A model generated the notes under the pieces. That model saw nothing but the letters and a program-made list of their open reading frames with translations, did no database searches and was not told the origin of the DNA. Source: Mesorhizobium sp. SARCC-RB16n (GTDB taxonomy: Bacteria > Pseudomonadota > Alphaproteobacteria > Rhizobiales > Rhizobiaceae). Taken from it: a stretch of 64,000 nt of DNA. The position numbers and the translations under genes were made by a program. The stretch lies in the NCBI RefSeq assembly GCF_008520305.1, contig NZ_ML703271.1, positions 1 to 64,000 on the forward strand, given 5' to 3'. Shown here in pieces: positions 1-64,000 of the stretch; within the stretch, counting starts at the first letter, position 1; each line of letters opens with the position of its first letter.

Positions 1-25
1 TCACAACAGGTTGACACAGGAAGTC

Positions 26-1144
26 TCATGCCGCTTCTCCGCTGCGCAGATTGACGATGTTCTTCGCGCCGATGCGCTCGCCGCTCGCTCGATCGAACAG
101 CAAGGCGCTCTTGCCGTCGACAGCAATATGCGCCTTGCCTTCGCTGCGGCCCGGCGTTCCGGCCGGGCGCGAGACCAGGATTTCACGGCCGCGAACGGTG
201 CGCACCAGAGTGACGATCTTCTCGTTGAGCGGCGTCTCGGCCTCAACCGTCACCGGAATGGCGCCGGGCTCGTTTTCGCCAACGAAATGCAGCGCCTCGG
301 GCCTCAGCCCGATGATGCAGTCGCGGCCGACGGCGGTCTCGGGCACATCGGCGAGATGGACCTGCACATTGGACAGGCCGACATAGCCCCCCCTGGCATC
401 GCGCGCGTGCTTGACGTCGAGCAGGTTGATGGTCGGGTCGCCGAACAGCCGCGCGATCTCGATGTTGGCGGGTTCACGATAGATCTGCTCCGGCGTGCCG
501 AGCTGCCTGATGACGCCTTGCGACATCACCGCGATGCGGTCGCCGAGCGCCATGGCTTCCTTGTAGTCCTGGGTGACGTAGACGACGGTGGCGCCGCGAT
601 CGGCGAGCAGCCTCGGCAGTTCGAGCCGCATCTCGAAACGCAGCTTGGCGTCGACATTGCGCAAGGGATCGTCGAGCAGCAGAAGCGGCGGCGAACCGAC
701 CAAGGCGCGAGCAAGGGCCGTGCGCTGCTTCTGGCCATTGGACAGCGCGCGCGGCTTATGGCTCAGCACATGGCCAATCTTCAGCAGCTTGGCGACGCTT
801 TCGACGCCGGCCTTGATCGCACCCTGTGAGGAACGCTTGGCCTCCAGCGGCGTGGCAATGTTGTCGAAGGCGCTCATGTGTGGAAACAGCGCGAAATTCT
901 GGAACGCCATGCCGACGCCACGGAATTCCGCGTCGACATCGGTCATGTCCTCGCCGCCAATGAATATTTTGCCTTCATCCGGATCGATGACGCCGGCAAC
1001 GAGGCGCAGCAGCACCGTCTTGCCGGCGCCCGAGGGTCCGAACAGCACCAGCGTCTCGCCGTCGGCGACGGTCAGCGACAAATTGTCGAGGACGGTCTGG
1101 CTCTTGTAGCGCTTGACGACATTTCTGAGTTCGAGGCGGGTCAT
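26..1144 (-). CDS. CUT1 sugar ABC transporter ATPase with altered catalytic positions
   Basis: ATP-binding subunit of a sugar/polyol importer, acting on the cytoplasmic side of the membrane with the two permeases just upstream. It has 372 residues, the usual MalK/UgpC length: a nucleotide-binding domain (about 1-235) and then a TOBE-like C-terminal region. Walker A GPSGAGKT is at 36-43, Gln82 forms the Q-loop and LSNGQ at 134-138 is the signature. Oddly, Walker B reads LLLLDD (154-159), putting Asp159 where the catalytic Glu should be, and the H-loop reads VTQD, with Gln192 in place of His. The ATG lies 2 bases after the permease stop. The stop (bases 26-28) overlaps an ATG at 29-27 as ATGA, so another gene probably begins there and leaves the window. 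A second, canonical ATPase would fit, as in two-ATPase importers such as the glycerol system, but this is inference. Confidence 0.9.
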   Translation of the reverse strand: MTRLELRNVVKRYKSQTVLDNLSLTVADGETLVLFGPSGAGKTVLLRLVAGVIDPDEGKIFIGGEDMTDVDAEFRGVGMAFQNFALFPHMSAFDNIATPLEAKRSSQGAIKAGVESVAKLLKIGHVLSHKPRALSNGQKQRTALARALVGSPPLLLLDDPLRNVDAKLRFEMRLELPRLLADRGATVVYVTQDYKEAMALGDRIAVMSQGVIRQLGTPEQIYREPANIEIARLFGDPTINLLDVKHARDARGGYVGLSNVQVHLADVPETAVGRDCIIGLRPEALHFVGENEPGAIPVTVEAETPLNEKIVTLVRTVRGREILVSRPAGTPGRSEGKAHIAVDGKSALLFDRASGERIGAKNIVNLRSGEAA

Positions 1145-1146
1145 TT

Positions 1147-2004
1147 CTATCCTTTCACCGCGCCGAGCGACAGGCCTTCGACCAGATAGCGCTGTGCGTA
1201 GAGGGCGAGCGCCAGTGTCGGCGTGATCGACAAGACGATGGCCGCCGAAATCTGGCCGTACTGGATGCCCGATGAGGTGATGAAGGCGAGCGCGCCGACC
1301 GTCACCGGCTGCTTGTCGGCCGAGGCGAGCACCAGCGCGAAGACGAAATTGTTCCAGGCGAAGATGAAGGCGAGCAGGCCGGCCGCCGCAATGCCCGGAC
1401 CGGCGAGCGGCAGCGCGATCTTGCGGAAGGTGGCGAACCAGGAATGGCCGCCGATGCGGTAGGCATATTCGATGTCGGCCGGGATATCCTCGAAATAGCC
1501 GCGCACGATCCACAGAATCAACGGCAGGCAGATCAGCTGGTAGACCCAGATCAGGCCGATATAAGTGTTGGCGAGCCCGAGCTTCTGGAAATAGAGGGTC
1601 AGCGGCAACAGCACCAGGAGCGCCGGCGCGAACTTGAACGACAGAAGCGTGAAGGCGATGTCCTCCGAGCCGCGGAATTTGTGGCGCGCGAAGGCGTAGG
1701 CCGCCGGCACGCCGAGCAGCAACGAAACCGCCACCGAGGTCACCGACAGGAACACCGAATTCCAGAGATTGCGCATGAAGGCGATGTCGAGCGTGCCGGC
1801 AGCGGTCATCAGCTTGCCGGTGATCAGCGCGGTGTAGTTGGCGAGCGTCGGTTCGAAGATGAGCTGCGGCGGGATGCGCAGGATGGTCTCGTTGGTCTGG
1901 AACGACATCATGAAGATCCAGACGATCGGGAACATGAAGAAGATCACGACCAGCGTGAGTGCCACGCCGCGCAGGATGCGTTCGAGAAGCGAGGTGTGTT
2001 CCAT
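1147..2004 (-). CDS. CUT1 ABC transporter permease (MalG type)
   Basis: Inner-membrane permease of a carbohydrate importer, 285 residues with about six hydrophobic segments. The first spans roughly residues 15-35, after the short cytoplasmic start MEHTSLLERI. The cytoplasmic coupling loop (EAA-type) is recognisable at EYAYRIGGHSWFATF followed by KIALPLAGPG. This is the MalG-like member of the pair: it is the shorter one and has the C-terminal region ending LVEGLSLGAVKG, a common ending in this subfamily. It lies 9 bases downstream of the other permease and 2 bases upstream of the ATPase, so the genes are surely co-transcribed. The substrate cannot be read from the sequence. Confidence 0.93.
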   Translation of the reverse strand: MEHTSLLERILRGVALTLVVIFFMFPIVWIFMMSFQTNETILRIPPQLIFEPTLANYTALITGKLMTAAGTLDIAFMRNLWNSVFLSVTSVAVSLLLGVPAAYAFARHKFRGSEDIAFTLLSFKFAPALLVLLPLTLYFQKLGLANTYIGLIWVYQLICLPLILWIVRGYFEDIPADIEYAYRIGGHSWFATFRKIALPLAGPGIAAAGLLAFIFAWNNFVFALVLASADKQPVTVGALAFITSSGIQYGQISAAIVLSITPTLALALYAQRYLVEGLSLGAVKG

Positions 2005-2013
2005 CGCCGCCGC

Positions 2014-2937
2014 CTATGCCTGGCCACGGGCGCGTTCGCGCAATCTGAGCCAGTTCTTGATGAAGATGTTGGAGAGGAAATAAGTGATCGCCCACAGGAT
2101 GATCATCAGCGCCGCGGAGCGGCCGACGTTGGTCGACTGGAAGAAGTTGAGATAGGCCTCGACCTGGAAGACGGTCAGCGTGTCGCCCGGTCCGCCCTGG
2201 GTCATCGCGTAGATGATGTCGAACTGCTGGATGGAATCGAGCAGGCGGAACAGCGTCGCCGTGAGGATGTAGGGCGTCAGCATCGGCAGCGTGATGCGGA
2301 AGAAGACAAAGCTCCTCGGCACGCCGTCGAGCGCGGCGGCCTCGAATGGCTGCGTCGGCAGGCTGCGCAGGCCGGCGAGCAGCAGGATCATGATGAAGGG
2401 CGTGTAGACCCAGATATCGACGAGCACGACGGTGAACAGCGCCGTCGACGGCGACGACGCCCAGCGGAAATCCTGCAGCCCGATGAGGCTGGCGAGATAG
2501 CTCAGCACGCCGAAGCCCGGATTGGTCATCAGCTTCCACATCAGCGCCGCCAGCGCCGGCGCCGTCATCAGCGGCATCAGAAGCATGATCGAGATGAAGT
2601 TGTTGAGCGTCGAGCGCTTCTGCAGCAGCAAGGCGATGGCAAGGCCCAGAAGCAGTTCCAGCACGACCGTGGTGCCGGCATAGAGCAGCGAGACTTTCAA
2701 CGTGTTCCAGAACTTCGGATCGGTGAAGAAGGAGATGTAGTTGTCGCCCCAGTTGACCTGCCGCGCCCAGGGCTGGCTCAGACGGTAGCGCTGGAACGAA
2801 TAAACCACCGAGGTCAGGAACGGGATCAGGATGCCGATGCACACCAGCAAGGCCGGCAGGCTGAGCACATAGGGCAGCACCCGCTTGCTGATCCGGAAGC
2901 CGGACGGACGGTTTCTCTGAATGGTTGCGGCAGTCAT
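2014..2937 (-). CDS. CUT1 ABC transporter permease (MalF type)
   Basis: Partner inner-membrane permease, 307 residues from the ATG chosen here (MTAATIQRNRPSGF). The reading frame stays open 45 codons further upstream, but that stretch overlaps a strong hairpin and has no family character. A hydrophobic segment at about 25-45 (YVLSLPALLVCIGILIPFL) is followed by the usual periplasmic stretch and five more segments. The EAA loop reads EAAALDGVPRSFVFFRITLP. It forms the channel with the 285-residue permease and follows the binding-protein gene after a 159-base gap that contains a GC-rich stem-loop. Confidence 0.92.
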   Translation of the reverse strand: MTAATIQRNRPSGFRISKRVLPYVLSLPALLVCIGILIPFLTSVVYSFQRYRLSQPWARQVNWGDNYISFFTDPKFWNTLKVSLLYAGTTVVLELLLGLAIALLLQKRSTLNNFISIMLLMPLMTAPALAALMWKLMTNPGFGVLSYLASLIGLQDFRWASSPSTALFTVVLVDIWVYTPFIMILLLAGLRSLPTQPFEAAALDGVPRSFVFFRITLPMLTPYILTATLFRLLDSIQQFDIIYAMTQGGPGDTLTVFQVEAYLNFFQSTNVGRSAALMIILWAITYFLSNIFIKNWLRLRERARGQA

Positions 2938-2970
2938 CCGCTGCTCCGTGATCCCTGTTGCTTCGCCCTG

Positions 2971-2999
2971 CCGGCCGCCCGAGGGAGGCAGGCGGCCGG
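2971..2999 (-). terminator. GC-rich stem-loop between binding-protein and permease genes
   Basis: CCGGCCGCC (2971-2979) pairs perfectly with GGCGGCCGG (2991-2999) around an 11-base loop. There is no T-run. It sits in the gap after the binding-protein gene. Stem-loops in this place commonly stabilise or attenuate the message so that binding protein exceeds permease; that role is inferred. Confidence 0.5.
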
Positions 3000-3096
3000 G
3001 GGGCGAATTGGCGGCAGCCTCGCAGCGCCGCATCGCAGACGTGAAATTGCGGGTTGGGGCTGGCCCGCGCAATGCCGGCCAGCCTGCGGCTCCGGC

Positions 3097-4542
3097 CTAG
3101 CCGAGACCGGCTTCCCTAAGCTGGCCGTTGATGCTCTCGGCGAGCTTATCGAGGCCTTCGTCGACCGGCACTTCCTTGGCCACCATCTTCTGCAGCGTCG
3201 CCGCCCATTCGGTGGTGAGGTCGAAGAACAGCGGCTGCGCGGTGAACTTGATCGAGGCGCCGGCCGCCGAAGCGTCGAACATCTCGACATAGCCGGGGTA
3301 GCTCTTGTTCAGCTTCTCGCGGAACATCTCGTCCTTCCACACCGACTGGCGAACCGGATCGACGAAATCCATCTTGGTGGCGCCGAACAGGCCGTGCTCG
3401 GGACCGGAAGCCCATTGCAGGAAGTACCAGGTCGCGTCCTTGTCCTTGGAGAAGTTGGACATCGCAAGCGACCAGATCCAGATGTTGGGCGTCGAGGCCT
3501 TGGCTTCCGGATTGGCGGTGAAGGCGGCATAGGCGAGCTTGCCGGCCATCTTGTTGTCGCCGCCATTCATGAAGTAGCCGAGGCAGTCGGCGTCGAAGAT
3601 CATCGCCGAGGCGCCGGCGCCGAGATCGGTGCCGACCTGGTACCAGGTGTAGGTAGACCAGTCCTTGGGGCCGCTCTCCTGAATCATCTGCACCCATTTG
3701 GCATGGAAGGCCTTGGAGCCGGCAGTGTTCATCGCGGCCGACAATTTGCCGTCGGCCGAGACGGTGAGGTCCTTCTCGTTGAAGTTCGAGTAGGCCGACA
3801 GGAAGCCCGGATGGATCGTCGCCCAGGAGCGCGAGCCGCGCACGCCGATGCCGTAGACGCCGCTGCCGATATCCTTCTGCAGCTTGGCCGCCGTCGTGAT
3901 CATCTCGTCAAGATTGCCGGGGACGCCGACGCCGGCCTTGTCGAACATGCCCTTGTTGTAGGTGATGTTGTTCTGCTCGAAAGCCCACGGAATGCACCAC
4001 TGCTTGGCATCCTCGGAGCCCAGCGCGCCGCCCGGCTTGCCGTTCCAGGCGCAGGATGACTTCACGCCGGGCAAGATGTCGTCCCAGGCATAGTTCGGAT
4101 TGGTCTTGGCCGGGTCCTTGATCCATTCGTTGAGGTCGGTGATCCAGCCGGCGGGACCGTAGGTCCAGGTCATGTAGGCGCCGGTCATGAAGGCGTCGTA
4201 TTCGGGCGAGCTCGCCGACAGTGCCGCGGTCACCTTGTCGAAATAGACGTCTTCGGGGAAGACGTCATAGACGACGTTCATGCCGGTCAACTTCTTGAAG
4301 TTCTCCAGATCGGCGATCATGGCATCGGCGTAAGGATGCTTGTTGAGCAGGAGCTTGATGGTCTTGCCCTTATGCGCCTGCCAATCGAAGTCCGCGGCAA
4401 GCGCGCGGGTCTGGCCCAGGTTGAGCAGCGTGCCGGCGGTGCCGGCGGCGAGACCCATGGCTCCCAGGCCCTTGATCAGTCCGCGACGGTCGACTTGTCC
4501 GCGCAGGAAGGCGTCTATCAGGTCTTTCTCTTTCTCATGCAT
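3097..4542 (-). CDS. Extracellular sugar/polyol-binding protein of ABC importer
   Basis: Periplasmic solute-binding protein (family 1, COG1653-like), 481 residues, which would capture the substrate for the two downstream permeases. The N-terminus is long: residues 1-30 are charged, then DRRGLIKGLGAMGLAAG carries a twin-arginine-like motif before a hydrophobic stretch, and cleavage is probable near ALAADFDW. It is aromatic-rich, with many Trp and Tyr (for example TGAYMTWTYGPAGWITDL), typical of sugar binding. The ATG at 4542 is chosen because GGAGGAGAAG lies just upstream; the frame extends 10 codons further without such a site. It is the second gene of the operon, 46 bases after the SorC regulator. 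The ligand is unknown. Confidence 0.92.
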   Translation of the reverse strand: MHEKEKDLIDAFLRGQVDRRGLIKGLGAMGLAAGTAGTLLNLGQTRALAADFDWQAHKGKTIKLLLNKHPYADAMIADLENFKKLTGMNVVYDVFPEDVYFDKVTAALSASSPEYDAFMTGAYMTWTYGPAGWITDLNEWIKDPAKTNPNYAWDDILPGVKSSCAWNGKPGGALGSEDAKQWCIPWAFEQNNITYNKGMFDKAGVGVPGNLDEMITTAAKLQKDIGSGVYGIGVRGSRSWATIHPGFLSAYSNFNEKDLTVSADGKLSAAMNTAGSKAFHAKWVQMIQESGPKDWSTYTWYQVGTDLGAGASAMIFDADCLGYFMNGGDNKMAGKLAYAAFTANPEAKASTPNIWIWSLAMSNFSKDKDATWYFLQWASGPEHGLFGATKMDFVDPVRQSVWKDEMFREKLNKSYPGYVEMFDASAAGASIKFTAQPLFFDLTTEWAATLQKMVAKEVPVDEGLDKLAESINGQLREAGLG

Positions 4543-4588
4543 TTCGTCTTCTCCTCCACAGGGTAGTTTCAACTGAACTTGTTGCCGG

Positions 4589-5563
4589 CTACCCGACCGG
4601 CGTCTCTTCCACGAGCGATCGCGCCGTCCGCTCGTCCGTTATCAGGCCCTTGAGATAGCGCCCCTCCAGCACCGACTTGATGGCTCGAACCTTGATCTTG
4701 CCACCGGCAACGGCGACGATCCGGCGGCTGGCGATATCCTCGCGCGTCAGCGCCAGCGCCCGGTTGGAAACGGTCGTCGCCACCGCCTTGCCAGCCTCAT
4801 CGAAGAAATGGCCGAGCAATTCGCCGACACCGCCATTGCGGCGGATCTCCTCCATCTCACCCTTCTCGATCATGCCGGTGGCGACCAGCGATGCCTCGCG
4901 TTCCGATGTGCCAATGCCGGCAAACAGCAGGTCGGCAGACTTGGCGAGATCGAAGACCTCGCTGATGCCCTTCTGTCCGAGCAGCACCGATCGGTCCTCG
5001 ACCGTATTGGCGAACATCGGCACCGGCATCACATAGGCTTCGGCGCCGGTGCGTTCGGCGAGGCGGTGGATGACGTCATGCGGGTTGGCCGAGAATTTCC
5101 GCGTCAGGCCGCCGAGCAGCGAGACGAACCGGATCCGGTCGGTGGTGGTGCGCGGCAGGTATTCGACACAGGCGGCGAGCGTGCGGCCATGGCCGACGCC
5201 GATCAGCGCCTGCTCGCCGCGTTCGATCTCGCGCTTGAGGAACTGAGCGCCGGCGATGCCGAGCGCCTTGAGCGGCAAATCCTCGGAATCGAAATCCGGG
5301 ACCACCTCGCAATAATCGAGACCGTAGCGGCGGGACAATTCGTCCTCGAGCTCTACGCATTCCGATACTTCGCCGTCGATATAGACCTTCACCAGTCCTT
5401 CCAGGTTGGCCTTGGTGATAAGGCGGTGGGCCTTGAGGCTGGTCAGCCCCAGCCGCTTGGCGACCTCGGACTGGGTCAGGCCGCCAGCGTAATGAAGCCA
5501 TGCGGCACGCGCCGCCATGCTGGCATCATCGTCGCGCAAGAGGCCATTTCCAAAACCAACCAC
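4589..5563 (-). CDS. SorC/DeoR-family sugar-binding transcriptional regulator
   Basis: Cytoplasmic one-component regulator of 324 residues. An N-terminal helix-turn-helix (about 17-55, LTQSEVAKRLGLTSLKAHRLI) is followed by a SorC-type sugar-phosphate-binding domain (about 60-320; note GVGHGRTLAACVEYLP and FAGIGTSERE). It is the first gene of the importer operon, so it probably controls its own transcription and that of the transporter. A near-perfect palindrome 32-47 bases upstream is a good operator candidate. The start taken is GTG at 5563; an ATG 15 codons further in (MAARAAWLHY) would still keep the whole HTH and cannot be excluded. The effector is not deducible. Confidence 0.9.
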   Translation of the reverse strand: MVGFGNGLLRDDDASMAARAAWLHYAGGLTQSEVAKRLGLTSLKAHRLITKANLEGLVKVYIDGEVSECVELEDELSRRYGLDYCEVVPDFDSEDLPLKALGIAGAQFLKREIERGEQALIGVGHGRTLAACVEYLPRTTTDRIRFVSLLGGLTRKFSANPHDVIHRLAERTGAEAYVMPVPMFANTVEDRSVLLGQKGISEVFDLAKSADLLFAGIGTSEREASLVATGMIEKGEMEEIRRNGGVGELLGHFFDEAGKAVATTVSNRALALTREDIASRRIVAVAGGKIKVRAIKSVLEGRYLKGLITDERTARSLVEETPVG

Positions 5564-5576
5564 GTTCCCGTCCCAG

Positions 5577-5610
5577 TGATATTTTTATCAGTTGGTGCAA
5601 AATTTTTCAC
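5577..5610 (-). promoter_or_regulatory. Candidate SorC operator region
   Basis: Bases 5595-5610 read GTGCAAAATTTTTCAC, a 16-bp palindrome with one mismatched pair (GTG-x-AAAATTTT-x-CAC). Next to it TGATATTTTTATCA (5577-5590) has 5-bp inverted arms. Both lie just upstream of the sorC-like start, in the only AT-rich stretch of the 223-base gap shared with the divergent mgtC-like gene. SorC-family regulators bind such A/T-centred palindromes; the assignment to this regulator is by position only. Confidence 0.55.
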
Positions 5611-5786
5611 ACGAATTGGCCGAAGTCAAGCGCCACCTTTCAAATCGCGTGGCGACCGGTCGAGCGGCCGCGCCGTGGTTCGGCCGGAACTTCAGGAGGG
5701 CAAAGGGGTTCTTAGATCCATAGCCCGAGGCGCGCCGGCTATCCGCGAGGAACGTCGGCGCCGGCAGGCGCCACCATGAGAATGCA

Positions 5787-6512
5787 ATGTTGGAGCCGCT
5801 TTGCTGCGATATGCCGCTTCATCCGACATGGCCGGATCTTGTCGCCCGGCTGCTGCTTGCGCTGCTGGCTGGTTTCCTCATTGGCCTGAACAGGGAAGCG
5901 CGTGGCCACACCGCCGGGCTTCGGACGACCATCCTGGTCGGCCTTGCGGCTGCGGTTGCCATGATCCAGGCCAACATGCTGCTTGATACGACGGGCAAGG
6001 CAATGGATCTCTTTGCCGGTATGGACGTGCTGCGCCTCCCGCTTGGCGTGCTGACCGGCGTCGGCTTCATCGGTGGCGGCGCCATCCTTCGGCGCGGCGA
6101 CCTCGTGACCGGTGTCACCACCGCCGCCACCATGTGGATCATGACGGTGATCGGACTTGCGTTTGGCGGCGGCCAGTTCGGTCTTGCGGGAATTGCAACC
6201 CTGCTGACGCTGCTGACGCTTCAGGTGTTGAAATGGGTCGACCTCAAGGTTCCGCGCGACCACCATGCGATCCTGTCGGTTTCCTGGCCGAAAAGTTCAC
6301 CGCCCGATCTTCAGGAGATGATACGGCCGCTCGGCTATGGCGCACGCCTTGCTACGATGGAGCATGACTGCAGCCGCGACCGCTTCGTGTACTCGTTCAA
6401 TCTCGAATGGAGACAGTCCGATGCGACCGAACCTTCAACGGAAATCCTGACGCTGGTCACCCGCGAATGCGAGATCGAGCGATTTGATCTAATCGGCGAG
6501 AAAGCTGCCTGA
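5787..6512 (+). CDS. MgtC/SapB family membrane protein
   Basis: Inner-membrane protein of 241 residues. The MgtC domain spans about 15-150 with four to five hydrophobic segments: LVARLLLALLAGFLIGLNRE, TTILVGLAAAVAMIQANML, then LGVLTGVGFIGGGAILRRG and a long segment near 125-150. The motifs GLNREARGHTAGLRT and GVGFIGGGAI are characteristic. A hydrophilic C-terminal domain of about 90 residues (ACT-like in many family members) follows. MgtC proteins aid growth at low magnesium and act on the F-type ATP synthase in some pathogens; the role here is unknown. ATG at 5787 is used, and MPLHPTWPDL eight codons in is an equally good start. It converges on ftsZ2 with a 31-base gap. Confidence 0.9.
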   Translation: MLEPLCCDMPLHPTWPDLVARLLLALLAGFLIGLNREARGHTAGLRTTILVGLAAAVAMIQANMLLDTTGKAMDLFAGMDVLRLPLGVLTGVGFIGGGAILRRGDLVTGVTTAATMWIMTVIGLAFGGGQFGLAGIATLLTLLTLQVLKWVDLKVPRDHHAILSVSWPKSSPPDLQEMIRPLGYGARLATMEHDCSRDRFVYSFNLEWRQSDATEPSTEILTLVTRECEIERFDLIGEKAA

Positions 6513-6543
6513 CCAATGCCTGCCGATTTGAAGGGAGCAGACC

Positions 6544-7581
6544 TTACTGCAAGGTCCGTGCGGCGGAAGGCATGGAATGATCCCGCGCGATGCCGGCATC
6601 GGCGTCCCCCTCGCCGAGCGAACGATCGAGGCCCGTCGCCACCACCGAGACCCTGAAGCGGCCTTCCATGCTCTTGTCGAAGATAGCACCGACGATGATA
6701 TCGGCGTCCTCATAGACTTCCTCGCGAATGCGCGTGGCCGCTTCGTCGACCTCGAACAGAGTCATGTCCCTGCCGCCCGAGATCGACACCAGGACGCCCT
6801 TGGCGCCCTTCATGGACATTTCGTCGAGCAGCGGGTTGGCGATCGCGGCTTCCGCCGCCTTCATCGCCCGGCCGTCGCCGGACGCCTCGCCGGTTCCCAT
6901 CATGGCGCGGCCCATGCCGCGCATCACCGATTTAACGTCGGCGAAGTCGAGGTTGATCAGGCCTTCCTTGACGATGAGGTCGGTGATGCAGCTGACCCCG
7001 GAATAGAGCACCCGGTCGGCGATGACGAAGGCATCGGCGAAGGTGGTCTTGGCATCGGCGATGCGGAACAGGTTCTGGTTGGGGATGACGATGACGGTGT
7101 CGGCGGCCTCGCGCAGCCGCTCGATGCCCTCTTCGGCCATCTGCATGCGGCGCCTGCCCTCGAAGGTGAACGGCTTGGTGACGACACCCACCGTCAGGAT
7201 GCCGGCCTTGCGCGCCGCCTGGGCGATGATCGGAGCCGCACCCGTGCCGGTGCCGCCGCCCATGCCGGCGGTGACGAAGCACATATGCGTGCCTGCCAGA
7301 TGGTCCATGATCTCGTCGAGCGATTCCTCGGCCGCGGCACGGCCGATCTCGGGCAGCGAGCCGGCGCCAAGGCCTTCCGTGACATGTGCGCCAAGCTGGA
7401 TCAGCCGCGTCGCCTTCGACATGGTCAGCGCCTGGGCATCGGTGTTGGCGGCAATGAACTCGGTTCCCTGAAGCTGCTCCACGATCATGTTGTTGATCGC
7501 GTTGCCGCCGCCGCCGCCGACACCGATGACGGTGATCTTGGGTCTCATCTCGGAGATTTCCGGCTTCTTGAACTCGGCCAT
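6544..7581 (-). CDS. ftsZ2: Second, truncated-type FtsZ (FtsZ2)
   Basis: Tubulin-like GTPase of 345 residues. The GTP-binding core is complete: [15 protein letters not shown] at 18-32, tubulin signature GGGTGTG at 108-114, and the T7 synergy loop NLDFADV at 210-216. It ends soon after the core domain ([10 protein letters not shown] and about 20 more residues). The long disordered linker and the conserved C-terminal peptide that recruits FtsA and ZipA in cell-division FtsZ are both missing. Several rhizobia carry such a short FtsZ2 besides the essential one; in Sinorhizobium it is dispensable. There are no dcw neighbours here, which fits an accessory paralog. ATG at 7581 has GAAGGAG upstream; the longer open frame before it has no FtsZ similarity. 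Confidence 0.93.
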
Positions 7582-8018
7582 GCCTGCTTCTCCTTCGCCA
7601 ATTGCGCGCGCTTCACGGCCCACCCGCAGACTGCCTTCAAAGAGATTGCAATCGAGCGGCATGACGCGAATCAGTCCGTCCGGATGGGTACCCCAAAAAG
7701 CCAGAGAGCGGCCGGACGTGCAAGTGCGCGTAAGGTCAAGATTTGTGATGAAGACGCGGACCTCGCGCGACCGACTGTCCGATCCCGGACGATCGCGATA
7801 GATCAGGCAGCACGACAGAAGCCCGGCGACGACTGGGTAGAACTCGCATTTGCCGATTGCCTTGATCGCCAAAGCGAGATCTCTGCGGACTTCGCCACCC
7901 ATCCAAGCCGATGGTGTATATACCCCCTCCAGAACCAAGAAGGGGTACGAGAGAGTTGTCCAGTTTGCCATCCATGAGATTGCGGCGGCCGGGATCGCGG
8001 CGGGGAACCTTTGCCGCA
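7582..8018. other. Intergenic gap between ftsZ2 and the DMFase-like gene
   Basis: This 437-base divergent gap holds no gene I can support. The only structure seen is TACCCC (7921-7926) facing GGGGTA (7942-7947), a short inverted repeat about 95 bases before the plus-strand gene. Promoters for both flanking genes must lie here, but none is clear. Confidence 0.4.
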
Positions 8019-10076
8019 ATGAAACATCCCGTCGATCACGGCGCGATGGCCGTTTCAGGCTATACGGTCCCCTGGCACACTGTGGCCGGAACGCCCGTCG
8101 CCCTCCATGTCTCGTCGTCACAGCAGGTGCGCGATGTGCGCGTCGTGCGGCTCGACACGCCATCGACCGAGTTCATCGACTGGCATGTACAGTCGACCGG
8201 GAATGCCGTGTCGCATCGCGACTTCGATCATGGATCTTTCCTGAAGATCGCGGCGTCGGAACTGGCCAAGGCCCCTGAGATCAGCGGTGTCGCCTTCGAA
8301 GTGTATTTGACCCGCAATGATGGCGCCCGCGTGCTGTTCGAGAGTGGAAACCTGCGCCTCGGCTTGCAGGATGGACGGCTGACGTCAGGCCACGACGGCA
8401 AGCTGCTCGAAACCGGCGTGACCTTGCCGGCAAACACCTGGCTTATGGTCGAGATTTCGTCGAACGACGGCGTGACCGTGCTGCGGATCGACTCAGACGA
8501 TCTCCTGTCGCCGTTTCGCCTGCATCGTCAATTCGACCTGCGCTGGCGGCCCCTGCCCGGTGACATGGTCTTCGGCACCAGCGCGGCAAACGACCTGAGC
8601 TCTCTCAACGCCAAGTTCTCGGCAATCGCCCTGCAAACCGCGGCCGGTCGTATCGCCTGGACGTTTCCCACCCTGCTGCCGAGCAGCTCGCTCGCTTCGA
8701 CTGGCGCGGATCGGGTCCTTTTGCTGGAAGCGATCAACCAGCCCGCCTTCTGCATGACCTCGCGCCGGTGGGACGGGTCGAGTTTCGACCCCCGCCTGGT
8801 GCCGTCGCATTACGACGCCGTGCATTGCCACGACGACGACATGGGCGCCTTGCAGTGGCCCGCCTCCCACCAATTGCAGGTTCCGGACGAAGCATCCGCC
8901 GGCGTCTATGCCTTCGAGGTCAGCCATGATGCCGGATCGGAGCGTATCGTCTTCTTCATTAGTTCGTCGGCACGCCGCGCACCATTGGTGTTCCTGGTGC
9001 CGACGGCCACCTACCTTGCCTATGCGGATGAATTCCTGCCGGCGCATCTCTACGAATGGATGTGCGAGGATCGCGGCCATCGCTTTGCGATCGATAACAA
9101 TCTGAAGTCGCTCTACGATCACCACAGTGATCTCAGCGGCGTGTCGATCTGTTCCATCAGGAAGCCGAAGGCGACGCTGCGCGACGACTACAATTATCCG
9201 CTATGCGGCTGCCCGCACAATCTGCCGGTCGACCTGCATTTTCTGCGTTTCTGCCACAGCAATGATATCGCTTTCGATCTCATCACCGACCGCGACCTGC
9301 ACGAGCGGGGCCTTGCCGGCCTTAGAGACTACCGGGCCGTCATCACCGGCAGCCATCCCGAATACATGTCGGTCGAAATGGAGCATGCGCTGCGCCAGTT
9401 CGCAGCGGCGGGCGGCAGCATCGCCTATCTCGGCGGCAATGGTTTTGCCGGCAAGGTGGCGTTCCAAGACGATCTGATGGAGCTGCGCCGCTCGCCGCTC
9501 GAGGCGGGCCGGACCTGGGACGGCGCCATCGCCGAACAGTCGTTGTCGATTACAAACCAGCCGGGGGGCTATCTGCGCGCCAGTGGGCGCGGTGAGTTCT
9601 CGCTGACCGGCGTCGCCATCTCGCTGATGGGGTTCGACGGCGCGCGGCCTTTCACGCGCACGCCGGAAAGCCATCAGCCGTCGGCTGCGTGGCTGTTCGA
9701 CGGCGTCACCAGCGAGACCTTCGGCGACGAGGGCATCGTGCTCGGCGGCGCCGCCGGCTACGAGGTCGATGCCACCGACCCGCATCTGGGCACATCCCCC
9801 GAGACCATGGTCATTGCGCGCGCGACCGGCTTCCCGGACAGCTTCGTTCATGACGCCACCCGCTGGTACGAAGGAGGAGATATCCAGCGCGACGGACGCC
9901 GCTGCGCGGAGATGACGCTGCGCTATCTGTCTTCGGGCGGTCTGATCTTCTGCGCGAGTTCGGTCGCCTGGTGCGGCGCCTTGCCGACGGGCGGCGCCAT
10001 GAACGACGTCGGCCGGATCACGAAGAATTTGTTGACGCATCTGGCGGCAAAGGGCCGGCCGGACCGAGATAGATAG
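8019..10076 (+). CDS. N,N-dimethylformamidase large-subunit-like protein
   Basis: Protein of 685 residues resembling the large (beta) subunit of N,N-dimethylformamidase, a mononuclear-iron amidohydrolase. An N-terminal concanavalin-like segment (about 50-230) precedes the family core (about 290-640). The core contains WNLP-like [26 protein letters not shown], the hallmark [11 protein letters not shown] and AYLGGNGF. True DMFase also needs a small subunit; none is encoded next to this gene. The substrate is therefore open: some formamide or amide, or another use of the fold. ATG at 8019 is preceded by GGGGAA; ATG at 8046 ([11 protein letters not shown]) is also plausible. The following gene is a GntR/FCD regulator 188 bases downstream. 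Confidence 0.8.
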
Positions 10077-10264
10077 ATACGGAGAGGACGGCAGCCCGCC
10101 GCACCGCGCCGGCTCCAGCAGTTGGCTTGCCGGGCAACGATCGAAGCGTCTATCATGCCTAATCAATCGGCGGCTTGGGTGTTCCCGCCGTGCCGGGCCT
10201 CAGCTTTGTCGCGGCGCGTGCCGTTAGGGTCAATTTCAGAACACATGAAGCAGCGCTCCCGCCA

Positions 10265-10978
10265 ATGGCCGACAGAACACATTTCGGTTTGACCGCCGTC
10301 GATACCGTGCCCCTGCACGAGAAGGTCTATCTGGAGCTTGTGCGCGCCCTGATGTCCGGCCAATTCCTGCCCGGCCAGAAGCTGACCTCGCGCAAACTCG
10401 CCAGGGAACTCGGTACCAGCGACATGCCGGTGCGCAGCGCCTTCATGCGACTGCAGGCATTGCGGGCGCTGAGCCCGATGCCGAACGGCAGCGTCGAGGT
10501 GCCGGTGATCTCGGCCGAGCGGTTTTCGCAACTGACCGCCGTGCGCACGCTCCTCGAAGGCCCGGCGACCGAGCTGGCAACGAAGCTCATCAACGGCAAC
10601 AATCTGCGGGCGATCCGACGCCATTGCGCGGAATTGACCCTGGCGGCCCGCAAGGGCGATATCGGCGACTATCTCCGGAAGAACCACGATTTCAAATTCT
10701 CGATCTATCGCCATTGCGGCAACGAGCAGATGATCTTCCTGATCGAGACGGTGTGGATGCAGGTCGGCCCGTTTCTCAGAAACCTCGCCATGGGGTTCGA
10801 GGACGGCCTCTCCTCCATTCTGGATATCGACTATCACGAGGAAGTCGTCGCGGCGATCGAGGCGAAGGACGGCGCGCGGGCGCGGGAAGCCATCGTTCGC
10901 GACATCGACGAAGGCGCCGCCCACATCCTGCGGCAGGCCAGATTCCCGAAGCCAAGAAACCAGGCTGTGAACCCATAA
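10265..10978 (+). CDS. GntR-family regulator with FCD ligand domain
   Basis: Regulator of 237 residues. The winged HTH is at about 10-75 (LARELGTSDMPVRSAFMRLQAL) and an all-helical FCD domain at about 80-220. The FCD metal-binding pattern is partly visible (NHDFKFSIYRHCGN, with His residues later in DYHEEVVAAI). FadR/VanR-type members sense organic acids or related metabolites. Its position behind the dimethylformamidase-like gene suggests local control, which is inference. The ATG chosen (MADRTHFGL) gives the normal family start; the frame is open 30 codons upstream without any recognisable feature. Confidence 0.88.
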   Translation: MADRTHFGLTAVDTVPLHEKVYLELVRALMSGQFLPGQKLTSRKLARELGTSDMPVRSAFMRLQALRALSPMPNGSVEVPVISAERFSQLTAVRTLLEGPATELATKLINGNNLRAIRRHCAELTLAARKGDIGDYLRKNHDFKFSIYRHCGNEQMIFLIETVWMQVGPFLRNLAMGFEDGLSSILDIDYHEEVVAAIEAKDGARAREAIVRDIDEGAAHILRQARFPKPRNQAVNP

Positions 10979-11016
10979 ATCGAATTATCGACATATCTGG
11001 TGGACTCATGCCGTTG

Positions 11017-11442
11017 CTAAACGCACAGCCAGCGGACCTCAAAGTCGTGGTTAGGCTCGATCGTCCCTCGGAATTCGGGCACCGCTCTAATCGCGATAGC
11101 TTCATTCACTCTTAGAGCTTGTTCCACAATGTCCGCCAATTGCTCGTGGCGAGGCCAATCCACGGCAAGCGCGGGATGTCTATCGCCTGTTTGAAGCCTC
11201 CCGTCGGCGCGATGCTCTTGGTATCGGCGCCAGATCAGCCAATCCTCTCTTACGGCAGCCAACTGTCCGTCATCGATGGGTGAAAGCAAGAATACCCGGC
11301 TCCAATCATCGAGCGCATCATCCCATTCGCACCTATAGGCGTATGCTTGGCCGCGATATTCTGCGATGCCGTTTCTAGGCCCGTCGTAATAATCGTGGAC
11401 TGTGAGGACCGGTTCCCATTCGCTGATCGCTTCGCTAGCCAT
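11017..11442 (-). CDS. Conserved hypothetical protein (DYYDGPR type)
   Basis: Small protein of 141 residues with an N-terminal region (EWEPVLTVHDYYDGPRNGIAEY) that I recognise from hypothetical proteins scattered through many bacteria, where VHDYYDGPR is followed by a GxxxYxC-type stretch; here it is RGQAYAYRCEWDDALDDW. It is rich in Trp, Tyr and acidic residues, with no signal peptide or membrane segment. ATG at 11442 puts the motif near the N-terminus, as usual. Codon use is less GC-rich at third positions than in its neighbours and an IS remnant lies just upstream, so acquisition or decay are both possible. Function unknown. Confidence 0.65.
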   Translation of the reverse strand: MASEAISEWEPVLTVHDYYDGPRNGIAEYRGQAYAYRCEWDDALDDWSRVFLLSPIDDGQLAAVREDWLIWRRYQEHRADGRLQTGDRHPALAVDWPRHEQLADIVEQALRVNEAIAIRAVPEFRGTIEPNHDFEVRWLCV

Positions 11443-11914
11443 GCCCCGAATGTAGAGCAGCTTCTCGAACGGCAGCAAGCTACTAGCGGCTTTCATATTG
11501 TGCCGAACTCTGATTCAGCGTCGGTATCAGCCGATATGACCTGACCGACTTCGAGTGGCGCGTGATTGAACCGCTCCTGCCCAACAAGCCACGAGGTGTG
11601 CCGCGCGTCGATGACCGCCGTGTGCTAGAATGGCTGGCCGACATCAGCTCAAACCGGAACAGCCATGCTTGCTCGGGTGGCGAACCCGTCACGCCGAATG
11701 CCCCTTGGCTTTCCAGCTTCATGCCTCTATGCTGCGATCGCAGATCGCGCAATTGGTTTTGAAATGCCTCCCGACATCCCGGCTAGTGACTTGAAGAAAT
11801 AAGGAAAAATATCCGCCACAGGCCGGATATGGTTTCTGAAAACTCACGAGCATTTTTATCAGGGATAGCTCAGCCGATCAGGCTTGGGCACCTTCGAAAA
11901 CCAGAGGTTAGAAA
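11443..11914. other. Intergenic region with IS debris
   Basis: About 470 bases between the small hypothetical gene and the glutamine-synthetase-like gene. It contains the IS5 fragment and, after it, unrecognised sequence up to an AT-rich stretch (about 11795-11860) that probably holds the promoter of the downstream gene. No other gene is supported. Confidence 0.5.
11526..11762 (+). pseudogene. IS5-family transposase remnant
   Basis: Translation from 11529 gives SRYDLTDFEWRVIEPLLPNK and then RGVPRVDDRRVL, the N-terminal block of IS5-group transposases. The expected start codon is ATC (11526-11528) instead of ATG. After RRVL (about 11625) similarity stops: one extra base appears to change the expected LNGIFWVLR continuation into EWLADI, and the frame then runs to a stop at 11762 through unrelated sequence. 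Only about 35 codons of the transposase survive, and no terminal inverted repeats were found. Confidence 0.7.
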
Positions 11915-13270
11915 TTGAGCGATGCAATTGCCGACGTTTTGAATTGGCTTGAAAGCCGAAGCGACATCCAGAGCCTGAGGGCCGCGGTGTGCGACCTCAA
12001 CGGCATCATGCGGGGAAAGCGCATCCCGGTCGAACAGGCCCGCAAGGCGCTGGAAGGCAAGCTGCGCATGCCCTATTCGCTGATCGGGCTCGATGTCTGG
12101 GGCGAGGACATCGAAGGCAACAGCCTGGTCTTCTCGACCGGCGATGCCGATGGCCTTTGCCAATGGACGGGACGCGGCATTCTGCCGGTGGAATGGACGG
12201 CGCATCCGACGGCGCTCGTCCCGCTGTGGCTCGCCGACGAGAGCGGCGCGCCCTATCTCGGTGATCCCCGGCGGGCACTGGCCCGCATCCTCGATCGCTA
12301 CAAGGCGCTCGGTCTCACTCCAGTCGCGGCGACCGAACTCGAATTCTACCTGGTCGATCCGCAATCGCAACGGCCGGTCGGACCGGTCTCGCCGGTCACC
12401 GGGCGGCGTCTCGATTCCGACGCGGCGTTGTCGATCGACGAGATCGACGATTTCGAGGCCTTCATCCACGACATCTATGAAGCCTGCCGCGCGCAAGGCA
12501 TTCCTGTCGACACCGCCATCGCAGAAAACGGCGTCGGCCAGTTCGAGATCAACCTGAACCACGTCGCCGACGCCCTGCGGGCAGCCGACGATGCCGTCTT
12601 GTTCAAGCGCACGGTGAAGGGCATTGCCCGCAAGCACGGCTTTGCCGCCTGCTTCATGGCCAAGCCCTATGGCGACCGCGCCGGCAACGGTTTCCATGTC
12701 CATTTCAGCCTGATCGACGGCGACGGGCGCAATGTGTTCGACGACGGCACCGACCAGGGTTCCGACACGATGCGCCATGCCGTGGGCGGGCTGCTGGCGG
12801 CGATGGCCGAAAGCACGCTGGTGTTCGCGCCGCACTTCAATTCCTACCGCAGGCTTCGCCCGCGATCCTATGCACCGACCGCGGTCGCCTGGGGTTACGA
12901 GAACCGCATGGTCGCGATCCGCATTCCCGGCGGCCCGACCGGTGCGCGCCGCATCGAGCATCGTGTCTCGGGAGCCGACGCCAACCCCTATCTCGTGCTT
13001 GCCGCAATACTGGGCGCCGCACTGATCGGCATCGAGAAGCAGATGTCCCCGGGCGACCCGGCGGGGAATGACGGGCAAGGCGTTGCCCCCGCCAAGCTGC
13101 CGCCGGACTGGGCGTCGGCGATCGCGACGTTCGAAGTCGGGACGCATGTGGCGGAGATCTTCCCGGCGATCCTGCGCGACTCCTTCGTCGCCTGCAAACG
13201 CCAGGAATTGAATACATTTGCGCTCAACGTCAGCGACTTCGAGATCGAGACCTATCTCGAAAGCGTCTGA
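11915..13270 (+). CDS. Glutamine synthetase family protein (PuuA/GlnT-like)
   Basis: Enzyme of 451 residues with the glutamine-synthetase beta-grasp (about 15-110) and catalytic domains (about 115-451). Recognisable blocks are ATELEFYLVDP (metal-binding Glu), ENGVGQFEINLNH, NGFHVHFSL, and NRMVAIRIPG followed by RRIEHRVSGADANPYL. This subgroup includes gamma-glutamylputrescine synthetase (PuuA) and other ATP-dependent gamma-glutamyl-amine ligases; it is not the ammonia-assimilating GlnA, since the adenylylation loop typical of GlnA is not evident. The start is TTG at 11915 after AGAGG; no in-frame ATG fits the family N-terminus. There are no polyamine genes next to it, so the amine substrate is unassigned. 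Confidence 0.85.
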   Translation: MSDAIADVLNWLESRSDIQSLRAAVCDLNGIMRGKRIPVEQARKALEGKLRMPYSLIGLDVWGEDIEGNSLVFSTGDADGLCQWTGRGILPVEWTAHPTALVPLWLADESGAPYLGDPRRALARILDRYKALGLTPVAATELEFYLVDPQSQRPVGPVSPVTGRRLDSDAALSIDEIDDFEAFIHDIYEACRAQGIPVDTAIAENGVGQFEINLNHVADALRAADDAVLFKRTVKGIARKHGFAACFMAKPYGDRAGNGFHVHFSLIDGDGRNVFDDGTDQGSDTMRHAVGGLLAAMAESTLVFAPHFNSYRRLRPRSYAPTAVAWGYENRMVAIRIPGGPTGARRIEHRVSGADANPYLVLAAILGAALIGIEKQMSPGDPAGNDGQGVAPAKLPPDWASAIATFEVGTHVAEIFPAILRDSFVACKRQELNTFALNVSDFEIETYLESV

Positions 13271-13275
13271 GACGT

Positions 13276-14136
13276 TTACGTCGAGCGCTCGGCCTTCAGC
13301 ACCGTGACCGCCGCCTCGCTGTTGTGGACATAGTCGTTGGCGTCCGGCTGCTTCTGCACCAGCAGGATGAACAGAAGGTCGGTCAGCGTCAGCTGCGCGT
13401 CGCGCGCGGTGATGGAGGAGGAGCGCGCGCGTTCCTCGTCGGCGATGGTGTAGAGGCGGATATCGGCGACCCGGTTCAGCGGATTGTCGTGCAGGCCGGT
13501 GACGGCGATCACCGTCGTGCCGCGCTTGGCCGCAAGCTCGGCGATGCGCAGGGTTTCGATGCTGGCGCCGGAATAGGAGAGCGCGAACAGCACATCGTCA
13601 GGGCCGAGCGTCGAGGCGTTGGCCATCTGGATGTGGCTGTCGCTGTCGTGCAGCACATTGCGGCCAAGCTTCATGAGCTTGTAGGAGAAATCTCGCGCCA
13701 CCAGCGAGGAGGCGCCGACACCGACCAGATGGATGCGCCGCGCGCCATCCAGCAGCTCCAGCGTCCTGGAGATGATGCGCTCGCTGTTGGCGGCGACGGT
13801 CTGCTGCATCGACAGCAGCTTGCTGCCGATCAGCTTCTTCAGGATGACCGGAAAACCGTCGCCGACCTCGATCGAGCCATGGATGACGCCGGCCGGCACC
13901 TGCCAGTCCTGCGCCTTGGCCTCGCTGACGGCGAGCTTGAGTTCTTGGTAGCTGGCATAGCCGAGCTTCTGGCTGAACTTGACGACGCTCGACTGGCTGC
14001 GGCCGATCTCGGCCGCAAGTGCGGCCGTCGACAGCCGCAGCATCTGGTCGGGGTTGTCGACGATATACCGGCCGATCTCGCGATCGCCGGGCGCCATGCC
14101 GTCGAGCTTCGCATTGATCCTGCTTAAGACGGACAC
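13276..14136 (-). CDS. RpiR/MurR-family regulator (HTH + SIS)
   Basis: Repressor-type regulator of 286 residues: HTH_6 domain at about 1-77 (LSTAALAAEIGRSQSSVVKFSQKLGY) and a SIS sugar-phosphate-binding domain at about 115-250 (IHLVGVGASSLVARDF, FALSYSGASIETLRIAELA). It is divergent from the MurA/GlcNAc-kinase operon, and MurQ follows, so the likely effector is MurNAc-6-phosphate or GlcNAc-6-phosphate as for E. coli MurR. GTG at 14136 is preferred (AGGGA upstream). A TTG start 11 codons earlier would place the initiation site right against the operator at 14170-14184. It converges on the glutamine-synthetase-like gene with a 5-base gap. Confidence 0.9.
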   Translation of the reverse strand: MSVLSRINAKLDGMAPGDREIGRYIVDNPDQMLRLSTAALAAEIGRSQSSVVKFSQKLGYASYQELKLAVSEAKAQDWQVPAGVIHGSIEVGDGFPVILKKLIGSKLLSMQQTVAANSERIISRTLELLDGARRIHLVGVGASSLVARDFSYKLMKLGRNVLHDSDSHIQMANASTLGPDDVLFALSYSGASIETLRIAELAAKRGTTVIAVTGLHDNPLNRVADIRLYTIADEERARSSSITARDAQLTLTDLLFILLVQKQPDANDYVHNSEAAVTVLKAERST

Positions 14137-14169
14137 GGGAATCCCTCGCTCTTCAGACTTGCAGATCAA

Positions 14170-14184
14170 GGAATAAATTATTCC
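14170..14184. promoter_or_regulatory. RpiR/MurR operator, copy 1
   Basis: GGAATAAATTATTCC has perfect 7-bp inverted arms around one base. TTGACA at 14193-14198, eight bases further on, is a good -35 for the murA-like operon. The operator also abuts the regulator gene, so autoregulation is expected. The partner copy is at 16444-16458. Confidence 0.75.
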
Positions 14185-14295
14185 AATTTCGATTGACAGC
14201 CAAGAACGCAGAATTAATTCTCAAACTCGACCGGATCAAAGTGCGGGATTCGGAGCAGGTCGCCGGGTGTGGCGCTCATCATCAAGGTTTCAGCC

Positions 14296-15552
14296 ATGGA
14301 CAGATTGCGGATCGTTGGCGGGCAGAGACTGCAAGGCGCGGTCACCATATCGGGCGCCAAGAATGCCGCCTTGCCGCAGATTGCGGCTGCGCTGCTCAGC
14401 CCCCACCCGCTCGAACTGACCAACTTGCCTGACGTGACCGATGTCGAAAACATGCTCGGCGTGGTGCGGCTTCACGGCGCCGAAATCACTCGGTCCGCCC
14501 ATGCTGCAACGATCGACACAAGTGCCGCCGTTTCCAAGGAGACGTCCTACGATACGGTTCGGAAGATGCGGGCGACGGTGCTCGTCCTGGCGCCCTTGCT
14601 GGCCCGGTTCGGCCATGCCCGGGTTTCGCTGCCGGGCGGTTGCGCGATCGGCGCGCGGCCGGTCGACATGCATGTCGCAGCACTCACCGCACTCGGCGCC
14701 AGGATCGCCATCGAGAACGGCCTGATCGTCGCCTCGGTGCCGAACGGATTGACCGGCACCCGCATCGTGCTCCCCTCGCCATCGGTCGGGGCGACGGAAA
14801 CCGCCATGATGGCGGCGACCGCTGCCAAGGGCGAAACCGAGATCCTCAACGCCGCGCGCGAACCGGAAGTGGCTGACCTCGCCGCTTGCCTCAACGCCAT
14901 GGGCGCGCGCATCGAGGGCGCCGGCACGCACCGCATCCTGATCGCGGGCTACACCAACTGGCACGCCGCCAGGCACGACATCATCCCCGACCGCATCGAG
15001 GCCGGCACCTATGCCATTGCCGCCGCGATCACCGGTGGCCAACTCGAACTGACGCACGCCCGGCTCGAACACATGGCCTCGGTGGTGCAATTGCTGGAGG
15101 CCACCGGCGTCAGCGTCTGGCCGGGCGACCGGGGGCTCATCGTCTCGCGCGACCGGCCGCTCAAGGCAGCCGACCTCACCACAGAACCTTATCCGGGCTT
15201 TCCGACCGACCTGCAGGCGCAGTTCATGGCGCTGATGTGCTGCGCAGAGGGTGCCTCGCTGCTGCGCGAAACCATCTTCGAGAACCGCTTCATGCATGTG
15301 CCCGAACTGATGCGGCTCGGCGCCAACATCAAACTGCAAGGCACCATGGCGCTGGTGCGCGGCGGCGAGAAACTGCACGGCGCGCAGGTGATGGCCACAG
15401 ACCTGCGCGCTTCGGTATCGCTGGTGCTGGCGGCGCTGATCAGTGAAGGCGAGACCATCATCAACCGCGTCTATCACCTCGACCGCGGCTATGAGCAACT
15501 CGACCGCAAGCTGCGCCTGTGCGGCGCCGACATCGAGCGGCTGGGCGCATGA
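14296..15552 (+). CDS. UDP-N-acetylglucosamine 1-carboxyvinyltransferase paralog (MurA-like)
   Basis: Enolpyruvyl transferase of 418 residues, full family length. It would transfer enolpyruvate from PEP to UDP-GlcNAc, the first committed step of peptidoglycan synthesis, in the cytoplasm. The catalytic set looks intact: Lys in SGAKNAALP (about 22), catalytic Cys116 in [38 protein letters not shown] and YHLDRGYE. What is unusual is the location: it opens a MurNAc-catabolic operon behind an RpiR operator and overlaps the GlcNAc kinase start by ATGA, so it is probably a second MurA and not the housekeeping copy. ATG at 14296 gives the canonical N-terminus (MDRLRIVGG). Confidence 0.88.
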
Positions 15553-16427
15553 GCGGCGACGCGATTTATTTTCTCGGCGTCGATGGCGGCGGCACCGGTT
15601 GCCGCGCCCGCCTCGAGGACGCGCAAGGCATGGTGCTGGGACAGGGCCTGTCCGGCCCGGCGACGACGCGGCTCGGCATCGAGGCAGCCTGGGCCTCGAT
15701 CGCGAAAGCCTTCGGCGCGGCGGTCGATGAAGCGGGTTTCGCACCAGCCGAAACCGCCCGCATCCATGCCGGCATCGGCCTTGCCGGCATCGGCCGCAAA
15801 GGCGCGCTGGAGGCGTTGCGGGCAATAGCGCATCCCTTTGCCAGCATCGATTTCGTCAGCGACGGCGTCGGTGCCTGTCTTGGCGCGCATTCCGGTCAGG
15901 ACGGCGCCATCGTCGTTGCCGGGACAGGCTCGATCGGCCTCGGCTTTGTCGAGGGCCGCGACCTGCGCGCCGGCGGCTACGGGTTTCCGATCTCCGACGA
16001 GGGCAGCGGCGCCGACCTTGGACTGAAAGCCGTGCAGCTGGCGCTGCGCGCCCATGACGGCCGGCACGAACGGACGGCGCTGCTGGCGGAGGTCATGCAA
16101 CGCTTCGCGGGCGACCCTATGGAGGCCGTCGCCTGGATGGACCGCGCCAGCGCCACGGACTATGCCGCACTTGCACCCATGGTGATGCGCCATGCCGACC
16201 AGGGTGACCCTGTCGGACGCCGCATCGTGCAAGGTGCCGCCGAGCAGATCGACACGCTTGTGCGGGTACTGTTCGAAAAAGGCGCGCCGCGCGTGACCTT
16301 GCTGGGCGGCCTCGCCAGCCCGCTCGAGCCCTGGCTTTCCCCTGATGTGCGCCGCCGCCTGAAGCCCGCTGACGGCGACGCCGTGTCCGGCGCGATCATT
16401 CTTGCCAAGAGGTCGGTTTGCGGGTGA
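15549..16427 (+). CDS. N-acetylglucosamine kinase-like (BadF/BadG/BcrA ATPase family)
   Basis: Cytoplasmic sugar kinase of 292 residues in the ASKHA fold. The phosphate-1 motif FLGVDGGGTGCRARL is at about 8-22, a second block GTGSIGLGF at about 126-134, and GYGFPISDEGSGADLG at about 144-159, which is typical of GlcNAc kinases. It would phosphorylate GlcNAc (or GlcN/MurNAc) at O-6 with ATP, feeding amino-sugar catabolism alongside MurQ. Its ATG overlaps the stop of the MurA-like gene (ATGA), implying translational coupling. The operator-controlled MurQ transcript starts in the 170-base gap that follows. Confidence 0.85.
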   Translation: MSGDAIYFLGVDGGGTGCRARLEDAQGMVLGQGLSGPATTRLGIEAAWASIAKAFGAAVDEAGFAPAETARIHAGIGLAGIGRKGALEALRAIAHPFASIDFVSDGVGACLGAHSGQDGAIVVAGTGSIGLGFVEGRDLRAGGYGFPISDEGSGADLGLKAVQLALRAHDGRHERTALLAEVMQRFAGDPMEAVAWMDRASATDYAALAPMVMRHADQGDPVGRRIVQGAAEQIDTLVRVLFEKGAPRVTLLGGLASPLEPWLSPDVRRRLKPADGDAVSGAIILAKRSVCG

Positions 16428-16443
16428 TACGCTGGCAACAGTA

Positions 16444-16458
16444 GGAATAAAATATTCC
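16444..16458. promoter_or_regulatory. RpiR/MurR operator, copy 2
   Basis: GGAATAAAATATTCC has 6-bp perfect arms and differs from copy 1 at two bases. TTGACG (16468-16473) follows at nearly the same distance (9 versus 8 bases) as in copy 1, so the two promoters share an architecture and should be co-regulated. Confidence 0.75.
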
Positions 16459-16597
16459 AAATCTCTGTTGACGGTGTGAATATCAAATTCTAAAAGGTTA
16501 ATAAAGAGAAGCTGCGATGACGGACCCAGGTCTGTTTGCACTGGTTGCCCATCGGGCCGTGCCGGGCGCCGTGCAGCAGAATTTTGAAAGCGCTGGG

Positions 16598-17521
16598 ATG
16601 ACCGAGCAAGGGTTGATGTCTGAGCTGGATCGGCTGGTTTCCGAGGGCCGGAACCCAAGGACCGTCGACATCGACCTGCTGCCGACCATCGACGTCCTGC
16701 GCAGGATCAATGACGAGGACCGGCTTGTCCCGGCAGCCATCGAAAAGGTCCTGCCGGAAATCGCCGCCGCGGTGAACCGCATCGTGCTCGCCTTCCAGAA
16801 AGGCGCGCGGCTTGTCTATATCGGCGCCGGCACCAGCGGCCGGCTTGGCGTGCTCGACGCTTCGGAATGCCCGCCGACATTCGGCGTGCCCGAAGGCATG
16901 GTGGTCGGCCTGATCGCCGGTGGGTCCGACGCGCTGGTGCGCTCGCTCGAAGGCGCCGAGGATGACCCGAAGATGGGCGCGAAGGCCTTGCAGGACATCA
17001 CGCTCACACCTGATGACGTGGTGGTCGGCATCGCGGTCAGCGGACGCACGCCCTATGTGGTCGGCGGCCTGCTCTATGCCAAGCAGATCGGCGCGACGAC
17101 AGTCGCGCTGTCCTGCAATCCGGCATCGACCATTGCCGGCATCGCCGACATCGCCATCTCGCCTGTCGTCGGCCCCGAAGTGCTCACCGGCTCGACGCGG
17201 CTGAAGTCGGGAACCGCGCAGAAACTGGTGCTCAACATGCTGACCACGGCCTCGATGATCCGCATCGGCAAGAGCTACCAGAATCTGATGGTCGACCTGA
17301 ACCCGTCGAACAGGAAGCTGGTCGCCCGCGCGATCAGGATCGTCATGCAGACGACCGGTTGTACCGCGCCGCAGGCGCGACAGGCGCTCGACCGGACCGG
17401 CAATGATGTCAAGCTGGCGATCCTGGTGACCATCACCGGCCTCGACGTCGAGGCGGCGCGGGCCGCTCTGGTCAAGGCCGGAGGGTTCCTGCGAAAGGCG
17501 ATCAGGGACGAAGCGACCTGA
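16598..17521 (+). CDS. murQ: N-acetylmuramic acid 6-phosphate etherase
   Basis: Cytoplasmic SIS-domain lyase of 307 residues that splits MurNAc-6-phosphate into GlcNAc-6-phosphate and D-lactate. Family blocks: [14 protein letters not shown] near the N-terminus, [19 protein letters not shown], and the signature [20 protein letters not shown] followed by FGV. The catalytic-Glu region is SLEGAEDD, with [11 protein letters not shown] and [12 protein letters not shown] further on. The C-terminal [12 protein letters not shown] block is also present. The ATG at 16598 matches the family start; an in-frame ATG 27 codons upstream (16517) would give an extra N-terminal tail and cannot be excluded. It is controlled from the operator 140 bases upstream and followed by the importer genes. 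Confidence 0.93.
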
Positions 17522-17536
17522 GGCCGGATAAGACGT

Positions 17537-17583
17537 GACGGCGTGAAGCCGCTTTAGACAAGACGGCGTCAAGCCGCATAGAC
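17537..17583. repeat. Tandem 25-base repeat upstream of importer operon
   Basis: GACGGCGTGAAGCCGCTTTA (17537-17556) and GACGGCGTCAAGCCGCATAG (17562-17581) are tandem near-copies with a 25-base period, both continuing into AGAC/GAC. Each unit contains a small GGC/GCC hairpin. They lie in the 148-base gap between murQ and the importer operon. A further inverted pair, TTCCAA / TTGGAA (about 17594-17617), follows. Confidence 0.6.
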
Positions 17584-17669
17584 TGGGCCGATATTCCAAA
17601 GCATGTGTGTCTTGGAAGCGGTCCACAGAAACTGCAAGGCATCAAGTCAAGTCATAATGGGAGACGAAA

Positions 17670-19187
17670 ATGGTAAGGCACCTCACAAGAACACTGCTTT
17701 CGGGCATTACCCTTGCCGCGATGCTCGGCATCGCGACAGTTTCGACGCAGGCGGCGACGCTGCATATGGCCTGGTCGCAGGACGCCACCGGGCTTGATCC
17801 GCACAAGCAGACGGCGTTCTCGTCGCTGCGGCTTTTGGAGCTCATCTATGAACCGCTGGTGCGGGTCGACGCCAGTCTGCAGATCATTCCCGCCATCGCC
17901 ACCTCCTGGGAATTCTCCAAGGACGGCAAGGAACTGACCTTCAAGCTTGATCCCAAGGCGAAATTCCAGGACGGCGCGGCGGTTACCTCCGCCGACGTCA
18001 AGGCATCGTTCGAGCGTATCCTCGACGAGAAGACGGGAGCAGCGGCGCGCGCCAACTTCCTGTCGATCGCCAGCATCGACACGCCGGATGCAGCGACCGT
18101 CGTGTTCCACCTCTCGCAACCCGACGTGCCAATCCTGACGGCGATGAGCGACGTCAACGCGGCCATCGTTCCGGCGGCTGAAATCAAGGCCGGCTCGATC
18201 GGCACCAAGACGGTCGGCTCCGGCCCGTTCAAGCTCGACAAATGGGACCCCAACGCCAAGGAAGTCTTGAGCGCCAACAAGAACTGGGCCGGGGGTGCTA
18301 CCGGCGTCGACGGCATCGAGATCAGCGTGCTGCCCGACGAGGCGGCGATCCTCGCCGCCATGCGTACCAAGCAGATCGATTTCGCCCTGCTCAACGATCC
18401 GCTCGTCGCCACGCTGGTGCCGAAAGAAGCCAACCTGCAATTGAACCGTGTACCGGTGCTTGCCTATAACGTGCTGCAGCTCAACCCGTCGCGCAAGCCG
18501 ATGACCGAGCTCAAGGTGCGCCAGGCTATCTCCTGCGCCATCGACCGGCAGGAGGTGCTGGACACTGCCGCGCTGGGCGAAGGCAAGGTCACCGGGCCGC
18601 TGACCATCCCGGCGTTCGCCACCGACCCGAGCCAGTTGTTCTGCTACAAGCGCGATGTCGAAAAGGCCAAGAAGCTGATGGCCGAGGCCGGCTTTGCCGA
18701 CGGCTTTTCGGCGACCGTGATCGGCGCCACCGGCGAGCCGCCGACGGCGGCGGCGGAAGCCCAGGTCATCCAGTCGCAACTGGCTGAAATCGGCGTCAAG
18801 CTCGACATCAAGATGATGGAGCTCAACGTTTATGTCGATGCCTGGCTGAAGGGCGATTTCGACATGGCGATCGCGCTCAACGGCGGCCGCGCCGATCCCT
18901 ATACGATGTACAACCGCTACTGGACCAAGGCTGGCAATCTGCAGAAAGTAGCGAACTACATCGACGATACGCTGGACAGCCAGATGCAGCAGGGCCGCGC
19001 CGAGACCGATCCGGCCAAACGCAAGGCGATCTTCGCCGCGTTCGAGAAGCACCTCGCCGAAATGTCGCCCTGGATCTGGCTCTACACCTCCTACAGCTAT
19101 ACGGCCCAGCAGAAGAACATCGCGCGCTTCGTGCCGACGCCGACCGGCACGCTGTTCAGCCTGAGCAAGGTTACCATCAAGCAGTAG
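17670..19187 (+). CDS. Peptide-type ABC substrate-binding protein (SBP family 5)
   Basis: Periplasmic binding protein of 505 residues, DppA/OppA family. A signal peptide covers about 1-28 (RTLLSGITLAAMLGIATVSTQAA). The mature protein starts TLHMAWSQDATGLDPHKQTAF, has the family block LIYEPLVRVD, and then WEFSKDGKELTFKL. It lies directly behind murQ and ahead of two permeases, a fused ATPase, a serine hydrolase and AnmK. The likely ligand is therefore a cell-wall fragment (anhydroMurNAc, GlcNAc-anhMurNAc or a muropeptide) and not a plain dipeptide; that is context inference. Confidence 0.88.
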   Translation: MVRHLTRTLLSGITLAAMLGIATVSTQAATLHMAWSQDATGLDPHKQTAFSSLRLLELIYEPLVRVDASLQIIPAIATSWEFSKDGKELTFKLDPKAKFQDGAAVTSADVKASFERILDEKTGAAARANFLSIASIDTPDAATVVFHLSQPDVPILTAMSDVNAAIVPAAEIKAGSIGTKTVGSGPFKLDKWDPNAKEVLSANKNWAGGATGVDGIEISVLPDEAAILAAMRTKQIDFALLNDPLVATLVPKEANLQLNRVPVLAYNVLQLNPSRKPMTELKVRQAISCAIDRQEVLDTAALGEGKVTGPLTIPAFATDPSQLFCYKRDVEKAKKLMAEAGFADGFSATVIGATGEPPTAAAEAQVIQSQLAEIGVKLDIKMMELNVYVDAWLKGDFDMAIALNGGRADPYTMYNRYWTKAGNLQKVANYIDDTLDSQMQQGRAETDPAKRKAIFAAFEKHLAEMSPWIWLYTSYSYTAQQKNIARFVPTPTGTLFSLSKVTIKQ

Positions 19188-19214
19188 CCGCTACAGGCGA
19201 GAGGACTTCTTCGC

Positions 19215-20174
19215 GTGACCTATCTCTTGCGACGACTGGCGACGTTTCCTCTCGTCCTGCTTGGCGTATCCATCCTGGTCTTCGTCGCGATCCGGATGGT
19301 GCCTGGCGATTCGATCACGGCGATGCTGGGAACCGAGGCCGGCCTGCTGACGCCGGCGCAACGCGATTCGCTCGCCGCCTATTTCGGGATCGACCAACCC
19401 TGGTTCGTTCAGTACTGGCGCTGGATCGGCGGCATCCTGCACGGCAATTTCGGCATCTCCGTCACCTATGGCAGGCCGGTTCTCGACGTCATCCTCGAGC
19501 GCTTCCCGCTAACCCTTGAGCTGGCCGTGCTGTCGATGATCATCGCGCTTCTCGTCGGCATGCCGGCCGGCATCTACGCCGCCACGCACAACGAAAAACT
19601 GTCCGATCTCGGCGTGCGCGTCGCCGCCATGATCGGCCAGTCGACGCCGAGCTTTGTGCTTGGCCTGTTGATCATCTACACGCTGTCGGCCGGCTTCGGC
19701 GTGCTGCCGGCGATGGGCGAATTCGCGCCGCTCTGGCAGGATCCCTTGCGCAATCTCAGCCAATTGATCCTGCCCGCGATCACGCTCGGCTTCGCCTTCG
19801 CGGCGTCCGTCACCCGCATAGCGCGCTCGGCGATGCTCGACGTGTTGAGCGACGACTATGTGCGCACAGCCCGCAGCAAGGGCGCCTCGGCGCGCAGCGT
19901 CATCTGGCGGCACGCTTTGCCCAATGCGCTGATCCCGGTCGTGACGCTGAGCGGCATCGAGTTCGGCTATCTCCTGGGCGGCGCCGTCATCGTCGAGCAG
20001 ATCTACGCCCTGCCCGGCCTCGGACGCATGGTGCTCGACGCCATCCTCCAGCGCGACTACGCGCTGGTGCAGGGAACCGTGCTGTTCATCGCCTTCAACT
20101 TCATGATCGTCAATCTCCTGGTCGACCTCGCCTATGTCGCGCTCGATCCGCGCATCCGGCTGGGGGAACAGTGA
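19215..20174 (+). CDS. Dpp-type ABC permease (DppB-like)
   Basis: Inner-membrane permease of 319 residues. The N-terminal motif MTYLLRRLATFPLVLLGVSI is typical of DppB/OppB, followed by the large periplasmic stretch with GDSITAMLG and IDQPWFVQYWRW. Five more membrane segments follow, and the coupling loop reads DYVRTARSKGASARSVIWRHALPN at about 215-235. It starts with GTG at 19215 after a purine-rich site (GAGAGGAC). It pairs with the next permease, whose gene it touches. Confidence 0.92.
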   Translation: MTYLLRRLATFPLVLLGVSILVFVAIRMVPGDSITAMLGTEAGLLTPAQRDSLAAYFGIDQPWFVQYWRWIGGILHGNFGISVTYGRPVLDVILERFPLTLELAVLSMIIALLVGMPAGIYAATHNEKLSDLGVRVAAMIGQSTPSFVLGLLIIYTLSAGFGVLPAMGEFAPLWQDPLRNLSQLILPAITLGFAFAASVTRIARSAMLDVLSDDYVRTARSKGASARSVIWRHALPNALIPVVTLSGIEFGYLLGGAVIVEQIYALPGLGRMVLDAILQRDYALVQGTVLFIAFNFMIVNLLVDLAYVALDPRIRLGEQ

Positions 20175-21013
20175 TGCGCATCCTGCGTGCCATTTTCGGC
20201 CATGGCAGCGGCCGCATCGGCGGTGTCATCGTCGGCATCTATCTCGTGCTCGCCATCCTCGGCCTGCTCGGGCTGACGCCGCACAATCCAATCACGCAGT
20301 ACCGTATCGACCGGCTTCATGCGCCCAGCGCCGCTTACTGGATGGGGACCGACCTGTTCGGCCGCGACGTCGCCAGCCGCCTGATGGCGGGCATCGGCCA
20401 GTCCTTTACGGTCGCCTTCTTCTCGGTGGCATTCGCGGCGCTTGCCGGGACAGTCCTGGGGTTGGCCGCCGCCTGGCTTGGGCGCCGCTGGGACGGCGTG
20501 CTGATGCGGATCATGGATGTGCTGCTGGCCTTCCCGGCGATCCTTCTGGCGCTGCTCATCGTCACCGTCGCCGGACCGGGCACATGGACCAGCGTCGTTG
20601 CCATCGGCATCGTCTACACGCCGATCTTCACGCGGGTGGTGCGCGGCCCGGCCCTGTCGCTCAAGACACGCGAATTCGTCGACGCCGCGCGCACCTTCGG
20701 CAGCAGTTCAAGCTACATCGTCACGCGGCACCTTTTGCTCAACCTCGTGGCGCCGCTCACCGTGCAGGTGACGCTGGCGCTGGCCTGGGCGCTGCTGACC
20801 GAAGCCGGCTTGAGCTTCCTCGGCCTCGGCACGCAGCCGCCCGCCGCGTCGCTCGGCCTGATGCTGAGCGATAGCCGCAATTTGATGGAGACGGCACCTT
20901 GGCTGATGATCTTCCCAGGCCTGGCGATCATGATCAGCATCCTCGGCTTCAACCTGCTGGGCGATGCCTTGCGCGACATCCTCGACCCGAAGATGCGGAG
21001 AGCGTTGGCATGA
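20174..21013 (+). CDS. Dpp-type ABC permease (DppC-like)
   Basis: Second inner-membrane permease, 279 residues. It has an N-terminal membrane segment (about 13-35), then HWMGTD-like YWMGTDLFGRDVASRLMAGIG, the hallmark of DppC/OppC proteins. The coupling loop reads EFVDAARTFGSSSSYIVTRHLL, and the protein ends with the usual GDALRDILDPKMRRA. ATG at 20174 overlaps the last base of the preceding stop, and a GTG one codon earlier is the alternative. The end overlaps the ATPase gene by ATGA, so all importer genes are translationally linked. Confidence 0.92.
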   Translation: MRILRAIFGHGSGRIGGVIVGIYLVLAILGLLGLTPHNPITQYRIDRLHAPSAAYWMGTDLFGRDVASRLMAGIGQSFTVAFFSVAFAALAGTVLGLAAAWLGRRWDGVLMRIMDVLLAFPAILLALLIVTVAGPGTWTSVVAIGIVYTPIFTRVVRGPALSLKTREFVDAARTFGSSSSYIVTRHLLLNLVAPLTVQVTLALAWALLTEAGLSFLGLGTQPPAASLGLMLSDSRNLMETAPWLMIFPGLAIMISILGFNLLGDALRDILDPKMRRALA

Positions 21014-22758
21014 CCCCGCTCCTGTCGATCTCTGATCTGCGCGTCGGCTTCGGCCGCAATCCGAAAGCCAATGAGGTGGTGCGCGGCGTCAGTTTCGAAA
21101 TCGCCGATGGCGAGACGCTGGCCATTGTCGGCGAAAGCGGCTCGGGCAAATCGGTCACGGCATTGTCGATCAACCGGCTCGTCGATTTTGGTGGCGGCCG
21201 CATCACCGGTGGCTCGATGAAGCTCAAGCGGCGCGACGGCAGCCTCTTCGACCTGACGGGCGCGACCGAGGCCAAACTGGCCGGCATTCGCGGTGCGGAA
21301 ATCGGCATGATCTTCCAGGAGCCGATGACATCGCTCAACCCGGTACTGACCATCGGCACCCAGATCGAGGAATCGTTCCGCCTGCATCGAGGGCTGACCG
21401 GCCGGCAAGCTACCGCGGCAGCCAGGGACGCGCTCGACCGCGTGCGCATTCCCGACGCCGCGCGACGGCTGAAATACACACCCAACCAGTTGTCCGGCGG
21501 CATGCTGCAGCGGGTGATGATCGCCATTGCACTCGCCTGCAACCCCCGTCTGCTGATCGCCGACGAGCCGACGACGGCGCTCGACGTCACGGTGCAAGCG
21601 CAAATCATGGCGCTGCTGGCCGAGTTGAAACGCGAAAGCGGCATGTCGATGGTCTTCATCACGCACGACATCGGCCTGGTCGCCGGCATCGCCGACAAGG
21701 TGATGGTGATGCAGAACGGGCAGGCTGTCGAACAGGGCGAACTGAACCAGATCCTCGACAGCCCCCAGCATCCCTACACACAGCATCTGCTGCTGGACGT
21801 GCCGCATTTCGCCAGCGGCCGGGCGACACGCGCGGACGGACAGCGCGACAAGGGCGAGAACACGCAACCGGCCTTGAAGGTCGATGGTCTCGTCGTGCGG
21901 TTTCCGCTCAAGAGCAGTTTCTTCAGCCGCGCCACCGGCGCGGTACACGCGGTCGACGGCGTCGATTTCGACCTGATGCAAGGCGAGACGCTGGCTATCG
22001 TCGGCGAGAGCGGTTCGGGCAAATCGACCACCGCCAAGGCGCTTCTCGGGCTGGTGCGATCGACGCGTGGCAGCTTCTCCGTCGCCAGCCGAAAGGCGTC
22101 GGCGGAGCGCAGCGCCAAACCCTTGCAGATGGTGTTCCAGAACCCATACGCTTCGCTCAACCCAAGGCTGACCATCGAGAGCATTCTGGCCGAACCGGTG
22201 ATCGCCACCGGTGGTCGCGTGGATGCCGAAACGGGGGCCAGAATGGCGAGCCTGCTCGAACGCGTCGGCCTGCCCAAGAACAGCCTGGAGCGATATCCGC
22301 ATGAATTCTCCGGCGGTCAGCGGCAAAGGCTGTGTATTGCCCGAGCACTGATGCTCAACCCGTCCGTCGTCGTTCTCGACGAAGCGGTGTCGGCGCTCGA
22401 CGTCTCGGTGCAGGCCAAGGTGCTGGAGTTGCTGGTCGACCTGCAGCGCGAGTTTGGGCAGGCCTACCTGTTCATCTCGCACGACATGGCGGTGGTCGAA
22501 CGGATTGCCCACCGCATCGCCGTCATCTATGCCGGCCAGATCGTCGAGATTGGCGACGCGCGGTCCGTGCTGTCGAAGCCGAAACATTCTTATACGAAGA
22601 AGCTGATCGCCGCCGTTCCGACCATCGACCGGCGGCACGAGCATTTCGAGATCGACACGCGCCAGGTGCCCTCACTGGTGCGCCCGCAGGGGTTTGAACC
22701 GGCACCGGCGAGATGGGAGCGGTTCGGAGGGGATCACATGGCAAGGGCGGAGGCGTAA
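21010..22758 (+). CDS. Fused double-ATPase ABC protein (DppD-DppF type)
   Basis: A single 582-residue chain carrying both nucleotide-binding domains of a peptide-type importer, as in GsiA/YejF. Domain 1 (about 1-265) has Walker A GESGSGKS at 41-48, FQEPMTSLNP, signature LSGGMLQRV, Walker B LLIADEP and His in ITHDIG. Domain 2 (about 290-560) has Walker A GESGSGKS near 332-339, FQNPYASLNPR, signature FSGGQRQRL, VVVLDEA and ISHDMA. Both sites look catalytically complete. It energises the two permeases upstream. The fused form is shared with the muropeptide/peptide transporter YejF and glutathione transporter GsiA, which supports a cell-wall-peptide or similar ligand but does not prove it. Confidence 0.93.
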   Translation: MTPLLSISDLRVGFGRNPKANEVVRGVSFEIADGETLAIVGESGSGKSVTALSINRLVDFGGGRITGGSMKLKRRDGSLFDLTGATEAKLAGIRGAEIGMIFQEPMTSLNPVLTIGTQIEESFRLHRGLTGRQATAAARDALDRVRIPDAARRLKYTPNQLSGGMLQRVMIAIALACNPRLLIADEPTTALDVTVQAQIMALLAELKRESGMSMVFITHDIGLVAGIADKVMVMQNGQAVEQGELNQILDSPQHPYTQHLLLDVPHFASGRATRADGQRDKGENTQPALKVDGLVVRFPLKSSFFSRATGAVHAVDGVDFDLMQGETLAIVGESGSGKSTTAKALLGLVRSTRGSFSVASRKASAERSAKPLQMVFQNPYASLNPRLTIESILAEPVIATGGRVDAETGARMASLLERVGLPKNSLERYPHEFSGGQRQRLCIARALMLNPSVVVLDEAVSALDVSVQAKVLELLVDLQREFGQAYLFISHDMAVVERIAHRIAVIYAGQIVEIGDARSVLSKPKHSYTKKLIAAVPTIDRRHEHFEIDTRQVPSLVRPQGFEPAPARWERFGGDHMARAEA

Positions 22759-22836
22759 TGGACGGTACGCTGGAATACGGGGGGTCGGCGGGACAGAGGG
22801 GCGCCGTAGAGCGCTACCTCTCCGAAGGAGGCGGCA

Positions 22837-23841
22837 TTGAGTAGCCTCTCCCGGCTCTTCGATCGAGCGTTCGCATCCCTCGTAGCGGCAGTGACCGCCA
22901 AGCGAATCCCCGGCGGCGTGCTCGGCATTGTCGACAGGAATGGCGAACGTATCGTCCGGTCCATCGGCTCGGCGCAGCTCGTGCCGAAGCCGCGGCCGAT
23001 GCGGGAGGACACCTGGTTCGACCTGGCGTCCTTGACCAAGGTGATCTTCACCACGCCGCGCATCCTGGCGCTGGCGAAGGACGGCATCATCGACCTCGAC
23101 GCGCCGCTGACCTCGGTGCTTCCCGACCTTCGCCAGTATGACGCGAACGCCTGGGAGCGGAAGGTGACCTTCCGCCAGTGTCTCGGCCACCAGACACCCT
23201 TCCCGGCCGTCGAGCCGATCTACACCTACGGACGCGACCCCGAGCTGCTGCGCGCCTTCCTCCTGCAGCGCGAATGGCGGGCGCGCGACCCGGTTTACTC
23301 CGACATCAACTTCATCCTGCTCGGCTTTGCGCTCGAGCGGCTGTCAGGCAAGAGCATGCGCGACCTGGAGCCTGGCCCTGGCTTTGCCTGGTCCACGGAA
23401 CCCGATGCCGCCGCAGCGACCGAGGACTGCACCTGGCGCCACCGCGTGCTGTCGGGCGAGGTCCATGACGACAATTGCTCGGCGCTGCAGGGCGCGGGTC
23501 ATGCCGGCCTGTTCGGCACGGCCGCTTCGGTGCTCGATTTCGCGCAAGGGCTTTTAGACGGCAGCGGCGCATCCAAGCGCTCAATCGCGCTGATGCGCGA
23601 GCCGTTGTCCGCGACTCGCACCCATGGTTGGGAGCGCCCCTATGAGGGCTGGTCCGGCGGAGCCATGTGCAGCCCGGGAACGATCGGCCATACCGGCTTT
23701 ACCGGCACCGGACTGTGGATCGACTTCGACAAGGGCAAGGCTTGGACCTTGCTCACCAACCGCATTCATCCGACACGTCACTTCGACAGCGGCATCGTCT
23801 CGCTGCGGCAGGCGGTCGGCGATCTCGTCAACAGGGACTAG
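22837..23841 (+). CDS. Serine hydrolase, beta-lactamase/class C PBP family
   Basis: Protein of 334 residues with the SxxK serine-hydrolase fold. The nucleophile motif SLTK is at 65-68 (FDLASLTKV), the second motif YSDIN is near 152 (DPVYSDINFILLGFALE), and the third is HTGFTGTG near the C-terminus. No signal peptide or membrane segment is visible, so it should be cytoplasmic, unlike true beta-lactamases or PBPs. Members of this family occur in MurNAc-utilisation clusters of Bacillus (ybbE/amiE), where an amidase role on MurNAc-peptides was proposed; a similar role here is inference. The start is TTG at 22837, supported by GAAGGAGG eight bases upstream. Confidence 0.85.
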   Translation: MSSLSRLFDRAFASLVAAVTAKRIPGGVLGIVDRNGERIVRSIGSAQLVPKPRPMREDTWFDLASLTKVIFTTPRILALAKDGIIDLDAPLTSVLPDLRQYDANAWERKVTFRQCLGHQTPFPAVEPIYTYGRDPELLRAFLLQREWRARDPVYSDINFILLGFALERLSGKSMRDLEPGPGFAWSTEPDAAAATEDCTWRHRVLSGEVHDDNCSALQGAGHAGLFGTAASVLDFAQGLLDGSGASKRSIALMREPLSATRTHGWERPYEGWSGGAMCSPGTIGHTGFTGTGLWIDFDKGKAWTLLTNRIHPTRHFDSGIVSLRQAVGDLVNRD

Positions 23842-23850
23842 GAAGCGACC

Positions 23851-24966
23851 ATGGAACCAATCTGGGCCGTCGGCCTGATGACCGGCACCGTGCTTGACGG
23901 CAACATCGACGTGGCGCTGATCAAGACCGACGGCGAGCGGATCGACGATTTCGGCACCTACCGGCTGATGCCTTATCCCCTGTCGATCCGCTCCTTGCTG
24001 GAGGAGACGCTGACGGCGGCACGGGCCTGGAATTTTGTCGGACCGGAACCGGCGATCTTCCGCAAGGCGGAAGAGGCACTGACGCGTGCCCAGTCGGCGG
24101 CGGTCAAGGAATTGGTCGAGGGCCACGGCATGACGATGGCCGAGATCGGCGTCGTCGGATTTCACGGCCAGACCGTGCTGCATCGCGCGCCGCAGGTCGG
24201 ACGGCTCGGCCAGACCCGGCAGCTCGGCGACGGCGAACTGATGCATGCCTTGCTGGGCACCAAGGTTGCCTATGATTTCCGTTCGGCCGACATGCGGGCT
24301 GGCGGACAAGGCGCGCCCTTGGCCGCCGCCTATCACACCGCGCTGATGCGCGGCGCCGGCGCCAGTGGGGAGGTGGCCGTGCTCAATCTCGGCGGCGTCG
24401 CCAACATCACCTGGTGGGACGGCGCCGACAATGTCATCGCCTTCGATACCGGCCCCGCCAACGCGCCACTCAACGATTTCATCAAGTCGAAAGGACTCGG
24501 CGAAATGGACCGCGACGGCGCGCTTGGTCGCGCGGGCCTGGTGGACGAAGCCCGGCTCGCCAAGCTGTTGCAGCATCCCTATCTGACCAAGCTGTATCCA
24601 AAGTCACTCGACCGTTTCGACTTCGGCGCGGCCATGGCCGACGGGCTGAGCGCCGAGGATGGCGCGGCCTTGCTCACCGCCTTCACCGCGTCGGCTGTCG
24701 GCAAGGCGCTCGACCTTCTGCCAAGCCGGCCGAAGAAGCTGGTGGTCAGCGGCGGCGGGCGCCACAACCCGACGATGATGGCGATGCTGGCCAGCCGCGC
24801 CGGCGTCGAGGTGGTGCTGGCCGAAAGCCTCGGCTGGAGCGGCGACGCGGTGGAGGCGGAGTGTTTTGCTTTCCTCGCCGTGCGCGTCCTGCGCGGCCTG
24901 CCGATCAGCTTCCCGAGCACGACCGGCGCACCGCAGCCGATGCGTGGCGGAAAGCTGGCGGGCTGA
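23851..24966 (+). CDS. anmK: Anhydro-N-acetylmuramic acid kinase
   Basis: Cytoplasmic kinase of 371 residues that opens the 1,6-anhydro ring of anhMurNAc while phosphorylating it, giving MurNAc-6-phosphate, the MurQ substrate. Motifs: [17 protein letters not shown] at the N-terminus (the GT-x-x-DG phosphate loop), [58 protein letters not shown] and [12 protein letters not shown]. It lies 9 bases after the serine hydrolase and ends the MurNAc cluster. Together with MurQ it forms the E. coli-type catabolic route, not the AmgK/MurU salvage route known from Pseudomonas. Confidence 0.94.
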
Positions 24967-25395
24967 TCAATCCGTCGACAGCTTCTTCTGCAGGAAGATG
25001 CGGCTGCGCCCTACGGGAAAGTCAGCAAGCGATCCGAAGGGCTGATAGCCCTGGCGCTGATAGACCTTGGCGGCGTTCGGGCTGAATGTGTCGATCAACG
25101 CGCCATGGCAGCCGCGCGACGCCGCCTCCTGTTCGGCCGCGTCGAGCATCTGGCCCGCCATGTGCTGGCCGCGCAGCCTTTCGTCGACCCACAGCCACTG
25201 CACGTAGAGCCAGCCCCAGGCGGTGTAACCCGAAATGCCGGCGACCACCGCACCGTCCTCGTCGCGTACGAACACCGCCAGCGCTTTCCTCTGGGAAGGC
25301 CCGACATCGCTGTCGTTGAACGCCGTCAGCCGTTCACTGAGAAAGGCGAGTTCTTCCGGCAGGGGATTTGCCGTCGTTTCAAGTGTCGTTTTCAT
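24967..25395 (-). CDS. GNAT-family N-acetyltransferase
   Basis: Small cytoplasmic acetyltransferase of 142 residues. The acetyl-CoA binding region is at about 65-85 (VDERLRGQHMAGQMLDAAEQEA, the R/Q-x-x-G-x-G/A loop in the form RGQHMAG), with the usual late motif AAKVYQRQGYQPFG. The acceptor is unknown. It converges directly on anmK with no bases between the two stop codons, and its role need not be linked to either flanking pathway. The start ATG at 25395 lies 29 bases after the dctD-like gene. Confidence 0.85.
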   Translation of the reverse strand: MKTTLETTANPLPEELAFLSERLTAFNDSDVGPSQRKALAVFVRDEDGAVVAGISGYTAWGWLYVQWLWVDERLRGQHMAGQMLDAAEQEAASRGCHGALIDTFSPNAAKVYQRQGYQPFGSLADFPVGRSRIFLQKKLSTD

Positions 25396-25424
25396 GGCTT
25401 TTTCGGATTGCGCGGTTGGAGGTG

Positions 25425-26777
25425 TCAGGAGGGGCGGAAGTCGGATGCGGCGATGCCATAGCGCTTGAGCTTGTCGTAGAACGTCTTGCGCGGCACGCCG
25501 AGAGCTTCGATAGCGCCGCGCACGTCGCCGCCATGATCGCGCAGCGCGTCGCGGATGAGTTGCGCCTCGTATTGCCCGACCCGCTCGGGCAGCGCAGCGG
25601 CAGGCTCCGGCAGCCGCGCGATTGCCCTGGCTTCGTCATCGGGACCAAGGCCGAGCGCGACGCGATCGGCGAAATGGGCGAGTTCGCGCACGTTGCCCGG
25701 CCAATCATGGGACTGGAGATGATTGCTCACGGCGGCATTCGCCTTGGCAACGGGCCGGCCGAAGCGCTCCGCCGCCTTGCCGAGGAAATGGCCGAACAGC
25801 ATCGGAATATCGCCGCGTCGCTCGCGCAGGGGCGGGATGCGCAGCGTCACCACGTTCAGGCGAAAATAGAGATCCTCGCGGAAATCGCCGCGCTGCTCGG
25901 GCCGACCGAGATCGACCTTGGTCGCCGCGACGACCCGGAGATCGAGGCGCCGTGTCTCGTTCGAGCCGAGCGGGGTGAGGCTCCGCGTCTCCAGCAGCCG
26001 CAAGAGCTTGACCTGCAGCGCCGGCGGCATGGATTCGATCTCGTCGAGGAACAGCGTGCCTCCGCTGGAGTGCTCGACGCGGCCGATCCGCCGCCGCTGC
26101 GCGCCCGTGAAAGCTCCGGCCTCATGCCCGAACAGCTCGCTCTCGATGACGGTCTCCGGCAGAGCGCCGCAGTTCAGCGCCACGAAGGGCTTTGCGCGCC
26201 GCCGGCCCCACCGGTGCAGGAGGTCGGCCACGACTTCCTTGCCGGTTCCAGTCTCCCCTTCCACCAGCACGTCGACATCCATGTCGGCGATCTGGCGCAA
26301 GGTCTCGCGCAAGCGCCTTATGGCGGGGGCTTCGCCTATCAGCGGCAGGCTATCGGCGGCAAGGGCGGCGGCTTCGCGCAGTCGCCGGTTCTCCATGACC
26401 AGCCGCCGCTTCTCGCTCGCCCTTCTCAGCGCCTCGACAAGACGATCGCTGGCATAAGGTTTTGGAATGAAATCATAGACACCGTCCTTGAGCGCGGCGA
26501 CCGCGAGATCGACATCGCCATGCCCGGTGACCAGGATCACCGGTAAGTCCGCGTCGATCGCCTTGACGCGGTCGAAGAGCTGCAAGCCGTTCATGCCGGG
26601 CATGCGGATATCGCTGACGACCACACCCTCGAAGTCCCTGTCGACGACACCAAGCGCCGCCTCGGCGGCGTCGAGCGCGATCACCGTGAAACCGGCAAGT
26701 TCGAGCAGTTGCGTGGTGGCATGCAGCAGGTCGGCATCGTCATCGACGAGCGCCACCAGCCCTGATCCCTGCGTCAT
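25425..26777 (-). CDS. dctD: C4-dicarboxylate response regulator DctD (sigma-54 activator)
   Basis: NtrC-family transcription factor of 450 residues. The receiver domain (about 5-120) has phospho-acceptor Asp56 in SDIRMPG. The AAA+ domain (about 145-370) has Walker A GETGTGKE at 174-181 and the sigma-54 contact loop GAFTGA at 221-226. A Fis-type HTH lies at the C-terminus ([21 protein letters not shown]). Phosphorylated by DctB, it binds upstream sites and activates sigma-54 RNA polymerase at dctA. Its ATG overlaps the dctB stop by 4 bases, so sensor and regulator are co-translated. The divergent dctA promoter with matching sites is in this window. Confidence 0.93.
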
Positions 26778-28552
26778 TCGATCCGCCTCAAGTCGATGGT
26801 GAAGGATGCGCCACCGGCGGTGCCGGGGTCGAGCCGCAGCGTGCCGCCCAATTCCTGGGCGATCTCCTGCGAGATCACCAGGCCGAGGCCAAGCCCCTTC
26901 TCCTTGGTGGTCTGGAACGGCATGAACAGATTGCCGGCGGCTTCCGGCCCGAGGCCGGGACCATTGTCGCGCACCGAAATCAGGACCCTGTCGCCACGCT
27001 CGGCGATATCGATCTCGATGCGGGGATCGGGCCGGTCCTTCATGGCGTCCAGCGCGTTCTGCAACAGGTTGACGAGGATTTGCTCCAGCCGGATGCGGCT
27101 CGCCATCACCAATGGCGATGCGGTGCCGCGCGGCTTGACGACGGTGACACCGGAATCGCGGATGCGGCCGGACAGAAGCGACAGTGCGCCCTCGATCGCC
27201 TCGCGGACCGGCAGCGGTGATGCAGCAGTGCCGGGCCTGCGGGCGAAGGTGCGCAGCGTGCCGGTGATGGCGCCGATGCGTTCGGTCATCGAGACGATCG
27301 AGGTCAGATTGCCGCTCGCCGGTTCGGTCTTGCCGGCCTCGAGAAAACGGCCAGCATTCTCGGCATAGGTGCGGATCGCGGCGACCGGCTGATTGATCTC
27401 ATGCGCCACACCGGCAGCGATCTGGCCAAGGATGGAGAGCCGGTTGGCCTGAGCGAGATCGTCGCGCAGCCGGCGGACCTTGGCCTCGGCGTTTTCGCGC
27501 TCGGCGATTTCGCCGGCAAGTGCCATGTTCGATCGCGTCAATTCAGCTGTCCGGGTGCTGACCCTGCTCTCGAGCTCGGTATTCATGCGCGCCAGCGCCT
27601 CCTGCCGCAGCCGGCGTGTGCGGCGGCGCCGGGTGAAGACGTAGGCAAGCAGCCCCATCAGCAGCAGCCCCAGCAGTGTCGTCAGGCGCGCCGTGTTGGC
27701 GGCGGACGTCAGGGCTGCGTCGGCAGGCGTCAGCAGCCACAGGCGCCAGCCGGGGACGGCACCGGGCAAGTCCTGCACCACCTCGACGAACCGGCGCGAT
27801 TTTCCGGCTTCCTCGATTGTCGCCAGGCCGTCTCCGGCGCCACGCCGTATCGGCAGCGGTTCGAAGGCGGCGGCGTCCAGTTGAAGCTGGCCACGCGCGG
27901 CGGCGGCGTCCGCGGCGGAGAGCGGCGCCAGCGCATGGAACCGCCAGTCGGGCTGGCTGGTGGCCAGAACGACACCACGCTCGTCGGTGACGAAAACGAG
28001 AAAGCCGCTCGCGCGCCAATTGGCCTCGACACCGCCGAGTTCGACCTTCAGAACCGCCACGCCAAGCGGTTTGCCGTCATCGTCGACACGGCCGGCAAGG
28101 TAGAGCCCGGGCTTGCCGCTTATCGTGCCTAGGCCATACTGGCTGGCCGCGCCCTTGGCCATCGCATCGGCGAAATAGTGGCGAAAATTATAGTCGATGC
28201 CGACAAAGCTGTCCGGCTGGCCGGCATTGCTGGCTGATATGGCCATGCCCGCCGTATCGATGACATAGATGGCGGAGGCCGACGCATCGCCGGCTATGGC
28301 CTTCAGCTTGGCGTCGAGAGCTGTTTCCTCTACATTCCCGGCACGGCGCAGCGCGTCGCGCACCGCATCGTCGCGCGCCAGCACCAGCGGCACGAGACGC
28401 TGCTTTTCGATTTCGCCGGTCAGGGTTCCCGCCGCCAAAGGCAAGGCGGCCAATGCCCCATCGCGCAGGTTGCCGGCTGCCTGACCCTCGGCGATGCGCC
28501 CGGCAATGGCAACGGCGCCGGCCAGCATCGCGAGCGCGATTGCCAGAAGCAA
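26774..28552 (-). CDS. dctB: C4-dicarboxylate sensor histidine kinase DctB
   Basis: Inner-membrane sensor kinase of about 592 residues. A first membrane segment (1-20) is followed by a periplasmic double-PAS sensor (about 25-285) with the ligand-loop motif [13 protein letters not shown] at 115-127. A second membrane segment is at about 288-307, then a coiled coil, the HisKA box [18 protein letters not shown] (His384) and HATPase_c ([35 protein letters not shown]). It senses succinate, fumarate or malate and phosphorylates DctD. The start is odd: TTG at 28552 begins inside the first hydrophobic helix with no ribosome site, while the open frame continues upstream ([16 protein letters not shown]) without ATG, GTG or TTG. 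The real start may be a rare codon such as CTG. Confidence 0.88.
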
Positions 28553-28676
28553 CCAACGGCCGCCGCGCGCTACCGCTTCTTGCAGCAGGCCGCGGCCAGC
28601 AAACCCTGGGAATTCGCTATCGATGCGCTGTCGCGGCGTCGGCCCTCTCCTTTGCTCCCCGGCTTTGGCCCCAGTC

Positions 28677-28726
28677 TAATGCGAAATTCCGCCAGGGCAA
28701 ATATGGCCTGTGCGGAAATCCGCACA
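28677..28726 (+). promoter_or_regulatory. Tandem DctD-type upstream activator sites
   Basis: TGTGCGGAAATCCGCACA (28709-28726) has perfect 8-bp inverted arms around AA. A degenerate second copy, TGCGAAATTCCGCCA (about 28680-28694), lies some 30 bases upstream. Paired sites of this form bind DctD upstream of rhizobial dctA. They sit about 63-110 bases before the -24/-12 element, on the usual side. Confidence 0.75.
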
Positions 28727-28788
28727 CGCCTCCGCCGAAAGCAGGGCGGAAGTGGCTGAAACCCCAGGATTCCAGCCTAGTCGTCGTC

Positions 28789-28804
28789 TGGCACGGCGCT
28801 TGCA
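28789..28804 (+). promoter_or_regulatory. Sigma-54 promoter of dctA
   Basis: TGGCACGGCGCTTGCA matches the -24/-12 consensus TGGCACG-N4-TTGCA exactly. It lies 89 bases before the dctA ATG and downstream of the DctD-type palindromes, so dctA transcription should need RpoN and phosphorylated DctD. Confidence 0.88.
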
Positions 28805-28892
28805 AAAGTCCTTGCAGCGGCGGGCGACCGGAACGCCGCGATGGGAGAAGTCACGCAGGGCGGGTTCCGTCCATCCGGCCAGGGAGAGTTCG

Positions 28893-30221
28893 ATGCATAT
28901 CGCAGACCAATCCGCCGCGCCCGCCGCGCGGCGCAAGCCCCTCTATGCCCAACTCTACGTCCAGGTGCTGGTGGCGATCACCGTCGGCATCCTGCTCGGC
29001 CATTACTATCCGTCGATCGGCGAAAGCATGAAGCCGCTCGGCGATGCCTTCATCAAACTGGTCAAGATGATCATCGCCCCGGTCATCTTCCTGACGGTCG
29101 CAACCGGCATCGCCGGCATGAGCGACCTGCAGAAGGTCGGGCGCGTCGCCGGCAAGGCGATGCTCTACTTCCTTACCTTCTCGACTTTGGCACTGATCAT
29201 CGGCCTTGTCGTGGCCAATGTCGTGCAGCCGGGCGCCGGCTTCAACATCGACCCGGCGACGCTCGACGCCTCGACGGTCAACACTTACGCCGCCAAGGCA
29301 CATGACCAGTCGGTCACCGGCTTCCTGATGAACATCATTCCCGGCACGATCGTCGGCGCCTTCGCAGACGGCGACATCCTGCAGGTGCTGTTCTTCTCGG
29401 TGCTGTTCGGCATCGCGCTGGCGCTGGTCGGTGACCGGGGCGCACCGGTGCTCAATTTCCTGCAGGCGCTGATGGCGCCGATGTTCAAGCTGGTCAGCGT
29501 GCTGATGAAGGCAGCCCCCATTGGCGCGTTCGGCGCCATGGCCTTCACCATCGGCAAATACGGCATCGGCTCGGTCATCAACCTCGCCATGCTGGTCGGC
29601 ACCTTCTACGCGACCTCGTTCCTGTTCGTGTTCGTCGTGCTCGGTGCCGTCTGCCGCTACAACGGCTTCTCGATCCTGTCCCTGATCCGCTACATCAAGG
29701 AAGAGCTCCTCCTGGTGCTTGGCACATCATCGTCGGAAGCCGCCCTGCCCTCGCTGATGGAGAAGATGGAAAAGGCCGGCGCCAAGCGCTCGGTGGTCGG
29801 GCTGGTCATCCCGACCGGCTATTCCTTCAATCTCGACGGCACCAACATCTACATGACGCTGGCGGCGCTGTTCATCGCCCAGGCGACGAACATCCATCTG
29901 TCGATGTCAGACCAGATCCTGCTGCTGCTGGTGGCGATGCTGTCGTCGAAAGGCGCCGCGGGCATCACTGGCGCCGGCTTCATCACCTTGGCCGCCACGC
30001 TTTCGGTCGTGCCCTCGGTGCCGGTCGCCGGCATGGCGCTGATCCTCGGTGTCGACCGCTTCATGTCGGAATGCCGGGCGCTGACCAACTTCGTCGGCAA
30101 TGCGGTGGCAACGCTGGTCGTGGCGCGCTGGGAAGGCGAACTCGACGAGGCCAAGCTGGCCAGCGCATTGGCTGGCACGGTCGACGACAGCCTGCCGGCG
30201 GACATCGTTCCCGCCGAGTGA
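28893..30221 (+). CDS. dctA: C4-dicarboxylate transporter DctA
   Basis: Inner-membrane proton/C4-dicarboxylate symporter of the DAACS (GltP/DctA) family, 442 residues. It imports succinate, fumarate and malate; in root-nodule bacteria this fuels nitrogen fixation. The first membrane segment follows [20 protein letters not shown]. Substrate-binding regions are intact: the serine-rich hairpin [16 protein letters not shown], then [21 protein letters not shown] and the C-terminal AALTNFVGN-like [19 protein letters not shown] at 28893 has AGGGAGAG upstream. It is controlled by the sigma-54 promoter and DctBD genes next door, and ends just before a strong terminator-like stem. Confidence 0.95.
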
Positions 30222-30240
30222 TCCGCCGTTCCGCGAATGA

Positions 30241-30273
30241 CGATGGCCGCAAGCACCCAGCTTGCGGCCATCG
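30241..30273. terminator. Bidirectional terminator-like stem-loop
   Basis: CGATGGCCGCAAGC (30241-30254) pairs over 14 perfect bases with GCTTGCGGCCATCG (30260-30273) around the loop ACCCA. It lies between the convergent ends of dctA and the 30.3-38.8 kb operon. No clear T-run follows on either side. Confidence 0.75.
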
Positions 30274-30288
30274 TCCATGTCAGTGACG

Positions 30289-30399
30289 TCAGGTGGTCTT
30301 GCCCAGCGGCGCCAGCGCTTTGCCCTCGGCGCCGAAGAGATGGCAGCGCGACGGATCGACTTGCAGCGCGATCGGGCCGCGCACTTTGAGCTCAGCCAT
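30289..30399 (-). pseudogene. Relic of a CUT1 ABC ATPase (36 codons)
   Basis: The 36-residue reading frame MAELKVRGPIALQVDPSRCH, continuing LFGAEGKALAPLGKTT, matches only the extreme C-terminus of MalK/UgpC-type ATPases, which end in a VDPxxxHLFD-type strand. It has its own AGGAGGG and ATG, overlaps the ROK kinase end by 8 bases, and is the last frame of an importer operon that otherwise lacks an ATPase. The simplest reading is an internal deletion that kept the start and the final 30 or so codons and removed the nucleotide-binding domain. It cannot hydrolyse ATP. Confidence 0.7.
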
Positions 30400-31414
30400 T
30401 GAAGTCCCTCCTCGTGTCCGGATATGTGCTTGGGCCGACGGGCATGCGAGCCGCCAACGTGCCCAAATCATCGAACAGCACCAGGCTGGCCGCGCCGACC
30501 AGCCCGGCATGGCGGCCGAGCTGGGCCTGGACAACCGGCACGTCGCGATAGGCGCGCATGGCGCGCTGGCGGATGGTCGCCCCGATGACGGGCGCCATCA
30601 GGTCAAGGCCGTTGGCGATACCGCCGCCGACGACCAGCACGTCGGGCGAATAGAGATGCAGGAGATTGGTGAAGCCGACGCCGAGCCAGCGCGCCTCCTC
30701 CTCGAGCAGGGCCAGAGCGAGATCGTCCTGCAGCCGCGCGGCCTCGACCACGTGTCGGCCCGTGACCTCGGCGTTGGCCGAGAGGCGCCGCAGCGTCGAG
30801 CCGTCCAGGGGCGACGTCGCGGCATTGGCGCGGCGGCCGAGCGCTGTCCCCGAGGCGATGGCCTCGAAGCAGCCGACGACGCCGCACACGCAGCGCTCGC
30901 CTTCATTGGTGATGGTCATGTGGCCGATCTCGGCGGCCAAACCGCGGCGGCCGTGCAGGATGCGTCCGTCGGCGACGACACCGCCGCCGATCCCGGTCGA
31001 GACGGTGACGAAGACCAGCGAGCGAGCGCCGTGGCCGGCACCGAAGCGCCATTCGCCGAGCGCTGCCGCATTGGCGTCGTTCTCCAACCGCACCGGCAAA
31101 CCGAGCCGCCGCTCGAGGATGTCGGCCAACGGCACGTCCTGCCAGCCGGCCAGCGTCGGCGGTCCGACGGCGATGCCCGCCAGCGGATCGAGCGGGCCTG
31201 GCGCGCCGACACCGATGCCGAGGATCGACAGCGCCGGCGCCTCGGCGTGGACGGTCGCGGCCAGCGCCTCGATCTGGCCGATCACCACTTCAGGGCCAGC
31301 CTGCGCCTGCGTCGGCACCGCGGCGAAGGCCAGGATCTTGCCGTCACGATCGACCAGGGCGGCACGAAGCTCCGTGCCGCCAAGATCGATCGCGAGGGCG
31401 GCTTCAATGCTCAT
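30392..31414 (-). CDS. ROK-family sugar kinase
   Basis: Cytoplasmic ROK kinase of 340 residues. ATP motif LAIDLGGTELRAALVD is at about 7-22, the sugar-binding region LENDANAAALGEWRFG at about 110-125, and GTGIGGG-like STGIGGGVVADG follows. The structural zinc site is complete: GHMTITNEGERCVCGVVGCFEA. There is no N-terminal HTH, so it is an enzyme and not a NagC-type repressor. With the RPE-like epimerase that it overlaps by ATGA, the pairing resembles the AlsK/AlsE allose pathway, but the true substrate is unknown. Confidence 0.88.
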   Translation of the reverse strand: MSIEAALAIDLGGTELRAALVDRDGKILAFAAVPTQAQAGPEVVIGQIEALAATVHAEAPALSILGIGVGAPGPLDPLAGIAVGPPTLAGWQDVPLADILERRLGLPVRLENDANAAALGEWRFGAGHGARSLVFVTVSTGIGGGVVADGRILHGRRGLAAEIGHMTITNEGERCVCGVVGCFEAIASGTALGRRANAATSPLDGSTLRRLSANAEVTGRHVVEAARLQDDLALALLEEEARWLGVGFTNLLHLYSPDVLVVGGGIANGLDLMAPVIGATIRQRAMRAYRDVPVVQAQLGRHAGLVGAASLVLFDDLGTLAARMPVGPSTYPDTRRDFNG

Positions 31415-32133
31415 GCCGCGACCTTCAAACCATGCAGCCAGCCGATGCGGCCGGCGAGATCCTTGTCGCCAAAAGCGAGCGAGCCGAGCACCACGGTCTC
31501 GGCGCCGGCGGCGCGCAGCAGCGGCACGGTTTCGTGGCGGATGCCGCCATCGGCGGCGAGCACCACGGCCGCCTCGCGGCCGGCCTTCCTCAGGATGGCG
31601 CGGGCCTCCCCCAGCCTGTCGCAGGCTTTCTCCGACAGGCCCTGGCCCTTGACGCCGATCGCGGTGCCGAGAAGCGTGACGAAGGCCACCTCGGACACGA
31701 AAGGCGTCACCGCTTCGACCGGGGTCTCCAGCCTCAGCACGAGGCCGGCCTCGGCGCCGAGTCCACGTGCCAGCCGCACCGCGCGCAGACCCGCCTCGCC
31801 ATTCTCGGCATGGACGCTGATCATGTCGGCGCCGGCTTCGATGAACTGGCGCGTCTGTTCTTCGACGATTGCCCCATCGACCATCAGATGGACGTGGATG
31901 GGCTTGGCCGTCAGTTTGGCAATGCGGGCGACGAGATCGGGGAAGAACAGGAAGGACGGCGCGAAGTGGCCGTCCGCCACATCGATGTGGTGCAGATCGA
32001 CATAGGGTTCGATGCGCTGCAAGTCGCTCTCGAAATTGGCGAGGTTGGCCGACCAGAGCGAGAATTCGGCGATCAGACGGTCGCGCGGCAATGCGGCGAT
32101 GGCGGCCGGGCCTGACAGGGGTTTCGAGATCAT
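31411..32133 (-). CDS. Ribulose-phosphate 3-epimerase family protein (possibly AlsE-like)
   Basis: TIM-barrel epimerase of 240 residues. Metal/catalytic positions of the RPE family are visible: Ser in FSLWSANLANF, His and Asp in DLHHIDVADGHFAPSF, His in HVHLMVDG, and Asp in the C-terminal LAADGGIRHETV. The N-terminal FSLWSANL deviates from the IAPSILSAD of housekeeping Rpe, which suggests a different sugar phosphate, such as allulose-6-phosphate as in E. coli AlsE. It overlaps both neighbours by 4 bases. The reaction assignment is by family and context. Confidence 0.8.
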   Translation of the reverse strand: MISKPLSGPAAIAALPRDRLIAEFSLWSANLANFESDLQRIEPYVDLHHIDVADGHFAPSFLFFPDLVARIAKLTAKPIHVHLMVDGAIVEEQTRQFIEAGADMISVHAENGEAGLRAVRLARGLGAEAGLVLRLETPVEAVTPFVSEVAFVTLLGTAIGVKGQGLSEKACDRLGEARAILRKAGREAAVVLAADGGIRHETVPLLRAAGAETVVLGSLAFGDKDLAGRIGWLHGLKVAA

Positions 32134-32960
32134 GACTGGTCCTGGTTGTTGAAATTTCTGTCGAGAAAGCCGCCGATGGCGGCGCGGATTTCGGTGAAAT
32201 GGCGATCCTTGTCGGCGGCTTTCGGCGTTACCTCGGCGAGAGCCGCGCTGGGGATGGTTTCAGCCAGTTCGCGGGCCGTCGCCAAGGGATGGACGAGATC
32301 GATGCCGCTGCCGACGACGAGCGTGGGCATTGCAAGGCTGGCAGCTTCGGGCCGCGTCACGCCGGGTCCATCATTTGCGATCGCCTGCATCACCTCGGCA
32401 AAGACCGCCACATCTTCACGTGCGAAGAAGCCGAGCAGCGAAGCGAGATTGTCTAGCGCCTCGCTGCGAAAACGGGTTGCAGTCACCGACGAAGCGAAGG
32501 CGGCGCGCGCCTCGTCGAGCGGAAGCCGATCGATGAGTTCCGCCACTTCGACGTAAGGCTGCATATTCCCAGGCGCCGCGTCGAAGGCCCAGGCTGGACG
32601 CACGAGCACCAAACCAAGCACGCGATCGGGATGCCGGGCCGCCAGCTGCAATGCAATCGCCGCTCCCATCGAGATGCCGCCGGCGACGAAGCGCTCCACT
32701 CCGGCTGCGTCGGCGGCGGCCAGCACATCGTCGGCGAACATCGCGATCGAGAACGGACGCTTGCTGCCAGCGCCAGAGCCGCCTTGCGCACGGCATTCGA
32801 CGGTCAGCCGGCGGCGCGAGGGGCAGTCGGGAAAATTCTGCGCCACCTGCGCGGCATCGCCGCCGAGACCATGCTGGAAGACGATGGGAAGGCCCTGCCC
32901 CGTATCGAAGACACGAAGCGCGGCGTCATCGCGCAGCATGATCGTCGGCGCGGCACCCAT
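32130..32960 (-). CDS. Alpha/beta hydrolase
   Basis: Cytoplasmic alpha/beta-hydrolase of 276 residues. The oxyanion region is FQHGLGGD (28-35) and the nucleophile elbow GISMGAA has Ser97. The usual DxRGHGxS block is altered to ECRAQGGSG. A late Asp (GSGIDLVHPL) and His (KDRHFTEI) complete the probable triad. In an operon of sugar enzymes it may act as a lactonase or ester hydrolase on an oxidised sugar made by the Gfo/Idh enzyme two genes upstream; this is inference. ATG at 32960 overlaps the preceding stop by 1 base. Confidence 0.8.
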   Translation of the reverse strand: MGAAPTIMLRDDAALRVFDTGQGLPIVFQHGLGGDAAQVAQNFPDCPSRRRLTVECRAQGGSGAGSKRPFSIAMFADDVLAAADAAGVERFVAGGISMGAAIALQLAARHPDRVLGLVLVRPAWAFDAAPGNMQPYVEVAELIDRLPLDEARAAFASSVTATRFRSEALDNLASLLGFFAREDVAVFAEVMQAIANDGPGVTRPEAASLAMPTLVVGSGIDLVHPLATARELAETIPSAALAEVTPKAADKDRHFTEIRAAIGGFLDRNFNNQDQS

Positions 32961-33778
32961 CAGAGCAATCCTCGCAGGAAAGCGGCGACGCCGGCAGCCT
33001 CGTCGGCGGACAGTCCGTGCGTGACGAGCGCGCCATCGAAACCCACGCCCTTCAACCGCGTCACGAAATCCGGGAAGTCGACGACACCTTGGCCTGATGT
33101 GGCGAAGCGGCCGTCGGCAAAACGGTCCTTGGCGTGCGCCATGGCGATGTGGCCGGCGGCCTTGTCGATCGCGGCAGCGACGATCGTGCGCGCCTCGTGC
33201 GGCGTCGCGTGCTCGAACAGGTTCGCTGGATCGAGCACGATCTTCAGGTGCTTCGAGCCCATATCCGCGATCAGGCGCGTCGCATCCGGGGCCGAGGTGA
33301 CGATGTTGGCCTGCTCGGGCTCGATGCCGAGATTGACGCCGGCCTTCTCGGCCAATGCCAGCGCCTTTGCCATCTCGGCGGCCATGTCGGACCACGCGGC
33401 CGGCGTGGCGTTGTCGGGATGATACGCCCATTGATCGGCTGTGTCGCGCGATCCGGTGCAGAGCGTGACCAGCGGGATATCAAGCGCGGCGGCCGTCTCG
33501 ATGACGACGCCAAGTCGCCGAAGTCCGTCGTCACGCGCAGCCTTGTCGGGATGCGCCATGTTGTAGGTGCCCGACAGCGCGGCGAGCGAAACGCCTGACG
33601 ATCGCACGGCGGCGCCAATGGCGGCGACGGCATTCGCCGGCACGGCATCCGGCATCGACGGCAGGCCGGCGCAGGCGAGATTGAACTGCGTCGTTTCATA
33701 TCCGGCCTGCTTCACGGCAGCCAGCACGGCAGCCGGGTCGGTGCCCGAAAAAGTCTTGGCGAAGATCCCGAGGCGCAT
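32960..33778 (-). CDS. Sugar phosphate isomerase/epimerase (xylose-isomerase-like TIM barrel), first copy
   Basis: AP_endonuc_2-type TIM barrel of 272 residues, starting MRLGIFAKTF. Likely metal ligands are Glu in LGIEPEQANI, Asp in KIVLDPANLFEH, His in HIAMAHAKDR and the later Asp/Glu. Proteins of this superfamily interconvert or dehydrate ketoses and inosose-like compounds; the substrate is not evident. It overlaps the neighbouring genes by single bases. A second member of the same superfamily sits two genes upstream in the operon, but the two are clearly different in sequence. Confidence 0.82.
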   Translation of the reverse strand: MRLGIFAKTFSGTDPAAVLAAVKQAGYETTQFNLACAGLPSMPDAVPANAVAAIGAAVRSSGVSLAALSGTYNMAHPDKAARDDGLRRLGVVIETAAALDIPLVTLCTGSRDTADQWAYHPDNATPAAWSDMAAEMAKALALAEKAGVNLGIEPEQANIVTSAPDATRLIADMGSKHLKIVLDPANLFEHATPHEARTIVAAAIDKAAGHIAMAHAKDRFADGRFATSGQGVVDFPDFVTRLKGVGFDGALVTHGLSADEAAGVAAFLRGLL

Positions 33779-34854
33779 CAGACCGCACCCGAAACCGAGG
33801 CGAGTTCAACTCGTTCGCCGGTCTCGACAGAACGGGCAATCGCCACCATGGCACGGATCGAGGCGATGCCGTCCTCGACATTGGCGCCGCGCATCGGCGC
33901 GCCGTTCAGAACCGTGTCGGCAAGACCTTCGAGCTGGCGACGGAAGAAATGGCCGTCGGCGCCAAGCGGCTTTCGCGACGTCGCGTCCCTCTCATGGAAG
34001 ATGTCGACCTCGCTGGCGCGAAAGTACCAGGGATTGAACGTCTTGGCGATGACGGAGCCGTTCTCGCCATAGAGCTGAAAGCCCTCGTGCCAGTCCATGC
34101 GCACGGCGACGGTAAGATCGAGATGGCCGAGCGCGCCGCTGGCGAATTCGGTTTCGACGAACCAGCAATAGGCGCCGAAGCGCTCATTGAGGCGCGCGCG
34201 CACGGCGACGATGTCGCCGCAGAGGAAGCGCGCCGTGTCGACCAGATGCGAGCCGTGCGCCAGCATGAAATATTGCCTGAGATCGGCCTTGGGATTTCCC
34301 CCCGGCTTTTTCGCGAGCTTGCTGGTGACGGGAAGCGGCTGCACTGCATCGGTGTTGGTGTAGCGGTGGGTGGAATCGCAATACCAGGCCTTCAACGCCA
34401 GCACCTCGCCCATCTCGTCGCGGACGAAGACGCGCGCGGCCTCCAGCGCCGGGTCGAAACGCTTCATGTGGCCGACCTGCAGCACCTTGCCGGAGCGCTT
34501 CACCGCCGCGGCCAGGGCCTCGCCTTCCTCGATCGAGGTGCCGATCGGCTTTTCGCAGAGAACATGCTTGCCGGCGTCGAGCGCCTTGATCGACATCGGC
34601 ACGTGATAGGCATCCGACGTGGCGACGATGACTGCTTCCAGATCTGGATCGGCCAGCATGGCGTCGTAGTCGGCATACATCTTCCGTGGTTCGTAGGTGG
34701 CGCCCATGCGGGCGAGCAGATCGGGCGCCGCGTCGCAGATGGCGTAGAGGTCGGCATTGCCGGCCTTGACGCAGGATTCCAGATGCGCGAACTGCGCGAT
34801 GGGGCCGCAACCGAGCACGCCGACCCTGAGGCGTCTGTCCTGTTTCCTAATCAT
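33778..34854 (-). CDS. Gfo/Idh/MocA-family NAD(P)-dependent oxidoreductase
   Basis: Cytoplasmic sugar or inositol dehydrogenase-like enzyme of 358 residues. A Rossmann domain (about 8-130) begins RLRVGVLGCGPIAQFAH and has the Lys-containing block CEKPIGTSIEEGE, typically catalytic/NAD-binding. The C-terminal alpha/beta domain carries HGSHLVDTARFLCGD, where His and Asp are the usual catalytic pair. It would oxidise or reduce a hydroxyl of the imported sugar or its derivative. The start ATG at 34854 lies 4 bases after the preceding gene; the long open frame further upstream is only a shadow of that gene. Confidence 0.88.
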   Translation of the reverse strand: MIRKQDRRLRVGVLGCGPIAQFAHLESCVKAGNADLYAICDAAPDLLARMGATYEPRKMYADYDAMLADPDLEAVIVATSDAYHVPMSIKALDAGKHVLCEKPIGTSIEEGEALAAAVKRSGKVLQVGHMKRFDPALEAARVFVRDEMGEVLALKAWYCDSTHRYTNTDAVQPLPVTSKLAKKPGGNPKADLRQYFMLAHGSHLVDTARFLCGDIVAVRARLNERFGAYCWFVETEFASGALGHLDLTVAVRMDWHEGFQLYGENGSVIAKTFNPWYFRASEVDIFHERDATSRKPLGADGHFFRRQLEGLADTVLNGAPMRGANVEDGIASIRAMVAIARSVETGERVELASVSGAV

Positions 34855-34858
34855 CGTC

Positions 34859-35689
34859 TCAGGCCCCGTAGCCGCGCATGGTCTGGCGGTTGGTCTTGAC
34901 CGCACCGGCCGGATCTGCGGCGGCCGTGTCGGATTCTTCTTCGAGCACCAGCCAGCCGTTGAAGTTCGGCGCGGCACCGGCGATCTCGATGACTTCAGGC
35001 GTATCGCAGACGCCCTTGCCGAGCATTGCCCATGTGCCCTTGGCGTCGACGTCCTTGAGGTGGATGTAGCGGATGCGGTCGCGGTAGGTGGTGAGCGTGT
35101 CCGCCATGTCCTTGTGGCCACGCAGGATGTGGCCGGTATCCGGCACCCAGCCGACCAGATCAGGATCGAGCAAGGCAAAAATCGCGTCGTAATCGGCCCG
35201 GTCGAACAGCAGCGTGTTGTGGTGCGAGCTTGGATGCACCGCAACTTGCACGCCAGCCTTGCGACCGAACTCGCCGGCCCTGTTGTACACCTCGGCGGCA
35301 ATGGCGAATTTGCCGTCGCGCGGCCCGTCCGAGACGACGGTGGCCGAGCCCATCGAGACCAGCGCACCGGGAAAGGCGGCGGCAAAATCGATCCACCGTT
35401 TGGCGGTGTCGAGATCGGCGCTGATCTTCTCCTTCAGCGTAAAACCACTGTTCGAGCCGAAGGCGAAAGAGACCAATGTCAGGCCGGACGATTTCAGCGC
35501 GGCGGCGAATTCCGACGGCCGGTCGGCATAGCGGCCGATCATGGTGTCGGTGATCTCGATGCCGGCATAGCCGCCATCGGCGATCGCCTTCAACAGATCG
35601 TCGGGGCCGCCGGTCCAGGCCTTGCCCAGCATTTCCCAGGTGAAGGTCTGGCAGCCGACCTTGAGCTTCGTCTTCGTCATATCGTTCAT
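34859..35689 (-). CDS. Sugar phosphate isomerase/epimerase (TIM barrel), second copy
   Basis: Xylose-isomerase-like TIM barrel of 276 residues, starting MNDMTKTKLKVGCQTFTWEM. Conserved blocks: GYAGIEITDTMIGRY, VAVHPSSHHNTLL, VPDTGHILRGH (metal-binding Asp/His), RIRYIHLKDVD, and a C-terminal Glu in LVLEEESDT. Such enzymes often act with Gfo/Idh dehydrogenases in inositol- or ketose-like pathways, in line with the adjacent gene. ATG at 35689 overlaps the permease stop (ATGA); a second ATG three codons later (35680) is possible. Confidence 0.86.
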   Translation of the reverse strand: MNDMTKTKLKVGCQTFTWEMLGKAWTGGPDDLLKAIADGGYAGIEITDTMIGRYADRPSEFAAALKSSGLTLVSFAFGSNSGFTLKEKISADLDTAKRWIDFAAAFPGALVSMGSATVVSDGPRDGKFAIAAEVYNRAGEFGRKAGVQVAVHPSSHHNTLLFDRADYDAIFALLDPDLVGWVPDTGHILRGHKDMADTLTTYRDRIRYIHLKDVDAKGTWAMLGKGVCDTPEVIEIAGAAPNFNGWLVLEEESDTAAADPAGAVKTNRQTMRGYGA

Positions 35690-36522
35690 TCCTTGACGCC
35701 ACCCTGGGTCAATCCCTCGATGATGTGCCGCTGGAAGAACAGCACCAGAAGGATCAGGGGCACGGTCACCACGGCGGAAGCCGCGGCGATGTCGCCCCAG
35801 GGGACATAATAGAGGTTGGTGAAATTGGCGATGCCGACCGGAATGGTCTGCCGGTCGATGTTGGAGGTGAAGGCGAGCGCGAACAGAAACTCGTTCCACG
35901 CGGTGATGAAGGCAAGCAGGCCTGTCGTCACCAAGCTCGGCAGCGACATTGGCAAGATGATGCGCCAGAGCAGGCCAGGGACGCTGACGCCGTCCATGCG
36001 CGCGGCCTCGTCGATCTCGCGCGGCAATGTCTCGAAATAGCCGAACAACACCCAGGTCACCAGCGGCAGGCCAAGCGCCAGATAGGTGATGATCAGCGCC
36101 GTGTAGGTGTCGAGCAGGCCGAGGTTGGTGGCGACCAGATAGAGCGGTCCGACGAGCGCGATCTGCGGGAACATCGACACCGACAGGATGACCATCAGGA
36201 TGCCGAAGCGGCCTTTGACGTTGAGGCGCGACAGGGCGAAGGCGGCGAGCGAACCAACGAACAGACATAGAAAGGTCGTCGCCAGCGAAACCACCAGCGA
36301 GTTCCAGACATAGCGATGAAGCTGCTTCTCGAAAAAGGCGTTGTAATAGTGCTCCAGCGTGAAGGGATGCGGGATCAGCGACGGCGAGCCCGACGTCAGC
36401 ATCTTGTCGAGCTGGAACGAGGTCGAAAACTGCCAGATGAAGGGACCGCCCGACCAGACGAGGATCAGCAAGGCACCGGCATAGATGGCGACTGTCTGCA
36501 GCGGCGAACGCGTCTCGTTCAT
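35686..36522 (-). CDS. CUT1 ABC transporter permease (MalG type)
   Basis: Inner-membrane permease of 278 residues with about six segments, starting MNETRSPLQTVAIYAGALLI. The coupling loop reads REIDEAARMDGVSVPGLLWRIILP and the C-terminus HIIEGLTQGGVKE is typical of the MalG-like subunit. It overlaps the partner permease by ATGA and the isomerase gene by ATGA. No functional ATPase gene is encoded in this operon, so an ATPase must be supplied from elsewhere or the importer is dead. Confidence 0.93.
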   Translation of the reverse strand: MNETRSPLQTVAIYAGALLILVWSGGPFIWQFSTSFQLDKMLTSGSPSLIPHPFTLEHYYNAFFEKQLHRYVWNSLVVSLATTFLCLFVGSLAAFALSRLNVKGRFGILMVILSVSMFPQIALVGPLYLVATNLGLLDTYTALIITYLALGLPLVTWVLFGYFETLPREIDEAARMDGVSVPGLLWRIILPMSLPSLVTTGLLAFITAWNEFLFALAFTSNIDRQTIPVGIANFTNLYYVPWGDIAAASAVVTVPLILLVLFFQRHIIEGLTQGGVKE

Positions 36523-37451
36523 TGCGCCCTCCTGATCTGGCGGATGAGGTAGACGACAAAGACCAGCGCGATGATGCCTTCGGTGATGAACATCGCCGTC
36601 GACACAGCCGAGCCGTAGCCGAACTGCAGCGTCGAAAACAGCACCTTGTAGGACAGCGTCGACAGCGTTTCGGTCGAGTCGGCCGGACCGCCGCCGGTCA
36701 GCACATAGACGAGGTCGAAGACGCGGAAGGCGTCGAGCGCGCGGAACAGGCCGGCGATCAGCAAGGTCGGCATCAGCAAGGGCAGGCGGATATGCCAGAA
36801 AGTGATCCAGCCCTTGGCGCCATCCATGCGCGCCGCCTCGATCAGCGAATTGGGCACGGTCTGCAGGCCGGTCAAAAGCAACAGCGCCATGAACGGCGTC
36901 GTCTTCCAGACATCGGCGATGATGATGGTGATCATGGCCGTGCTGGTGGAGCCGTACCAGTTGATGTTCTGGTCGATCAGCCCGGCATGAAGGAGGATGT
37001 AGTTGATGATGCCGTTCTGGCCGTCGAACAGCCAGCCGAACATCTTTGAAGTGACGACGGTGGGCATCGCCCACGGCACCAGCATGGCGGCGCGGACGAG
37101 CCCGCGGCCCTTGAAGGCTTCGCACAGGATGAGCGCCATGCCGAGCCCGATCACCGTCTCCAGGACCGTCGAGGCAGTGGTGAACCATAGCGTGTGCCAC
37201 CAGGCGTTCCAGAACTGCGGGTCGCCCCAGAGCTGCACATAATTGGCAAAGCCGGTGAAATCCTGATCCTGTGTGATCAGCGAGGTGTTGGTGAGCGAGA
37301 GATAGAGCCCGTTGACGATCGGATAGAAGGAAACCGACGCCAGCGACACGAAGGCCGGCGTCAGCAGGATGAGGGCCCAGAAGGCGCTGGGGAGCGCCCT
37401 GCCAAGCCGCCGCGGCCGGCCAGCGCCAGGAAGAGTGGCGGCCGCGGTCAT
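36519..37451 (-). CDS. CUT1 ABC transporter permease (MalF type)
   Basis: Inner-membrane permease of 310 residues. After a basic cytoplasmic tail (GRPRRLGRALPS), the first segment is FWALILLTPAFVSLASVSFY, followed by the periplasmic loop YLSLTNTSLITQDQDFTGFANY. The coupling loop reads SLIEAARMDGAKGWITFWHIRLP. It partners the 278-residue permease. It starts 2 bases after the binding-protein stop, without the usual stem-loop gap. Confidence 0.93.
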   Translation of the reverse strand: MTAAATLPGAGRPRRLGRALPSAFWALILLTPAFVSLASVSFYPIVNGLYLSLTNTSLITQDQDFTGFANYVQLWGDPQFWNAWWHTLWFTTASTVLETVIGLGMALILCEAFKGRGLVRAAMLVPWAMPTVVTSKMFGWLFDGQNGIINYILLHAGLIDQNINWYGSTSTAMITIIIADVWKTTPFMALLLLTGLQTVPNSLIEAARMDGAKGWITFWHIRLPLLMPTLLIAGLFRALDAFRVFDLVYVLTGGGPADSTETLSTLSYKVLFSTLQFGYGSAVSTAMFITEGIIALVFVVYLIRQIRRAQ

Positions 37452-37453
37452 GC

Positions 37454-38797
37454 TCAGGCGACGATCTTGGTGATCTGGTCGGCGAGCGCGTCCATCTCCG
37501 CCTGGACGTTGCCAGAAACCAGCGCCTTGGAGATGCCGGACTGCAAGGCGAGCGTCACCTTGGCATATTGCGGCGTCTTGGGCCGCGCCGTGGCGCCGGT
37601 AAACACGTTCTCCAGGCTCGCCATGAAGGGTTGTTCCTTCTTGATCTGCTCGTCCTGGAACAGCGCCGGGCGTGTTGGTGCCAAACCGAAGTTCAGCGCG
37701 ATCCGGTGCTGGGTCTCGGTCGACGACAACCAGGTCAGGAGTTCGATCGCGGCTTCCCGCTGCTTGGAGTTGGCATTGACGCCGAGCTGGTAGCCGCCGA
37801 GGCAGGCCGAGCTCTTGCCGCCCGGGAAGGACGGCAGGGGTGCTACGCCGACCTTGTCGACGACCTGCGAGGCCTTGGCGTCCTGCGCGATCGGATAGAC
37901 ATAGGACCAGTTGCGCATGAACATCGCCTTGCCCGAGGTGAAGGGCTGACGCGACGGCTCTTCATCCCAGGACAGCACATCCTGCGGGCTGATCTTGGTG
38001 GTTGCGATGGTGTCGTGCAGGAACTGGATGGCTTCGACCGCGCCCTTCTGGTTGATCAGCGACGACTTGCCGTCGGGCGCCAAGATGGCGCCATTGTTGG
38101 ACGTGATGATCTCGACCGCGTCGCAGACCAGGACCTCGGCCTGCTTGCCCTGCCAGAGATAGCCGAAATCGATATCGCCGGCCTTTTGCGCGGCGGCGGC
38201 GATGGTCGCCATGTCGGCCCAGGTTTCCGGCACCTTGCCATGCTTTTCCAGCACATCCTTGCGGTAATAGAACATGCCCGAATCCATGAACCAGGGAAGG
38301 GCCGTGAGCTTGCCGCCATAGGTACAGGCGTCGAGGGTGCCGGTGAAGTAGGCACTGCGTTTGTCGGCAGGGAAATACTCGTCGAGCGGAAGAGCCCATC
38401 CGGCGGCGGCAAAGCCGGCGATCCAGATCACGTCCTGGCTGAACACGTCGGGTGTGCCGTTGCGGCGGGCGAGCTGCTGTACAAGCCCCTGGTAGACCTC
38501 GGTCGAGGAACTCGGTGGCGGCAGTTCGATGTTCTTGACCAGGACGCGGTCCTGCGATTCATTGAATGCCTTGATCAGGTCTCCGAACGTCTCCTTGCCG
38601 AAGAAGGCGGCGCTGGCGAAGCTGATTTCGGCACGCGACTGGGCGCGGGCGCGGCCCATGCCGAGGGACGTCCCCGCCCCGAGCGCCGCCGCGCCGAGTA
38701 GGCCGGCGGAACCGATGAGAAATTGCCGGCGATCAGCGATCGTCACATGACCCACAGGCTTGGCGTCGGCGGTCGGCCGTTTTTTCATGTCTGTCAT
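37454..38797 (-). CDS. Tat-exported sugar-binding protein of ABC importer
   Basis: Periplasmic solute-binding protein (family 1) of 447 residues. It has a clear twin-arginine signal, ADRRQFLIGSAGLLGAAALG (about 22-41), with probable cleavage after ARAQS. The body carries the family blocks QGLVQQLARRNGTPDVFSQD, DSGMFYYRKDVLEK and GKAMFMRNWSYVYPIA. It heads the minus-strand sugar operon, so it defines the promoter side. The ATG has AGGAGGAGAA just upstream. The ligand is probably a sugar or cyclitol handled by the downstream isomerases and dehydrogenase. Confidence 0.92.
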   Translation of the reverse strand: MTDMKKRPTADAKPVGHVTIADRRQFLIGSAGLLGAAALGAGTSLGMGRARAQSRAEISFASAAFFGKETFGDLIKAFNESQDRVLVKNIELPPPSSSTEVYQGLVQQLARRNGTPDVFSQDVIWIAGFAAAGWALPLDEYFPADKRSAYFTGTLDACTYGGKLTALPWFMDSGMFYYRKDVLEKHGKVPETWADMATIAAAAQKAGDIDFGYLWQGKQAEVLVCDAVEIITSNNGAILAPDGKSSLINQKGAVEAIQFLHDTIATTKISPQDVLSWDEEPSRQPFTSGKAMFMRNWSYVYPIAQDAKASQVVDKVGVAPLPSFPGGKSSACLGGYQLGVNANSKQREAAIELLTWLSSTETQHRIALNFGLAPTRPALFQDEQIKKEQPFMASLENVFTGATARPKTPQYAKVTLALQSGISKALVSGNVQAEMDALADQITKIVA

Positions 38798-38964
38798 TTT
38801 CTCCTCCTAGGGCTGGCAGCCTCCCGATGTCGCGCCAGCATTTCCGCATGTTCTATAAAAATTTTACGCGCGTCAATATTTAAAATGTTGTATAGCGATT
38901 TCGAAAACCGTCGGCATCGTCGCGACGGGCAGACCCGTGACCGTATTGGGAGGTACAACAGGAA
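38798..38964. promoter_or_regulatory. Divergent AT-rich promoter region
   Basis: The 167-base gap between the divergent binding-protein and Gfo/Idh genes holds an AT-rich stretch (about 38850-38890) centred on the palindrome ACGCGCGT (38866-38873), flanked by CTATA / TATAG-type ends. A LacI-type regulator is encoded nearby and could act here. The boundaries and the binding protein are uncertain. Confidence 0.4.
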
Positions 38965-40113
38965 ATGCAGGCAAGCTCACAGGCCAAACTCGGCATCGGC
39001 GTCATCGGATGCGGCAACATATCGATGACCTATCTGCGCAACGCCGCGCTGTTTGGCGGGGTCGAGCTTCGTGCCTGCGCCGACATCTCGGCGGAAATGG
39101 CGGCGCTGCGAGCCAAGGAATATGGCATCCGTGCCCTTGGCGTCGATGCGCTGCTGGCCGATCCCGAGATCGACCTCGTCCTCAACCTGACCATTCCGGC
39201 GGCGCATTTCGACATTTCGATTTCAGCCTTGTCGGCGGGAAAGCATGTCTTCACCGAAAAGCCCCTGGCGACGTCGGCCACCCACGGGCGCCGGCTGGTG
39301 GCGGAGGCGGCCAAGCGCGGCGTGCTGCTCGGCTCGGCTCCCGACACCTTCCTTGGTGCGGCCGGTCGCCGGGCGCGCCGTCTGATGGATGAGGGCGCGA
39401 TCGGCCGCCCGGTCAGCGGCACCGCCTTCATGATGGGACGCGGCATGGAACACTGGCATCCCAACCCGCAATTCTACTACCAGCCTGGCGGCGGCCCGGT
39501 GTTCGACATGGGGCCCTATTACCTGACCATGCTGGTCAACCTGCTCGGTCCGGTCGCGCGCGTCATGGCGATGGCGACGAAGGGCCAGGAGGAACGGTTG
39601 ATATCGGCCGAAGGGCCGTTCAAGAACACCAAATTCAAGGTCGGCACCCCGACCAATGTGCTGTCGCTGCTCGAATTCCGCTCCGGCGCCACCGTCACCT
39701 TCGGCGCCTCATGGGATGTCTTCAGACATTCCAACCATCCGATCGAACTGCACGGCACGGAAGGCTCGCTGCGCCTGCCCGACCCGGACACGTTCGGCGG
39801 CACCGTCTCGCTGTCTGAACGCGGCGCGGACTGGAAGGATTTCGCCAGCGAAGGCGAACTCTACGGCGCCCGCAACTGGCCTTACGCAGCGCCCGACCGC
39901 GCCAATTACCGCATGCTCGGGGTCGCCGATCTCGCACGCTCGCTGAAGACAGGCGCGGCGCCGCGCGCGTCCGGCAATCTGGCGCTGCATGTGCTGGAGA
40001 TCATGGAAGCGATCCTGCGGTCGGGCGAGACGAAAAGCTCGGTCGCCATTGCCGGTGACGTCGTCCAGCCGGCCCTGCTCGGCGAAGACGAGGCGCGCGG
40101 CCTGCTCGCCTGA
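38965..40113 (+). CDS. Gfo/Idh/MocA-family oxidoreductase
   Basis: NAD(P)-dependent dehydrogenase-like enzyme of 382 residues. The Rossmann domain starts LGIGVIGCGNISMTYLRNA; the lysine block is FTEKPLATSATHGRRLV. The C-terminal domain has HWHPNPQFYYQPGGGPVFDM, a block found in a distinct subgroup of sugar dehydrogenases, and LLEFRSGATVTFGASWDVF. It belongs to a different subgroup from the oxidoreductase in the minus-strand operon. It is divergent from that operon and 13 bases ahead of an esterase, with which it probably forms a transcript. Confidence 0.88.
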   Translation: MQASSQAKLGIGVIGCGNISMTYLRNAALFGGVELRACADISAEMAALRAKEYGIRALGVDALLADPEIDLVLNLTIPAAHFDISISALSAGKHVFTEKPLATSATHGRRLVAEAAKRGVLLGSAPDTFLGAAGRRARRLMDEGAIGRPVSGTAFMMGRGMEHWHPNPQFYYQPGGGPVFDMGPYYLTMLVNLLGPVARVMAMATKGQEERLISAEGPFKNTKFKVGTPTNVLSLLEFRSGATVTFGASWDVFRHSNHPIELHGTEGSLRLPDPDTFGGTVSLSERGADWKDFASEGELYGARNWPYAAPDRANYRMLGVADLARSLKTGAAPRASGNLALHVLEIMEAILRSGETKSSVAIAGDVVQPALLGEDEARGLLA

Positions 40114-40126
40114 CCCCGCGGCGGAG

Positions 40127-41077
40127 ATGACGATGACACTCGATCCGGATGCACAGCGTGCCCTCGAAATCGGCCGTGCCGCCGGCGGCGAACCGTTCGA
40201 GAATGGCAGCGTGGCGGCCGCGCGGACCGCTTATATCGCTTCGTTCCCGACCCAGCAGGGCGACCGCGAGCCGGTCGCGGCAACCGAGCAACGGCAGGTC
40301 GACGGGCCGAACGGCCCGGTCACGGTCCGCATCCATCGCGGTATCGGCGCGCCGCGGACCGGGGCACGCGCCGTGCTCTATCTACATGGTGGCGGCTGGG
40401 TGATCGGCAATCTCGATTCGCATGACGATATCTGCCGCTGGCTAGCCAATCTCGGCAACGCCGTCGTCGTGTGTCCCGACTACCGGCTGGCGCCCGAGCA
40501 CAAGTTTCCCGCCGGGCTCGAGGATTGCGCGGCAGCGCTGCGCTTCATGGCCGCTGGAGAACTCGGCATCGGCCCGACCCGCATTGCCGTCGCCGGCGAC
40601 AGTGCCGGCGGCAACCTTGCCGCCGTGCTGGCGTTGCTTGCCCGCGACGGGCTGGCGCCGCCGCTTGCCGCCCAGATCCTGATCTATCCCAACACCGATG
40701 CCCGCCAGACGACGGACAGCTACCGGCGTTTCGGCGACGGCTTCGGGCTCACCGCCGCCACCATGGCCTGGTTCCGCGACCACTATGTGCAAAGGCTCGA
40801 TGACATCGCGGACTGGCGCGTCTCACCGCTGCTGGCCTCCAGCCTTGCCGGCGCACCGCCGGCCTTCGTCGTGATCGCCGGCCACGACATCCTTGCCGAC
40901 GAAGGCACGGCCTATGCCGAGCGCCTGCGGGCCGAAGGCGTGCCGCTGGTGTTGCGGCACTGGCCGGGTCAGATCCACGGCTTCGTTTCCATGGGCCGCC
41001 ATATACTGGCGGCGCGGCAAGCGGTGAGCGAAGCGGCGGCGTGGCTCCGCCTCGAGACGCGTGCTCAGGCCGACTGA
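40127..41077 (+). CDS. Alpha/beta hydrolase of the hormone-sensitive-lipase family
   Basis: Cytoplasmic carboxylesterase-like protein of 316 residues. HSL motif HGGGW (oxyanion hole) is at about 88-92, the nucleophile elbow GDSAGGN at about 157-163, and the Asp and His of the triad lie in AGHDILADEG and GQIHGFVSMG. It could hydrolyse acylated sugars or other small esters. It is 13 bases downstream of the Gfo/Idh gene. Its 3' end overlaps the 3' end of the LacI-type regulator by 13 bases on the opposite strand. ATG at 40127 has GGCGGAG upstream; ATG at 40133 is the alternative. Confidence 0.87.
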   Translation: MTMTLDPDAQRALEIGRAAGGEPFENGSVAAARTAYIASFPTQQGDREPVAATEQRQVDGPNGPVTVRIHRGIGAPRTGARAVLYLHGGGWVIGNLDSHDDICRWLANLGNAVVVCPDYRLAPEHKFPAGLEDCAAALRFMAAGELGIGPTRIAVAGDSAGGNLAAVLALLARDGLAPPLAAQILIYPNTDARQTTDSYRRFGDGFGLTAATMAWFRDHYVQRLDDIADWRVSPLLASSLAGAPPAFVVIAGHDILADEGTAYAERLRAEGVPLVLRHWPGQIHGFVSMGRHILAARQAVSEAAAWLRLETRAQAD

Positions 41078-42099
41078 CGCATCACCAGGGTCGCGCCAAG
41101 CTTGACGTGGCGCGCCAGATCCTGGCCGGGCGGGTCAGCCTCGTCCAGCAAGGCCAGCAGGATCTCGACGCTGCGGCCGGCCATTGCGGCGAAATCCTGC
41201 GCCATGGTGGTCAGCGCGGGACAGGTGTAGCGGCTCAGCGGATGATCGTCATGAGCGGCGACGCGAAAATCGCAATCGGCGCGGCGACCGATCTTCAGCC
41301 CGCGCGAAAAGGCGGCCGACATGACGCCGAAGGCGAGACGGTCATTGGCGCAAAGCAGCGTGCGGGCCGGCAGGCCGCCTTTGTCCAGCGTCCTGTCCAT
41401 CCATTCGTGGCCGATGCGCTCGAAATCCCAGTTGTAGTCGCCCGCCGACTTGAGAACGATCGGCTCCAGGCCGACGGCCTGCATCGTGTCGATATAGCTC
41501 TGCAGGCGTTCGCCCGAATTGTGGTTGACGTGCGGAATGTCGACATAGACCGGCGGTTCGCCCGACCGGCAGAGATAATCGACGATCGTCGAGGTGCTCT
41601 GGTGATTATCATTGCCGACGAACGGCGTGTCGCCTTCGATGTAGGTGTCGAAATAGACGATCGGAATGTCCTCGCTCATCCGCTCGAAGACGCCGGGTTC
41701 GGAAACCAATCCCAAGGGCGCAACGATGGCGCCGGCGACCTTCAGCGACATCAGCGTCCTGACCGATTCCGCCTCGAGCTTCGGCGAACCGTGCGAGGAA
41801 ATGACGATCGGCCAAAACCCTTCGTCGCGGCAGCGGAACTCGATGCGGCTGACCATCTCGGCATAGAAGGGATCGGTGATCGCCGGCACGACGATGCCGA
41901 CATTGCGGGTGCGCTTGCGGTTGAGATTGCGGGCGAAAACGTTCGGCTGATAGTCCGAGGAACGAAGCGCCGCCTCGATGCGCGCCCGTGTCGCCGGCTT
42001 CACGCTGGCCGGGTCGTCGAAAAACTTCGACAGGGTTGGCCGCGACACGCCGGAGGCCCTGGCGAAATCATCCATCGTGCGGTGGGTCTTCTCCGCCAT
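41065..42099 (-). CDS. LacI-family transcriptional regulator
   Basis: Repressor of 344 residues. The LacI HTH is at about 7-28 (RTMDDFARASGVSRPTLSKFF), the hinge at about 45-58 (YQPNVFARNLNRKRT), and a periplasmic-binding-protein-like sugar domain follows (NVGIVVPAITDPFYAEMV onward). It is divergent from the PfkB/GatZ-like pair and tail-to-tail with the esterase. It is the obvious regulator of one or both flanking transcription units. Inverted repeats containing GTCAA/TTGAC in the 254-base gap upstream are candidate operators. Confidence 0.9.
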   Translation of the reverse strand: MAEKTHRTMDDFARASGVSRPTLSKFFDDPASVKPATRARIEAALRSSDYQPNVFARNLNRKRTRNVGIVVPAITDPFYAEMVSRIEFRCRDEGFWPIVISSHGSPKLEAESVRTLMSLKVAGAIVAPLGLVSEPGVFERMSEDIPIVYFDTYIEGDTPFVGNDNHQSTSTIVDYLCRSGEPPVYVDIPHVNHNSGERLQSYIDTMQAVGLEPIVLKSAGDYNWDFERIGHEWMDRTLDKGGLPARTLLCANDRLAFGVMSAAFSRGLKIGRRADCDFRVAAHDDHPLSRYTCPALTTMAQDFAAMAGRSVEILLALLDEADPPGQDLARHVKLGATLVMRQSA

Positions 42100-42185
42100 C
42101 GATATTCCAGGTCCCTTATCCTCAGTGCCGCCTTCGCGCTCCGGCCAGAATCAGTCCTGCGGCCGTCGCGGTGAGGCAGCATTGC

Positions 42186-42265
42186 TTGACCGAACTTATT
42201 CAGTCAAATTTCCACGTTTCCAGTACAACGCAAAAGCATTGCGCACGTCAAATTATTTATTGACG
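42186..42265. promoter_or_regulatory. GTCAA/TTGAC inverted repeats (candidate LacI-type operators)
   Basis: CGTCAAATTATTTATTGACG (42246-42265) has 6-bp inverted arms CGTCAA/TTGACG. A second pair, TTGAC (42186-42190) and GTCAA (42203-42207), lies 40 bases away. The only AT-rich stretch between the divergent regulator and kinase genes is here. A CGTCAA also occurs in the 38.8-39.0 kb promoter region. Confidence 0.45.
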
Positions 42266-42353
42266 CTCTGAAAATGACAATCTAGGTTTTGCGTCACACG
42301 GACAGGAAAGGTGCCCGGCAACCGGCGCCGACCGTCCGGCGGATGGTGAGGAC

Positions 42354-43307
42354 ATGAAGAAACTGGTTTGCGCCGGCGAGATCCTGGTCGAGATCATGGC
42401 CGAGCGGATCGGCCAGAGTTTTCGCGCTCCCGGCCCGCTGGTCGGCCCGTTTCCATCAGGCGCTCCCGCCATCTTCATCGACCAGGCGGCGCGGCTCGGC
42501 CAGCCGGCGGGGCTGATCGCGGCGGTAGGCGACGACGATTTCGGCCATTTGAACATCGAACGGCTGCGGGTTGACGGCGCCGACATCTCGGCCATCAAGG
42601 TCCATCGGGGCGCTGCGACCGGAACCGCCTTCGTCACCTATGAGACCGATGGCAGCCGGCACTTCGTCTACAATATCAAGCAGAGTGCCGCCGGGCTGAT
42701 CGAGATCGGCACGGAAGCGCGGGCGCTGCTGGCTGGCGCCGACCATTTTCACATTATGGGCACATCGCTGTTCTCGCCCGAGGTGATCGAGGTTGCCCGC
42801 AACGGGATCGAAGCCGTCAAGACGCGCGGCGGCACGGTCTCCTTCGACCCCAACATCCGCAAGGAGATGCTCGACCTGCCAGGCATGCGCGACGCCTTGC
42901 ACTTTGTACTCTCGAAGACCGATGTGTTCCTGCCGAGCGGGCCGGAACTCTTCACCTTCGCCGAGGCAACCGACGAGGAGAGCGCGGCGCGCGAAATGCT
43001 GGACCGCGGCATCTCGGCCGTGGTCGTGAAGAAAGGTGCGCAGGGCGCCGTTCACTACGACCGCTCAGGGCGCACCGCTTCACCCGGCTTCGTCGTCGAG
43101 GAAATCGACCCCACCGGCGCCGGAGACTGTTTTGCGGCAGCCTTCGTCTCCTTCTGGCTGCGTGGAGAAGTACCCAAGAGAGCGCTCGAGATCGCCAATG
43201 GCTGCGGCGCGCTGGCGGTGACGAAGAAGGGGCCCATGGAAGGCATCGCCTCGCTCGACGCTGTCGAGGCGTTCATCGCCACCGTCAGGACCGGAGCACC
43301 GGCATGA
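42354..43307 (+). CDS. PfkB-family sugar kinase (probable tagatose kinase)
   Basis: Ribokinase-family kinase of 317 residues, starting MKKLVCAGEILVEIMA. The sugar-binding region is SGAPAIFIDQAARLG, GTVSFDPNIRKEML is central, and the ATP/anion-hole signature DPTGAGDCFAAAF lies near 249-261. It overlaps the next gene, a GatZ-like protein, by ATGA. In Agrobacterium a kinase beside such a protein phosphorylates D-tagatose before 4-epimerisation to fructose-6-phosphate. The same reaction is a reasonable guess here, not proven. Confidence 0.85.
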   Translation: MKKLVCAGEILVEIMAERIGQSFRAPGPLVGPFPSGAPAIFIDQAARLGQPAGLIAAVGDDDFGHLNIERLRVDGADISAIKVHRGAATGTAFVTYETDGSRHFVYNIKQSAAGLIEIGTEARALLAGADHFHIMGTSLFSPEVIEVARNGIEAVKTRGGTVSFDPNIRKEMLDLPGMRDALHFVLSKTDVFLPSGPELFTFAEATDEESAAREMLDRGISAVVVKKGAQGAVHYDRSGRTASPGFVVEEIDPTGAGDCFAAAFVSFWLRGEVPKRALEIANGCGALAVTKKGPMEGIASLDAVEAFIATVRTGAPA

Positions 43308-44587
43308 GCCAGGCGACCGACAGGCTTGCCGCCATTGCAAAGCGCCGCGCGGCTGGCGAACGGGCCGGCATCGCCTCGATCTGCTCGGCCCATCCGCTGG
43401 TCATCGAAGCGGCGTTGCGCCACGGCAAAGCGCGCGGCGCCGATGTGCTGATCGAGGCCACCTGCAACCAGGTCAACCACGAAAGCGGCTATACCGGCAT
43501 GACGCCAGGTGATTTCCGCCGCTTCGTCGAGACGATCGCCGGCAAGGTCGGCTTTCCCCTGGACAGGTTGGTGCTCGGCGGCGATCATCTCGGCCCTAAT
43601 CCCTGGAAGCACCTGCCGGCGCCCGAGGCGATGGAAAAGGCCGCGCGCATGGTCGATGCCTATGCCGAGGCCGGCTTCACCAAGATCCATCTGGACGCCA
43701 GCATGGGCTGCGCCGGCGAAGGCGCGGCACCGCCCGACGCCACGATCGCGGCGCGCGCCGCCGAACTGGCCGAGGTGGCGGAGGCCGCGGTTGAACGAAC
43801 TGGCGGCACCAGGCCCGTCTATGTCATCGGCACGGAAGTGCCGGTGCCGGGCGGCGCCTTGGAAGCGATGGACCATCTGGCGGTGACGACACCGGAGGCC
43901 GCGGGCGAGACGGTGCGCATTCACCGCGATGCCTTCAGCCGGCGCGGCCTCGACCAGGCCTTCTCGCGGGCGATCGGCGTCGTGGTGCAACCGGGCGTCG
44001 AATTCGGCAATGCCGAGGTGATCGCCTACCGGCCGGAATGCGCTCGGGCGCTCGCCGGCACACTGCGAGACCTGCCGCAATTCGTATTCGAGGCTCACTC
44101 GACCGACTACCAGCCGGTCGAAGCTCTGACGGCACTTGTCGACGATGGCTTCGCCATCCTGAAAGTCGGACCCTGGCTGACCTTCGCGCTGCGCGAAGCG
44201 CTCTATGGCCTGAGTCACATCGCCGACATTCTGGTTCCTGACCCGGCGCGCGAAAACCTGCCGGCGGCGATGGAGCGCGTGATGCTGGCGGCGCCCGGCA
44301 ATTGGAAGAACTACTATCATGGCAGCGAGGCCGAGCAGCGGATCGAGCGGCATTTCTCCTACAGCGACCGCATCCGCTACTACTGGCCCGCGCAGCCGGC
44401 GCAGCAGGCCGTGAACGCGCTGATGCAGGCGCTGGGCGAGCGCGACATCCCCTCGCCCCTGATCAGCCAGTATCTCGGCCGTCTCGACAGGGCGGTGGCG
44501 AGCGGATCCGTCGCGCCAAAAGCCAGGGAACTCCTGATCGCCGGTATGACGGATGTTCTCGACATCTACGCTGAGGCAACCGGCTGA
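43304..44587 (+). CDS. GatZ/KbaZ-like protein (probable tagatose-6-phosphate epimerase)
   Basis: TIM-barrel protein of 427 residues, GatZ/KbaZ family. Blocks: SICSAHPLVIEAAL, IEATCNQVNHESGYTGMTP, VLGGDHLGPNPWK, FTKIHLDASMGCAG, TEVPVPGGA and EAHSTDYQP. In E. coli GatZ is an accessory subunit of a class II aldolase (GatY). No GatY partner is present here, so the stand-alone role seen in Agrobacterium, D-tagatose-6-phosphate 4-epimerase, fits better. It is translationally coupled to the PfkB kinase. A terminator-like stem follows. Confidence 0.85.
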   Translation: MSQATDRLAAIAKRRAAGERAGIASICSAHPLVIEAALRHGKARGADVLIEATCNQVNHESGYTGMTPGDFRRFVETIAGKVGFPLDRLVLGGDHLGPNPWKHLPAPEAMEKAARMVDAYAEAGFTKIHLDASMGCAGEGAAPPDATIAARAAELAEVAEAAVERTGGTRPVYVIGTEVPVPGGALEAMDHLAVTTPEAAGETVRIHRDAFSRRGLDQAFSRAIGVVVQPGVEFGNAEVIAYRPECARALAGTLRDLPQFVFEAHSTDYQPVEALTALVDDGFAILKVGPWLTFALREALYGLSHIADILVPDPARENLPAAMERVMLAAPGNWKNYYHGSEAEQRIERHFSYSDRIRYYWPAQPAQQAVNALMQALGERDIPSPLISQYLGRLDRAVASGSVAPKARELLIAGMTDVLDIYAEATG

Positions 44588-44649
44588 TCCGCCGACTACG
44601 ATCGGCCAGTGCCGTCGGCAGCAACCTTCATCTGCGGCAAATTCATGAG

Positions 44650-44678
44650 CGGGAGGCGTCGCACCGCAGCGCCTCCCG
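44650..44678. terminator. Stem-loop between convergent genes
   Basis: CGGGAGGCG (44650-44658) pairs with CGCCTCCCG (44670-44678), nine perfect base pairs around an 11-base loop. It lies in the 101-base gap between the GatZ-like gene and the convergent SIS gene, so it can serve both strands. There is no long T-run. Confidence 0.6.
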
Positions 44679-44688
44679 ACCCCTGATA

Positions 44689-45480
44689 TCACTCGCCGCG
44701 CATCGTTGCCTGGAAAGTCGGCAGGTGCTTCTTCTGCGCTTCCAGCATGCGTTCGCGGTAGACGCCGTAGATGACGTCGGTGTCGTGCAGCGTCACGCCC
44801 GCGATCGTCGGCGAGGCGAAGACCGGCAGTTCGATGCCGCGCTTGGCGAGCTGCTCGGCGGTGCGGGCGATCAGCTCATGCGCCAGGATCATCGCGAGCA
44901 CCGTCGACGAACCGGACACCGGACGGCTCCAGCCATCGACCGGTACGATGGCGTCCTCGATCGGCGAGCAGGTGTCGATAACGAGATCGGCCGCATCCGC
45001 CAGCCGCTTGCCGGAGGAGTGCGTGGCAGGCTTGTCGAGATTGTTCTTGCTGGTCACCGCGACGACGAAGATGCCGCGTTTTTTCGCGTAGAGCGCGGTG
45101 TCGATACCCGACGAGTTGCGGCCGCTATGGCCGAAGATGATGATGGAATCGCCCTTGTTGAGCGGCTGGTGATCCAGGAACTTCTCGGCGTACTTTTCAG
45201 TCCGCTCCAGCCACAGAAGCTCGCGCACGCCGCCGGCGCCGAGCACGTTGTGCCACATCACGCGCGGGTCGGTCAGCGGATTGAAGCCGACATAGCTGCC
45301 GTAGCGCGGGAACACTTCCTGCACCGGCAGCACCGAATGGCCCGAACCGTAGAGATGGACCAGACCGCCGCCTTCCAGCGAGTCGGCGAAGCGGCTGGCG
45401 GCCTCGCCAAAGGCCTCTTCGTTGGTTTTCGCTGCCTTGTCTATGAGAGCGGCGAGACGGTGGATGTAGAGATCGGACAC
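44689..45480 (-). CDS. SIS-domain sugar isomerase-like protein (UPF0309 family)
   Basis: SIS-domain protein of 263 residues belonging to the uncharacterised UPF0309 group. The sugar-phosphate loop is VHLYGSGHSVLP at 41-52, with a second block GDSIIIFGHSGRNSSGIDTAL. There is no HTH, so it is likely an isomerase, deaminase-like enzyme or sensor of a phosphorylated amino sugar. It is the last gene of a seven-gene minus-strand operon with a GntR-UTRA regulator, ROK kinase, PIG-L protein and importer. Function unproven. Confidence 0.83.
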   Translation of the reverse strand: MSDLYIHRLAALIDKAAKTNEEAFGEAASRFADSLEGGGLVHLYGSGHSVLPVQEVFPRYGSYVGFNPLTDPRVMWHNVLGAGGVRELLWLERTEKYAEKFLDHQPLNKGDSIIIFGHSGRNSSGIDTALYAKKRGIFVVAVTSKNNLDKPATHSSGKRLADAADLVIDTCSPIEDAIVPVDGWSRPVSGSSTVLAMILAHELIARTAEQLAKRGIELPVFASPTIAGVTLHDTDVIYGVYRERMLEAQKKHLPTFQATMRGE

Positions 45481-45519
45481 GTGGGTGCTCCTGTTTAAGT
45501 GTCTGCTTGGGAGGGTGGA

Positions 45520-46290
45520 TCAGCTTCGCGGATTCGACGGGACGCGCCCGGCGCGCAGCGTCGAGCGGATTTCGTAGCGGTCGCCGCGCATGATGGAGAC
45601 GGTGAATTCGAACGGGCCGCGCTCGTCGGTGGTGATGCGTTCGACGATGAAGGCGGGGCTGCCGGCGGGCAGGTCGAGCAGGTCGGCGTCCGCAGCGCCA
45701 ACGGCACCGACGCGGTAGTTTTCCCGCGCGGCCACCGGCACGATGCCGTAGTGACGCTCGAGTGCTTCGTAGAGTGAACCCTGCAGCAAGCCGGCGTCGA
45801 GGAACCCCGGCACGCGCGCCGCCGAAAGCTGCGCCGTCTGGATGCCGATCGGCTCGTTGTTGCCCAACCTGAGACGCCGGATGCGCACCACCGGATCGCC
45901 TTCCTCGATCTCCAGCGCGCCGGCCGCCGCGGCATTGGCCGTCGTCAGGCTGCAATCGAGCAGGCGCGAGCCGGCGACCACGCCCATATTGCCCATCTCC
46001 TGGGTGAAGCTGGTCAGTTCGCGCGTGCCGGCGACCAGCGTGGTCGAGCGCACGAAGGTGCCGCGGCCATGCTCGCGCCGCAGCAGCCCGCCTTCCTCCA
46101 GATTGCGCAGAGCGTGGCGCAGCGTGATACGGCTGACACCGAACAGGGCGCATAGCCGGTCTTCCGCTGGGATCTGGTCGCCGGTCGCCCATTCGCCACT
46201 CTTGACGATGGCGCGGATCGCCTCCTCGACCTGATACCAGAGCGGCTCCGGCCGTCGGCGGTCCGGCTGCTGAAAGCTCGCTTCGCTCAT
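45520..46290 (-). CDS. GntR-family regulator with UTRA domain
   Basis: HutC-subfamily regulator of 256 residues. The winged HTH spans about 12-78 (IPAEDRLCALFGVSRITLRH, then ALRNLEEGGLLRREHGRGTFV) and the UTRA ligand domain about 90-245. Related members (NagR, DasR) sense amino-sugar phosphates. It lies inside the importer operon and overlaps the ROK kinase by ATGA, so autoregulation via the palindrome at 51076-51089 is likely. ATG at 46290 is chosen for the overlap and family length. Confidence 0.9.
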   Translation of the reverse strand: MSEASFQQPDRRRPEPLWYQVEEAIRAIVKSGEWATGDQIPAEDRLCALFGVSRITLRHALRNLEEGGLLRREHGRGTFVRSTTLVAGTRELTSFTQEMGNMGVVAGSRLLDCSLTTANAAAAGALEIEEGDPVVRIRRLRLGNNEPIGIQTAQLSAARVPGFLDAGLLQGSLYEALERHYGIVPVAARENYRVGAVGAADADLLDLPAGSPAFIVERITTDERGPFEFTVSIMRGDRYEIRSTLRAGRVPSNPRS

Positions 46291-47162
46291 CGCACCTGTC
46301 TCCACTCTTTCCCGGCGCGACCCGCCAGCGCCGCGCCGACAAGACCGGCGCCCGGACCGAACCGGCCGGACCGGACCTCGATGCCGCGCAGATGCGCCGG
46401 CAGCTGGCGCCGCAGCGCGGCAAGCAGCGGCGGCCGCATCACCTCCAGCGCCTCGGCCAGTCCTCCCGAAATCAGAACCGCCTGCGGATCGAGAAGTGCC
46501 ACGGCCCCGGCAAGCGCTGTGCCGAGCCGCCGCGCCGGCACTTCCAGCAAGGTCTGCGCGGCGAGTTCGCCCGCCTGGGCGGCGGCGATCAGCCGGCGGC
46601 CATCGGGGAGGCCAATCTGGCCGGCAAGCGCATCGAGCGCCCGGCCCGAGGCGACGCGCTCCAGCCAGCCACTGCGCTCCTCGCCATGATCCTCGATGTC
46701 GGCGCAGGCCCAGCCGAACGAGCAGGCGCCGCCATGCGCGCCGGCAACGATACGGCCGTTGGCCAGCACCGCCGAGCCGATGCCGGTGCCGATGGCGAGC
46801 AGGATCGCATCCGACATGCCTTTGGCCGCACCCTCGAGGGCTTCCGCCAGCAGCGCGATCTGAGCGTCGTTACCAAGCGCCACAGGCAGGCCTGGAAACA
46901 AGGCCTGGATGTCGACGCCGTCGAGAAACGGCAGGTTCGGGATCCAGCGGCAGACGGCACCTTCGACGAGCCCGGGCAGCGCGATGCCGAGCGCCTCGAC
47001 CGCCCCGGCCCCAGCGCGCAGCGCCTGGATGCGGGCGACGAACGCATCAAGGCTTGCCGGCGCCGGCTCGCGGCTCGGCATGTCCAGCGCGCCGATGTCG
47101 CCGGTGAAGACGGCGGCGCGCAGATTGGTGCCGCCGAGATCGATGGCCAGAACCCTCGTCAT
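46287..47162 (-). CDS. ROK-family sugar kinase lacking the zinc motif
   Basis: ROK kinase-like protein of 291 residues. The ATP motif VLAIDLGGTNLRAAVF is at 4-19, the sugar site LGNDAQIALLAEALEG near 105-120, and LLAIGTGIGSAVLANG follows. The segment where ROK proteins carry the GH and CxCGxxGC zinc site instead reads AHGGACSFGWACADIEDHGE and then SGWLERVASG, so the cysteine cluster is lost though the following (L)E-x-x-ASG end is kept. The protein may therefore have altered sugar recognition. ATG at 47162 overlaps the PIG-L stop. Confidence 0.85.
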   Translation of the reverse strand: MTRVLAIDLGGTNLRAAVFTGDIGALDMPSREPAPASLDAFVARIQALRAGAGAVEALGIALPGLVEGAVCRWIPNLPFLDGVDIQALFPGLPVALGNDAQIALLAEALEGAAKGMSDAILLAIGTGIGSAVLANGRIVAGAHGGACSFGWACADIEDHGEERSGWLERVASGRALDALAGQIGLPDGRRLIAAAQAGELAAQTLLEVPARRLGTALAGAVALLDPQAVLISGGLAEALEVMRPPLLAALRRQLPAHLRGIEVRSGRFGPGAGLVGAALAGRAGKEWRQVR

Positions 47163-47899
47163 CGGTCGGGCCCCTTGCCGAACGGTGGCGCGAACAGGCC
47201 GCTGCCGGCATTCCACGAATGCGACGCCGCCGCGAAGGCTTGCGCGTAACGCGTACCGCGCAGGCAGCCGCGCAGCCGGTAGAGCGCGCTGTAGTAATCG
47301 ACATAGGGAAAGCTGCTCAGGCCCCGCGCCAGCTCGTATTCCTTGACCGCCTCGCTCCAGGCCTCGAAGCCGTCGCTGACATCGACGAGATGCTCGGGCC
47401 GAAAACCGTCATCATCCTCCCAGTTCTCGCCGAACAGGAGCAGTTGCGGCGTGTACGCCGCGTGGTCGCTGGCAACGGTCGGCAGGGCGGCGTAGAAGAT
47501 GCCGGTCTGCGTCAGGTGCGCGGCGGCGCGATGGTCCTTGTGCCAGCTGCCGTGCCAATGGGTGATGACGATCTCGGGTTTGAGTTCACGAATGACGTCG
47601 CATACCTCGAGCGCCGTCTCGTCATCCGACGGCAGGAAGGCGTCGCGCAGGCCGAGGTTGCGCACCTTGACACCAAGCCGCTCAGCCGCCCTGCCCGCTT
47701 CCTCTTCCTTCTGCACGCAATAATGCGCGGGGATGAGGCAGGGATGCCCCTGCTCGCCCATGGTCAGGTGCAGGAGGGTCACCGAAGCGCCGCGCTTGAC
47801 GGCGGCGGCGGCCAGCGGCCCAGCGATCACCTCGGCATCGAAGGCGTGCGCGCCGACGACCAGGATGGAGCTTGCGGCGTAGATCCTGTCCTCGATCAT
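47159..47899 (-). CDS. PIG-L family deacetylase-like protein with altered active site
   Basis: LmbE/PIG-L fold protein of 246 residues, a family that removes acetyl groups from GlcNAc-containing substrates using zinc. The N-terminal motif is normally AHPDDE; here it reads VVGAHAFDAEVIAG. The zinc-binding His and second Asp remain, but the first Asp, the catalytic base, is Phe. The other expected histidine region, THWHGSWHKDHRAA, is intact. Activity may be lost or changed. It overlaps the permease gene upstream and the ROK kinase gene downstream by ATGA. The frame is open 17 codons before ATG 47899 but gives no family similarity. Confidence 0.83.
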   Translation of the reverse strand: MIEDRIYAASSILVVGAHAFDAEVIAGPLAAAAVKRGASVTLLHLTMGEQGHPCLIPAHYCVQKEEEAGRAAERLGVKVRNLGLRDAFLPSDDETALEVCDVIRELKPEIVITHWHGSWHKDHRAAAHLTQTGIFYAALPTVASDHAAYTPQLLLFGENWEDDDGFRPEHLVDVSDGFEAWSEAVKEYELARGLSSFPYVDYYSALYRLRGCLRGTRYAQAFAAASHSWNAGSGLFAPPFGKGPDR

Positions 47900-48747
47900 T
47901 TCATGCCCCCAGCGCCGACGCCTTCGCGAATCTGGCGGGCGAGCAGACAATACATGATCAGGATGGGTGCCATGGAGATCGCCAGCGAGGCGAAGACCAG
48001 GCCCCAGTCAGTGCGGAACTGGCCGACGAAAACGCTGATCGCCAGCGGCACCGTCTTGTAGCGGTCGTCGAAGATGAAGATCAGCGGGAAGAAGAAGTCG
48101 TTCCACACGGCAATCGCGGTGAAGATGGCGACGATCGACACCGCCGGCTTCACCATCGGCAGGATGATCTGGAACAGGATGCGGACCTCGCCAGCGCCGT
48201 CCATGCGCGCCGCCTCGTCGAGTTCGGAAGGCAGCACGCGCATGAAGTTGGCGAAGATGAAGACGGCGAAGGGAATGCGGATCGCCGAATAGACGAGGAT
48301 CAGCCCGGTCAGCGAATCGAGCAGGCCGAGATTGCGCATCAAGGTGAATAGTTCGACCGAAGCCAGCCTGATCGGCAGCATGATGCCCGACAGGAACAGG
48401 CCGAGCATGATGGCGTTCCAGCCGAGCCTGTAGCGGCTGAGCGGATAGGCGGCCATCGCCGAGACGACGATGGTGAGAATGACCGCGCCGCCGGTGACAA
48501 TCAGACTGTTGATGAAATTGTGGCCGAGATCGGCGCGCGTCCACGCCCGGACGAAATTGTCGAAGGCCCAGCTCAGCGGCAGGCCGAGCCGATTGTCATA
48601 GATCTCCGCAGTCGTCTTGAAGCAGGAGATGACGAGGATGTAGAGCGGCAGCAGAACCGCCGCTGCCCAGAGGATCAGCACCGTCCAGCCGGGCAGCCGC
48701 TCCAATCTTGGCGAGAAGGTCCTGTTCGGGATCGCCAGCGCGTTCAT
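47896..48747 (-). CDS. CUT1 ABC transporter permease (MalG type)
   Basis: Inner-membrane permease of 283 residues starting MNALAIPNRTFSPRLERLPG; the first segment is WTVLILWAAAVLLPLYILVI. The coupling loop reads SELDEAARMDGAGEVRILFQIILP. The C-terminus LLARQIREGVGAGGMK is MalG-like. It is flanked by ATGA overlaps on both sides. No ATPase gene accompanies this importer. Confidence 0.93.
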   Translation of the reverse strand: MNALAIPNRTFSPRLERLPGWTVLILWAAAVLLPLYILVISCFKTTAEIYDNRLGLPLSWAFDNFVRAWTRADLGHNFINSLIVTGGAVILTIVVSAMAAYPLSRYRLGWNAIMLGLFLSGIMLPIRLASVELFTLMRNLGLLDSLTGLILVYSAIRIPFAVFIFANFMRVLPSELDEAARMDGAGEVRILFQIILPMVKPAVSIVAIFTAIAVWNDFFFPLIFIFDDRYKTVPLAISVFVGQFRTDWGLVFASLAISMAPILIMYCLLARQIREGVGAGGMK

Positions 48748-49676
48748 AGCTGCACCGTGCGGCGATCGAAGAAGCGCAGCATCAGCAGGGTGCCGATGCT
48801 GAGGATCAGGAACAGCATAGTGCCCAAGGCCAGCGCCAGACCGATATCCGTGATACCGACAGCGCCCTCGGCGCCGAAGGCCAGGCGGTAGAAATAGGTT
48901 ACCAGCGTGTCGGTCGCGTAGCTCGGATTGCCCTGCACGCCCTGCACGACATAGACGATGTCGAACTGGTTGAAGGTGTTGATGAACGACAGCGTCGTCA
49001 GTGTGCCCAGCGCCGGCATCAAAAGCGGCAGCGCGATCGAAAACAGCATGCGCGCATTGCCGGCGCCGTCGAGCTTCGCCGCCTCGAAGATCTGGCCGGA
49101 AATCTGCCGCAGGCCGGCCGTGTAGATCAGCACCGGCAAGCCCATCCAGTTCCAGGCGTCGACGGCGATCAGCATTCCGAGCGCCGTGTGGCTGTTGCCG
49201 AGCACGGTCAGGCTGCCCTCATGCAGGCCGAGCCCGTTCAGAGCCCATTCGACGACGCCGCCCGGCGCCAGGAGCAGGCGCCACAGCGCACCGACGATGA
49301 CGGGGCTGAGCACAGCCGGAAAGAAAAACACCGACTGGAAGAAGGCCGCGCCCCTGTCGCGCAGGAACAGCAGCCAGGCGAACAGCAGGCCGATACCGTT
49401 CTGGAAGACCATGATGCCGAAGAACCAGGCAGTGTTGTGCCAGAGCGCGCCGTAGAGCCGCGTGCCACTGGGGAAGACGAACAGCCGCGAGAAATTCGAC
49501 AGACCGGCGAACTCGACCATGCGAAGCCCCTTCCAGATGAAGAAGCTGCCCCACAGCGACATCGCCAGGGGATAGAGGACGAAGAGCGCATAGACGGCCA
49601 GCGCCGGCAGGATGAAAAGCACGGCCATGCGCTGCTGCGTGCGTTTCAGGCTGCTTGTGCGGTGAAGGTTGGCCAT
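48744..49676 (-). CDS. CUT1 ABC transporter permease (MalF type)
   Basis: Inner-membrane permease of 310 residues. It has a basic start (MANLHRTSSLKRTQQRM), first segment AVLFILPALAVYALFVLYPL, then the periplasmic loop with GLRMVEFAGLSNFSRLF. The coupling loop reads IFEAAKLDGAGNARMLFSIALP. It pairs with the 283-residue permease. A 48-base gap with an imperfect GGCCGG/CCGGCC hairpin (49695-49717) separates it from the binding-protein gene. Confidence 0.93.
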   Translation of the reverse strand: MANLHRTSSLKRTQQRMAVLFILPALAVYALFVLYPLAMSLWGSFFIWKGLRMVEFAGLSNFSRLFVFPSGTRLYGALWHNTAWFFGIMVFQNGIGLLFAWLLFLRDRGAAFFQSVFFFPAVLSPVIVGALWRLLLAPGGVVEWALNGLGLHEGSLTVLGNSHTALGMLIAVDAWNWMGLPVLIYTAGLRQISGQIFEAAKLDGAGNARMLFSIALPLLMPALGTLTTLSFINTFNQFDIVYVVQGVQGNPSYATDTLVTYFYRLAFGAEGAVGITDIGLALALGTMLFLILSIGTLLMLRFFDRRTVQL

Positions 49677-49724
49677 GCGTACTGTCCGGCGAGAGGCCGG
49701 CCGCGATGCGACCGGCCCGGCTCC

Positions 49725-50996
49725 TCACTGCTTCGGCTTGAACCAGGTGGCGACGGCGGCCTGCATATCGGCGGCCAGCTTCTCCGGCGCGATGTTGCCT
49801 TCGACCATGTCGATGATCTCCGACTGCAAGACCGAGGAGGCCGTCGGCGACTGCCAGCGAAAGCCGACCAGCGTCAGATAGGGTGTCGAGTTCTTCGACA
49901 TTTCCATCATCTGCGCCAGCACAGGGTCCTTCACCGTCACATCGGTGCGGGCCGGAGGCCAGCCGAGCTCGTCGGCGAACAGCTGGGCGAATTCGGCCGA
50001 GGCCATGAAGCCCAGCACCTTGGTGGCGGCCTCTTTGTTTTGACTCTCGGAGACGAGACCATAGGAGCCGTCCGAGAAGGCCGAGGTATAGAGCTTTGTC
50101 CCGGCATCATCGGCTGGGAATGGGAAGATGGAGAATTTCAGCTTCGGGTTCTGCGCCTTGAAACTGCCGTTCTCAAAGGACCCGCCGAGGAACATCGCCG
50201 CCTTGCCGCCGATGAACTGCTGCGTGGCCGTGGTGTAGTCGATGCCGGCGAAGCCGTCGGGGAAATAGGGCTTCAGCTCGGCGAAGCGTTTCAGTGCCGC
50301 GACATAGCGGGGGTCCTCGAAGGTCGCCTTGCCGGTCATCATCTCGTCGTAGAAGCCGGGGCCATAGACGGTCGGGCCGATGACGCCGACGCCGATCTCC
50401 AGCTCCCAGGCGGAGCCATTGGCGCCGCCGGTTGCGATCGGGGTGATGCCGGCCGCCTTCAGCTTCTCGCAGGCGGCGATGAAATCCTTGTAGGTCTTGG
50501 GGATCTCGATGCCTTGCGTGACAAAGATATCCTGGTTGTAGAACACGCCCATCATCGGCACCGAATAAGGGACGCCATAGACCTTGCCGTCGGTGCGGCC
50601 GCGCGCGCCGCCAAGGGCGGCGTCCGGCATGTTCTTCAATTCCGGCACGCTGTCGTCGAGCACGTCGAGATAGCCGGCATCGACGAAGGGCTGCAACTCG
50701 CCATAGGCCTTGAGCTGGGCGATGTCGGGTCCGCGGCCGCCGCGCAGTGCTGTGCTCAGCCGGTTCTGGTAGTCGGCATCCGGGGTGAACTGGATGTTGA
50801 CCTTGATGCCGGGGTTCTTGGCCTCGAAGGCGTCGAAGATGCGGCGCATCGCGGCCTCGTCCTCGGTGCGCCAGCTCCACAGCGTCACCGTGCTGTCGGC
50901 TCTGGCGGGCAGGGTCGTGAAGATGCCCGCGCAGGCGGCCGCAAGGCCGCCGATCAGCCCAAGCGCGGCGCGCCGGTGAATTGAAAGCATGCTCAT
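49725..50996 (-). CDS. Sugar-binding protein of ABC importer
   Basis: Periplasmic solute-binding protein (family 1) of 423 residues. Its signal peptide is about 1-34 (MSMLSIHRRAALGLIGGLAA then ACAGIFTTLPARA), with cleavage probably before DSTVTLW. Body blocks are KVNIQFTPDADYQNRLSTAL, GGRGPDIAQLKAYGEL and PYSVPMMGVFYNQDIF. It heads the operon that includes the PIG-L, ROK, GntR-UTRA and SIS genes, so an amino sugar or its glycoside is a possible ligand. ATG at 50996 gives a proper signal peptide; the frame upstream of it has none. Confidence 0.91.
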   Translation of the reverse strand: MSMLSIHRRAALGLIGGLAAACAGIFTTLPARADSTVTLWSWRTEDEAAMRRIFDAFEAKNPGIKVNIQFTPDADYQNRLSTALRGGRGPDIAQLKAYGELQPFVDAGYLDVLDDSVPELKNMPDAALGGARGRTDGKVYGVPYSVPMMGVFYNQDIFVTQGIEIPKTYKDFIAACEKLKAAGITPIATGGANGSAWELEIGVGVIGPTVYGPGFYDEMMTGKATFEDPRYVAALKRFAELKPYFPDGFAGIDYTTATQQFIGGKAAMFLGGSFENGSFKAQNPKLKFSIFPFPADDAGTKLYTSAFSDGSYGLVSESQNKEAATKVLGFMASAEFAQLFADELGWPPARTDVTVKDPVLAQMMEMSKNSTPYLTLVGFRWQSPTASSVLQSEIIDMVEGNIAPEKLAADMQAAVATWFKPKQ

Positions 50997-51321
50997 TGCC
51001 AGTTCTCCCGTTTTTCTCTGTCCTTGGCGTCCCGCGACACTTCGATGCCGCGCGAGAGTCATTCGCTCAGCCGAAGTCATTATAATGACATAGCGTTGTT
51101 CGCAAGAGGTGTCATTTTCTCTCCAGAGCGGTGACGTCGAGTGATCTGATTCAATGAATCCCTCGAATATGTTGTTTTTAATTAGTTAAATCGCTCACTC
51201 TGGAGCCGCAGAAAAAATCCCTGCCAGTCCTGCATGCAGCTTTTTCGCAAACGGGCCTTGCGCGATCGCTTCATGTTGTCATAACGTCACCGTGATCGCT
51301 ATGCTCAAGTGGAGGATGAGG
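50997..51321. promoter_or_regulatory. Divergent importer control region with perfect palindrome
   Basis: This 325-base gap separates two divergent importer operons. GTCATTATAATGAC (51076-51089) is a perfect 14-bp palindrome and contains TATAAT on both strands; on the minus strand that is a plausible -10. Extra GTCATT copies lie at 51058-51063 and 51111-51116, and GTCATAACGTCAC at 51278-51290 lies near the plus-strand operon. The GntR-UTRA protein encoded in the minus operon is the natural candidate to bind. No gene is supported in the gap. Confidence 0.65.
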
Positions 51322-52614
51322 ATGTCGTTTGCCTGGACGTCGAAACTGGCACTGGCCGCGGGTTTTGCCATCCTGCCAGCCAGCGGCTGGGCGCAGTCGG
51401 TCAACATCTCCTATCTGACGCACTGGTCGCCCGAGACGGTGGCGCTGCTGGAAGCGGCGGCCAAGGATTACGCCAAGACCAATCCGGACGTCAGCGTCAC
51501 AGTGCGCGCCGTGCCCTTCGGCGATCTCCTGACCACGCTTCGCTCCCAAGGCGGCGGTGCGGACGGTCCGACGATCGGTGGCATCTACGATCTCTGGCTG
51601 CCGGAACTCGCCCGCGACAAGCTCGTCGCGCCCGCCCCCGACGCGGTGGCGAGCGAGGTCAAGGGCGCCTGGCCGGCAGGCGTCGTCAGCGCCGCATCGG
51701 TCGAGGGCAAGCTCTACGGCGTCCCTAACGAAATCGACGTCTACGCGCTCAACTACAACAAGGCGCTGTTCAAGCAGGCCGGCATCGCCGCTCCGCCAAA
51801 GACCTGGGACGAGTTCAAGGACGCGGCGCGGAAATTGACCAACAAGAATGCCGGCCAGCAGGGTTTTGGCATGATCAATTCCTGGGCGGCGGGCGTCGTC
51901 CATCCGTTCGCGTCACTGCTGGTTTCCAATGGCGGCGAGCTGGTCAAGGACGGCAAGCCGGTGCTGGACAGCAAGCAGGCCGGCGAGACGTTCCAGCTTT
52001 ATGAAGACCTCATCAAGTCCGGCGCCAGCGTGCCGGCCATGGCGACGGCAGACGCCAACACCACCGGCCCGTTCCTCGACAATTTCGTCTCCGGCAAGAC
52101 CGGCATGATCATCATGGCCAACTGGTGGGAGAGCGCGCTGAAGACGGGCATGGGCGACAAGTTCACCGACATCGCCACGGCGCCCATTCCGGTCGGCTCG
52201 AGCGGCGACAAGCCGCATTCGATCTCCTATTCCTGGATGACCGTGGTCAACGCCAATGCGGGCCAGGCCGAGCAGAAGGCGGCATGGGATTTCCTGGCCT
52301 GGCTCAACAATCCGAAGTCGGGCAAGAACGGCGCTTCGGCCATGTCCGACATCTTGATGTCGATGGGCATCCTGCCGTCGCGCACCTCCGACATCGACGC
52401 GCACAAGGACAAGCTCGGCTCGGAATTCCTGTCCGGCTATGTCAGCGTGCTCGCCGACGCAAAGCCCTTCCCGGTGGTGCCCGGCGGACAGGAATTCTCG
52501 GAATCCCTACAGCAGACGATCGAGGCGTTGCAGTATGGCCAGGTCTCGGCCAAGGATGCGCAGGCGACGGCGCAGGCCGACGCCACCTCGATCCTGGAAC
52601 GCGCCGCCAAATAA
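51322..52614 (+). CDS. Sugar-binding protein of second divergent ABC importer
   Basis: Periplasmic solute-binding protein (family 1) of 430 residues with a signal peptide at about 1-25 (WTSKLALAAGFAILPASGWAQ). Blocks: NISYLTHWSPETVALLEAAA, GVPNEIDVYALNYNKALFKQ, GMIIMANWWESALKTGMGD and SYSWMTVVNANAGQ. The start at ATG 51322 is chosen because GGAGG lies seven bases upstream; ATG at 51316 or 51301 and GTG at 51292 are in frame. It heads an operon with two permeases and no ATPase or enzymes. The ligand is unknown. Confidence 0.9.
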   Translation: MSFAWTSKLALAAGFAILPASGWAQSVNISYLTHWSPETVALLEAAAKDYAKTNPDVSVTVRAVPFGDLLTTLRSQGGGADGPTIGGIYDLWLPELARDKLVAPAPDAVASEVKGAWPAGVVSAASVEGKLYGVPNEIDVYALNYNKALFKQAGIAAPPKTWDEFKDAARKLTNKNAGQQGFGMINSWAAGVVHPFASLLVSNGGELVKDGKPVLDSKQAGETFQLYEDLIKSGASVPAMATADANTTGPFLDNFVSGKTGMIIMANWWESALKTGMGDKFTDIATAPIPVGSSGDKPHSISYSWMTVVNANAGQAEQKAAWDFLAWLNNPKSGKNGASAMSDILMSMGILPSRTSDIDAHKDKLGSEFLSGYVSVLADAKPFPVVPGGQEFSESLQQTIEALQYGQVSAKDAQATAQADATSILERAAK

Positions 52615-52627
52615 TGATCAGACCGTA

Positions 52628-53518
52628 ATGATCCAGAGGTACCGTGCCTCGGCGGGCATCATGCTTGCGCCCGCCGTGACGCTGATCGGCATCTTCATTC
52701 TGTTGCCAATGCTGCTTACCGTCTGGCTGTCTTTCCAGGACTGGTCGACGCAGACATCGTTTTCCAGCGCCAGCTTCATCGGCCTCGACAATTTCCGCGA
52801 GATCTTCGGGCCGACCTCCGTCGGGCGCGACTTCACGGGCGCGCTGACAAACACCGCGATCTATACCGCACTGTCCGTCGCCCTGATCCTGCCGCTGTCG
52901 GTGGCCTTCGGCCTGATGGTTTACCAGCACGATGTCGCCGGCGGCACGGCGCTGAGGACGGTGCTGTTCTCCACCTATATGGTGCCGATGATCGCGGTGG
53001 CGCTGGTCTGGTCGAAACTCTATTCGCCGAGCGAAGGGCCGCTCAACCAGATGCTCGGCCTGATCGGCGTCGGACCGCAGCCCTTCTTGTCGTCGCCGCG
53101 CTCGGCGCTGATCTCGATCGTCTTCCTCAACGTCTGGCAGCAGGTCGGCTATTTCACCGTGCTGGCGATCGCCGGCCTGACGCAGATTCCGGGCAGCCTC
53201 TACGAGGCGGCGAAGCTCGACGGCGCCAACCGATTCGAGCAGTTCCGCTTCATCACCTTGCCGCTGATGCGGCGGACGCTTTTGTTCAGTGCCGTCATCG
53301 CCATCATCAACGCGGTACAAGTGTTCGAGCCGGTGGCGTTGATCACGCAGGGTGGGCCGGTCGGCTCGACCAATGTCTTGACCTATCACATTCACCGCGT
53401 CGGCATCGAACGCGCGCAGGGCGGGCTGGGCTCGGCCATGGCTGTCATGCTGATGCTGTCACTGATCGTCGTTGTCTGCGCGCTCTTCGCACTCGCCAAC
53501 CGGAAGGACCAGGAATGA
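52628..53518 (+). CDS. CUT1 ABC transporter permease (MalF type)
   Basis: Inner-membrane permease of 296 residues, starting MIQRYRASAGIMLAPAVTLI, with the periplasmic loop WSTQTSFSSASFIGLDNFRE. The coupling loop reads SLYEAAKLDGANRFEQFRFITLP, and the characteristic ITQGGPVGSTNVLTYHIHR follows. ATG at 52628 lies 13 bases after the binding-protein stop. Its end overlaps the next permease by ATGA. Confidence 0.93.
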   Translation: MIQRYRASAGIMLAPAVTLIGIFILLPMLLTVWLSFQDWSTQTSFSSASFIGLDNFREIFGPTSVGRDFTGALTNTAIYTALSVALILPLSVAFGLMVYQHDVAGGTALRTVLFSTYMVPMIAVALVWSKLYSPSEGPLNQMLGLIGVGPQPFLSSPRSALISIVFLNVWQQVGYFTVLAIAGLTQIPGSLYEAAKLDGANRFEQFRFITLPLMRRTLLFSAVIAIINAVQVFEPVALITQGGPVGSTNVLTYHIHRVGIERAQGGLGSAMAVMLMLSLIVVVCALFALANRKDQE

Positions 53519-54378
53519 GCGCGGGATCGTCGAGCTGGCTTGCGCGCAGGCGCGCCTCCGGCCGCAAGGCGCTGCTGGCGACGCTGATACTGCTGGCCGC
53601 CGTCGCATCCGCCTTCCCGCTGGTGTGGATGGTGCTGTCGAGCCTGAAGACGCCGGCCGAGAGCATGCAGGTGCCTCCGGTCTGGATCCCGCATACGCCG
53701 AGCATCGAGGCCTATGAAAAGGTTTCGGGTGTGGTCAATGTCGGCCGCTCGATGTGGAATTCGCTGGTGATCGCCTCGATCACCACGGCCGGCGTGCTGG
53801 TCACCAGCATGATGGCCGGCTACGCCTTCGCCAAATACCACTTCCCGGGCCGCTCGCTTTTGTTTTCGGTGCTGATCGCGACCATGTTCCTGCCGCCGAT
53901 CGTGACGCTGATCCCGCTCTATCGTCTCGTCGGCTCGATCGGCCTCAATGCCAGCCTCGCCGGCATCATCGTGCCCAACCTCGCCAATGCCTTCGGCATC
54001 TTCCTGATGCGCCAGTTCATCGCCGGGGTGCCCGACGACCTGATCGATGCCGCGCGCATGGACGGCGCCTCGGAACTGCTGATCCTGTTCAAGATCGTGG
54101 CGCCGAGCGTGGCGCCTGCGATCGCCGCACTTGCGCTGTTTGCCTTCGTCTATCACTGGAACAGCTATCTGTGGCCACTGACGGTGCTGCAGGGCAATGC
54201 CGACGCCTATCCGATCGTCATCAGCTTGAGCCGGCTGTTGAGCTACAACAGGGGCGCGGTCAACACCGGACTGGTGATGGCCGGCGCGACGCTGGCCGTG
54301 CTGCCGCCGCTCATCCTGTTCGTCTTCCTGCAGCGCTTCTTCGTCGATTCCATCGTCGGCTCGGCGATCAAGGGATAG
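53515..54378 (+). CDS. CUT1 ABC transporter permease (MalG type)
   Basis: Inner-membrane permease of 287 residues. A basic N-terminus (RRRASGRK) is followed by the first segment LLATLILLAAVASAFPLVWM. The coupling loop reads DDLIDAARMDGASELLILFKIVAP, and the ending VDSIVGSAIKG is typical. It closes the three-gene operon; the next element is a rhizobial palindromic repeat, not an ATPase gene. Confidence 0.93.
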   Translation: MSAGSSSWLARRRASGRKALLATLILLAAVASAFPLVWMVLSSLKTPAESMQVPPVWIPHTPSIEAYEKVSGVVNVGRSMWNSLVIASITTAGVLVTSMMAGYAFAKYHFPGRSLLFSVLIATMFLPPIVTLIPLYRLVGSIGLNASLAGIIVPNLANAFGIFLMRQFIAGVPDDLIDAARMDGASELLILFKIVAPSVAPAIAALALFAFVYHWNSYLWPLTVLQGNADAYPIVISLSRLLSYNRGAVNTGLVMAGATLAVLPPLILFVFLQRFFVDSIVGSAIKG

Positions 54379-54382
54379 CCAA

Positions 54383-54477
54383 AGCATGATCCCGAAAAGT
54401 GGATACCGGTTTTCGGATAAAGATCATGCTCAAACAGAGATAGAGCCCCATCCCGATCCATCGGGATGGAACAGGCT

Positions 54478-54480
<3 letters not shown>
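54383..54480. repeat. Rhizobial intergenic palindromic element plus hairpin
   Basis: Bases 54383-54430 begin AGCATGATCCCGAAAAGTGG and end ATCATGCT: an inverted repeat around ACCGGTTTTCGG of a type I recognise from many Rhizobiales intergenic regions. It is followed by a cruciform at 54441-54480: TAGAGCC...GGCTCTA enclosing CATCCCGAT-CC-ATCGGGATG. The last three bases are the pobA stop codon read on the minus strand, so the repeat ends exactly at that gene. It may serve as terminator for both convergent operons. Confidence 0.75.
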
Positions 54481-56702
<2,222 letters not shown>

Positions 56703-56721
56703 GTCCTGCTCCTTGCGTCCA

Positions 56722-57336
56722 TCAGCTGTCGAAGAAGACCGTTTCCTTCTCCCCCTGGAGATGGACGTCGAAGACGTAGGCGTTGCCCTCGCGCTCGGCG
56801 ATCAGCGTCGGCACGCGGACGCGGTGCTCGATGCGAGCCAGGATCGGATCTTCGGCATTCGCCTTTTCCTCGTCGGAGAAGTAGAGCCTCGTATGCAGAC
56901 CGAGATTGATGCCGCGCGCGACGATCCAGAGCGTGATGTGCGGCGCCATCAGGCGGCCGTCACGGAACGGCACACGGCCGGGTTTAATGGTCTCGAATAT
57001 GCAAAGGCCGGTTTCCATGTCGGTAGGGCAGCGGCCCCAGCCGTGGAAATTCGGATCTGCCGTCCCGCGCAATTCGGCCGGCGAATTGTATAGCCCGTCG
57101 GCATCCGCCTGCCAGATCTCGATCAGCGCATCCTTCAGCGGTGTGCCGGTGCCGTCGAGGACGCGAATGCGCAACTCGATGCGCTCGCCCTTGGTCCGCT
57201 CATTGACCATGGCCGAGCCAAGATCGTTTTCATAGACACCGCCGATGCCGCAGAAATTCGGCGTCAGCCCGATATGGACATAGGGTCCGGCGGTCTGCGA
57301 AGGGCTCTCCTTCGGCCGGTCGAGCGGCTGCGCCAT
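56722..57336 (-). CDS. pcaG: Protocatechuate 3,4-dioxygenase alpha subunit
   Basis: Intradiol dioxygenase alpha chain of 204 residues. With PcaH it forms the (alpha-beta)n enzyme that opens protocatechuate to 3-carboxy-cis,cis-muconate. Typical blocks: SQTAGPYVHIGLTPNF, DALIEIWQADADGLYN, FHGWGRCPTD and APHITLWIVARGINLGLHTR. As in other alpha chains the full set of iron ligands is not present, the metal being held by PcaH. ATG at 57336 overlaps the pcaH stop by 1 base; a TTG lies one codon before. Confidence 0.95.
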   Translation of the reverse strand: MAQPLDRPKESPSQTAGPYVHIGLTPNFCGIGGVYENDLGSAMVNERTKGERIELRIRVLDGTGTPLKDALIEIWQADADGLYNSPAELRGTADPNFHGWGRCPTDMETGLCIFETIKPGRVPFRDGRLMAPHITLWIVARGINLGLHTRLYFSDEEKANAEDPILARIEHRVRVPTLIAEREGNAYVFDVHLQGEKETVFFDS

Positions 57337-58088
57337 CAATTGCCCTCCGGCCTGTTCTCGAACAGCGTCGAGCGGCGCCCGCGCAGCACGATGTCGAATT
57401 TGTAGGCAAGCGCGTCCATCGGGATGGTCGACTGCATGTCGAGCGCGGCAATCAGCGCTTCAACGGCCGCCTTGTCGCGAATGCCGCCGACGATCGGACA
57501 GCGCCAGATCAGCGGATCGCCCTCGAAATACATCTGCGTGATCAGCCGCTGCGCGAAGCCGTGGCCGAAGAGCGAAAAGTGAATATGCGCCGGCCGCCAA
57601 TCGTTCGGGCCATTCGGCCAAGGGTAAGGACCGGGCCTGACAGTGCGAAAGGCATAGGCGCCGTCCTCGCCGGTGAGGGTGCGGCCGCATCCGCCGAAAT
57701 TCGGATCCAACGGCGCCAGATAGCCATCCTTCTTGTGGCGATAGCGGCCGCCGGCATTGGCCTGCCAGAATTCGAGCAGCGCACCGGGAACGCCAACGCC
57801 GCGCTCGTCGAGCACCCGTCCATGGACGATGATGCGCTCGCCGATGGCGCTCTCGCCTGGCTTGGCGAAATTGTGGATCAGGTCGTTGTCGCGTTCACCG
57901 ATCATGGCATGGCCAAACACCGGGCCGGTCAGTTCCGACAGCGTGTTGTCGAATGACAGCAATGCCTTCTGCGGAGAACGCAGCACCGAACTCTTGTAGC
58001 CCGGCGTGAACGCCGGCGGATGCCATTGGCGGTCGCGCTGGAAGAAGGCGCCGGTTTCCGGCGTCCGGTTGGAGCCGGGCTCAGCCAT
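57336..58088 (-). CDS. pcaH: Protocatechuate 3,4-dioxygenase beta subunit
   Basis: Catalytic chain of 250 residues carrying the non-heme Fe(III). Probable ligands are Tyr in [16 protein letters not shown], Tyr in [10 protein letters not shown], and the two His of [11 protein letters not shown]. An N-terminal beta-chain domain ([20 protein letters not shown]) precedes them. The protein ends [19 protein letters not shown], usual for PcaH. It overlaps pcaC upstream by 8 bases and pcaG downstream by 1 base, so subunit synthesis should be coupled. Confidence 0.95.
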
Positions 58089-58491
58089 GGGCAGCCTCGC
58101 CTCCGTCCATTTCCGAAAACACCTCCTTGGCTATTCTGAAAGCACGGTTGGCCGCCGGCACCCCGGCATAGATCGCGACATGCAGGAACGCTTCGCAGAT
58201 ATCTTCGCGCGTCGCACCGGTGTTGGCGGTGGCGCGCACATGCAAGGCGACCTCCTCATCATGGCCGAGTGCGGCCAGCAGCGCCAGCGTGACGATCGAG
58301 CGCTCGCGTTTCGAAAAACCCGGCCGCGCCCACACCGTTCCCCAGGCGGCTTCGGTGATCAGCTCCTGAAACGGCTGATCGAAGTCGGTGGCGGCAACTT
58401 CAGCCCGGTCGACATGGCGATCGCCGAGCACGGACCGCCGCACCGCAAGGCCGGCGCGGTATCTGGCTGCGTTGCCGGGGACTTCATCCAT
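58081..58491 (-). CDS. pcaC: 4-carboxymuconolactone decarboxylase
   Basis: AhpD-fold decarboxylase of 136 residues that converts 4-carboxymuconolactone to 3-oxoadipate enol-lactone. Family blocks: [59 protein letters not shown] and [22 protein letters not shown] at 58491 has AGGAG nine bases upstream and is preferred over TTG at 58512. It is a stand-alone PcaC, not fused to PcaD as in some bacteria, and overlaps pcaD by 8 bases. Confidence 0.94.
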
Positions 58492-59296
58492 GGGTTTCAG
58501 CTCCTGGGGCAAGCGATGCGATGAAATCGCGGATCAGGGCGACCAGCGCTTCAGGTTGTTCGATGCAAGGAATATGCCCGGCGTCGCGGACGATCTCGAA
58601 ACGCGCGCCGGGGATCAGAGCGGCCAGCGAGCGGACGAGGTCGGGAGGCGTCGAGCCATCCTGGTCGCCGGCGATGCACAGCGTCGGCACTGCGATGCGG
58701 CGCGCGGCCTCGGTGAAGTCGGCATCGCGGACCGCAATGCAGGTTCCGATATAGCCGGGCAGCGCCTGTCTGGTCAGCATATTGCGGCAGCCGGCAAGGT
58801 CGGCTGCGCGCGCGGTATGGAAATCCGGCGTGAACCACACTTTCATCACGCCATCGGCGATCGCCTCGATCCCGTCGCGCTCTACGGTGGCAATGCGGCC
58901 GTTCCAGCTCTCGGCAGTGCCGATCTTGTGGGCCGTGTCGCTCAGGACCAGAGCCTCGACGACCTCGGGCCGGCGGGCATAGAGGCGTTGTGCGACCATG
59001 CCGCCGACCGACAGGCCGACCAGAACAACCCTGTCGAAACCGAAATGGTCGATGAGGGCGCTCAAATCGTTGGCATGGTCGTCAATGGAGCGCACGCCGC
59101 TGCCATTGTCGGAAAGGCCGTGACCACGCTTGTCATAGGCGAGCAGAGGCATCTCGCCGCCCAGAAGCGCAACGACCTCGTCCCAGATGCGGTAGTCGGT
59201 GCCGAGCGAATTGATGAACACCACCGGTGGCATCGCGCCGTTTGCCTCGACATATCGGTGATGCAGCGTGATGCCGCCAAGGGTGACGAATGGCAC
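58484..59296 (-). CDS. pcaD: 3-oxoadipate enol-lactonase
   Basis: Alpha/beta-hydrolase of 270 residues hydrolysing 3-oxoadipate enol-lactone to 3-oxoadipate, the last step encoded here. The nucleophile elbow VLVGLSVGGMVAQ contains the Ser; DxRGHGxS appears as DKRGHGLSDN; the acid is in CIAGDQDGSTPP and the His in DAGHIPCIEQP. GTG at 59296 is chosen because GGAGG lies nine bases upstream; ATG at 59323 or 59332 are alternatives. It is the first gene of the pca operon, preceded by a PcaQ-type site. The later genes pcaIJF are not in this window. Confidence 0.94.
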   Translation of the reverse strand: MPFVTLGGITLHHRYVEANGAMPPVVFINSLGTDYRIWDEVVALLGGEMPLLAYDKRGHGLSDNGSGVRSIDDHANDLSALIDHFGFDRVVLVGLSVGGMVAQRLYARRPEVVEALVLSDTAHKIGTAESWNGRIATVERDGIEAIADGVMKVWFTPDFHTARAADLAGCRNMLTRQALPGYIGTCIAVRDADFTEAARRIAVPTLCIAGDQDGSTPPDLVRSLAALIPGARFEIVRDAGHIPCIEQPEALVALIRDFIASLAPGAETHG

Positions 59297-59304
59297 GAGT
59301 TCAA

Positions 59305-59382
59305 TCCTCCATCTCCACATTGCACAAGGCATTTGGTTCGGTAAAATGATATTTTGCGCCGTTTCATTAACTCAGGGGTTAT
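59305..59382 (-). promoter_or_regulatory. pcaD promoter with PcaQ-type site
   Basis: On the minus strand 59382-59367 reads ATAACCCCTGAGTTAA, matching the PcaQ site ATAACC-N4-GGTTAA at 11 of 12 fixed positions. The following bases to 59305 match, ungapped, the promoter of the ABC importer at 60350-60427 (about 80 percent identity). The site lies between pcaD and pcaQ, as expected for a LysR regulator acting on its divergent neighbour. Confidence 0.8.
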
Positions 59383-59389
59383 CAAATCC

Positions 59390-60307
59390 ATGTCCGAGAG
59401 CCGCATCCGGTTCCGTCACCTGCAGGCATTCCTGGAAGTCGCGCGGCAGGGCAGCGTGGCTCGCGCCGCCGACTTTCTGCATGTCAGCGCACCGGCGGTG
59501 ACCAAGACGCTGCGTGAACTGGAAGAAGCGCTCGGTGTCGCCGTCGTCGAGCGCGACGGGCGTGGCATTCGCGTCACAAGGCTTGGCGAGATCTTCCTCA
59601 GCCATGCCGGTTCGGCGATCACGGCTCTGAAGCGCGGCGTCGATTCCGTTCGCCAGGACGGCGCCGTCAATCGCCATCCGATCCGCATCGGCGCGCTGCC
59701 GACAGTGTCGGCGAAGGTCATGCCGCGGGCCATGAGCCTGTTCCTGCGGGAAAATACCGGCGCCGCGCTCAAGATCGTCACGGGCGAAAACGCCGTGCTG
59801 CTTGAGCAATTGCGCACCGGTGCGCTCGATCTCGTCGTCGGACGGCTGGCGGCGCCCGAAAACATGACCGGCTTCTTCTTCGAACATCTCTACTCCGAAC
59901 AGGTTCTGTTCGTGGTGCGGGCCGGACATCCGCTGCTGGAGCCGGAGGCCGACATCTTCGCCAGCCTCGACGAATTTCCGGTGCTGATGCCGACCCGGGA
60001 ATCCGTCATCCGGCCCTTTGTCGATCGCCTGTTCATAACCAACGGCATGACCGCGCCGGCCACCGAAATCGAGACGGTCTCGGATTCGTTCGGCCGCGCC
60101 TTCATGCGGCAGAGCGATGCGGTGTGGATCATTTCGGCCGGCGTGGTCGCCAACGAGATCGCGAGCGGCGCCTTCGTCGCCTTGCCGGTCGACACCGAGG
60201 AAACCAAGGGGCCGGTTGGGCTGACGATGCGCACCGACACCGCCCCCTCACCCGCCTTCTCCATCCTGCTGCAAACCATTCGCGAGGCGGCAAGGCCGGG
60301 CAATTGA
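59390..60307 (+). CDS. pcaQ: LysR-family activator of pca genes
   Basis: LysR-type regulator of 305 residues. The HTH is at about 10-65 (FRHLQAFLEVARQGSVARAA, HVSAPAVTKTLRELEEALGV) and the ligand-binding domain at about 90-300. It is divergent from pcaDCHGB-pobA and matches PcaQ of Agrobacterium/Sinorhizobium in place, orientation and site type. PcaQ responds to beta-carboxymuconate/carboxymuconolactone in those bacteria. ATG at 59390 is seven bases after the PcaQ-type site at 59367-59382, so autoregulation is probable; the frame also opens 12 codons earlier. Confidence 0.93.
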   Translation: MSESRIRFRHLQAFLEVARQGSVARAADFLHVSAPAVTKTLRELEEALGVAVVERDGRGIRVTRLGEIFLSHAGSAITALKRGVDSVRQDGAVNRHPIRIGALPTVSAKVMPRAMSLFLRENTGAALKIVTGENAVLLEQLRTGALDLVVGRLAAPENMTGFFFEHLYSEQVLFVVRAGHPLLEPEADIFASLDEFPVLMPTRESVIRPFVDRLFITNGMTAPATEIETVSDSFGRAFMRQSDAVWIISAGVVANEIASGAFVALPVDTEETKGPVGLTMRTDTAPSPAFSILLQTIREAARPGN

Positions 60308-60349
60308 GACGCCGAGCGTCCTGTAGGCCTTCGCCTCATTGAAAATCTG

Positions 60350-60427
60350 CTAACCCAGAGGTTAATGAAACGCCACAAAATATCATTTTACCGAACCAAA
60401 ACGCTGGTGCACTGTGGCAGTGGAGGA
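60350..60427 (+). promoter_or_regulatory. Importer promoter with PcaQ-type site (inverted duplicate of pcaD promoter)
   Basis: CTAACCCAGAGGTTAA (60350-60365) matches ATAACC-N4-GGTTAA at 11 of 12 fixed positions. The next 62 bases align without gaps to the pcaD promoter on the opposite strand, including 25 identical bases at 60376-60400. The importer gene starts at 60447. Confidence 0.82.
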
Positions 60428-60446
60428 GCCACAGAGGGAGGAACAC

Positions 60447-61754
60447 ATGACCCATTCTATCGGCAGCAAACCAGGCATTTCGCGACGCCAGTTCATCGCC
60501 ACCTCGATAGCCGGCGGCACTGCCCTGGCGCTTGGCGGCAACAGGGCCTTCGCCCAAGCCGCCGACACGCTGAAGGTCGGCTTCGTCAGCCCGCGTACCG
60601 GGCCGCTTGGCGGCTTTGGCGAGACCGACGGCTACGTGCTTGACCTCGCCCGCAAGGCGCTGGCCGGCGGCATCGAGCTCGGCGGCAAGAAATACAGTGT
60701 GGAAATCCTCGATCAGGATACGCAATCGGATCCCTCCCGCGCGGGCCAGCTCGCCAAGGACCTGATCAACAACCAGGCCATCGACCTGATGCTGGCGGTG
60801 TCGACGCCCGAGGTGATCAATCCGGTGGCCGATGCCTGCGAAGCCGCCGGCGTACCCTGCCTGTCGACGGTCATGCCGTGGGAAGCCTGGTATTTCGGCC
60901 GCGGCGCCAAGCCCGGCGCGCCCTCGCCCTTCAAATGGACTTATCATTTCGGCTTCGGGGTCGACGAATTCTTCAGGGCCTACGTTTCGCAGTGGAACCT
61001 GATCGAGACCAACAAGAAGGTCGGCGTCATGTATCCCAACGACGCCGACGGCAACGCTATCCGCGCTCATCTCGCGCCGCTGCTGGCCAAGCAGGGTTTC
61101 AGCATCGTCGATCCCGGCGCCTATGAAACCGGCACCACCGACTATTCCTCGCAGATCGCGCTGTTCAAGCAGGAGGGCGTCGAGATTTTCAACTCCTTCC
61201 CCATCCCGCCTGACTTCGCCGCGTTCTGGCGCCAGGCGGCACAGCAAGGGCTGATCAAGCAAATCAAGATCTGCCAGGTCGCCAAGACCGGCCTGTTCCC
61301 GTCGGACATCGAGGCGCTCGGCGACCTCGGCATGAAGATTTCGAGCGCCGCCTACTGGCACAAGGCCTTCCCGTACAAGTCGCCGCTGACCGGCGTTTCG
61401 GGGGCGGAGCTGGCCGATGGCTATGAAGCGGCAAGCGGCAAGCAGTGGACACAGCAGCTCGGCGCCTCGATGTCGCTGCTCGATGCCGGCTTCGAGGCTT
61501 TGAAGGCAAGTTCCAATGCCAAGGACAAGGCGGCTGTGGCGAAGGCGTTGAGCACGCTCAAGACCGAGACGATGATCGGCAAGGTCGACTTCACCAGCGG
61601 ACCCGTGGCCAATGTCTCGCCCGGCCCGATCATCGGCACGCAGTGGATCGCCGCCAAGGAAGGCAGCAAGTTCCCGCTCGACTATGTCGTGACCGAGAAC
61701 GCCACCGACCCGAAGGTTCCGGTCGAGGCCAAGCTTCTGCCTTACAACGGCTGA
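60447..61754 (+). CDS. Branched-chain-amino-acid-type ABC binding protein (probable protocatechuate uptake)
   Basis: Periplasmic binding protein (family 6, LivJ fold) of 435 residues with a Tat-type signal, ISRRQFIATSIAGGTALALG (about 11-30), cleaved probably after AFAQA. The body begins DTLKVGFVSPRTGPLGGFGE. Family-6 proteins often carry aromatic acids as well as amino acids. A PcaQ-type site upstream and the adjacent pca genes suggest protocatechuate or 4-hydroxybenzoate as ligand, comparable to the PcaQ-controlled pcaM importer of Sinorhizobium. The gene order differs from that system, so orthology is open. ATG at 60447 has GGGAGGAAC upstream. Confidence 0.9.
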   Translation: MTHSIGSKPGISRRQFIATSIAGGTALALGGNRAFAQAADTLKVGFVSPRTGPLGGFGETDGYVLDLARKALAGGIELGGKKYSVEILDQDTQSDPSRAGQLAKDLINNQAIDLMLAVSTPEVINPVADACEAAGVPCLSTVMPWEAWYFGRGAKPGAPSPFKWTYHFGFGVDEFFRAYVSQWNLIETNKKVGVMYPNDADGNAIRAHLAPLLAKQGFSIVDPGAYETGTTDYSSQIALFKQEGVEIFNSFPIPPDFAAFWRQAAQQGLIKQIKICQVAKTGLFPSDIEALGDLGMKISSAAYWHKAFPYKSPLTGVSGAELADGYEAASGKQWTQQLGASMSLLDAGFEALKASSNAKDKAAVAKALSTLKTETMIGKVDFTSGPVANVSPGPIIGTQWIAAKEGSKFPLDYVVTENATDPKVPVEAKLLPYNG

Positions 61755-61778
61755 TGGACCGCTGACGAGGATCGCCTG

Positions 61779-62519
61779 GTGACCCATCCGCAACAACAGG
61801 CTGTTCTCGCTGCCACCGGCATCCACAAATGCTTCGGTGCGCTCGTGGTGCTGGATTCCGTGGAATTCACCATGGCCGCGGACGAGGCGGTCGGCATCGT
61901 CGGCCCGAACGGCGCTGGCAAGACGACGCTGCTCAGCGTGCTTGCCGGCGCCTTTCCGCCAAGCTCGGGCACGGTCAGCTTCAAGGGTGAGGACGTGACG
62001 TCCTTGCCGGCGACGCAGCGCTGCCGGCTCGGCCTGGTGCGTACGCACCAGGTGCCGAAACCGTTCAGCGGCATGACCACTTTCGAGAATGTTTTTGTTG
62101 CCGCATCGCATGGTGCCGGTCTCGGCCGCGACGAGGCCTATGAGGAGGCGCTGAACTCGCTGAAACTGTGCGGCATGATTGGCGTCGCCAACAGGCGCGC
62201 CGAGACGCTAGGGCTGCTCGATCGCAAGCGGCTGGAGTTGGCGCGCGCATTGGCGGCCAGACCGACGCTGCTGCTGCTGGACGAGATCGGCGGCGGCCTG
62301 ACCGACGGCGAAGCCGGCGAACTGGTCGAGACGATCAAGGAGTTGCGCCGCCGCAAGATCGGCATCGTCTGGATCGAGCACATCGTGCATATCCTGCTGC
62401 AGGTTGCCGAGCGGCTGATATGCATGGATGCGGGCAAAATCATCGCCGATGGCGAGCCGCAAACGGTGATGGCCGACCCCGAGGTCGTACGCGCCTATCT
62501 CGGCGGAGGCCCGAAATGA
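61779..62519 (+). CDS. ABC ATPase (LivG type)
   Basis: First ATPase of the aromatic-acid-type importer, 246 residues. Walker A is GPNGAGKT (about 46-53), followed by LGLVRTHQVPKPFSGMTTFENV, a LivG hallmark. The signature region reads AETLGLLDRKRLELARAL in place of LSGGQ, Walker B is LLLLDEIGGGLTDGE, and the H-loop is IEHIVHIL. The lack of a canonical LSGGQ is notable, but the LivG-like order is otherwise complete. The start is GTG at 61779 after GACGAGGA. Its end overlaps the next ATPase gene by ATGA. Confidence 0.9.
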   Translation: MTHPQQQAVLAATGIHKCFGALVVLDSVEFTMAADEAVGIVGPNGAGKTTLLSVLAGAFPPSSGTVSFKGEDVTSLPATQRCRLGLVRTHQVPKPFSGMTTFENVFVAASHGAGLGRDEAYEEALNSLKLCGMIGVANRRAETLGLLDRKRLELARALAARPTLLLLDEIGGGLTDGEAGELVETIKELRRRKIGIVWIEHIVHILLQVAERLICMDAGKIIADGEPQTVMADPEVVRAYLGGGPK

Positions 62520-63244
62520 GCCTGCTGTCGGTCGAAAACCTGGTTGTCCGGCACGGCCTGCTGCAGGCGGTGCGCGGTGTCAGCTTCAGCATCGAACGCG
62601 GCGAGACGCTGGCGCTGGTCGGCGCCAACGGCGCCGGCAAGACGACACTGCTCAGGGCCATCGCCGGCGCGCATCAGCCTGCGGCCGGTCGCGTGCTTCT
62701 GGACGGCGCCGATATCACCGGCGTGCCGTCGCACAAACGGGTCGGCATGGGCGTCGCACTGGTGCCGGAGGGGCGAAAGCTGTTCGTGCAGATGACGGTC
62801 GAGGAGAACCTTTTGCTCGGCAGGACTGCTGGGCGCCCAGGCGACTGGAGCGTCGCCAAGGTGCTCGAGATGTTTCCCAATCTGAAGCCGCGCCGCCATG
62901 CCAAGACCGGCCATCTGTCGGGCGGCGAGCAGCAGGCGACCGCGATCGGCCGGGCGCTGATGAGCAATCCTGACGTGCTGCTGCTCGACGAGGTTTCGCT
63001 TGGCCTGTCGCCGCTGATCGTCGACCGTGTCTACGCGGCACTTCAGGGCCTGATCAGTTCGGGTACGACGATCATCCTGGTCGAACAGGACCTCAACCGG
63101 GCGCTTTCGGTCTCGAACAAGGTCATCTGCATGCTGGAGGGGCGAATTGCGCTCGAGGGCGACAGCAAGAGCGCGTCGCGCGAGGATGTGACGAAAGCTT
63201 ATTTCGGCCTGCACTGGAAAAGCACCGGGAGCGTTCCGGCATGA
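62516..63244 (+). CDS. ABC ATPase (LivF type)
   Basis: Second ATPase of the importer, 242 residues. Walker A GANGAGKT is at about 38-45, the LivF hallmark ALVPEGRKLFVQMTVEENLLL at about 82-102, signature LSGGEQQ, Walker B VLLLDEVSLGLSP, and the functional end of the H-loop is ILVEQDLNRAL (LivF proteins normally have Gln/Glu there). Overlaps by 4 bases at both ends couple it to the LivG-type ATPase and the permease. It acts as a heterodimer with the LivG-type subunit. Confidence 0.93.
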   Translation: MSLLSVENLVVRHGLLQAVRGVSFSIERGETLALVGANGAGKTTLLRAIAGAHQPAAGRVLLDGADITGVPSHKRVGMGVALVPEGRKLFVQMTVEENLLLGRTAGRPGDWSVAKVLEMFPNLKPRRHAKTGHLSGGEQQATAIGRALMSNPDVLLLDEVSLGLSPLIVDRVYAALQGLISSGTTIILVEQDLNRALSVSNKVICMLEGRIALEGDSKSASREDVTKAYFGLHWKSTGSVPA

Positions 63245-64000
63245 GCAACCAGATCATCCAGGGCATCCTGCTCGGCGGCTACTACGCGCTGATCGCCTGC
63301 GGCCTGTCCTTCATGTTTTCGGTGATGCGCATCATCAACCTCGCCCATGGCAGTCTTGCCGTCGTCGCCGCCTATGCGTTGTGGTTTCTGGCCTCGCGGT
63401 TCCACGTCTCACCGTTTCTCGGCTTGCTCATCGTATTGCCGGTGATGGCCGTGATCGGCTGGGCGCTGCAGCGCTTCCTGCTCGAGCGCAGCGCGCGTGG
63501 CGGCGCCCTGCTGCCGATCCTGACGACGTTCGGCCTCGCCATCGTCATCGACAACATGCTGTTCGAACAGTTCGGCGCGAACACGCGTTCGCTGGCGCCC
63601 TATATCGGCAGCCTGTCCTACGATTCCTGGGAATGGCCTGGCAGCATCTATGTCGGCAAGCTCGCGGTGATCATGTTCGCCACCGCCGTGATCCTGCTTG
63701 GCGGGCTGCAGCTGTTCCTGACCCGCACCGGGCTTGGGCGCTCGATCCGTGCCACTTCGGAAGACCCAGACACCGCCGGGCTGGTCGGCGTCGATGCACG
63801 GCGCGCCAATACCATTGCGGCTGCCATCGCCTTGGTCACGGTCGGCCTTGCCGGCGCGTTCCTCGGCATGCGCGGCACATTCGATCCCTATGCCGGCGCG
63901 CCGCAATTGCTGTTTGCGTTCGAGGCTGCGGTGATCGGCGGTGCCGGGTCGCTGTGGGGAACGCTGATCGGCGGCATCGTGCTGGCGCTGGCCCAGACGC
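63241..64000 (+). CDS. ABC permease, LivH type (partial, runs off window)
   Basis: N-terminal 253 residues of a branched-chain-amino-acid-type permease. It begins MSNQIIQGILLGGYYALIAC and has the LivH block GLSFMFSVMRIINLAHGSL, several membrane segments, and the coupling region GRSIRATSEDPDTAGLVGVD. The last visible stretch, EAAVIGGAGSLWGTLIGGIV, is near the usual C-terminus, so probably about 35-40 residues are missing. ATG at 63241 overlaps the LivF-type stop. A LivM-type second permease is expected beyond the window. Confidence 0.92.
   Translation, partial: MSNQIIQGILLGGYYALIACGLSFMFSVMRIINLAHGSLAVVAAYALWFLASRFHVSPFLGLLIVLPVMAVIGWALQRFLLERSARGGALLPILTTFGLAIVIDNMLFEQFGANTRSLAPYIGSLSYDSWEWPGSIYVGKLAVIMFATAVILLGGLQLFLTRTGLGRSIRATSEDPDTAGLVGVDARRANTIAAAIALVTVGLAGAFLGMRGTFDPYAGAPQLLFAFEAAVIGGAGSLWGTLIGGIVLALAQT

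Follow-up and report, generated by a model that had tools for sequence, protein, structure and literature searches.

A candidate MurR-type-controlled module for muropeptide import and MurNAc salvage in Rhizobiaceae

The 64,000-nucleotide stretch of Mesorhizobium sp. SARCC-RB16n DNA analysed here (the window) contains, at positions 13276-24966, nine co-oriented genes and a divergent gene for a MurR/RpiR-type regulator; with a probability that we put at roughly 70%, these form a MurR-type-controlled module for the import of muropeptides and the salvage of MurNAc. It is proposed that a binding protein and an ABC transporter would import MurNAc-peptides or their anhydro forms, whether or not GlcNAc is attached, that a cytoplasmic S12 hydrolase would cut the MurNAc-L-Ala bond, and that NagZ, encoded elsewhere, would remove GlcNAc. 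AnmK, perhaps together with a BadF-type kinase, would form MurNAc-6-P, which MurQ would convert to GlcNAc-6-P and D-lactate; the reactions of AnmK and MurQ are the established chemistry of their families. The BadF kinase would, judging by its family, phosphorylate GlcNAc, and an extra MurA might, more speculatively, push the recovered GlcNAc back to UDP-MurNAc. Muropeptides matter for beta-lactamase induction and for the sensing of bacteria by their hosts, so the identity of their importers counts.

The original prediction had assigned families to ten genes, and all ten are present according to matches to Pfam and curated models. Their order is not a product of chance, given that the complete ten-gene set recurs in 14 of 88 listed loci (eight chosen from plasmid matches and the 80 best-scoring among the scan matches listed) and that 21 of 297 Rhizobiaceae genomes have MurQ close to the importer. 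Locus L001 is that of Rhizobium tropici CIAT 899, a laboratory strain with the module. Neighbouring genes in the 88 loci were scored within the flanks available, some of which are shortened by contig ends, and genome-scale comparisons were made on relatives rather than on the window strain's own genome. Several of the listed open reading frames appear to start too early; from the sequence and the positions at which family matches begin, we infer starts at 14296 (MurA), 15549 (kinase), 16598 (MurQ) and 21010 (ATPase) instead. It had also been stated that most of the genes have overlapping ends, which is an overstatement, since with the corrected starts the nine co-oriented genes overlap at only three of their eight junctions, by 4 bases each (murA/kinase, first/second permease and second permease/ATPase). 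A search by title and abstract in the open-licence literature found no description of the operon; PMC3750425, in the part used here, deals with how UDP sugars and peptidoglycan are made and does not treat it.

The regulator (13276-14133, minus strand; HTH_6 plus SIS, PF01380 and PF01418) probably starts at the GTG at 14133, where relatives carry ATG, although the listed reading frame extends to 14169. It scores 178 bits against the MurR equivalog model PRK15482, under the cut-off of 408. Two 15-bp operators are predicted, both of them GGAATWWWWWATTCC sites. Operator 1, GGAATAAATTATTCC (14170-14184), sits between the divergent murR and murA genes and precedes a TTGACA box by 8 bases; operator 2, GGAATAAAATATTCC (16444-16458), lies before murQ, 9 bases upstream of TTGACG. 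Both are exact matches in the window, and 100 shuffles gave none. Among 14 carrier genomes that we picked from the 21 carriers described below, an exact site is found in the murR-murA gap of ten and in the gap ahead of murQ of seven, five of which have operator 1 too; 17 of the 18 exact sites in these genomes fall within the module. The two operators suggest two transcription units, murA-kinase and murQ-to-anmK, rather than a single operon, and this marking of two units by predicted operators appears here for the first time. The regulator would act at both operators, its likely effector being MurNAc-6-P by analogy with E. coli MurR.

A divergent RpiR/MurR-type regulator with a predicted operator in the gap, and a bona fide MurQ (16598-17521, plus strand; TIGR00274, 412 bits, cut-off 302), place the module with the known MurR-MurQ salvage operons, although the PTS transporter MurP of such operons is lacking and the transporter genes are of the ABC type. 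The layouts of E. coli murR/murQ-murP-yfeW and B. subtilis murQ-murR-murP-amiE-nagZ are similar (PMC5061867). Like the module, the E. coli operon combines MurQ and a divergent MurR with an S12 protein and a dedicated transporter; it differs in using the PTS protein MurP where the module has ABC genes, and the part of the source used here describes it without AnmK, MurA or kinase (PMC5061867). A D-lactate dehydrogenase is annotated in one of the listed loci (L003).

The MurA paralog (14296-15552, plus strand; TIGR01072, 543 bits, cut-off 393) is full length and has the active-site Cys motif GGCAIGARP. It belongs to a clade of its own, about 53% identical to the housekeeping MurA, and a second full MurA is present in all five full-cluster genomes. 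A shared origin of the murQ-linked MurA proteins of Acidobacteria and rhizobia was considered and rejected, as the tree puts them apart. The neighbouring BadF/BcrAD-type amino sugar kinase (15549-16427, plus strand; PF01869) had been called a GlcNAc kinase. The amino sugar kinase family is upheld, but the enzyme may also be a MurNAc/GlcNAc kinase: it matches PDB 1zc6 (2.8e-47) and also the MurNAc/GlcNAc kinase 8zo3 (1.7e-21). The nearest curated model is NagK_SO3507 (NF046058), at 263 bits, short of the 370 that would make it a NagK. Human NAGK has GGW at MurK positions 133-135, and the module kinase, aligned by hand, has GGY there and Ser before the catalytic Asp. The criteria given for MurK are that no bulky Glu or His stands at 133-135 and no Asn ahead of the catalytic Asp (PMC10465942). 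The substrate could be GlcNAc, and possibly MurNAc as well. AnmK (23851-24966, plus strand) exceeds both of its family models (NF007141, 483 bits, cut-off 352; PF03702, 238, cut-off 24) and belongs to a subfamily about 40% (37-44%) identical to the tyrS-linked housekeeping AnmK. Clustering places an SLT lytic transglycosylase gene downstream of anmK in six loci of the R. tropici type, of which one was checked. In the window, the gene at 24967-25395, examined as a possible amino sugar acetyltransferase of the GNAT family, has weak generic family matches alone.

The importer consists of an SBP_bac_5 solute-binding protein (17670-19187; PF00496) with a signal-peptide-like N-terminus, as judged by eye, a DppB/NikB-type permease (19215-20174; PF00528; Opp2B, 333 bits, cut-off 350), a DppC/NikC-type permease (20171-21013; PF00528; nikC, 241 bits, cut-off 358) and a fused pair of ABC ATPase domains (21010-22758; two PF00005 stretches; best model GsiA, 671 bits, cut-off 1077), all on the plus strand. 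It is very unlikely, in our estimation, that this is an ordinary peptide, opine or metal importer that happens to lie inside a MurNAc operon and shares no substrate with it. Such a reading would accord with the best matches of the binding protein and permeases, which are to NikA, GsiB, DppA and Opp-type models but all under cut-off (the binding protein 170 against 393 for NikA, the permeases 256 against 447 for NikB and 241 against 358 for NikC), and with an ATPase that passes the nickel and opine models when the scores of its two domains are summed (NikD 428/319, NikE 373/333, CntD 404/380 and CntF 406/385, score/cut-off). Yet a like neighbourhood surrounds SBP_5 binding proteins whose identity falls to 31-34% in Devosiaceae, Microvirga and others and to 24-25% in Deinococcus; in sphingomonads an AmpG-family permease stands in the importer's place; and MurQ adjoins the importer in every one of the 21 carriers. 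The binding protein departs from the peptide-binding DppA type, which has an Asp that meets the peptide N-terminus. Gly406, invariant in all 17 aligned binding proteins, stands where E. coli DppA has Asp436, which we take to bind the peptide amine, and DppA Arg383 maps to a loop that is missing from the module protein. D436 of DppA is named in the title of structure entry 8z1z.

Import of (anhydro)muropeptides is considered most likely for this ABC system, on the grounds that MurQ and AnmK exceed their cut-offs, of the contexts of the S12 hydrolase, its GH3 fusion and its AmpG neighbour in other loci, and of the missing DppA Asp. Fold comparison was tried as a guide to substrate and abandoned, as both the binding protein and the hydrolase gave ties among many classes. 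The S12 serine hydrolase (22837-23841, plus strand; PF00144) has no signal peptide. It has the S12 fold expected of an AmiE-type amidase, with S65xxK68, Y154SD and H285TG, residues that are invariant in the relatives aligned, and its structure model has a pLDDT of 89.8. Its best NCBIfam match is PBP4B, at 59.6 bits, under the cut-off of 385. By comparison it fits a cytoplasmic muropeptide amidase, and we propose that it is a MurNAc-L-Ala amidase. In many of the 88 listed loci MurQ or AnmK lies near a signal-less S12 hydrolase, and in 17 of the 88 a NagZ-like GH3 domain is fused to the S12 hydrolase (the NagZ matches of three fusions checked reach 133-157 bits, under the cut-off of 207). In 13 others, of which 12 come from named sphingomonads, the importer's place beside the hydrolase is taken by a permease of the AmpG family, with no ABC genes in view. 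AmpG is a single MFS protein whereas the module importer is an ABC system; one of these transporters, when checked, scored 320 bits against TIGR00901 (cut-off 350), and clustering places a DacB/S13 relative in 11 of the 13 loci.

It has to be weighed whether the ABC system takes up free sugars instead (anhydroMurNAc, MurNAc or GlcNAc-anhydroMurNAc), the hydrolase having another role such as peptide trimming or ester removal. AnmK, MurQ and the kinase work on sugars alone, and among the structural neighbours of the binding protein (AlphaFold model, pLDDT 80) are proteins that bind sugar opines and one that binds sialic acid; no YejA or YepA structure is among the neighbours listed, which is no evidence of absence. 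We nevertheless regard free-sugar import as rather unlikely. A signal-less amidase-like enzyme in the murQ-to-anmK unit would then be idle, and in loci with a symporter nearby most hydrolases carry a GH3 fusion and have a hydrophobic N-terminal stretch: the fusion is found in seven of nine symporter loci, and in none of the 32 ABC loci or 13 AmpG loci, among those listed. This contrast is not independent evidence, since the three groups of loci differ in phylogeny. Hydrophobic N-termini were scored with a simple hydropathy window on reading frames whose starts may be too early, and values of at least 2.0 are also found in three of the 32 ABC loci (L027, L046 and L083). The pairing of GH3 and beta-lactamase domains has a published precedent in RmNag3 of Rhodothermus, to which the 17 fused loci are likened by domain architecture; RmNag3 is fused and has a signal peptide, whereas the module hydrolase is free and signal-less (PMC6987092).

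Muropeptide import, as preferred here, would distinguish the module from that of B. subtilis, where AmiE is a protein of the beta-lactamase family. The cluster murQ-murR-murP-amiE-nagZ-ybbC shares MurQ and MurR with the module and includes AmiE as its MurNAc-L-Ala amidase, but AmiE and NagZ act outside the cell and MurP imports free sugar, whereas the module hydrolase lacks a signal peptide (PMC5061867). The idea of MurNAc salvage with its own ABC importer and an amidase-like cytoplasmic hydrolase was put forward in the original prediction and stands, by comparison only; the module is neither self-contained nor new in principle. NagZ, which the original prediction had itself noted as absent from the window, is encoded elsewhere, with matches over cut-off in eight of ten relatives searched, including all five full-cluster ones. 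An ABC route distinct from AmpG and MurP is already known in the form of YejBEF-YepA, which imports muropeptides in Agrobacterium tumefaciens, among AmpG-less Rhizobiales (PMC9790009). The two have in common the ABC type and a Rhizobiales host, the substrate of the module transporter being itself proposed; the part of that report used here does not mention a murQ operon alongside (PMC9790009). The module transporter is not a YejBEF system: its permease scores 117 bits against YejB (cut-off 445) as opposed to 333 against Opp2B, and its ATPase scores 543 against YejF (cut-off 834), lower than the 671 against GsiA. No AmpG match over cut-off was found in the five full-cluster genomes searched. 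With the module, AmpG-less Rhizobiales would have another ABC system for muropeptides, a second one that is dedicated, regulated and tied to MurQ. The original prediction had not included the two operators, the transglycosylase gene of R. tropici-type loci, the replacement by AmpG or the lost housekeeping anmK.

In the 21 Rhizobiaceae genomes that carry the importer, a MurQ over cut-off always lies beside it, 71-192 bp from the binding-protein gene, and such a MurQ occurs in two of the 276 importer-free genomes (the association was assessed by a Fisher test, which ignores kinship). All 21 carriers lack the tyrS-linked housekeeping anmK, a loss alongside importer and MurQ that is newly described here. 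The tyrS-linked gene was present in all 30 module-free genomes sampled; as we picked these from the anmK matches listed, the count speaks to the position of anmK in genomes that have it. Six independent pairs, all supported, show the swap (p=0.03 in a paired test that considers kinship, on a quick tree and with a floor of 0.031 for six pairs). Two genomes with MurQ and no importer were left out of this test: G060, which is missing the tyrS-linked anmK and in which MurQ adjoins a module-type AnmK, and G082, which retains the tyrS-linked gene.

These comparisons bear on whether the module serves nutritional scavenging only, the muropeptides of other bacteria being eaten with no role in recycling of the cell's own wall. 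Its distribution is patchy, large plasmids carry it in several Rhizobium records, it has its own regulator and NagZ is absent from it, all of which would suit a scavenger; however, the module AnmK is the sole one found in 20 of the 21 carriers, which lack the tyrS-linked copy throughout, and we judge scavenging alone to be unlikely. As the only AnmK found is that of the module, the module would appear to have taken over the cell's own anhydroMurNAc step and not to be just an optional nutrient island. It is possible, at what we would tentatively call somewhat short of even odds, that capture of the module repeatedly evicts the housekeeping anmK and moves wall-sugar recycling in these rhizobia as a unit from a standing route to a MurR-switched, ABC-fed and MurQ-based one. 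If so, the module would amount to a transferable kit that replaces part of the peptidoglycan recycling pathway, and the repeated loss of the tyrS-linked gene offers a clear test, namely whether the recycling flux of carriers runs through the module. An accompanying switch away from the murU route was considered and dropped: a MurU-like match, under cut-off in all cases, is kept in 18 of 21 carriers (all but G171, G232 and G286) as against 259 of 276 other genomes, so loss of the anabolic route in carriers is unsupported. The module is not always plasmid-borne, as one carrier (G227) has it on a 6.3-Mb contig.

All ten genes that the original prediction had grouped at 13276–24966 as an import and catabolism module were borne out in the window by family searches. 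The regulator gene lies on the minus strand; it is followed on the plus strand by genes for MurA, a BadF-type kinase, MurQ, a family 5 binding protein (17670–19187), two permeases, an ATPase with two fused ATPase domains, a signal-less S12 hydrolase (22837–23841) and AnmK (23851–24966). Several starts in the ORF list were overlong and, once corrected, leave overlapping ends at three of the eight boundaries along the plus-strand run of nine genes, rather than at most of them as had been predicted. The simplest account, to which we give a probability of about 0.7, is that the module combines a muropeptide importer with a MurNAc-6-P route of the E. coli type, controlled by a MurR-type switch. Each enzyme family of the module is already known; ABC uptake of muropeptides is described in parts of PMC9790009, and a MurR–MurQ–transporter–S12 layout in parts of PMC5061867. 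By literature search, what appears to be new is the family 5 type of ABC importer within a murQ unit, the pair of operators and the repeated replacement of anmK.

Curated family cut-offs were passed by MurA, MurQ and AnmK, and by none of the binding protein, permeases and kinase. A muropeptide is the presumed ligand of the ABC importer, and the module ATPase passes several nickel/opine ATPase models (the scores of its two domains being summed), which counts against a muropeptide importer and for which our confidence has been slightly lowered. The kinase may take MurNAc; its specificity positions, read by hand according to criteria in PMC10465942, do not speak against it.

With regard to function, the hydrolase reveals more than any other part of the module. 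Its SxxK, YSD and HTG motifs are invariant (14 of 14 aligned) and its structure model is good (pLDDT 89.8). The structural neighbours tie between esterases, class C beta-lactamases and one D-amino acid amidase, and it is therefore from the gene context that we infer the amidase reaction. The top-scoring curated family is PBP4B, the gene for which belongs to the murQ operon of E. coli according to passages of PMC5061867. Related loci were gathered as eight from plasmid matches plus the 80 best-scoring of those listed when a hydrolase profile was run against the genome collection. Among these 88, all ten genes are present in 14 (L001, L006, L008–L015, L019, L020, L022 and L054), and the window is closest to Mesorhizobium, its binding protein being 96–97% identical to those of L009, L010 and L054; tblastn with the hydrolase and binding protein also found relatives, approximately 80% identical, on plasmid records of the Rhizobium tropici group. 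Rhizobiaceae, Devosiaceae, Microvirga and Deinococcus all have loci in which the hydrolase is accompanied by AnmK or MurQ.

In 17 of the 88 listed loci, the hydrolase is fused to a GH3 domain, which in three checked fusions matches NagZ (NF003740, 133–157 bits, below the cut-off of 207); a fusion of GH3 and S12-type domains is already known from RmNag3, as described in part of PMC6987092. An AmpG-family transporter adjoins the hydrolase in 13 listed loci (12 from named sphingomonads and one from a proteobacterium), within which no ABC genes were seen. One of the 13 also has an annotated NagA and D-lactate dehydrogenase, together with an SIS protein whose best match, below cut-off, is NagB-II. 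Sorted by transporter, GH3 fusions are found in 0/32 listed loci with an ABC binding protein, 0/13 with AmpG and 7/9 with a sodium symporter, and a hydrophobic N-terminal stretch, by a simple hydropathy rule, in 3/32, 0/13 and 9/9, respectively. The pattern fits an amidase that acts inside the cell where whole muropeptides are imported and outside where free sugar is imported, with kinship as a confounder.

Neighbouring genes bear on the same question. Lytic transglycosylases yield anhydromuropeptides, and clustering places a lytic transglycosylase gene (SLT domain) downstream of anmK in six R. tropici-type loci (one checked with Pfam): directly after it in L001 (14217–15167), L013 (12220–13185), L014, L015 and L052, and 3 kb further on in L008 (17406–18356). 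The run of genes with the ABC permeases in Mariluticola also includes, two genes away from them, a gene for DgcA; its product exceeds the cut-off of the DgcA model and falls just short of that for L-Ala-D/L-Glu epimerase (335 bits, cut-off 343). NagZ is over cut-off elsewhere in the genome in all five full-cluster genomes checked, and AmpG gave no match over cut-off in these five or in the genomes examined from Maritalea and Devosia. The same five retain a housekeeping MurA alongside that of the module; the module copy might channel recovered GlcNAc back to UDP-MurNAc.

The distribution of the module was followed in 297 genomes drawn from the family of the window, labelled Rhizobiaceae from its named members. 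An ortholog of the binding protein, 71–97% identical, occurs in 21, of which 18 retain a MurU-like gene. MurQ is over cut-off in 23 genomes, including every one of the 21 importer carriers, where its gene lies 71–192 bp from that of the binding protein; a further 108 have a MurQ-like match below cut-off, giving 131 at E 1e-60 or better. AnmK is found in 279 of the 297, nearly always as a single copy. In 20 of the 21 carriers this copy is that of the module, 4.6–5.0 kb from the binding-protein gene; in the remaining one, G168, where the module is close to a contig end, no AnmK was found.

In all 30 module-free genomes sampled, anmK adjoins tyrS. All 21 carriers retain tyrS and one or more flanking genes, with no anmK within 4.7–5.2 kb upstream. 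Module and tyrS-linked AnmK are 37–44% identical, and the older gene has therefore been exchanged rather than relocated. In a tree built from TyrS and three neighbours, each trait changes seven times, and in all six supported independent pairs the module and the tyrS-linked anmK change in opposite directions. A module that supplies AnmK would render the older copy dispensable, or the latter might be incompatible with the switch.

The sequence GGAATWWWWWATTCC occurs twice in the window (14170–14184 and 16444–16458) and in none of 100 shuffles, each copy with a TTGAC box 8–9 bases downstream. The exact pattern, searched for in 14 of the 21 carriers with its reverse as control, gave 18 sites in 12 genomes (none in G217 and G061) and the control none. 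Seventeen of the 18 lie within the module, ten in the regulator–murA gap and seven before murQ, both positions being occupied in five genomes; the sole match elsewhere is L176 (G227:C1:6185850). In G050 and G146, approximately 20 kb of the same contig separates the regulator–murA half, which keeps its operator, from the murQ half. From sequence, these putative operators are read as those of a dedicated local regulator, with a presumed effector, governing two transcription units.

On plasmid p5 of R. oryzihabitans (L007, 9971–11186), the neighbour of the regulator–murA–kinase–murQ block is an ABC system of the sugar type, and a shortened stretch of hydrolase sequence precedes a Tn3-type recombinase and a transposase. 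In L100 (genome G060), a module-type AnmK follows MurQ directly, with neither binding protein nor exact operator in the 20 kb examined; G060 is also without anmK at tyrS. Six Microvirga loci (L027, L028, L030, L033, L036 and L040; one checked) have a second BadF-type kinase directly after MurQ, a candidate MurNAc kinase, and five of them also have a NagK-like kinase.

Beside the module, a GNAT acetyltransferase gene (24967–25395, minus strand) converges on anmK, and relatives lie near anmK in ten of the 88 listed loci, in Rhizobiaceae and Devosiaceae. Its family matches are weak and generic; the protein might restore acetyl groups to de-N-acetylated wall sugars, and Agrobacterium forms such sugars at anhydroMurNAc ends according to part of PMC10838918. 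On the other side, a glutamine-synthetase-like gene (11915–13270, plus strand) without a known link to the module ends six bases from the regulator stop, its product scoring 215 bits against a gamma-glutamylputrescine synthetase model (cut-off 650). Further off is an FtsZ-family gene (6544–8163, minus strand), the 539-aa product of which has both the GTPase and the C-terminal domain. Adjoining the module at 25425–30221 are a sigma54-type response regulator, a Cache-like histidine kinase and an SDF-family symporter, in a layout that resembles DctB/DctD/DctA; three Mesorhizobium loci and several from sphingomonads also have a related symporter close to the hydrolase.
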